The translations under genes and the position numbers were made by a program. Positions 1 through 25,033 of a DNA stretch of 25,033 nucleotides are shown here, piece by piece; the first letter of the stretch is position 1, and each line of letters starts with the position of its first letter. Below the pieces are notes generated by a model. That model was given only the letters and a program-made list of their open reading frames with translations, made no database searches and was not told the DNA's origin. The stretch is from a virus. The stretch spans positions 1-25,033 of the IMG/VR virus record IMGVR_UViG_3300042197_002432. One strand, given 5' to 3'.

Positions 1-492
1 ATCAATATATAGGCTAATAGAGTTTACAGAATATACTCCTACAATATGCATAGCCTTCTTGCTATATGTTAATGCCCACCGAATTTGTTCTGTAGCAGAA
101 ACCTTAAATACAATATCGCCTTTTTCCCAATATAATCCAATACCATCTGTTGTATCTGCAAATAAAGTTGTGACATTTGTTGATTGAATAGATGGGCTAA
201 TCCATAACTCTAATGTAAAGTCATTATCTGAAGAGTATTTATTGCCGAGCCCGTTTGAAACAGATGAGCCATAAAAGTCTTTTGATGTTGGTACTGTTAT
301 ATAAGCGGTATTGGTTATCTTGGTTCCTGATCCGCCGCCTGGAATAATTGGTAGCATATTCGCTGCAGGAGCTCCTACATATGTAGCATTATTTCCGCAC
401 CCAGATATATCTGTTGCTGTTGCACCAACAGACTCATCCAGGGGCCAAAAGCCCACTGGATAGTCCTTTATTACTTTTAGTTGGTAAGACAC
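1..492 (-). CDS. LamG/concanavalin A-like tail protein, C-terminus outside window
   Basis: The frame is open from a GTG at 490-492 to the window edge (164 residues seen). The N-terminus reads VSYQLKVIKDYPVGFWPLDE, the typical opening of phage minor tail proteins with a LamG/concanavalin A-like lectin fold. Further on, the pattern DFTLELWISP, GIGLYWEKG and ISLYID matches the beta-strands of that fold. The likely role is carbohydrate binding at the virion tip, as a minor tail or receptor-binding protein. GTG is chosen because a TAA lies two codons upstream in frame and the N-terminus aligns with the family. A later GTG at residue 13 has an AAGGA before it but would cut into the conserved region. 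The gene lies 18 bp after the preceding stop, with a TATAAT box 6 nt before the GTG. Its length and C-terminal domains are unknown. Confidence 0.8.
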   Translation of the reverse strand, partial: MSYQLKVIKDYPVGFWPLDESVGATATDISGCGNNATYVGAPAANMLPIIPGGGSGTKITNTAYITVPTSKDFYGSSVSNGLGNKYSSDNDFTLELWISPSIQSTNVTTLFADTTDGIGLYWEKGDIVFKVSATEQIRWALTYSKKAMHIVGVYSVNSISLYID

Positions 493-498
493 CCTTTA

Positions 499-504
499 AT
501 TATA
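499..504 (-). promoter_or_regulatory. TATAAT box 6 nt before GTG start, possible leaderless promoter
   Basis: A perfect TATAAT reads on the minus strand and is followed by exactly six bases (TAAAGG) and then the GTG of the LamG gene. Transcription would begin at or next to the start codon. TAAAGG itself touches the GTG, too close for normal ribosome-binding spacing. I see no convincing -35 hexamer at 16-18 bp. Low to moderate confidence alone; the same spacing recurs at three other starts in the window. Confidence 0.45.
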
Positions 505-510
505 CACCAA

Positions 511-810
511 TTAGGCTTGTGGTTCTTGTTTCTTGATTGCAGAAGCCAGAAGCGCAACTACCGTATCTGCGGTTTGGCGGGCATCAATAGCTCTTACAAG
601 CTCGCCGCATCCAAATCGGATATCGTTAAGATTTGCTGGTCTAGCCAACTCGATCTTTGTTGAAACATCTGTGAGGGCTCTAAAAGAACCATCTGTATTT
701 TTTACTACAAAGAACACAGTCTCTGCTTTAATAATATTATCTTCTGATACGGTATCTTCTACCAAATCTTCAGATTCAACTACTTCTTGATTTTCCATAT
801 TTTCTGTCAT
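511..810 (-). CDS. Small acidic protein of unknown function
   Basis: The protein has 99 residues. About 30 residues at the N-terminus are very acidic and low-complexity (MTENMENQEVVESEDLVEDT). A compact domain follows with VFFVVKNTDGSFRALTDVST and then RPANLNDIRFGCGELVRAID. The second part looks like small conserved proteins encoded next to tail genes in actinophages and cyanophages, but I know no function. The start at 810 is chosen over an in-frame ATG at 828 because AAGGAG lies 5 nt upstream of 810. It follows the AhpD-like gene by one base and is probably the last gene of that transcript before the LamG gene. Confidence 0.8.
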   Translation of the reverse strand: MTENMENQEVVESEDLVEDTVSEDNIIKAETVFFVVKNTDGSFRALTDVSTKIELARPANLNDIRFGCGELVRAIDARQTADTVVALLASAIKKQEPQA

Positions 811-811
811 T

Positions 812-1333
812 TTATCTCCTTCTATCATATCCGTGGCGGTTGATCATTTCCGCCGCTGGTTTCCATGTTTCTGCATTTGCATTTAAGCCATGCCCAAAAA
901 CAATTCTATTGTAATAATTAAATGCAGCGCATACTGCTACTGCATCCTTAAGCTCTTCTTCTGAAACTCCAGAATTAATAGCATCCGTAAAATCTGATTC
1001 TGTTATTTCTGATGGAGATAGCGTTAACTTTTTAACATATGCCATCAATGCAGCAAGCTTTGCATCGCCTGTCTCACCAGATAGTACCAAGTCCATATCG
1101 TTTTCTGAATAACCTAAAGATAATGCGAACTCTCTATGTGAACCCCAACAATACTCGCAGCTGTTAAGCTTAGATACATAAGATGCCAGAACTTCTCTAA
1201 TAACGGGGTCTAAAGATGAAGGCTCTCTTAATACCTCTTCTGCCAATGTAAGTGATGGCATATACTTTTTAGGATTTTCTTGAAAAATATTTACTATGCT
1301 TGTTGCGCTTTTAAGCGATGAAAAAAATGACAT
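812..1333 (-). CDS. AhpD/carboxymuconolactone decarboxylase-like CxxC protein
   Basis: The protein has 173 residues and is all-helical in pattern. It carries the AhpD-family redox motif as NSCEYCWGSH (Cys59, Cys62, His66). The usual Glu three residues before the first Cys is Leu here, as in some peroxidase-related members. The C-terminal CAAFNYYNRIVFGHGLN also matches this peroxidase-related group. Family members use the Cys pair for alkylhydroperoxide or disulfide chemistry. The ATG overlaps the upstream stop (TAATG), so it is probably translationally coupled to the membrane-protein gene and belongs to the halogenase transcript. A role in removing peroxide released by uncoupled flavin halogenases is inference; catalytic activity is not shown. 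Confidence 0.85.
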   Translation of the reverse strand: MSFFSSLKSATSIVNIFQENPKKYMPSLTLAEEVLREPSSLDPVIREVLASYVSKLNSCEYCWGSHREFALSLGYSENDMDLVLSGETGDAKLAALMAYVKKLTLSPSEITESDFTDAINSGVSEEELKDAVAVCAAFNYYNRIVFGHGLNANAETWKPAAEMINRHGYDRRR

Positions 1334-1626
1334 TATAGAATTACCCCAAAGTGTTTAAGTATTGAGGCGAATGCCAAAATACACCATGCTATATTAAACC
1401 AAATAATTGTTGGTAAAGTCTTAATGGTGGAAGTAAGTATAAGGGCAAGGCTTGAGCCTAATGCAAAAATATACAGCCACCACCACTGTTTACCAAACAA
1501 TAGTCCTGGGATAATTATAACAAGCTTTGTGCAGAAAGACAAGGCCTCCACAGCATTGACACGATTCCAGTAAGACTTTTGAAAAAATCTTTTAGAAACG
1601 GATTTAAAATCATTAATTTTTAACAC
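1333..1626 (-). CDS. Small integral membrane protein, unknown function
   Basis: The protein has 97 residues with a basic N-terminal stretch and about three hydrophobic segments at roughly residues 29-43, 46-66 and 71-95. The middle contains a GKQWWWLY motif. I recognise no family. The start is GTG, overlapping the end of the second halogenase gene by 14 bp; no in-frame ATG offers an alternative near the N-terminus. A GGA about 8 nt upstream is only a weak ribosome site, so coupling to the upstream gene is likely. Its stop overlaps the start of the AhpD-like gene. The position suggests a membrane anchor, transporter or superinfection-exclusion function, none of which the sequence supports specifically. 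Confidence 0.7.
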   Translation of the reverse strand: MLKINDFKSVSKRFFQKSYWNRVNAVEALSFCTKLVIIIPGLLFGKQWWWLYIFALGSSLALILTSTIKTLPTIIWFNIAWCILAFASILKHFGVIL

Positions 1627-3142
1627 TTACTGATCCGATCAGATTTAAAACCTCTTCCCATGTGGTAGAGGATTGAGCTGCCAAATTCTGTCTAATTTTA
1701 AACAGTTCGTAGTTCATATTTTCTGCTTCAGAATATGAATTTTTGAATTCTTCTATATATGGCCTGGTGTTAAGTATACCATTACCTTGCAGAACAAACA
1801 AGTAGTTTTCCAAGGCAAACATATTAGTGTTATCAAAATCACTGTATTCCAGCATATTGTTTTTAGACTTATTTAGTATAGTTTTTACAAAGTCTGGGGT
1901 ACTGTTATTAGTAGTAAAATTTTTCCAGAAATCTGTGTCTTCCCTATTTGTTACATAATGAAGATATATAAAATTCAATATTTCTTCCTGATCCATCCTG
2001 TATCTATGGTTAAACATTTCTTTATCGGATTCAGAATAATTCAATAAATCATCTAAGTCTGCTGGTAGCCTTTTAAGGCTATGAAGGTTAGATAAAATTG
2101 CTGTGGCTTCCATTGGCTCTATAAAGCCAGCCGATAAACCCATTGCAATACAATTTTTTATCCATACGTTTTTATACATTCCAGGATTAAACTCGAAGAA
2201 AAGACCTGGCTTTGGAGGCTCAACGCTGAATCCAAAATACTCCTCTACTTCTTTCTTAGCTTCATCTACTGTTATATAAGAAGAATCGAATACGTATCCG
2301 CATCCATATCTGTGTTGTAATGGGGTTATCCACATCCAACCATACTTCATAGCAACAGCATTTGTACTTGATACCACCCCTTTGCCAATCTGATCGTGAG
2401 ACAAGAAAAATGGAAATGCTTTATCCGCTGGTAAATTCTCTGAGTAGCTTTTCCATTCTGAATTATAATGGTTTCCAATAACTAGTCTTTTAAATCCACT
2501 ACAGTCAAACAGAAAATCTACATCTATTGCATTCTCTTTACAATTTATCTTTATAATAGAGCCATCGCTGTTCTCTTCAAATGACACGACTTCGTCATTT
2601 ATATAGGAGACGCCCCTATCTTCTACAGCTACTTTTTTAAAATATCCTGCTGCCAATTTAGCATCAAAATTCAAAGAGAAGTGGCCTAGTCTAGTAGTAT
2701 TTTTTGAAAATGGAAATCTTTCATTTTCTGCTAAATTTGAGTTTAAATCAAATTCTGCCTGCTTATTTCCTTTTGCAATAGAGTAGACCATGGCCCTTGA
2801 GTTGTATTGATTGATTGGATCAATAAAAGAGTTTAATTCTGATATTGCTAAATCATCATCGCCTGAAAAAGAATTATAATAGTGTCCACCATCTTTATCC
2901 CAGTTAGTAAATTTTGCAGCAACCTTGATTGTTGCTCCGCAATTATTAATGATCTCATAAAATGGAATCTTTACAATATCTAGAAAATCTATGAACATTG
3001 GAGTAGTGCTTTCTCCAGCCCCCAGTATACCTATCTCCTCACTTGCAATTACTGTTACGTTAGATTCTGGGTACAAATGCTTTGCATATATAGAAGTCAT
3101 CCATCCTGCTGCGCCACCACCAATAATTACAATATTACTCAT
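1613..3142 (-). CDS. Flavin-dependent (tryptophan-type) halogenase 2, divergent
   Basis: The protein has 509 residues, near the family norm. The N-terminal FAD-binding motif is IVIIGGGAAGWM, followed by GAGESTTP. The catalytic lysine region is GATIKVAAKFTNW, with Lys73 at the place of Lys79 in PrnA/RebH. The glutamate region is AGFIEPMEATAI, with Glu345 aligning with Glu346 of PrnA but Ala replacing the Ser that follows it. The fingerprint WxWxIP appears as WMWITP (269-274), with Thr for Ile. The family oxidises halide with FADH2 and O2 and passes hypohalous acid to Lys. The start at 3142 is chosen over 3181 because the glycine-rich loop begins there and AGGA lies 6 nt upstream. It overlaps the DUF6065-like gene by 8 bp. 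No flavin reductase is encoded in the window. Substrate unknown. Confidence 0.92.
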   Translation of the reverse strand: MSNIVIIGGGAAGWMTSIYAKHLYPESNVTVIASEEIGILGAGESTTPMFIDFLDIVKIPFYEIINNCGATIKVAAKFTNWDKDGGHYYNSFSGDDDLAISELNSFIDPINQYNSRAMVYSIAKGNKQAEFDLNSNLAENERFPFSKNTTRLGHFSLNFDAKLAAGYFKKVAVEDRGVSYINDEVVSFEENSDGSIIKINCKENAIDVDFLFDCSGFKRLVIGNHYNSEWKSYSENLPADKAFPFFLSHDQIGKGVVSSTNAVAMKYGWMWITPLQHRYGCGYVFDSSYITVDEAKKEVEEYFGFSVEPPKPGLFFEFNPGMYKNVWIKNCIAMGLSAGFIEPMEATAILSNLHSLKRLPADLDDLLNYSESDKEMFNHRYRMDQEEILNFIYLHYVTNREDTDFWKNFTTNNSTPDFVKTILNKSKNNMLEYSDFDNTNMFALENYLFVLQGNGILNTRPYIEEFKNSYSEAENMNYELFKIRQNLAAQSSTTWEEVLNLIGSVSVKN

Positions 3143-3821
3143 AAGACTTCCTATGCCATTTAAAATCTTTGTACCACCCATAAGCTTTTCTCATTGCATT
3201 AAACTCATTAGACTCTGCAACTTCAACTATAGAACTATCTTTGACTGATTGCCAATCTTCTCTTTTATATGGGAGTATTTGATAAATTGGAGTTCCTGCT
3301 GGAATGATTCCTTCAAATCCAGACTTTAAGAAAAATGGAAGATTGCCTCTTGCCATAGTCATATCTGCATCAACAACACCAGAAAGAGTTGTAAATGGCA
3401 GATCAAATCTATTGAATGGGTGGGAAATCAAAACACTATACCCTTTTGGAACTTGTATATTAAATATAGATTTCCAAGCGTAGTGGTCTTCGTCATGTCC
3501 TGCTGGAGTAGGCAATGTCTTATTTAATCTAGGCCTTTTTTCTATTGGATCTGGCGAAACCCTCCACTGTAATCTTGGACCTAGCTCTGTTTGTTCAACA
3601 ATTACATCTGTCCAAAGCAATGCTGTGTAACCAGAAGTCATTGCATCTAAAAATGGCATACACATCTTAATGCCATGATTTCCAGCTCCGTTATTAATCT
3701 TTAGATTACCGCCTATAAACCTTTCAGATTCTCTATACCATTCTGGAATATGTTTTTTAGATGGTTCTGGAGTTTCTATTAATTTGTTTCCCTGGGAAGC
3801 AAACTTTATTTGTTTTTTCAT
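3135..3821 (-). CDS. DUF6065-like protein encoded between two halogenases
   Basis: The protein has 228 residues with no signal peptide or membrane segment. Visible motifs are HIPEWYRE near residue 24, then IKMCMPFLDAMTSGYTALLW (about 51-70), SHPFNRFDLPFTTLSGVVDA in the middle and PAGTPIYQILPYKREDW near residue 175. From memory this pattern belongs to a family annotated DUF6065, seen in phages and bacteria, sometimes beside halogenase-like genes; I could not search to confirm. No function is known to me. The ATG overlaps the stop of halogenase 1 (TAATG) and its end overlaps the start of halogenase 2, so the three should be made together. A substrate-presenting or accessory role for the halogenases is inference. 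Confidence 0.8.
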   Translation of the reverse strand: MKKQIKFASQGNKLIETPEPSKKHIPEWYRESERFIGGNLKINNGAGNHGIKMCMPFLDAMTSGYTALLWTDVIVEQTELGPRLQWRVSPDPIEKRPRLNKTLPTPAGHDEDHYAWKSIFNIQVPKGYSVLISHPFNRFDLPFTTLSGVVDADMTMARGNLPFFLKSGFEGIIPAGTPIYQILPYKREDWQSVKDSSIVEVAESNEFNAMRKAYGWYKDFKWHRKSYE

Positions 3822-5446
3822 TATTTATCCTTGTATAAAGTATTTGAAAGATGCTCATAAACAGTTGGGAGATCTTTTGCCAAAGAAGCCCATCTTTCTT
3901 TATTGGTATTCCATATTTGAGAAAAGTACTCGATTTTTGATTTAACATCATAACCTAAAGAAATCTGATTTGTATAAATTTCTGTTGCAGAAATTATTGG
4001 ATAATTTAGTCCAGTAGCTACGCAGCTTAAGCCAGATGCTGGGCCACCATATTCATTTCTAGATCCCCATTTAAATAAATAAAATTTTCTTGCTATTAAA
4101 TCAATTGGTGTAGATGCAATGCTGTAGCCTGAATTAATAATATCTGGATAATAGCTTCTGCCAGTAGCATTTTTCCAATATTTCGTATCTTCTCTAATTG
4201 ATAATGCGTAGTGTAATGTGACAAAATCTGCGAATAGATTGAACTGTTCAAATGTTACAGTATTATATGCGTCTCTATCCCATTGAGAAATCTTTTCTCT
4301 TTCTAGAGTAGAGCACAAGTATTCTAAAAACTTGTGAACTGTAAACAATCCATTACTCTCAAGTGGCTCAATAAATCCTGCTGCAAGGCCTAGTGCGACT
4401 ACATTTTTAACCCAAGTTCTTTTATGTATTCCAACTTTGAATTTAACATCTTTAAATTTTAAATTTTCTACATCTCTTTCTGCGTCATATGCAGTGACAT
4501 AATCAGTTTTTAAATATTCTTTAAATTGCTTAAGCGCATCTTCTGGAGAAATAAATTTATCGCTATAAACATATCCCGTACCGATTCTTTGCCATGAAGG
4601 GATATTCCACACCCAACCATTTTCTATTGCTGTGCATGTTGTGAAAGGCTCCATCTGTTTATTTTTATCAGTGTATTGTATTTGTGTAGCCCATGCTCTA
4701 TTATTTGGAATTCTATCAGAATAGTCTATCCATTCTTCATTTAAAGCTTTTCCAATAAGAATAGAATGGAATCCAGTACAATCTATAAATAAGTCTGAAT
4801 ATATTTTTTCATCGTTATCTAAAACAAGGTAGTCGATTCCGATATCAGAAACAGACCAGTCTTTTACTGTGTTAGTTTTTAAAATAACACCTTTTGGCAA
4901 ACAGAAATTATTTTTTAACCACGCTCCAAACATATTAGCATCAAAATGCAGGGCTGATCCTACAGATGAATCAAATAATATTGTTCCGTCTTCGTCCTTA
5001 AATTTATCTATAAATTTATTTTCTGGAAGAAGGTGTGATACTGGATAAAATGTATCTGTATAATCTTCTACTTTAGTATCTGGATAAAACATTTTTTTAA
5101 TATACCAATCTTCTGTTTCTCCCATTCCACGAATAGAATCAACTATTGGTCTTGTAAATGGATAGTGAAATGATCCACTTCCTTTTTCATAAAAATCTCT
5201 AAACTTAATGCTTAACTTATAGATAGCATCACACTCTGACATAAAATCTTCTTTAGCAAGTCCTATTAATCTAAGCCAATCATTCATAAATCCAAGGGTG
5301 CTCTCGCCAACACCAACTGTAGGAGTGTCTGGACTTTCAATAACAACTACTTCTTTTTCTGGAAACACAGACTTCATTGTTGCTGCAACCATCCAGCCAG
5401 CAGAACCTCCGCCAACAATTGCAATTTTATTTACTTTAAGATTCAT
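3821..5446 (-). CDS. Flavin-dependent (tryptophan-type) halogenase 1, VirX1-like
   Basis: The protein has 541 residues and all family signatures are intact. These are an FAD loop IAIVGGGSAGWM (residues 8-19), GVGESTLGFMNDWLRLIG, the catalytic region CDAIYKLSIKF with Lys77, the fingerprint WVWNIP (278-283), and AGFIEPLESNGLF with Glu363-Ser364 at the places of PrnA Glu346-Ser347. The stretch YEKGSGSFHYPF after the lysine recalls cyanophage halogenases such as VirX1, which acts on free small molecules and prefers iodide. It should halogenate an aromatic or heteroaromatic substrate using FADH2, O2 and halide. The start is an ATG overlapping the upstream TGA (ATGA), with AAGGA about 10 nt before it. 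No flavin reductase lies nearby, so the host presumably supplies reduced flavin. The substrate cannot be read from the sequence. Confidence 0.95.
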   Translation of the reverse strand: MNLKVNKIAIVGGGSAGWMVAATMKSVFPEKEVVVIESPDTPTVGVGESTLGFMNDWLRLIGLAKEDFMSECDAIYKLSIKFRDFYEKGSGSFHYPFTRPIVDSIRGMGETEDWYIKKMFYPDTKVEDYTDTFYPVSHLLPENKFIDKFKDEDGTILFDSSVGSALHFDANMFGAWLKNNFCLPKGVILKTNTVKDWSVSDIGIDYLVLDNDEKIYSDLFIDCTGFHSILIGKALNEEWIDYSDRIPNNRAWATQIQYTDKNKQMEPFTTCTAIENGWVWNIPSWQRIGTGYVYSDKFISPEDALKQFKEYLKTDYVTAYDAERDVENLKFKDVKFKVGIHKRTWVKNVVALGLAAGFIEPLESNGLFTVHKFLEYLCSTLEREKISQWDRDAYNTVTFEQFNLFADFVTLHYALSIREDTKYWKNATGRSYYPDIINSGYSIASTPIDLIARKFYLFKWGSRNEYGGPASGLSCVATGLNYPIISATEIYTNQISLGYDVKSKIEYFSQIWNTNKERWASLAKDLPTVYEHLSNTLYKDK

Positions 5447-6144
5447 ATTCTGGATTTCCTTATTTCTTTCATTACTATTTTGTTGATTCTATTTGAATCA
5501 AATTTTTTATACAAATTACTTAACGAAGTATTTTTTTTATATCTTTTTATTTCAAGGGAGCTTTTTACTACATCTCTTAGTGTATCTGTAAAATAAAATT
5601 CTATAAAATTAATCTTTTTATCAGTATTAAATTTTATATAAAATAAATCTTCATTTTCATTTATTTTAAATCTAATATTATCGTATATTGCATAAGAGGG
5701 AACAACTGGCCTAAACCATTTAGATATATTAAATTGTCCTGGAATAAAGTGTGCATTACTTATTTTATTTTTATTAAAGAAAGGATCTATAACATCTATT
5801 GAAATATCATCTTCTGAAAATAAAGATAAAGGCACTAGATAATCCATAATCAAGTTATTTTCTGAATATTCTCTTACAGATATATAGTCTTCTAAATTTG
5901 CTGCATTCCAACCTATTGTTTTATCTTTATTAAAAGACAAGTCTAGCGTCATTGGATTTTTAAAAGAAAATGTATTTTTAAGTAAATTTTTTACAGCTGG
6001 GCATCCAATCCAATTAACATCATCTCTAATTGGCTTTCCAATATTTTTACTATAATCTAATAATATATTGCTTGGCTCAAAACTCATTGACGGGTTAAGC
6101 TCATTTGTAAAGATATTATATTTAGACCAATATACGTTTATCAT
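5443..6144 (-). CDS. Unknown protein, first gene of the halogenase transcript
   Basis: The protein has 233 residues. It contains WIGCPAVKNLLKNTFSFKNP near residue 45, then NAHFIPGQFNISKWFRP and a hydrophobic/charged C-terminal half ending in basic residues. I recognise no named domain; the FxPGxFxxxxWxRP pattern recalls uncharacterised marine phage proteins. The start is set at the ATG at 6144 (MINVYWSKYN), not the TTG at 6180, because a promoter with TTGACT and TATCAT places the -10 box exactly 6 nt before this ATG and the TTG has no ribosome site. The DNA is strikingly AT-rich (hand count 34 G+C in 180 bases at 5521-5700). The stop overlaps the halogenase 1 start. A function tied to halogenation is inferred only from position. 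Confidence 0.75.
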   Translation of the reverse strand: MINVYWSKYNIFTNELNPSMSFEPSNILLDYSKNIGKPIRDDVNWIGCPAVKNLLKNTFSFKNPMTLDLSFNKDKTIGWNAANLEDYISVREYSENNLIMDYLVPLSLFSEDDISIDVIDPFFNKNKISNAHFIPGQFNISKWFRPVVPSYAIYDNIRFKINENEDLFYIKFNTDKKINFIEFYFTDTLRDVVKSSLEIKRYKKNTSLSNLYKKFDSNRINKIVMKEIRKSRI

Positions 6145-6150
6145 AAATAT

Positions 6151-6180
6151 ATGATACCATTTAAGATATCGATAAGTCAA
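6151..6180 (-). promoter_or_regulatory. Promoter of the halogenase cassette, probably leaderless
   Basis: The minus strand reads TTGACT (6175-6180), an 18-bp spacer and TATCAT (6151-6156). Each hexamer matches the sigma70-type consensus at 5 of 6 positions. Six bases follow and then the ATG at 6144, so transcripts would start at or beside the start codon. No Shine-Dalgarno sequence precedes that ATG. The -35 box overlaps the TGA stop of the upstream gene. The GG directly before TATCAT is shared with most other -10 boxes here. Confidence 0.6.
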
Positions 6181-6518
6181 TGACTATGGGAGTGTCCCCA
6201 CTCAAATTTATTAACGCCTGGACCTTCATTAGCATTGCCAATAAATCTAAGTGTATTCTTAATAACATCCTCCATATTCTTATATGTAATTTCTATCATC
6301 TTTGAAATTACTGGAAGTGTTAAATTATTAAATTCTTCTCTTATAACAATACTAGAGTTTTCAAATAAATCTATGTTATTTTCAGAAAAAATATTAATTA
6401 CATCTTTATATGTAATTAAATTTTCATTATTTTGCCATGACTCCAAATAAAGAAAAAGAGCAGAATCTTTTGCAAGTGCCACCAGCCTAGGAGCCAATAT
6501 ATTATTATTGACTGTCAC
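6177..6518 (-). CDS. Unknown helical protein with His-rich tail
   Basis: The protein has 113 residues and a largely helical pattern with no membrane segment. It ends in EWGHSHSH, a short His-rich tail that could bind metal. I recognise no family. The start is a GTG that overlaps the upstream TGA (GTGA) without a clear ribosome site, so it is probably coupled to translation of the Tfa-like gene. Its last bases contain the -35 element of the halogenase promoter. It may belong with the tail-fibre genes rather than with the halogenases. Confidence 0.65.
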   Translation of the reverse strand: MTVNNNILAPRLVALAKDSALFLYLESWQNNENLITYKDVINIFSENNIDLFENSSIVIREEFNNLTLPVISKMIEITYKNMEDVIKNTLRFIGNANEGPGVNKFEWGHSHSH

Positions 6519-6931
6519 GATTTTTTAAGAGATGGCAGTCCTTCTGCTGGAACAGGCTGTCCTAGCAATTTATCAATCACATCTTCAGGTGGTAATTTTA
6601 CTAAAAGTAATTCTATTTCATCTTCTGAAAGTCCAAGTTTTACCAAAATTTTTTCTCTATCAGAAATAACTTCTTTTAATTCAGACTTTAACCTATTAAC
6701 ATCTTCTTCTGAAATTCTTTTAACTTCTGGCTCGGTTTCTACATCTTGAACTTTCCAGGAGTTGCTTTCTTTATCTAAATAACAAATATGTGTCTCAGGA
6801 TTAAAATTTGGTGGAGCTACATCAGTTGAATATGCAGGCATTAAAAAAACACCTGGCTCTAAAGGAGATTCATCTACACTAGACTCTCCAACAAATTCCA
6901 TAGTAATAGGGTTGTATGTATAAGCAATCAT
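6515..6931 (-). CDS. Tail fibre assembly (Tfa-like) protein
   Basis: The protein has 138 residues. The N-terminal half, AYTYNPITMEFVGESSVDES followed by PLEPGVFLMPAYSTDVAPP, is the recurrent opening of Tfa-type fibre assembly proteins, which chaperone or cap fibre tips. A TWK-like segment is represented by SNSWKVQDVE near residue 57. The C-terminal half is helical and charged, with possible coiled coil at about 75-110. It lies directly after the tail-collar gene, the usual neighbour of such chaperones. Its start is an ATG after an AT-rich gap with only a weak AAAGA upstream. It could alternatively be a small virion component. Confidence 0.75.
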   Translation of the reverse strand: MIAYTYNPITMEFVGESSVDESPLEPGVFLMPAYSTDVAPPNFNPETHICYLDKESNSWKVQDVETEPEVKRISEEDVNRLKSELKEVISDREKILVKLGLSEDEIELLLVKLPPEDVIDKLLGQPVPAEGLPSLKKS

Positions 6932-6951
6932 TATTTATCTTTTCTAATTAA

Positions 6952-6975
6952 ATTAAGTTTAAATTAAAACTTAAT
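6952..6975 (-). terminator. AT-rich hairpin at the end of the collar gene
   Basis: A perfect 9-bp inverted repeat (ATTAAGTTT / AAACTTAAT) encloses a 6-nt loop and overlaps the stop codon of the collar gene. Each arm has only one G or C, and the bases after it are TTAATTAG rather than a clean U-run. It could slow or partly terminate transcription, or protect the 3' end of the giant-fibre/collar mRNA. Weak evidence for true termination. Confidence 0.3.
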
Positions 6976-7476
6976 ACAATAACGTAATGCTATTGTCCGA
7001 ACTCTAAGCTCTGATCCTTCGGCAACAGGTGCATCTAATGCATATTGTGTTGAGTTGTCACCGAATGGTTCATATCTGTATTCTCCAGACGTTCCCCATC
7101 CAAAGTGGCTTCCACCCTGAACCTGTGCGTGTCCCCATCCATATAGATACCAAGATCTTGTCTGGTGTCTATGACGTGGAATCATGGCATTCTGGAATGA
7201 TCCAAATCCACGACCTGAGTCTATACCACGACCATCATCGAATCCACGGATATGTTCTCCACGAAGGTCTGGAACGTTAAATGTAGTTGATCCGTCTCCT
7301 CCGCCAAATGTGGTGCTAATTGCTGCAAAGAGGTCAGCATAAAGTGTTCTGCTTACAGCTGCACCATTGCAGTGTATGTATCCATTTGGAGTATTATTAG
7401 CTCCCCATGCGACTACAGTTCCTGCTGGAACAACACCGCCGCTTGCATTATTTAGTAAATTATTTAACGTTGCCAT
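6964..7476 (-). CDS. Short tail fibre / tail collar domain protein
   Basis: The protein has 170 residues. It opens with a short helical segment and then GGVVPAGTVVAWGANNTPNG, followed by YIHCNGAAVSR and FNVPDLRGEHIRGFDDGRG. This is the phage tail collar domain of T4 gp12-type fibres. Next comes the His/Tyr/Trp-rich receptor part (IPRHRHQT, SWYLYGWGHAQVQGGSHFGW) and the standard C-terminus RTIALRYCIKF. In T4 gp12 such histidines bind metal along the fibre axis. The start at 7476 overlaps the giant-fibre stop (TAATG); an ATG at 7494 would add six residues and cannot be excluded. Its role is adsorption at the distal tip of the giant fibre or at the baseplate. Confidence 0.92.
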   Translation of the reverse strand: MATLNNLLNNASGGVVPAGTVVAWGANNTPNGYIHCNGAAVSRTLYADLFAAISTTFGGGDGSTTFNVPDLRGEHIRGFDDGRGIDSGRGFGSFQNAMIPRHRHQTRSWYLYGWGHAQVQGGSHFGWGTSGEYRYEPFGDNSTQYALDAPVAEGSELRVRTIALRYCIKF

Positions 7477-10400
7477 TATGCTATTAGTCTCCATCCATAA
7501 GTTGTATTGCTATAAACTAATCTTACAGATGCATTGTTTACGTTAAACGGCATGTCTTCTGCAAGGCCCTGGATTAGCTGTCCATTTCGGGCGATATTTA
7601 CTGGTGTATTAAATGCTGTACCAGCTATATCTGTAATTACTATTTCATCTCCAAGTACTGGTGATGAAGGTAGTGTTAGTGTTAATCCAGATCCTGGAAT
7701 CACAAAGTAATTTCCAGAACTTTGAACTCCTGCTGTTCTCAATTCTCCACGAGCAACTAACGTCTGGCTAGTTGAAATTATTTGTGGTCTTTGATCAGCA
7801 TATCTCTTCGTTGCAACTGCTAAATCTACTCCAGCTGTTGGGTCTTGAGATACTTGAACTGTAGTTCCACCAGTCAAAGTTACTGTGTTTGCGTGTACTG
7901 CAACTGTTCCAGTAGATGTTGCTGATGCTGCACCAATTGTTACGTTGGTTGTAGATCCAGAAACACCATTTGTTCCAATATTTACTGTCTTAGTGCTTCC
8001 GCTTACTGTTGCACCATTTCCAATATTGAAAGTTGATGCTCCAACCGCAGAATCTCCGACGTTAACATTTAGCGTTGAGCCAGATGCTGCGTTTGATCCA
8101 ATATTTATTGTTTTTGTAGCTGCAGAAGCAGTCGTTCCTGTTGCTACGTTATATGTTGATGAACCAGTTGAAGCACCAAACATATTTACTGTCTGTGCCG
8201 CTGTAGTAGTATTTCCTAGATTTAATGTTGTTACTGCGTTCCAACCGTTTACGGTTGTAGCAGCATTTCCAATATTAATTGTTGTAGCTACAGTATCCCA
8301 CAAATTCTGTGTGGTCTGTGTGCCAACAACTGTTGGGTTACCAATTGTGAGTGTACCTGAACCTGAACCCATATTAATTGTACTTGCAGTTCTTGCAAAG
8401 TTAAGATTTGTTACTGTTGTGTCAAGTGCGTTGAATGATGTAGTTGTTGAAACTAGATCTCCGCCGCTTATTCTTACATCTCCAGTAGTCTTAAGGTCTG
8501 CAATATTCAAGGTGTTTGTTACTGTTGAAGGTAGAGCCCATGGAATATCTGAGGTTGGCTTTGTTTCAATTCCAGAAATAAGAGACCATTCACCAGTTGA
8601 GTGGTTACGTGCAAGTCCAGTGTATGATCCACGATATGGATCTGTTACTATTGCACTACCTTGGCTTCCACGAATTGTTGTTGTGGTTCCTGGATTTGGA
8701 ACGCTGTCTGTAACTGTACCTGCAGAAGCTGTTGGGTTAATATTTGTAGCTGTCTGTGAGTAAGAAACCTGATTTGCTGCTGGAAGAGCTGTAATAACGA
8801 AGGTTCCGTTAAATGAAGCTGATACACCAGCAACTGTAATCTGTTGACCAATAATATAGTTATGGTTTGTAGAAAGTGTTAAAGTTGATACGTTGCTTAC
8901 ACGTTGTCTGCTTGTTACAGTTCTTGGTGTTAAGGTTACAAGGGTGGTAGGAGCTACGTCATCCTGTGGAACTTCAAACGATAGGCTGTAAGGTACAACT
9001 GTTGAAAGCGCTGATACGTTTAGAGTATCATTAATTAGAGGATCAACATCTTGAATAACTACTGCCTCTCCAATTGTTTCTACTGGAGGCGCTGTTAAAA
9101 TAACTGTTGCTATACCATTTGTAATATTCCATGATGTTACGAAGTTAGTAATTGTTTTTGTAGTATCTGTTAGTGCAACATCTGCTGCTGTTTTAGCAAA
9201 CGAGAAAGACTTGCTTGTTGGAACTGCTGTAATTGTATGAGTTCCATCGAATGTCGTTGGCACAGTTCTTGCAACCTGTACAGAACCAGTTGCTGGGTTT
9301 GGAGATTGTGCTACGCCAGTTTGAATGTAGCGGAATGTTGTTGAGCTTGGAACATCTAAGATTGGGAATGATCCATTATATGCTGATGCCACACCCGCAA
9401 CTACAACTGTTTCTCCTGCTAAGAAGTCATGTGGTTCTGTTGTTGTAATTGTTACATAGTCAAAGTTTGTTGTGCGTGATACTGTTGTTGTACCACCAGA
9501 AACGTTTGAGAAGTCTGGGGTACCAGTATTTGCAAATGATAGTGTATTTGGAGTAACTGCGGTAATTGTATAAGTACCGTTGTAGCCAGTGTCTGCTCCA
9601 TCAACTACTACTGATTCTCCGACTAAATAATCGTGAGATCCATCAATTGTAATTGTTGCTATGTTATTAGAATCTCTAGCAACCAACACAATATTCTTTG
9701 GATATGGTGTTGTAATAACAATTGGTTCTCTCTTCTTAACCATTGGGAAGAAGGTAGAGTATGTAGTTGTTGTATCTACACCAGATACTGTTACTGAGTC
9801 ACCGACTTCAAATCCGTGATTTATGTTTCCAGTTACTAGTGTTGCTACGTTGGTTGTAAGAGATTTATTTGTAGTAGTCAAAGGCCCAAGGATTGTTCCT
9901 GTTCTCTGACTTCTTGCTTGTCCTAGGAAAGCAAAGTCTACGTTATCTCCAATTAACTGTCCGTTAGCTACGAAGATCATAGGATCTGTAACTGCTAGGT
10001 TTTCAGTTTCAACTGTGGTTCCACCACCTGAGAATGAGATCTGACCAGAGATATTAACATCTCCAGCAATATTCATATCTCCTTGAATACCAACTCCACC
10101 GACTACTGTTAGAGCACCTGTTGTAGGTGAAATAGAAGGTGTTGCAATTTCAAGGTGAACATTTTGATTTGGTGTGATAGCAATCTGATCATTACCAGTT
10201 CCAAATCCTCCAGCTGCTAGGATAATCTTGTTTTCTGTACCATTATTACCAGTTGCAATAACGAGATTTCCCTTACCAGTAGTTCCGTCTGGAGCTTCGA
10301 AGAAAATATATCCGTCATTTGGACCTGTAATTCCAAACGCTGGTTGACTGAATGAAGATCCAGTAATACCCATATCGATCCAGCCAGATAAATCGTCGCC

Positions 10401-13046
10401 GTTATTTGCGTAAACGATCACATCTCCTGATGCATTAGCTGTTGGGTTCTGAATTGCAACCTGTGCGTATGGACCACCCTCTGCAATAAATACTGCACGA
10501 GAGTTTGTTAGGTCTGCTGCGGCTTCAAAGGCTTCCGCTCCCTCACCGAAGTATAGAGAACCCTTTGTACGCATCAAACCATCGAATGAGATTTGTCCTG
10601 CGATACCTACGCCACCGACGACTGTTAGTGCACCTGTTGTTGCGCTTGTTGAAGGCGTAGCAATTTCAATATGTACGTTTTGATTTGGTGTAATAACCAT
10701 TTGCTCATTGCCTGTACCTAGGCCACCAGCAGCAAACACGATCTTATTCTGTACACCTGTGTTATCTGTTGCAATAACAAGGTTACCGTCTCCAGTTGTA
10801 CCATTTGGGGCGGACATAAAGATGTATCCGTCATGTTCTCCAGTTACACCGAATAATGGATCATTAAATGATAGGTTTGTAATACCCATATCAATCCATC
10901 CTGAAACGTTGTCTCCTTCTTTAGCATATGCAATATAGTCTGCAGATGAAGAAGTTCCTGATCCAAGGTTTACTAGGGCGTTTTGTACGAAACCTGTTGA
11001 TGTTCCAGCTGCAATAACGACTGCATCTGAAAGTGATGCTGTTGATTCAAAGTTTGTTGCTCCAGCACCAACTGGAAGCTTTGTAACACCCTGAAGGTCA
11101 ACGTTTCCAAGAACTGAGAGGTCTCCAGCAATATTTACATCTCCAGTAATACCCGCTCCACCTGCTACTACAAGTGCTCCATTTGTTGCTGAAGTTGAGT
11201 TTGTTGAAATTTCAATATGTACCATTGTATCTGGAATGATAATCACTTGCTCATTACCAGAAGCAAATCCACCAGCTGCTAAGACAATTCTATTATCTGA
11301 ACCTGTGTCTCCAGTTGCAAGAACTAGGTTACCAGCTCCAACGTACATTGTTGCAGATCCTGTTGTTGCTGCTGAAGGAATATCTGCGTTAGTTTTTGCG
11401 AATGAGAATTCTGTTGATGTTACGGCAGTAATTGTGTGTCTACCGTTAAATACAGAATCAATTCCTGTAATATCAACTTTCTTTCCAACAGTAAATCCGT
11501 GTGGATCAGTTGTTGTTATTGTTGCAATATTATTTGTTAAAGACTTGTTTGAGATAGCCTCTGTTAGTTTTGGAGCGGCTGTTCCAAAGACATATGCATC
11601 GCTTGGGCCAGTAATTCCATATGTTGAAGAATCAAAGTCTGGGCCAGTGAAACCCATATCTGCCCAACCTGCATCATTTGTAGATCCAGTTGTATAGGCA
11701 ATAAAGTCTGCTGACTGCTCTGCACCATTTCCAGTTGAAAGATCCAGGTTATTGATTACAACACCTTGTGCAAATCCCTCTGCGTCCCAGGCTGCTGCTG
11801 TTGCAACATCTGTGAGAGCAGCATCTCCTTCAATAAATGTACGTGCACCATCACCAAAGTAAAGGTTTGTTACATCTCTTTCAAATGTGGCTACTGATCC
11901 GTCTGTAGTAAGTACGTATCCGCCACGACCACCCTGTGCTGGAAGAAGACCAGTTGCTCCCTTTGCTAAAATATCCCAATATTCTTCATCATCAATCAAG
12001 AACGGGCTTGATGTGTGGTCTTGTGTAGCAATTCTTGCGTTTTCTCCATCGGAAATAACGTCTCCTGAAATATAAACTGTTGATGCAGCCCATGCTCCAC
12101 GATATCTAATTCCTGAATTATATTTTGTCCACTTGCCAGAGTTAAGGTCTGTTGCAAAGTATGCTGATGACGAGTGGAATACATTTGTTAAATATGTGCT
12201 TCCTCCCCAGTTTACAACGTCTCCAGATAAATACTCACTTGAAGGAGCCCATTCTCCCTTATAGCTAAATCCTGAAGTTAAAACATTCCAGTATGTTGTA
12301 TCGCTTGGAGTATTTCCTAATGTATCTCCCTTAGCAATGTAAATTGTAGAACCGTAAACAATAATATCATTTATGTGATATTGTGTTGCTGGGTTGTATG
12401 TTCCCATAGCACGAACGCCATCGACAAACACTGTCCAGTCATCTGAATTAAGTGATGGAACCTGGTTTACGTTATTTGTTTCTGAAATGTAAACTCTTGC
12501 ACCGTATGCAACTAATTGATTTGGCTTATACTGTGTAGCAGAATTCCATACGCCTGTTGCGTCAATTCCTGATACAAACTCATCCCAATATGATGTGTTT
12601 GTTGGAAGATTTCCAACACCGTCTTGCTTTGCAATATAAACTGATCCGCCGTAAGTTACTACGTCATTCTTTTGATAGTTTTTTGTATCTAAAAATTCTG
12701 CCTCATACTGAATACCATCTGCAAACTGTGACCAGTATTGTGCATTTGGTGGAGTATTTCCAGAACCTGTTTTAATAGAAATATAAACTTTACCACCATG
12801 TGCAACGCCATCGCCAACACGATATTCTGTTGCTGGAGAATATGCACCAGTAAACTTAAGACCTTCAATCATTAGTGCCCAGTAATTATCATTTGTTGGC
12901 AGGTGTCCTGTTGAAGCTAGAGCGTATGTATATACGTATACGTTACCTCCGTACTTAACTACATCGTTAAGTTCGTAAGTTGCTGAATCACTCCATAGTC
13001 CAGCAAAGTAGAATCTGATTTTACCAAGGTCAATAAGTTGTGTCAT
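7476..13046 (-). CDS. Giant mosaic tail fibre protein (1856 aa)
   Basis: Four repeat regions are visible. Residues about 12-365 hold seven ~50-residue copies of the pattern W/Y..ATxYxxxDVVxYGG..Y, each ending in PT...YW....G, like carbohydrate-binding module 5/12 repeats. Residues about 380-1020 hold three ~150-residue modules of the type GWIDMGIT, GNLVIATG, IxLAAGG and NQNVHIEIATPS. Residues about 1080-1480 hold several copies of the type TITTTxPHxFxVG, GVxxxFNGTHTITAV. The last third has short NIGN/TVNIG repeats, probably a shaft, and then a beta-rich tip ending in YGWRLIA. It is probably a trimeric long tail fibre. The start is an ATG overlapping the upstream stop, with GGAGAT upstream. 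It is followed by collar and Tfa-like genes, as expected for a host-recognition locus. Confidence 0.93.
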   Translation of the reverse strand: MTQLIDLGKIRFYFAGLWSDSATYELNDVVKYGGNVYVYTYALASTGHLPTNDNYWALMIEGLKFTGAYSPATEYRVGDGVAHGGKVYISIKTGSGNTPPNAQYWSQFADGIQYEAEFLDTKNYQKNDVVTYGGSVYIAKQDGVGNLPTNTSYWDEFVSGIDATGVWNSATQYKPNQLVAYGARVYISETNNVNQVPSLNSDDWTVFVDGVRAMGTYNPATQYHINDIIVYGSTIYIAKGDTLGNTPSDTTYWNVLTSGFSYKGEWAPSSEYLSGDVVNWGGSTYLTNVFHSSSAYFATDLNSGKWTKYNSGIRYRGAWAASTVYISGDVISDGENARIATQDHTSSPFLIDDEEYWDILAKGATGLLPAQGGRGGYVLTTDGSVATFERDVTNLYFGDGARTFIEGDAALTDVATAAAWDAEGFAQGVVINNLDLSTGNGAEQSADFIAYTTGSTNDAGWADMGFTGPDFDSSTYGITGPSDAYVFGTAAPKLTEAISNKSLTNNIATITTTDPHGFTVGKKVDITGIDSVFNGRHTITAVTSTEFSFAKTNADIPSAATTGSATMYVGAGNLVLATGDTGSDNRIVLAAGGFASGNEQVIIIPDTMVHIEISTNSTSATNGALVVAGGAGITGDVNIAGDLSVLGNVDLQGVTKLPVGAGATNFESTASLSDAVVIAAGTSTGFVQNALVNLGSGTSSSADYIAYAKEGDNVSGWIDMGITNLSFNDPLFGVTGEHDGYIFMSAPNGTTGDGNLVIATDNTGVQNKIVFAAGGLGTGNEQMVITPNQNVHIEIATPSTSATTGALTVVGGVGIAGQISFDGLMRTKGSLYFGEGAEAFEAAADLTNSRAVFIAEGGPYAQVAIQNPTANASGDVIVYANNGDDLSGWIDMGITGSSFSQPAFGITGPNDGYIFFEAPDGTTGKGNLVIATGNNGTENKIILAAGGFGTGNDQIAITPNQNVHLEIATPSISPTTGALTVVGGVGIQGDMNIAGDVNISGQISFSGGGTTVETENLAVTDPMIFVANGQLIGDNVDFAFLGQARSQRTGTILGPLTTTNKSLTTNVATLVTGNINHGFEVGDSVTVSGVDTTTTYSTFFPMVKKREPIVITTPYPKNIVLVARDSNNIATITIDGSHDYLVGESVVVDGADTGYNGTYTITAVTPNTLSFANTGTPDFSNVSGGTTTVSRTTNFDYVTITTTEPHDFLAGETVVVAGVASAYNGSFPILDVPSSTTFRYIQTGVAQSPNPATGSVQVARTVPTTFDGTHTITAVPTSKSFSFAKTAADVALTDTTKTITNFVTSWNITNGIATVILTAPPVETIGEAVVIQDVDPLINDTLNVSALSTVVPYSLSFEVPQDDVAPTTLVTLTPRTVTSRQRVSNVSTLTLSTNHNYIIGQQITVAGVSASFNGTFVITALPAANQVSYSQTATNINPTASAGTVTDSVPNPGTTTTIRGSQGSAIVTDPYRGSYTGLARNHSTGEWSLISGIETKPTSDIPWALPSTVTNTLNIADLKTTGDVRISGGDLVSTTTSFNALDTTVTNLNFARTASTINMGSGSGTLTIGNPTVVGTQTTQNLWDTVATTINIGNAATTVNGWNAVTTLNLGNTTTAAQTVNMFGASTGSSTYNVATGTTASAATKTINIGSNAASGSTLNVNVGDSAVGASTFNIGNGATVSGSTKTVNIGTNGVSGSTTNVTIGAASATSTGTVAVHANTVTLTGGTTVQVSQDPTAGVDLAVATKRYADQRPQIISTSQTLVARGELRTAGVQSSGNYFVIPGSGLTLTLPSSPVLGDEIVITDIAGTAFNTPVNIARNGQLIQGLAEDMPFNVNNASVRLVYSNTTYGWRLIA

Positions 13047-13294
13047 TATAATATCTCCATCAAAAGATTAGATTTTGGATCGGTGTCCCAATCAAATTGT
13101 ACCGTATGTTTTGTCCAAAACCAAGCCTTATAATCGGTCTTGCGGACTACTCCTTCGGAAGGGAATCTAACTGGACTACCGTCGTTTATTACTTCTATTA
13201 CTAGCTTGCCTGTATCGTTATTGTATCTAAAGCCATAAAATGTCTTATTTTGAAAACTAAGATCAATTTCTTCTGTATTTGCATAATTATACAT
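13046..13294 (-). CDS. Small unknown protein upstream of the giant fibre
   Basis: The protein has 82 residues and a beta-rich pattern: FQNKTFYGFRYNNDTGKLVI, then GSPVRFPSEGVVRKTDYKAW and FWTKHTVQFDWD. It looks like small uncharacterised proteins found among fibre genes of aquatic phages; I know no function. It starts one base after the preceding stop and its own stop overlaps the giant-fibre start, so the two are probably made together. A connector or accessory of the fibre is a reasonable guess from position only. Confidence 0.75.
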   Translation of the reverse strand: MYNYANTEEIDLSFQNKTFYGFRYNNDTGKLVIEVINDGSPVRFPSEGVVRKTDYKAWFWTKHTVQFDWDTDPKSNLLMEIL

Positions 13295-13295
13295 T

Positions 13296-13610
13296 TTAGA
13301 TACCGTCCAATACTGAAACGATTATATCAAAAGAACTAGCTGAGGCAGCTACAGCTTTTAATACGTCGCCTGCTTGTAAAAATATTTTATTTCCTGAAAT
13401 TGCTTCAAAATTATGGCCACCGTCTACCGACCTGTCTTTTGTAACATAATATGTTTGTCCAGAATTTTCTATATACAAAGAAACAGATGTTGTTGATCCG
13501 TGTCTATTAGCAACCGAGCATCCAGAAATTACTGTGGAAACTTGAGCATCAACCAGTGTTACTGGTGTGAGTCCTACTAAATTTGCTTTAGCGTTACTAA
13601 AATTTGCCAT
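13296..13610 (-). CDS. Small beta-rich virion-type protein
   Basis: The protein has 104 residues. The pattern TPVTLVDAQVSTVISGCSVA, then SVSLYIENSGQTYYVTKDRS and AGDVLKAVAASASSFDIIVS suggests a small beta-sandwich, similar in style to virion decoration or fibre-attachment proteins. I recognise no named family. The start has no ribosome site; instead TATAAT lies 6 nt before the ATG, so translation may be leaderless. The next gene follows after one base. Confidence 0.75.
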   Translation of the reverse strand: MANFSNAKANLVGLTPVTLVDAQVSTVISGCSVANRHGSTTSVSLYIENSGQTYYVTKDRSVDGGHNFEAISGNKIFLQAGDVLKAVAASASSFDIIVSVLDGI

Positions 13611-13616
13611 ATTGTT

Positions 13617-13627
13617 ATTATAGTATA
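13617..13627 (-). promoter_or_regulatory. TATAAT box 6 nt before ATG, possible leaderless promoter
   Basis: The minus strand reads AAAGGTATACTATAAT, then AACAAT and the ATG of the 104-residue gene. Two overlapping -10 boxes are possible: TATACT (13622-13627), preceded by GG, and TATAAT (13617-13622), exactly 6 nt from the ATG. No good -35 hexamer is present at normal spacing. There is no Shine-Dalgarno sequence, which supports a leaderless start. Confidence 0.45.
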
Positions 13628-13634
13628 CCTTTCA

Positions 13635-13925
13635 TTATGAGAGGGCGATTAAAAGCCCTATATCAGTGCTTCCACCGCCTCCGCCTGGTTGACCTGCAAG
13701 TACTACTCTGTTTGTTACATCATTGTATGTTGCTGTTATATTTGTATGTCCATTATGGGCTAATAACGGAGCTGCGTAATCTTGCACCTCTTCTTGCGTT
13801 AATGTTGCTCCGCTACCTGAAGACAAAGAGTTCCAGACTGTTCCGTCCCATACATATGTTTTACCAGATATGACGTACTGTTGTCCTATTGTTGGAGTTG
13901 ATGGAAATCCTAAAGAAGATGGCAT
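13635..13925 (-). CDS. Small fibre-module protein with WDG and QD-YND motifs
   Basis: The protein has 96 residues. TIGQQYVISGKTYVWDGTVW (about residues 11-30) is one copy of the tryptophan module repeated three times at the end of the upstream 537-residue fibre. EEVQDYAAPLL with ITATYNDVTNRVVL (about 45-76) is the QD-YDD module also seen in three other fibre proteins here. A glycine run and a short hydrophobic end (STDIGLLIALS) follow. It looks like a stand-alone fragment of a fibre protein, either a small virion component or an N-terminal piece that joins other fibres. AAAGGAG lies 5 nt before the ATG, a strong ribosome site. Confidence 0.8.
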   Translation of the reverse strand: MPSSLGFPSTPTIGQQYVISGKTYVWDGTVWNSLSSGSGATLTQEEVQDYAAPLLAHNGHTNITATYNDVTNRVVLAGQPGGGGGSTDIGLLIALS

Positions 13926-13964
13926 TGTTGCTCCTTTAAACTATATGTTCTAATTTTATCATAC

Positions 13965-13970
13965 ATTATA
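13965..13970 (-). promoter_or_regulatory. Possible -10 box upstream of 96-residue gene
   Basis: TATAAT reads on the minus strand, overlapping the stop of the 537-residue fibre. ATGACG lies 18 bp upstream and matches TTGACA at 4 of 6 positions. The GG seen before other -10 boxes is missing. A leader of about 30 nt containing AAAGGAG would result. Weak. Confidence 0.3.
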
Positions 13971-15579
13971 TCTGCACCCAAAAAGATCCGTCATAAATGT
14001 AAGTTTTTGCAGTTGAAGAATTCATCCAAATAGAACCTAGTATTGGATTGGTTGGCGGTACGGAATTAACTGCAGCTACTGCTTGTGAACTGCTTCCTCC
14101 AACCTCTATCCAGTATGCACCGTCCCAAATATATGTTTTAGCATTGTCTGAATCTAACCATATGTCTCCACTGTTTGGCGCAACTGGAGGATTTGATGAA
14201 ATGGCTACAGATGCTCCACCTCCGCCGCCGCCTCCAACTTCAACCCAGTAAGCTCCGTCCCAAATAAATGTGTCTCCATTATCTGAGTCTAACCATATAT
14301 TCCCAGTAGAAGGATTGTTTGGTGGTGTTGGAGAAATAATTACTGACGTTCCGCCAGTTCCAGAAGCAACAAAGCTTAGCTTGCCAGTATTATCATCATA
14401 AGATACTGATACATTTGTATGTGTTGCCCCAGTTATCATTTCTGCAGCAACATCTTGAATTGTTTCTGTTATATTTAATTCAGATGCTGGAACTTTACCA
14501 TCTGGTCCAAGCGAAGCTACTCCGTCTATGCTTCCTACCGAAGAAAGAGGAACATATATATTTGGAAGGTTGTTTCCTAAGCTTGCTACAGCAAAGTCTG
14601 TGTATTCGTTTGCATCAGTTAATGCATTTGCAGCAGACCCTATTGGGTCATATACAGTAGAAAGCTCAGAAATTTCAATATCTGTATAACTGTTTGCTGA
14701 TGTTATTGCGTCTAGTTCTGATTGGTCTGCATAATCTTTTGTTGATAAAAATTGAGTTAAGTCGTAGTTAACCCACAGTCCTGTAGATGAGTTATAGATT
14801 AAAGCATCTTGATTTGATGGAGATTGAACTGAAACATCATGAAGTTCTTTTAACTCAAACCCGTTTTGAACCTTAACAAATATTTCTCCGTTATTTAATT
14901 GCGATCTAGTTACTATACCAATAAAAACTAAGTGATTAGGAGCGGAAGGCTTATTTGCAAGTCCGTAGATTAAGGTTCCATCTGGGCCCAGCCAAACTGG
15001 GTCTCCAGCATTTGCGGAAGATGTGTCCAGGCCAGCAAGAAGTCCTTCTGCAACAACAAAACCCTCTGTATTGTTTGCAAGGGTTTGTGCTAGAAGACCT
15101 AAAGTTTTACTGGAATAAGACTCAGCAATATTAGATGCTGGTGTTATAAGGATATTAGTTCCAGATGCTCCAGATACATATACTGGAGTTCCAATGTTTA
15201 TTGTTGATCCTGATGAATTTTTAACGTAATGTTTTACTTGGCTGGTGTATCCCGCTGTCTGTGCCTGATTTACAAGAAGGGTGAAGGCGTTAAGTTCATC
15301 ATTATAGCTTACGGTTACCTGACTTTGATCTCCAGAGGAAAACGCATTGGCTATGGCGTCTTGAATGACTTCTGAGTCAACTGGATTATTTTCTAAAAAT
15401 CTAAGACGATAATCTATAGAATTTACGTCGGTAGAGTTATTTTTTCCTACTTTTACTTGTAATGCTTCAATAGCATCATTAGCATCAGCGTGTTGAGCGG
15501 CATGAGATACGGCGGCAACCGAATCCGTTGGTTGCGGATTTAAAAAGGAGTCTATCTCCTCTGGAAAAGTTGTTGCCAT
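13966..15579 (-). CDS. Tail fibre protein with C-terminal WDG repeats (537 aa)
   Basis: The N-terminus, ATTFPEEIDSFLNPQPTDSV then HAAQHADANDAIEALQVKVG, is a common virion-attachment opening in phage fibres. Residues about 72-100 carry a QD-YND module. Residues about 108-272 carry a widespread virion module (VKHYVKNSSGSTINIGTPVY through HDVSVQSPSNQDALIYNSST). A second QD-YDD copy lies near residue 375-405. The C-terminus holds three copies of G-x-I-W-x-[DN]-S-x(6)-[FY]-I-[WY]-D-G-x-[YF]-W, split by glycine-rich linkers. It is probably a trimeric side fibre. AGAGG lies about 9 nt before the ATG, and a TATAAT box sits further upstream. Confidence 0.9.
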   Translation of the reverse strand: MATTFPEEIDSFLNPQPTDSVAAVSHAAQHADANDAIEALQVKVGKNNSTDVNSIDYRLRFLENNPVDSEVIQDAIANAFSSGDQSQVTVSYNDELNAFTLLVNQAQTAGYTSQVKHYVKNSSGSTINIGTPVYVSGASGTNILITPASNIAESYSSKTLGLLAQTLANNTEGFVVAEGLLAGLDTSSANAGDPVWLGPDGTLIYGLANKPSAPNHLVFIGIVTRSQLNNGEIFVKVQNGFELKELHDVSVQSPSNQDALIYNSSTGLWVNYDLTQFLSTKDYADQSELDAITSANSYTDIEISELSTVYDPIGSAANALTDANEYTDFAVASLGNNLPNIYVPLSSVGSIDGVASLGPDGKVPASELNITETIQDVAAEMITGATHTNVSVSYDDNTGKLSFVASGTGGTSVIISPTPPNNPSTGNIWLDSDNGDTFIWDGAYWVEVGGGGGGGASVAISSNPPVAPNSGDIWLDSDNAKTYIWDGAYWIEVGGSSSQAVAAVNSVPPTNPILGSIWMNSSTAKTYIYDGSFWVQI

Positions 15580-15599
15580 TTACGTATACCTCTTTCCCA

Positions 15600-15605
15600 A
15601 TTATA
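15600..15605 (-). promoter_or_regulatory. GGTATAAT -10 box upstream of 537-residue fibre gene
   Basis: The minus strand reads TTGGGGTATAATTGGG in the 46-bp gap before the 537-residue fibre gene. Transcription from here would leave a leader of about 14-16 nt containing AAAGAGG as ribosome site. No recognisable -35 element is present at 16-18 bp, so an activator or a sigma factor using extended -10 contacts may be needed. Confidence 0.4.
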
Positions 15606-15625
15606 CCCCAATATCTATTAGGATC

Positions 15626-15862
15626 TTACCACTTATTTAATGGACAGGTGGCATGTTGAAGCTTGGTTTTTAAGGACATAATACAACCACACTGCTTACA
15701 TTGTTTTGTTAAATCTATAAGTTCTGGACAGCCTTTACAGATATCGTATCTTCTTTCCGCTTCTGATTCTTTAGCATATTCAGTATTTGGATTTAGTAGA
15801 TCCCAAGGCCTAGTGTCTCCAAGCTTTTCTTTATATTGCTGCCATCTATTTTTGCCTGTCAC
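15626..15862 (-). CDS. Small zinc-knuckle protein (DUF6171-like)
   Basis: The protein has 78 residues. Cysteines at 42, 45, 55, 58, 60 and 73 and His70 form a compact probable zinc site (ICKGCPELID, KQCKQCGCIM, HATCPLNKW). The N-terminal half (NRWQQYKEKLGDTRPWDLLN) is helical and basic. It matches a family of small treble-clef/zinc-ribbon-like phage proteins that I recall as DUF6171; function unknown. The GTG start overlaps the upstream TGA (GTGA), so it is probably coupled to the 127-residue gene. It could be a small virion component, or a regulator that binds nucleic acid or protein. Confidence 0.8.
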   Translation of the reverse strand: MTGKNRWQQYKEKLGDTRPWDLLNPNTEYAKESEAERRYDICKGCPELIDLTKQCKQCGCIMSLKTKLQHATCPLNKW

Positions 15863-16242
15863 TCATATACCCCTGGAACTATAAACTGGCCATTTAGATA
15901 TAACCATCCTGGTTCTGCAAGCTCGGCGTATCGCTGAATATCTTTATGAACATGAACAAGTTGGGGGTTAGATAAGAATCCAGCCTGGGCCATCTCGTTA
16001 CATAAAATTTGATCAAACTCCCCCTCTACTGCAAAAGATACGCAAAACAGTCCGTTTACCATCTCACATTCTGAGAAGCTATTTGCTCTTAATAGCCTAT
16101 CTGCAATCTCATCTTTTACTCCAATAAAAAAGGCAACTTCGTTATCAATTACAAAGGCTATCTGTTTTGCAGACTCTCCTAGAGCCACCTTGCTCTGTTT
16201 TACCCCTGGTATAAACCAGTCTTCTTCTTGTAAATTAATCAT
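15859..16242 (-). CDS. Unknown protein with internal duplication (127 aa)
   Basis: The protein has two related halves. AFVIDNEVAFFIGVKDEIAD (about residues 29-48) and FAVEGEFDQILCNEMAQAGF (about 70-89) both read as beta-hairpin then helix. Each is followed by a short segment; the second ends SNPQLVHV. The C-terminus PGWLYLNGQFIVPGVYE recalls the W-x-Y-x-x-x-x-F ending of small phage proteins found near fibre genes. No function is known to me. The ATG lacks a ribosome site but has a strong promoter with its -10 box 6 nt upstream, so the mRNA is probably leaderless. Its stop overlaps the start of the zinc-knuckle gene. Confidence 0.75.
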   Translation of the reverse strand: MINLQEEDWFIPGVKQSKVALGESAKQIAFVIDNEVAFFIGVKDEIADRLLRANSFSECEMVNGLFCVSFAVEGEFDQILCNEMAQAGFLSNPQLVHVHKDIQRYAELAEPGWLYLNGQFIVPGVYE

Positions 16243-16248
16243 ATCTAG

Positions 16249-16277
16249 ATTATACCTTTTCTATTAGATTTTGTAAA
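16249..16277 (-). promoter_or_regulatory. Strong sigma70-type promoter, probably leaderless
   Basis: TTTACA (16272-16277), a 17-bp spacer and TATAAT (16249-16254) read on the minus strand. Six bases (CTAGAT) separate the -10 box from the ATG of the 127-residue gene. Transcription would start at or just before the ATG, leaving no room for a Shine-Dalgarno sequence, and none is present. AAAAGG precedes the -10 box as in the holin promoter. Confidence 0.65.
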
Positions 16278-16288
16278 TAGATTACTTG

Positions 16289-17755
16289 TCATCCGTAGCT
16301 TGCACAACATGTTGTTCTTGATCCATCTGAGTTGTTATTAGCTGTACAGTCTCCTACGTTGTAGCATTGGAAATAATTATTGCTAGCCGAGTTTGTAACA
16401 TCATAACTCTTACAGTTGTATTTATAAGAAGTACAGGTTGGAGCTGGGTTTGTAGACTGACATGCTGGATAACTTGTTCCAAAACTGCACTGTCTGGAAT
16501 ATCCAGTTCCGCTTCCAGAATTATCATAACCAGGTTTTGTATAACTACAATTTCCTGCTCCGCCTCCTTGATATGACTCTGTACAATACCATTCGTTTAC
16601 TGGAGCACAGCATCCGCAAGACCCACTTAACTGTTGATAGCTAACCTGTATTTCTTGATTAACGTTTCCACAGCTATAATCATAAGAGTATCCGTCCCAT
16701 GATCCATTTATTAAAATTGTTCTACGTGCTGCGTAAGTCCAAGTTTGATACCCTACTGTATAGGTTCCATCACAAGCGGTTCTGCTGCTTACTGGACCGC
16801 TTATAGCATCCCCATATGCTTGACAAGATCCATATGTTGTTGTAGTTGGTGGAGTACATGATCTAGTTACTGCATAGCTACCGCTTTCATTATATGTATT
16901 ACCGCAATTATCTGTTCTGCTACGAGATGATGCCGTTCCAGATTCTGTACCAGATGGACAGCTTCCGCTCCAAGTGATGTTGCTATAAGACCAACCAGAG
17001 TAGGAAGAAATACTACACGGAGCAGTATATCCACATAATCCGTCTATTTGATTACTACTTGTAACTGTTAATATATCAGTTGTCCCACATCCATCTGTTG
17101 AATACGAGGATCCGTCCCAAACTCCGTTTGCATAAATCTTTTTTCTAGTGTTATATCTATATGTTGTTCTTTCTTGATAATATGTACTAGAACAGCCAGT
17201 GCTATTTCCCAAGTTTGCTATTGGACTACCATATGCTTCACAAGGACCGTAAGTTATTGTTGGTGGTGTAACATATCCACACTGTCCATTAACCTGAGAA
17301 CTACTTGTTATAGATCTAGAAATTGTTGGGCTACATCCAGATGAAGTATAAGAAGACCCATCCCAAACACCGTCAGCATATATCTTTTTTCTTGTATCAT
17401 ATTGATAATCTGTGTACTCTTGATAATATTCTCCAGAACATTGGTTTCCAGTACCTACAATAGAACCGCTTCCATACGCTTCGCAGGGTCCGTATGTGTA
17501 TGTAATTGGATTTACATAACTATAATAAGAAAATGGAATAACAGTTCCAATATTAACAGTAGACCCACTAGATATAGATTGAGACTGAATGTAATTCGTT
17601 AAACCTGAGTCAGAAGTGTTTGTTGTTGATTCAGAATATGCAAGTCCTAGAGAAGAAAGTAAAGACTGAGCTTGTTCTCTAGTTAATCCTGATAGATTTG
17701 GAATTGTTACTTTTCTTATTCCGCCTCGACTGGGTCTACCAGATCTTCTACGCAT
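16289..17755 (-). CDS. PASTA-domain, Cys/Tyr-rich repeat surface protein (488 aa)
   Basis: A basic N-terminus (MRRRSGRPSRGG) is followed by one PASTA domain at about residues 15-80 (VTIPNLSGLTREQAQSLLSS to GSTVNIGTVIPF). PASTA domains bind peptidoglycan stems or beta-lactams in Gram-positive Ser/Thr kinases and PBPs. Three ~78-residue repeats lie at about 84-162, 166-245 and 305-384, each of the type TYGPCEAYG, YYQE, TRKKIYADGVWDGSSY, GC, CGY. A Cys-rich end follows. I count 28 Cys, and Tyr is about one residue in ten. There is no signal peptide, so it is more likely a virion protein than an exported one. It sits between fibre genes, one base after the 663-residue fibre. Its likely role is host cell-wall recognition. 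Its disulfides would have to form after lysis or outside the cell. Confidence 0.8.
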   Translation of the reverse strand: MRRRSGRPSRGGIRKVTIPNLSGLTREQAQSLLSSLGLAYSESTTNTSDSGLTNYIQSQSISSGSTVNIGTVIPFSYYSYVNPITYTYGPCEAYGSGSIVGTGNQCSGEYYQEYTDYQYDTRKKIYADGVWDGSSYTSSGCSPTISRSITSSSQVNGQCGYVTPPTITYGPCEAYGSPIANLGNSTGCSSTYYQERTTYRYNTRKKIYANGVWDGSSYSTDGCGTTDILTVTSSNQIDGLCGYTAPCSISSYSGWSYSNITWSGSCPSGTESGTASSRSRTDNCGNTYNESGSYAVTRSCTPPTTTTYGSCQAYGDAISGPVSSRTACDGTYTVGYQTWTYAARRTILINGSWDGYSYDYSCGNVNQEIQVSYQQLSGSCGCCAPVNEWYCTESYQGGGAGNCSYTKPGYDNSGSGTGYSRQCSFGTSYPACQSTNPAPTCTSYKYNCKSYDVTNSASNNYFQCYNVGDCTANNNSDGSRTTCCASYG

Positions 17756-17756
17756 T

Positions 17757-19748
17757 TTAAGCGCTCAAATCGCCGAGAACAACCCAAGAATTTAAAGCTC
17801 TTTTTATAAGAGTTGCACTACTCCATTGAGTACGCAATTTTAATCCAGGTGTAGCATTTGGAGTAAATCCATTTCCTGCAATAGTTACTTGAGAAGATCC
17901 TGTCTGTAATATGTCTACTGAGTAACCAACTGGAAATGCAGTAGAATCTGTTATTGTTACAGTTCCGCCTGCAGACATTTCAATAATCTTGCCAGAGTCT
18001 ACTGGTAAAATTGTGTAACTTGAAGATTTAGAATTTATTGTTATTGTGTTTTGAGATTGTACAGAAATTGATCCTTGCATTGAAGAATGATATTGACATG
18101 CGTAATAAAGATCATCTGGGGCGCTTTGTGGAAGCTCTACTAAAATATGCCCTGCTGCTGTACCGTTACCTGTTATGCCAGTTGAATATACGTTACCTGA
18201 GCTATATGCGCCAGATACTGTCTGAATCCAAAACGGGTGGCCTGGAGCATTGATATGAATTCTATACTTCTTTCCTTTTTCAAAATAAATTAATCCGTTA
18301 GCTACACCATTTACTGTATATGACCCACTTCCAGAGTTTGTAATATAATAATCAACTGAAGGTTCTGTTAAATTTAATTTTAAATCTAGTGCTGTTTGTG
18401 TTGCTGTAGATACTGGTTTGTTAGCATCTGAAGTATTGTCTACATTTCCTAGCCCAACCATTGATTTTGAAATACCGCCAACTGTTCCAGTAAAAGTTGG
18501 TGACTCAATTGGAGCCTTTGTGCCTAAAGATGTAGATACTGTTGTAGCAAAATTTTCATCGTCTCCAAGTGCCGCTGCTAACTCATTTAAAGTATTTAAT
18601 GTTTCTGGAGCGGTATCTACTAAATTAGTAATTGCTGTTTCGACATAAGTTTCTGTAGCATATCCAGTTAAACTTGGAATAGTTGGCTTATTGGTCAAAT
18701 CATCATATGAACCAGAAAACAGCGTAGGCTTACTTGTTAAATCATCGTAGCTGCCGCTAAACAATGTTGGTTTGTTAATTAAATCATTATATTCACCACT
18801 GAAGATATTAGGTTTATCAGTAAGGTCATTATAAGATCCGCTAAACAATGTTGGAAGTCCAGTAAGGCTATTATATGCACCGTCAAATAAGGTCGGCTTG
18901 CCTGTTAAACTTTCATAGTCTCCATCAAAAAGAGTTGGCTTTTGCAGGATATTGTCCCAAAGAATATTTGGAATATCTCTACCGTCTATGTTTAATCTTT
19001 TACCAGCTCCAATGTTTGTCCAGTATAAAGTATTATCAGTTGGAATACTTTCGTTATCAAAATTAGCTACAAATATATTTCCGCCATCCCAAACTATATC
19101 TCCAGCCAAATATCTTGTGTTCTCTCCGCCAGGAAGCAGGTAGTGGTTTGCTGTCCACTTAACGGCTCCTAGTGCAATATTAGGTCTGTTTATTAAATCG
19201 TTATAGTTTCCGCTAAACAATGATGGCGTATTTGATAAGTTATTATAGTCTGTTACAATTTCTGAATCTCTTGCAATGTTAGAAGGAATATAAGAGTCTG
19301 GAATTAATGCGTTTCCATCTAAAGGGGCAACTCCGTCAATGTTACCTACATCCCCAACTGGAACATATTGTCCATCTATAGAGTTTCCAAGTCCTGCAAC
19401 TGCGGTATCTGTATAATCATTTGCTCCCTGAATTGCAGTTGATAGATCTGTGGCAAGCACTACGTCTGGCCCTGTATCTAAAACTATGTAGTTACCTTCA
19501 TCGTTATATGTAACGGTAATATTAGATCCTGTTGATATAAAATTTGTTAGAGCGCTATATATAGCATCTTGAGATATTTCATCAATTTCAAATTTATTAA
19601 GAGGAAGTAAAGAATTCCATAAAGTTGTTCCGTCGCCAATTTTTATTGTTTTTAATACTGTATCATATCCAAGTTCTCCGCCAAGTAAAGGTACGGTGGA
19701 AGAATCCCATTGTGCGGTAGTTCCTCTTTTTATTCTTATCTTTGGCAT
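17757..19748 (-). CDS. Tail fibre protein with cupredoxin-like domain (663 aa)
   Basis: Residues 1-49 (IRIKRGTTAQWDSSTVPLLG, GELGYDT, IKIGDGTTLWNSL) match the N-terminal domain of Mtd-like and other fibre proteins. A QD-YND module lies at 59-92. Residues about 168-192 and 270-357 carry 14-residue repeats of the type KPTLFSGSYDDLTS. SKSMVGLGNVDNTSDANKPV (428-447) is a common fibre module. Residues about 464-565 form a cupredoxin-like domain with possible copper ligands His504 (PGHPFWIQ), Cys551, His554 and Met557 (YYACQYHSSMQGSISV). The tip is a beta-rich C-terminus ending WVVLGDLSA. The ATG overlaps the upstream stop (TAATG). It is probably a trimeric fibre. Confidence 0.9.
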   Translation of the reverse strand: MPKIRIKRGTTAQWDSSTVPLLGGELGYDTVLKTIKIGDGTTLWNSLLPLNKFEIDEISQDAIYSALTNFISTGSNITVTYNDEGNYIVLDTGPDVVLATDLSTAIQGANDYTDTAVAGLGNSIDGQYVPVGDVGNIDGVAPLDGNALIPDSYIPSNIARDSEIVTDYNNLSNTPSLFSGNYNDLINRPNIALGAVKWTANHYLLPGGENTRYLAGDIVWDGGNIFVANFDNESIPTDNTLYWTNIGAGKRLNIDGRDIPNILWDNILQKPTLFDGDYESLTGKPTLFDGAYNSLTGLPTLFSGSYNDLTDKPNIFSGEYNDLINKPTLFSGSYDDLTSKPTLFSGSYDDLTNKPTIPSLTGYATETYVETAITNLVDTAPETLNTLNELAAALGDDENFATTVSTSLGTKAPIESPTFTGTVGGISKSMVGLGNVDNTSDANKPVSTATQTALDLKLNLTEPSVDYYITNSGSGSYTVNGVANGLIYFEKGKKYRIHINAPGHPFWIQTVSGAYSSGNVYSTGITGNGTAAGHILVELPQSAPDDLYYACQYHSSMQGSISVQSQNTITINSKSSSYTILPVDSGKIIEMSAGGTVTITDSTAFPVGYSVDILQTGSSQVTIAGNGFTPNATPGLKLRTQWSSATLIKRALNSWVVLGDLSA
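18054..18359 (-). other. Cupredoxin-like domain within the 663-residue fibre
   Basis: This stretch encodes about 100 residues with a GHPFWIQT strand and the closing motif YYACQYHSSMQGSISV. Type 1 copper sites use His, Cys, His and Met in this order, with the last three on the loop before the final strand. Similar CxxHxxMxG modules occur repeatedly in marine phage proteins. The ligand set is complete in sequence, but copper binding has not been shown here, and the short Cys-His-Met loop may instead be purely structural. Confidence 0.65.
18680..18948 (-). repeat. Tandem 42-bp coding repeats in fibre shaft
   Basis: Six consecutive 14-codon units of the type KP-[TN]-[LI]-F-[DS]-G-x-Y-[DNE]-[DS]-L-[TI] lie inside the 663-residue fibre (residues about 270-357), with a diverged partial copy earlier. 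The DNA copies have diverged at synonymous sites, so the array is old or under selection at the protein level. It probably forms an elongated shaft. Confidence 0.75.
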
Positions 19749-19999
19749 TATGGAGTACCACCATCAATTACATCTGAAGCTGGAATTTGCGTTGCTTCTA
19801 CAGAGTAAATTGCTCCATCGTATGTATGAATGTGATCTAGTATTCCAGTAATAGCTCCGCCAACTGGATTCCATTCTAGCCCATCAAAATACCTTAGCTC
19901 TTCTGATATAGAGTTGTAGTAAATATCGCCAATTCTGGCAGAGACAGGATTATCTTCTAATACTACCGCATGAAGAGGAACTAATCTTTTTACAGACAT
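19748..19999 (-). CDS. Small fibre-associated protein (83 aa)
   Basis: The protein reads RLVPLHAVVLEDNPVSARIG, then DIYYNSISEELRYFDGLEWN, then a loop with HIHTYDGAIYSVEATQIPAS. The middle section is one copy of the G-D-I-Y-x-N-S...Y-F-D-G-x-x-W module shared by most fibre proteins here. It may join the 405- and 663-residue fibres or be a small virion component. GGAGGAATTGA before the ATG is a strong ribosome site. The stop overlaps the start of the 663-residue gene. Confidence 0.8.
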   Translation of the reverse strand: MSVKRLVPLHAVVLEDNPVSARIGDIYYNSISEELRYFDGLEWNPVGGAITGILDHIHTYDGAIYSVEATQIPASDVIDGGTP

Positions 20000-20010
20000 T
20001 CAATTCCTCC

Positions 20011-21228
20011 TTAGCCTACGATTACTACCGTATATGCTCCAGAAGCAGGTGCTGCTGTAAATCCTAGTGTAACAACAGTTGAAGAAGTTCTGACAACATC
20101 ACACTCTACTGTGTCATATGTTGCAGTATCGTATACATTAACAACAACTTCTCTTGTTCCTAAGTTATGAGTAACTGGATATTGATATGTTGTTCCATCT
20201 CCAACTACTGCTGTAAATTTTCTTGTTATTGCATGATAATTTGTGCCATCATTTGTAAGTGTCCATTTATCTGAGGACTCATTCCAAAGTAGCTCTACGT
20301 CAGATGAATTTCCACGCTCTACACGGATACCAGCATCAACTGTTGGATCTCCTGTAAAGTCGGTATTAAGGTTGATCTTATTATCAACAATATTTACCTG
20401 AGTTGTGTTTACTGAATTAATTGTTCCTGTTACGTTTAAGTTACCGCCAACGTTTAAGTTGTTGGTAATTGTTACATCGTCTGGAAGACCAATTGTTACT
20501 TGTGCGCCTTCTCCAGATGTAGGAACAACTGTAATTTCATTTAAAGTTCCCTGGATATCTTTTACATAATCTCCAGTTGTTTGTGTGCCAAGGTTAACAT
20601 TCTTGATTGATACTGCGCCTGCAGTTACAGTAAAATCTTCGTCTGCAAAAGATGCAATACCTTTGTTTGTGGTAGATGCGTCTTCTCCAGTAATTGTAAT
20701 TGTATGAAGAGATTCATCAGTTGTATAAGTAGTGTCTATTCCTTCTCCGCCAACAAATTTAATTGAATCTGTTAATAGATCTAGCTTATATCCACCATGA
20801 GCATTATCTGCTCCTAAATCTAGTTGAGTTGCAACATCAACAACTCCAGCTGCAGTCAATCGACCTTGCTGATCTACGGTAAATGTAGGAATCTGTGTTG
20901 TTGATCCATAGGATCCTGCAGTTACGGCTGTATCATCTAGCCTTACTGTTGTTGTTCCAGCTGCGTCGTCGTATGTTGTTGTTATTGCTATTCCGCCAAG
21001 TACAGAAGATCCAATAATATCTTGAACCGCTTCTGTAGAAGCATTCATTGCTACCCATGGACCATTTTCATTTAGTTGTCCATTGTAGTAGTACATCGTG
21101 TTGTTCGATGTATCATAATAAATCTGTCCAGTTACAGGAGCTGAAGGTGCTGAGCTTAATCCCTGAATTCTGGCATTCTGAAGCTCATTCTTATTAAGAT
21201 TGATATCAGTTACAAATAATCTTGCCAT
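20011..21228 (-). CDS. Tail fibre protein (405 aa)
   Basis: The N-terminus ARLFVTDINLNKNELQNARI is followed by a short tyrosine module PVTGQIYYDTSNNTMYYYNG (31-50) and a QD-YDD module (EAVQDIIG to TTTYDDAAG, 66-91). A beta-rich repeat shaft comes next. Residues about 255-330 (NNLNVGGNLNVTGTINSVNT, VNIVDNKINLNTD, DAGIRVERG, LLWNESSDKWTL) form a module common in T4-like cyanophage fibres. The C-terminal domain (YPVTHNLGTREVVVNVYDTA to GAYTVVIVG) is a beta-sandwich also recognisable at the end of the 151-residue protein upstream. AGGGAGA lies about 8 nt before the ATG. It is probably a side fibre or part of the baseplate periphery. Confidence 0.88.
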   Translation of the reverse strand: MARLFVTDINLNKNELQNARIQGLSSAPSAPVTGQIYYDTSNNTMYYYNGQLNENGPWVAMNASTEAVQDIIGSSVLGGIAITTTYDDAAGTTTVRLDDTAVTAGSYGSTTQIPTFTVDQQGRLTAAGVVDVATQLDLGADNAHGGYKLDLLTDSIKFVGGEGIDTTYTTDESLHTITITGEDASTTNKGIASFADEDFTVTAGAVSIKNVNLGTQTTGDYVKDIQGTLNEITVVPTSGEGAQVTIGLPDDVTITNNLNVGGNLNVTGTINSVNTTQVNIVDNKINLNTDFTGDPTVDAGIRVERGNSSDVELLWNESSDKWTLTNDGTNYHAITRKFTAVVGDGTTYQYPVTHNLGTREVVVNVYDTATYDTVECDVVRTSSTVVTLGFTAAPASGAYTVVIVG

Positions 21229-21242
21229 TTGCTATTTCTCCC

Positions 21243-21698
21243 TTAAGACAGGTATGCTGTCCCGCCGAATGGTTGAGCCATTGTCAGCGTAATTTTGTTA
21301 ATACTATTATAGTCTATTCCTGTTTCTAATATGTCGCCTGCGCTATTTTTAACAGTTACGTTTGGGTTATAACCCATGTTGTGCTCTATTTCCAAGTAAT
21401 AGTAGGTTCCAGCATTTACCACCTGATTGATGGAAAATGGATATGTAAGGGTGCTTGTGCTTAAAAGATAGTTTGTTGCTCCCGACCAAGAGGCGTCGTT
21501 TGGTTTTGGGCCATAAAATCTAGTTGTCTGCTTGTCATAGTAAAAATCTCCTTCAAAGCCTAGGTTGTCGGCTGGAGCGCCATTTCCATTAAGAATTGTT
21601 TTACCACGAGGTCCCTGAATTCCAGCTGTAGGAATAACGACTTTTTTAACTTCTTGCGTTACTACAACATTTGGAATATTACTATTAGATATTGGCAT
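21243..21698 (-). CDS. Short fibre protein with collagen-like start (151 aa)
   Basis: Residues about 25-62 read GIQGPRGKTILNGNGAPADN followed by GFEGDFYYDKQTTRFYGPKP, the usual collagen-like plus tyrosine module of phage fibres. The C-terminal half (YYLEIEHNMGYNPNVTVKNS to GGTAYLS) resembles the C-terminal domain of the next fibre, with the shared HN[LM]G motif. It is probably a short fibre or adaptor. The ATG overlaps the upstream stop (TAATG), so it is coupled to the 115-residue gene. Confidence 0.83.
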   Translation of the reverse strand: MPISNSNIPNVVVTQEVKKVVIPTAGIQGPRGKTILNGNGAPADNLGFEGDFYYDKQTTRFYGPKPNDASWSGATNYLLSTSTLTYPFSINQVVNAGTYYYLEIEHNMGYNPNVTVKNSAGDILETGIDYNSINKITLTMAQPFGGTAYLS

Positions 21699-22045
21699 TA
21701 TATTGTCACCGATCTGCTCAATGTGATGAACCCTTCAAGCAATTTTGTTTTATTTAGATTACTGTCTGTCAGCATAATGTCATACGAAGACTTAGGGTAA
21801 AATAGTTTGTTTGTTTGAGTAGGGGTCATCTTAATAGTTAATCTTCCATTGGGTTCGTCTATAATTATTCCGCCCGCTGGTGATGTTAAAGAAAATGCTA
21901 ACTTGCTTCCGCCTTTAGTATCACGAACTTGAAGTTTTGCTGAACAATCTGTAAGGTCAATTGGAGCATCATTTTCATCTTTATATTCAATTGTGAATGT
22001 AAAGGTTGTATTCTGGTCTATTTCCCAGTTTTTCTGTCCTGCCAT
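21698..22045 (-). CDS. Baseplate/fibre-adaptor-like beta protein (115 aa)
   Basis: The pattern NWEIDQNTTFTFTIEYKDEN, APIDLTDCSAKLQVRDTKGG and RLTIKMTPTQTNKL, ending YDIMLTD and EGFITLSRSVTI, matches small immunoglobulin-like proteins found at the start of fibre operons, similar in style to the N-terminal domain of BppU-type baseplate proteins. It probably links fibres to the baseplate or tail tip. TAGGAGATTTAGAAA before the ATG gives a good ribosome site. It is the first gene after the terminator that follows the holin-like gene. Confidence 0.8.
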   Translation of the reverse strand: MAGQKNWEIDQNTTFTFTIEYKDENDAPIDLTDCSAKLQVRDTKGGSKLAFSLTSPAGGIIIDEPNGRLTIKMTPTQTNKLFYPKSSYDIMLTDSNLNKTKLLEGFITLSRSVTI

Positions 22046-22066
22046 TTTCTAAATCTCCTAAATAGG

Positions 22067-22096
22067 AAAACTCCTATGCTTATTTTAGCACAGGAG
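22067..22096 (-). terminator. Rho-independent terminator after the holin-like gene
   Basis: On the minus strand CTCCTGTGCT and AGCATAGGAG pair over 10 bp with one G-U wobble, around a 6-nt loop (AAAATA), and are followed at once by TTTTCC. The U-run is short but the stem is strong. It lies about 24 bp after the holin-like stop. The plus-strand direction has no T-run, so it serves the minus strand only. Some read-through into the fibre genes is likely, because I see no clear promoter between it and the next start. Confidence 0.75.
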
Positions 22097-22119
22097 CCGT
22101 CCTAATTACTTACTGAATT

Positions 22120-22350
22120 TTACTTCTTGGTAAACCCAAATGAACTTTCGTTTGGATTAAGTGCTTTCAAAATAACTGGTAGACAAGCCGCAATACCACC
22201 CTTGATTAGGTCTCCTGGGTCAGTATTTCCAGTCATGTAAAGAGCAATGGCTGCACCTAAAAAGTGACGACCATAGCTTGCTAACGCTGCTAGAATTTTC
22301 TCTTGCATTGTTACCTTTCCATCATTGTTAAGATCTTCTTTTGTTGCCAA
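22120..22350 (-). CDS. Putative holin-like membrane protein with EF-hand loop
   Basis: The protein has 76 residues. Residues 6-17 (DLNNDGKVTMQE) form a full EF-hand calcium loop: Asp1, Asn3, Asp5, Gly6, Val8 and Glu12 are all in place. Two hydrophobic stretches follow, about 25-40 (SYGRHFLGAAIALYMTG) and 47-64 (DLIKGGIAACLPVILKAL), joined by NTDPGD. The C-terminus LNPNESSFGFTKK is polar and basic. Size and pattern fit small phage holins, which make lesions in the cytoplasmic membrane at lysis; no endolysin is in the window. The start is TTG with a perfect AAGGAGG 7 nt upstream. It has its own promoter and terminator. A non-lytic small membrane protein is the main alternative. Confidence 0.65.
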   Translation of the reverse strand: MATKEDLNNDGKVTMQEKILAALASYGRHFLGAAIALYMTGNTDPGDLIKGGIAACLPVILKALNPNESSFGFTKK

Positions 22351-22368
22351 TTTAGATCCTCCTTATTT

Positions 22369-22406
22369 CTGGGCCGTGTGCCCAGGAATTTTGGGTTTTA
22401 CCCCAA
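22369..22406 (-). promoter_or_regulatory. Two hairpins upstream of the holin-like start
   Basis: CTGGGC/GCCCAG (22369-22374 with 22380-22385, 5-nt loop) lies just before the AAGGAGG site. TTGGG/CCCAA (22391-22395 with 22402-22406, 6-nt loop) sits at the predicted transcription start. Neither is followed by a U-run, so they are not terminators. They could time or limit translation of a lysis gene or stabilise its mRNA; this is inference. Confidence 0.45.
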
Positions 22407-22411
22407 TCTTT

Positions 22412-22440
22412 ATTATATACCTTTTAAGCAGAAATGTCTA
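22412..22440 (-). promoter_or_regulatory. Sigma70-type promoter for the holin-like gene
   Basis: TAGACA (22435-22440), a 17-bp spacer and TATAAT (22412-22417) read on the minus strand, overlapping the last codons of the reductase gene. Transcription would start near 22405 and give a leader of about 55 nt. AAAAGG precedes the box (as AAAAGGTATATAAT), as at 16249-16260. Both hexamers and the spacing are close to ideal. Confidence 0.65.
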
Positions 22441-24358
22441 CCAATTCACAATTACCGTCTGAACTACATGCTAATGTAGCATTAATAGAGGTTCCGTCTT
22501 CTGTTTCATAAAATGATAAATCTTCCCAACGAATGCTGTTAGGCATTCTTTTAACAAGGTTTTCGTATTCTTCTTTTGTTACTTCTTGGTATGGGGCCTG
22601 CTTATATGAATGATCAGAATGTGGTAAGAATGAAATTCCAGACACTTCGTCAAAATGTTTATAGACCCATGCACCAACTTCCATCCACTCATCTTCTTTT
22701 ACGGAAACAGTAATAGAGGGCTTGTGCTCACACCATGCACGTTGATAAACTAGCCAAATATTTAAATGCTCAATAGCTGTTAGATCATTTCTAACAATTG
22801 CACCTTCTGGTGCTTTTACTGGAAACGAAAATACATATGTATCGTTTGGCTTCATTACATCATCCTCTACAGGAATTCCAACTTCCTTCAAAAATGTAGA
22901 GATAGGGTCTCCCTTTGAGCCACGAACAGTACGAATGTAATATGGTGAATGCCATGCATGCATTCCTGAAGATACCCCGACCAATTGAGACACTGTACCA
23001 GATGGCTTTACACATGTAATAGCGGCAGACTCAGGAATCCCAATTTTTCCAGCCATATCTTTATTTGTTTCTCTTGCTTTTTCTCTTAATGTGATCAAGA
23101 AAGACTCTAGTGCGACTATGTCATTTTTGCCCGACATAAACTTATGTCCGAATTGTCCAGTAAGAGATACTCCTAATAGACGTTCTTCTTCTGTGTTATC
23201 TTTCCAAATCTTACGTAAATATTTAAAGTCTGTTAGAGTTGCTTGCCAGGTACCAAGAATTGTTGCAAGTTCAACTTTGCGTTCAATATCTTTTTTTGTA
23301 TCGTTTTCACGTAATACGACTTCTGAAAGATTACAAAACTGGTAAGGACGTAGAATAATCTCTGAGCAAGGGTTAGTTCCATAGTGTATATCTGGATCTC
23401 TTCTTCCATACTTGGCTGCTTGGGCCTGAGCTGCGGCCACATTGTATATGCCTCGCTCTCCTGATTTTGAATCATACAAAGACTTCCATTCTGAAATAAA
23501 TTGCTCCATCTCTGGCTTGCGAGAATACGCTACAGAGTTATTTGACAAAGCACGTTGGGTATTATTTTCCCACCAGTTACCTGATTTTGCCGCTGCCATT
23601 TCAATATCATTAATATTTGATAAAGAAATCATTGCTGAACGACGAACCCCTCCAACTACAACAACTTCACCAATCTTACACATAATGTCATGCGCTTCAA
23701 TTGGTTTTAGATTACGTCCTGCTGCTGATTTAAACTTTGCAATTGTAAAATCAAAAAGATTAATTAGTGGTTGTGGTCCAGATGATCTTCCGCCCATAGT
23801 CTTAAGTCTTGCGCCTGCTGGACGTAGTTTACTTACATCAATTGCTGGAATTTGTCCTGCCCATAGCATTGCAAGAAGCTCACGATACGCTTTTGCCCAA
23901 CCAGTCTTTGAATCTTCAACTACAATTACGGTTGTAGACTTTTCAAATGATTCTGGAACGGCGGGGAGTTTATTAACATATTTATATTCAACAGAGAATC
24001 CCACACCTGTACCACACATAAGAATATACATAGTCTCGTCAAATGAACGTGGTGAGTCTACTGGAACAAATGAGCAGTTATATCCTGCAACATGATCTCT
24101 ATCTAATGCAGCACCTGCAGTCATTACAGATCTCATTGATGGCATTACGTTGCGATTGTAAACTGCATCCTTTAATTCTTTAAGAATCTTTTCATCTGGA
24201 ACATATGAATGATTTTTACTTAAATGTTCTGTCATGTAGTCAAAGTATCTATCTACTGTCTCGCCCCATGTTTCACGACGGCTCTCTTCTGGAATCCATC
24301 TTGCATATCTTGACAATGCAATAAAATTTTCGTATGGGTTTTCAATAGTTCTTGACAT
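22424..24358 (-). CDS. nrdJ: Class II (B12-dependent) ribonucleotide reductase, monomeric type
   Basis: The protein has 644 residues and makes deoxyribonucleotides for phage DNA synthesis using adenosylcobalamin as radical source, without oxygen or a separate radical subunit. The redox cysteines are Cys95 (HVAGYNCSFVP) and Cys342 (QFCNLSEV). The radical cysteine is Cys331 in GTNPCSEI, with Asn329 and Glu333. A C-terminal Cys pair (631 and 637, CSSDGNCELVD) re-reduces the active site. Other family motifs include CGTGVGFSVE, VKPSGTVSQLVGVSSGMHAW and VVGGVRRSAMISLS. It resembles the single-chain RTPR type, somewhat shorter than the Lactobacillus enzyme, and such enzymes are frequent in phages. 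AAAGGTG lies upstream of the ATG at spacing of about 10. Cobalamin must come from the host. Confidence 0.95.
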   Translation of the reverse strand: MSRTIENPYENFIALSRYARWIPEESRRETWGETVDRYFDYMTEHLSKNHSYVPDEKILKELKDAVYNRNVMPSMRSVMTAGAALDRDHVAGYNCSFVPVDSPRSFDETMYILMCGTGVGFSVEYKYVNKLPAVPESFEKSTTVIVVEDSKTGWAKAYRELLAMLWAGQIPAIDVSKLRPAGARLKTMGGRSSGPQPLINLFDFTIAKFKSAAGRNLKPIEAHDIMCKIGEVVVVGGVRRSAMISLSNINDIEMAAAKSGNWWENNTQRALSNNSVAYSRKPEMEQFISEWKSLYDSKSGERGIYNVAAAQAQAAKYGRRDPDIHYGTNPCSEIILRPYQFCNLSEVVLRENDTKKDIERKVELATILGTWQATLTDFKYLRKIWKDNTEEERLLGVSLTGQFGHKFMSGKNDIVALESFLITLREKARETNKDMAGKIGIPESAAITCVKPSGTVSQLVGVSSGMHAWHSPYYIRTVRGSKGDPISTFLKEVGIPVEDDVMKPNDTYVFSFPVKAPEGAIVRNDLTAIEHLNIWLVYQRAWCEHKPSITVSVKEDEWMEVGAWVYKHFDEVSGISFLPHSDHSYKQAPYQEVTKEEYENLVKRMPNSIRWEDLSFYETEDGTSINATLACSSDGNCELVDISA

Positions 24359-24415
24359 TTTTAAATAACACCTTTTCTCCGCCTTGCGGTTATATGATTT
24401 TTGAGTTGAAGTCTA

Positions 24416-24421
24416 ATTCTA
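24416..24421 (-). promoter_or_regulatory. Weak GGTAGAAT box upstream of the reductase gene
   Basis: The 89-bp gap between the glycosyltransferase and reductase genes holds TTTGGTAGAATTAG on the minus strand, resembling the GGTATAAT boxes elsewhere. No good -35 element is present. A small CCGC-AAG-GCGG hairpin lies between it and the reductase start. Low confidence. Confidence 0.25.
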
Positions 24422-24447
24422 CCAAACTTTAATCTAAAGGGGAAGGG

Positions 24448-25033
24448 CTATTTGAATTTTTTTTCTAAATGCTTAAATGCATTCTTAGTCAACTTAATCC
24501 AATCATATTCTTCATGAATCTTAGTTGACTGAGCATAATAATATCCTGAGTATGCTTTAAAATTAACTGCTACTTCATACATTAAATCTTCTAAATGTTT
24601 TTCATCTGGTTTAAACATTGATCCTAAATGTGGATCTCCTATTGCAGATGGCAGGTCTTCTGTATTAACCTTAGACTTTAGCTTTAGGGGTCCAATGTAT
24701 TTTTTATATTGAGCCCAGTCGTATGTGCAAATTGTTGGCATTCCTGTTGCTAGTGCTTGAAGCGGAATAAACCCAAATCCTTCACCCCAACTTGGATAGA
24801 TCAGAACATCATGCGAATGATATAGGGCAACTAGTTGCTCTACTGAATAGTCTTCATTAATAGCTTTTATATTGCTATATAAATCTTCTGGATTAAAAAA
24901 TCTTTCATCTTTATCATAAACTCTAATTGAGTGAAAATGATGTGACTTAATTGTAAGTTGATAATCTGGATTGTTTCCAAACATTTTTATAAAAGTGTCT
25001 ACTACTAATTGTCCAGATTTTCTTGGAGCAGGT
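24448..25033 (-). CDS. GT4-type glycosyltransferase, N-terminus outside window
   Basis: The frame is open to the window edge. The visible 195 residues begin PAPRKSGQLVVDTFIKMFGN, the typical start of the C-terminal Rossmann half of GT-B enzymes. The donor-binding motif is YPSWGEGFGFIPLQALATGM (EGFGxxPxxAxAxGxP), as in family GT4. The family transfers a sugar from a nucleotide-sugar donor to a glycan, protein or DNA. In phages such enzymes modify virion proteins, DNA or host surface glycans; which applies here is unknown. The acceptor half is missing. A Met occurs at 24984 but is internal to the conserved region and is not the true start. It precedes the reductase gene by 89 bp. Confidence 0.88.
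   Translation of the reverse strand, partial: PAPRKSGQLVVDTFIKMFGNNPDYQLTIKSHHFHSIRVYDKDERFFNPEDLYSNIKAINEDYSVEQLVALYHSHDVLIYPSWGEGFGFIPLQALATGMPTICTYDWAQYKKYIGPLKLKSKVNTEDLPSAIGDPHLGSMFKPDEKHLEDLMYEVAVNFKAYSGYYYAQSTKIHEEYDWIKLTKNAFKHLEKKFK

Follow-up and report, generated by a model that had tools for sequence, protein, structure and literature searches.

Phages of aquatic habitats commonly encode flavin-dependent halogenases, among them VirX1, which has become a valued biocatalyst. In the 25,033-nucleotide viral stretch analysed here (the window; IMG/VR record IMGVR_UViG_3300042197_002432), which stems from a group of uncultivated phages, probably with actinobacterial hosts, two unlike halogenase genes, Hal1 and Hal2, are found in a run of six genes close to a tail fibre gene. 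This arrangement raises two questions: whether both enzymes belong to one multi-step or heteromeric halogenation system, as had been proposed in a first-pass annotation, and what a phage would gain from a halogenase at this position.

Organization of the locus

The six genes are encoded on the minus strand with the overlapping ends that had been described (Table 1): U233 and Hal1 share an ATGA overlap, Hal1 is joined to D6065 by TAATG where the latter is taken as 3821-3135, D6065 and Hal2 overlap by 8 nt, Hal2 and MEM97 by 14 nt, and AhpD (1333-812) is joined to MEM97 via TAATG. All six are real, intact genes under purifying selection (dN/dS about 0.1), with a conserved promoter ahead of them. 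The description of the cassette as self-contained was overstated, the overlapping genes running on through TFA138 and U113 above and P105 below. A scan of window proteins did not reveal a recognisable flavin reductase.

Table 1. Features of the halogenase locus and its surroundings, in window coordinates
Feature	Position	Strand	Size	Remarks
P105	511..828	-		conserved gene closing the variable slot; 3' of the halogenase genes in each of the four architectures
AhpD	1333-812	-		AhpD/CMD family
MEM97	1626-1333	-	97 aa	
Hal2	likely ATG 3142, end 1613	-	509 aa from ATG 3142	
D6065	3821-3135	-	228 aa	DUF6065-like
Hal1	5446-3821	-	541 aa	
U233	ATG at 6141, end 5443	-	232 aa	
Promoter	6150..6180	-		TTGACT-N18-TATCAT, extended -10 (TG); kept among relatives
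U113	6177..6518	-		small gene; co-divergence with Hal1 and tail tip
TFA138	6515..6931	-	138 aa	tail-fibre-assembly-like; phrog_1807 4e-08, phrog_105 1.6e-07
Tail collar (tip) protein	6964..7494	-	176 aa	PF07484 9.9e-22
Tail fibre	7476..13046	-	1856 aa	phrog_9851 9e-52; CBM5/12 module, PF02839 1.1e-10

A consensus scan of the single sequence was uninformative with respect to the promoter, yielding chance-level numbers of matches (37 found, 36 expected). The promoter suggested earlier at the head of the cassette is accepted because comparison of relatives supports it: it is kept in 7/7 relatives, whose spacers have diverged, and is the sole match of its kind in each of their loci. Its end lies 6-7 nt upstream of the U233 start codon, a spacing that predicts a nearly leaderless transcript.

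Two halogenases with separate histories

Both halogenases match PF04820 with their catalytic residues intact, and the contention that they are unlike stands, as they fall into different clades. Hal1 (2.3e-94, profile positions 1-408/458) matches VirX1 with 323 bits, and its GGGSAGW, YKLSIKF (catalytic Lys), WVWNIP and FIEPLES (catalytic Glu) motifs align with those of that enzyme, so that the profile, GxGxxG, WxWxIP and both catalytic residues of a flavin-dependent halogenase are all present. Its dN/dS is 0.08 against relative L011, and the catalytic Lys and Glu are retained in 100/100 sequences of its clade. In the tree of viral halogenases Hal1 groups with VirX1 (syn9 gp42) and Hal2 lies outside (node support 0.84); by motif and tree, Hal1 is a flavin-dependent halogenase of the VirX1 clade. 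Trees were preferred for this sorting because profile scores are unreliable for it, both profiles having grown to the same 202 sequences. Hal2 (PF04820 8.3e-92; dN 0.17, dS 1.61 against L011) carries GGGAAGW, IKVAAKF (catalytic Lys) and FIEPMEA (catalytic Glu), and by profile and catalytic residues is a second flavin-dependent halogenase, from a clade other than that of VirX1. At the WxWxIP position it reads WMWITP, with both Trp and the Pro kept and Ile replaced by Thr, and sequences on the Hal2 side differ at several motif positions.

The proposal of a joint two-halogenase system was not sustained. The divergence of Hal1 does not follow that of Hal2 (Mantel r = -0.02, p = 0.51), and on this comparison their histories are unlinked. 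Of 60 distinct loci anchored on Hal1, just 7 have another halogenase within three genes, and many related contigs have a single halogenase at the corresponding site (types 2 and 4 of the architectures described below). The make-up of pairs also differs, one Hal1-clade and one Hal2-clade gene in the window as opposed to a pair drawn entirely from the Hal1 clade in each of syn9, P-RSM6 and L303, a distribution in the tree by which halogenase pairs were assembled independently of one another. In view of the lack of co-divergence, rare adjacency, single-halogenase slots and differing pairs, a heteromeric Hal1/Hal2 pair was rejected. The first-pass annotation had itself named scarcity of neighbouring halogenases in related phages as the observation that would count against it, and this is largely what was seen. 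A recurring gene context and a promoter belonging to the cassette are supported; the exact six-gene set is confined to one phage lineage (10 contigs). Nor are phage halogenases, VirX1 included, known only as single genes: VirX1 is gp42 of syn9/Syn10 and stands second in a pair of adjacent halogenase genes, and two prnA copies were tabulated for syn9 in 2010 (PMC3037559, PMC2984593). Adjacent pairs in cyanophages are thus already known.

A variable slot beside the tail fibre

Tail fibre and P105 enclose a variable slot with four architectures, and all 25 related contigs that reach far enough to cover it encode at least one VirX1-clade halogenase there, with its catalytic residues intact. Its companions vary, and include DUF6065-like proteins of dUTPase fold, 2OG-Fe(II) oxygenases, a carbamoyltransferase, a second halogenase, MEM97 and AhpD. 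Hal1 co-diverges with the collar (compared over 7 lineages), TFA138, U113, U233 and D6065 (r 0.65-0.87, p 0.001-0.008), a pattern that for neighbouring genes can stem from physical linkage within one recombination block; it does not co-diverge with MEM97 or the fibre C-terminus, the latter being tracked by Hal2. A comparable position is seen in cyanophages, where 9 of the 10 isolates examined have their VirX1-clade genes directly 3' of genes for tail fibres or for fibre assembly or structure, with 2OG-Fe(II) oxygenase genes following the halogenase. Such oxygenases account for 37% of the genes lying within three positions of a Hal1 gene and 9% of those further off (Fisher 4e-19). This enrichment and the tail-fibre position of the cyanophage VirX1-clade genes are new here.

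U233 and D6065, proteins with a predicted dUTPase fold

U233 matches phrog_17480 and D6065 matches phrog_7084; their profiles align with an hhalign probability of 94, and the two are remote paralogues, a relation first recognised here. Also new is their predicted common fold, that of dUTPases (beta-clip), spanning about 190 residues: structural models (pLDDT 79 for U233 and 84 for D6065) have dUTPases as 50/50 of the VIA-align matches listed for each, the best among these reaching Z 10.1 and 10.3, respectively, and only dUTPase and dCTP-deaminase entries were prominent in the structure searches. The GVxDxD and ...PAGTPIxQI stretches resemble dUTPase motifs 3 and 4, whereas, in an alignment read by eye, the Arg-Ser of motif 2 and the Tyr of motif 3 are absent. 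For this reason dUTP hydrolysis is unlikely, and neither protein is classed as a dUTPase. The label DUF6065-like holds in part: relatives of D6065 in Bradyrhizobium and Hyphomicrobiaceae match PF19541, but D6065 itself has no match above the Pfam cut-off, and by this transitive route its relation to DUF6065 is only distant. No paper on DUF6065 was found in the literature collection searched; the present analysis gives these proteins a predicted fold.

A role for D6065 as a dedicated halogenase partner was rejected, since of 76 distinct D6065 loci no more than 5 contain any halogenase; in 73 of 76 distinct loci of the dUTPase-fold family none lies within three genes. The usual neighbours of D6065 genes are other D6065 genes and 2OG oxygenases.

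MEM97 and AhpD

MEM97 is hydrophobic and probably has three membrane spans, as judged from its hydropathy. A halogenase lies within three genes in 40/55 distinct MEM97 loci, and halogenases of both clades are involved. No relatives were found among 84,980 prokaryote species genomes, none in phage isolates by tblastn, and none in the cyanophage loci examined (L003-L009); on this distribution MEM97 is a virus-only, halogenase-linked gene, named here for the first time as a membrane partner. AhpD carries the CxxC (SCEYCWGSH) and the family match (PF02627 1.5e-12; TIGR01926 1.3e-16) expected of the AhpD-like protein announced earlier. At 93% DNA identity to L094, where neighbouring genes show 74-76%, and missing from most relatives, it is by these comparisons a recent, mobile and patchy accessory addition.

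Possible functions of the module

The position beside tail fibres, the exchange along with the tail tip and the company of dUTPase-fold proteins and 2OG oxygenases lead to a specific proposal, namely that virion proteins carry halogenated or oxidised aromatic residues. Modification of the tail tip by phage halogenases is hinted at because the halogenase lies beside the tail fibre here and cyanophage neighbourhoods are similar. We favour, with low to moderate confidence (roughly 0.38), the view that this probable actinophage carries an exchangeable, tail-fibre-linked module and that the halogenase encoded there acts on one of the virion proteins. The enzyme would take FADH2 from a host reductase and generate hypohalous acid, and the aromatic side chains halogenated or oxidised in this way would most likely be those of the distal tail tip (collar or fibre). 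U233 and D6065 may be partners without catalytic activity, possibly trimers, that serve in recognition or assembly; MEM97 may anchor the enzyme at the membrane or assist it there; and Hal2 would be an independently acquired second enzyme directed at a different site or substrate rather than a Hal1 subunit.

Virion modification is favoured by the 25/25 halogenase-bearing slots, the parallel divergence of Hal1 and the collar, the tail-fibre position in cyanophages and the 2OG-oxygenase enrichment, along with the preserved catalytic residues and low dN/dS. QhpG, LodB and GoxB, which act on peptides or proteins, are weak matches to the window halogenases and were counted on the same side. So was the large, open active site of VirX1, an enzyme of broad aromatic scope (PMC8407142). 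Some Hal1-MEM97 units (L194-L204) adjoin ribonucleotide reductase and queuine genes rather than tail fibres, and the halogenase of S-B64 adjoins SbcC; these loci speak against virion modification, as do the oddity of a membrane protein as partner in a cytoplasmic reaction and the mostly halogenase-free loci of the dUTPase-fold family. We know of no halogenated phage protein. A more general phage system for protein halogenation, or halogenase-driven oxidation, in which VirX1-type halogenases, dUTPase-fold proteins for recognition and 2OG oxygenases jointly modify the phage's own receptor-binding tail tips and are exchanged along with the fibres, is possible but doubtful. Tail-tip decoration, if true, would explain what VirX1 does in nature.

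For cyanophage prnA, the literature assumes auxiliary metabolism (PMC2984593, PMC10452541): the substrate of the halogenases would be a free small molecule, such as tryptophan, indole, a pigment or another host metabolite, and its modification would serve the phage by protecting the infected cell or blocking a competitor, with MEM97 exporting or sequestering the product and AhpD handling peroxide. The halogenation of many free heteroaromatics by VirX1 in vitro (PMC8407142), the membrane and peroxidase-like proteins, and the Hal1-MEM97 units away from tail genes all fit; we nevertheless consider it rather unlikely, as pathway genes that would make or handle a metabolite are absent and the constant position after the tail fibre, the 2OG-oxygenase company and the tail-tip co-divergence are left unexplained.

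Genes for exclusion or receptor modification sometimes sit beside receptor-binding genes, as this module does, and the virus-only MEM97 is linked to halogenases of both clades. Halogenase and MEM97 could alter a component of the host envelope late in infection, serving superinfection exclusion or the release of progeny from receptor debris, but the absence of MEM97 from the cyanophage loci and phage isolates restricts the link to part of the family, and we consider this explanation unlikely.

Fresh water is poor in halide, a general consideration not tied to the window's own habitat, and this, like the WMWITP of Hal2 and the motif variation among sequences on its side of the tree, would suit flavin monooxygenases misnamed as halogenases, for instance ones that hydroxylate peptides in vivo as QhpG does. 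That reading is quite improbable, given that Hal1 keeps every halogenase motif and that its relative VirX1 is a true iodinase/brominase (PMC8407142).

Relation to known phage halogenase loci

VirX1 (PDB 6QGM) is 99.8% identical to syn9 gp42, whose locus is the closest in plan, with an adjacent halogenase pair after tail-fibre-assembly genes and a D6065-family gene, gp43, directly 3' of VirX1, followed by 2OG oxygenases. It differs in that both members of the syn9 pair are VirX1-clade genes, whereas the window combines one such gene with an unlike one and places D6065 between them; the window also has MEM97 and AhpD, and no 2OG oxygenase was found beside its halogenases. The 'tryptophan halogenase' of T4-like marine phages (prnA, T4-GC 212), known since 2010 (PMC3037559, PMC2984593), is likewise a PF04820 enzyme, but of a shorter type, in other genome regions and no more than a distant relative of Hal1. 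Actinomycetia phage DSL-LC01, a freshwater actinophage, encodes a flavin halogenase (ORF137, PMC10611076) after collagen-like tail genes; it is 28% identical to Hal2 and, unlike the window genes, stands alone, followed by a glycosyltransferase, in a locus that lacks homologues of D6065 and MEM97. Members of the D6065/U233 family 3' of VirX1-type halogenases in cyanophages are reported here for the first time; in S-CREM1, the gene after the halogenase is annotated as a 'triphosphate nucleotidohydrolase'.

Halogenase Genes in the Slot Behind the Tail Fibre

The best-supported reading of the six-gene cassette is that of an exchangeable, tail-fibre-linked module that would modify a virion protein. 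Within the 25,033-base IMG/VR virus fragment, a minus-strand gene run leads from the tail module (a fibre of 1856 aa with a CBM5/12 module, a collar protein and a fibre-assembly-like protein) through U233 (an unknown of 233 aa), the VirX1-clade halogenase Hal1, the DUF6065-like D6065, the halogenase Hal2, the 97-aa membrane protein MEM97 and AhpD to P105, the conserved gene that closes a variable slot beginning after the fibre. Hal1 and Hal2 carry the PF04820 domain and all or nearly all halogenase motifs, and both are under purifying selection in comparison with their nearest relative, L011 (dN/dS 0.08 for Hal1; dN 0.17 and dS 1.61 for Hal2).

Contigs retrieved through the flanking genes display four architectures between fibre and P105. 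The first is the window's own gene set (10 contigs, some near-identical); the second involves collar, fibre-assembly (TFA), D6065, halogenase, D6065, carbamoyltransferase (in the member examined), D6065, U233 and MEM97; the third, collar, TFA, 2OG oxygenase, D6065 and halogenase, followed in contig L303 by halogenase, U233 and AhpD, while L295 stops within its first halogenase; and the fourth, fibre, two kilobases of other genes, halogenase and MEM97. At least one VirX1-clade halogenase is present in 25 of the 25 contigs that reach far enough, a count outside which lie the partial contigs L226, L239 and L247, too short to judge. Many of the 25 have a single halogenase, and both halogenases of L303 belong to the VirX1 clade, indicating that halogenase pairs were assembled independently.

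Pairwise identities across the seven type 1 lineages (Mantel tests, p uncorrected for the number of pairs compared) fall into two blocks, showing exchange together with the tail tip: collar, TFA138 (fibre-assembly-like), the small neighbour U113, U233, Hal1 and D6065 co-vary (r 0.65-0.87 with Hal1, p 0.001-0.008), and Hal2 tracks the fibre C-terminus (r 0.78, p 0.03). Such a block can be explained by physical linkage alone. The first-pass annotation had suggested a multi-step or heteromeric halogenation system; the gene overlaps that it described are indeed present, but Hal1 and Hal2 are uncorrelated (r = -0.02), which is not what a tight two-halogenase complex would predict, albeit among few lineages (seven). 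AhpD DNA is 93% identical to the copy in L094, whereas its neighbours reach 74-76%, so that this gene of the slot has moved recently.

Promoter and Host

The promoter proposed for the cassette does not stand out in a consensus scan (37 sites vs 36 expected); it is the comparison of relatives that bears it out. A pattern of TTGAC(T/A), TG and a -10 box, with a spacer length of 17-18, is common to the window, L011, L094, L095, L014, L179 and L205, though the spacer has diverged, and no second match occurs elsewhere in these seven loci, indicating a transcription start of the cassette's own in this lineage. Overlapping genes nevertheless extend past the cassette. The -10 box ends 6-7 nt upstream of the U233 ATG, which implies a leaderless message; such messages are frequent in actinobacteria. 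The ribonucleotide reductase is closest to Streptomyces-phage enzymes (66%), a likeness that points to a probable actinobacterial host.

Partners of the Halogenases

In 60 distinct loci found via Hal1 alone, 2OG-Fe(II) oxygenases (identified by Pfam) make up 37% of genes at most three positions from Hal1 vs 9% at 5-15 positions (Fisher 4e-19); the corresponding values are 3.4% vs 0.3% for MEM97 and 3.1% vs 0.5% for D6065. Another halogenase lies within three genes of Hal1 in only 7 of the 60. Viewed from its partners, a halogenase is found within three genes in 40/55 distinct MEM97 loci and in only 3/76 distinct D6065 loci. Of the two, it is therefore MEM97 that is linked to halogenases; D6065 keeps company more generally with 2OG oxygenases and with its own paralogues. 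No MEM97 relatives were found among 84,980 prokaryote species genomes. In L194-L204, Hal1-MEM97 units adjoin ribonucleotide reductase and queuine tRNA-ribosyltransferase genes, not tail fibres; downstream of these units are lysozyme-like and integrase genes.

Iterated profile searches tie U233 to D6065 (hhalign probability 94, E 1e-7). For the predicted structures (mean pLDDT 79 and 84, respectively), all 50 structural alignments listed for each model are to dUTPases (best Z 10.1 and 10.3), and Foldseek also yields dUTPase matches. Stretches GVxDxD and PAGTPIxQI resemble dUTPase motifs 3 and 4, but inspection by eye does not show the motif 2 Arg-Ser or the motif 3 Tyr; both are thus proteins with a predicted dUTPase fold, but probably not dUTPases. 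Family members also occur in some bacteria, as DUF6065, and in haloarchaeal tailed viruses with no halogenase in the locus. In these HF2-like viruses (L096, L097, L098) the homologue lies on the strand opposite the genes for adhesin and tail fibre, and it either adjoins ribonucleotide reductase or comes after thymidylate synthase. D6065-family genes are plentiful in viral contigs (L099-L178), often as tandem paralogues adjoining 2OG-Fe(II) oxygenases, without a halogenase.

Known Phage Halogenases and a Possible Mechanism

VirX1, from Cyanophage Syn10 (PMC8407142), shares 99.8% identity with syn9 gp42, which is the second member of a pair of neighbouring halogenase genes; two prnA copies were already tabulated for syn9 in 2010 (PMC3037559, PMC2984593), and adjacent pairs also occur in P-RSM6, S-RIM44 and P-TIM40. 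Of the ten VirX1-clade cyanophage isolates examined, nine have the gene directly 3' of tail-fibre, fibre-assembly or large structural genes and 5' of 2OG oxygenases, S-B64 being the exception; because the isolates are mutually related, the nine do not count as independent events. A D6065/U233 family member directly follows the VirX1-type halogenase in syn9, S-RIM44 and P-TIM40; in S-CREM1 the gene in this position carries the annotation triphosphate nucleotidohydrolase. The T4-GC 212 halogenases, in contrast, are shorter and mostly sited elsewhere. A human-gut phage scaffold (MT835646) has two separate halogenase-like genes that group together in the tree.

In the proposed mechanism, a flavin halogenase supplied with host FADH2 would modify aromatic residues in a virion protein; non-catalytic dUTPase-fold proteins would assist it, as would the membrane protein in this phage group. 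The data show that the enzymes are intact, where they lie, that they are exchanged with the tail tip, that 2OG oxygenases accompany them and that the cassette has its own promoter; the substrate, the use of halide and the roles of D6065, U233 and MEM97 are inferred. The literature found regards phage halogenases as auxiliary metabolic genes and holds no proposal of virion-protein modification. The module may instead act on a small molecule or on the envelope, and the Hal1-MEM97 units that adjoin ribonucleotide reductase genes are evidence against a purely tail-bound role.

Coordinates of individual features
Sequence	Position	Feature	Observation
Window	812-1333	AhpD	
Window	16289-17755	Repetitive, Cys-rich protein (488 aa)	PASTA domain at its N-terminus; lies within the tail genes
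Window	17757-19748	663-aa protein	N-terminal Mtd_N (major tropism determinant) domain
L284 (S-PM2)	5001-6227	Halogenase region	Matches Hal2 (tblastn); no CDS annotated there in NC_006820
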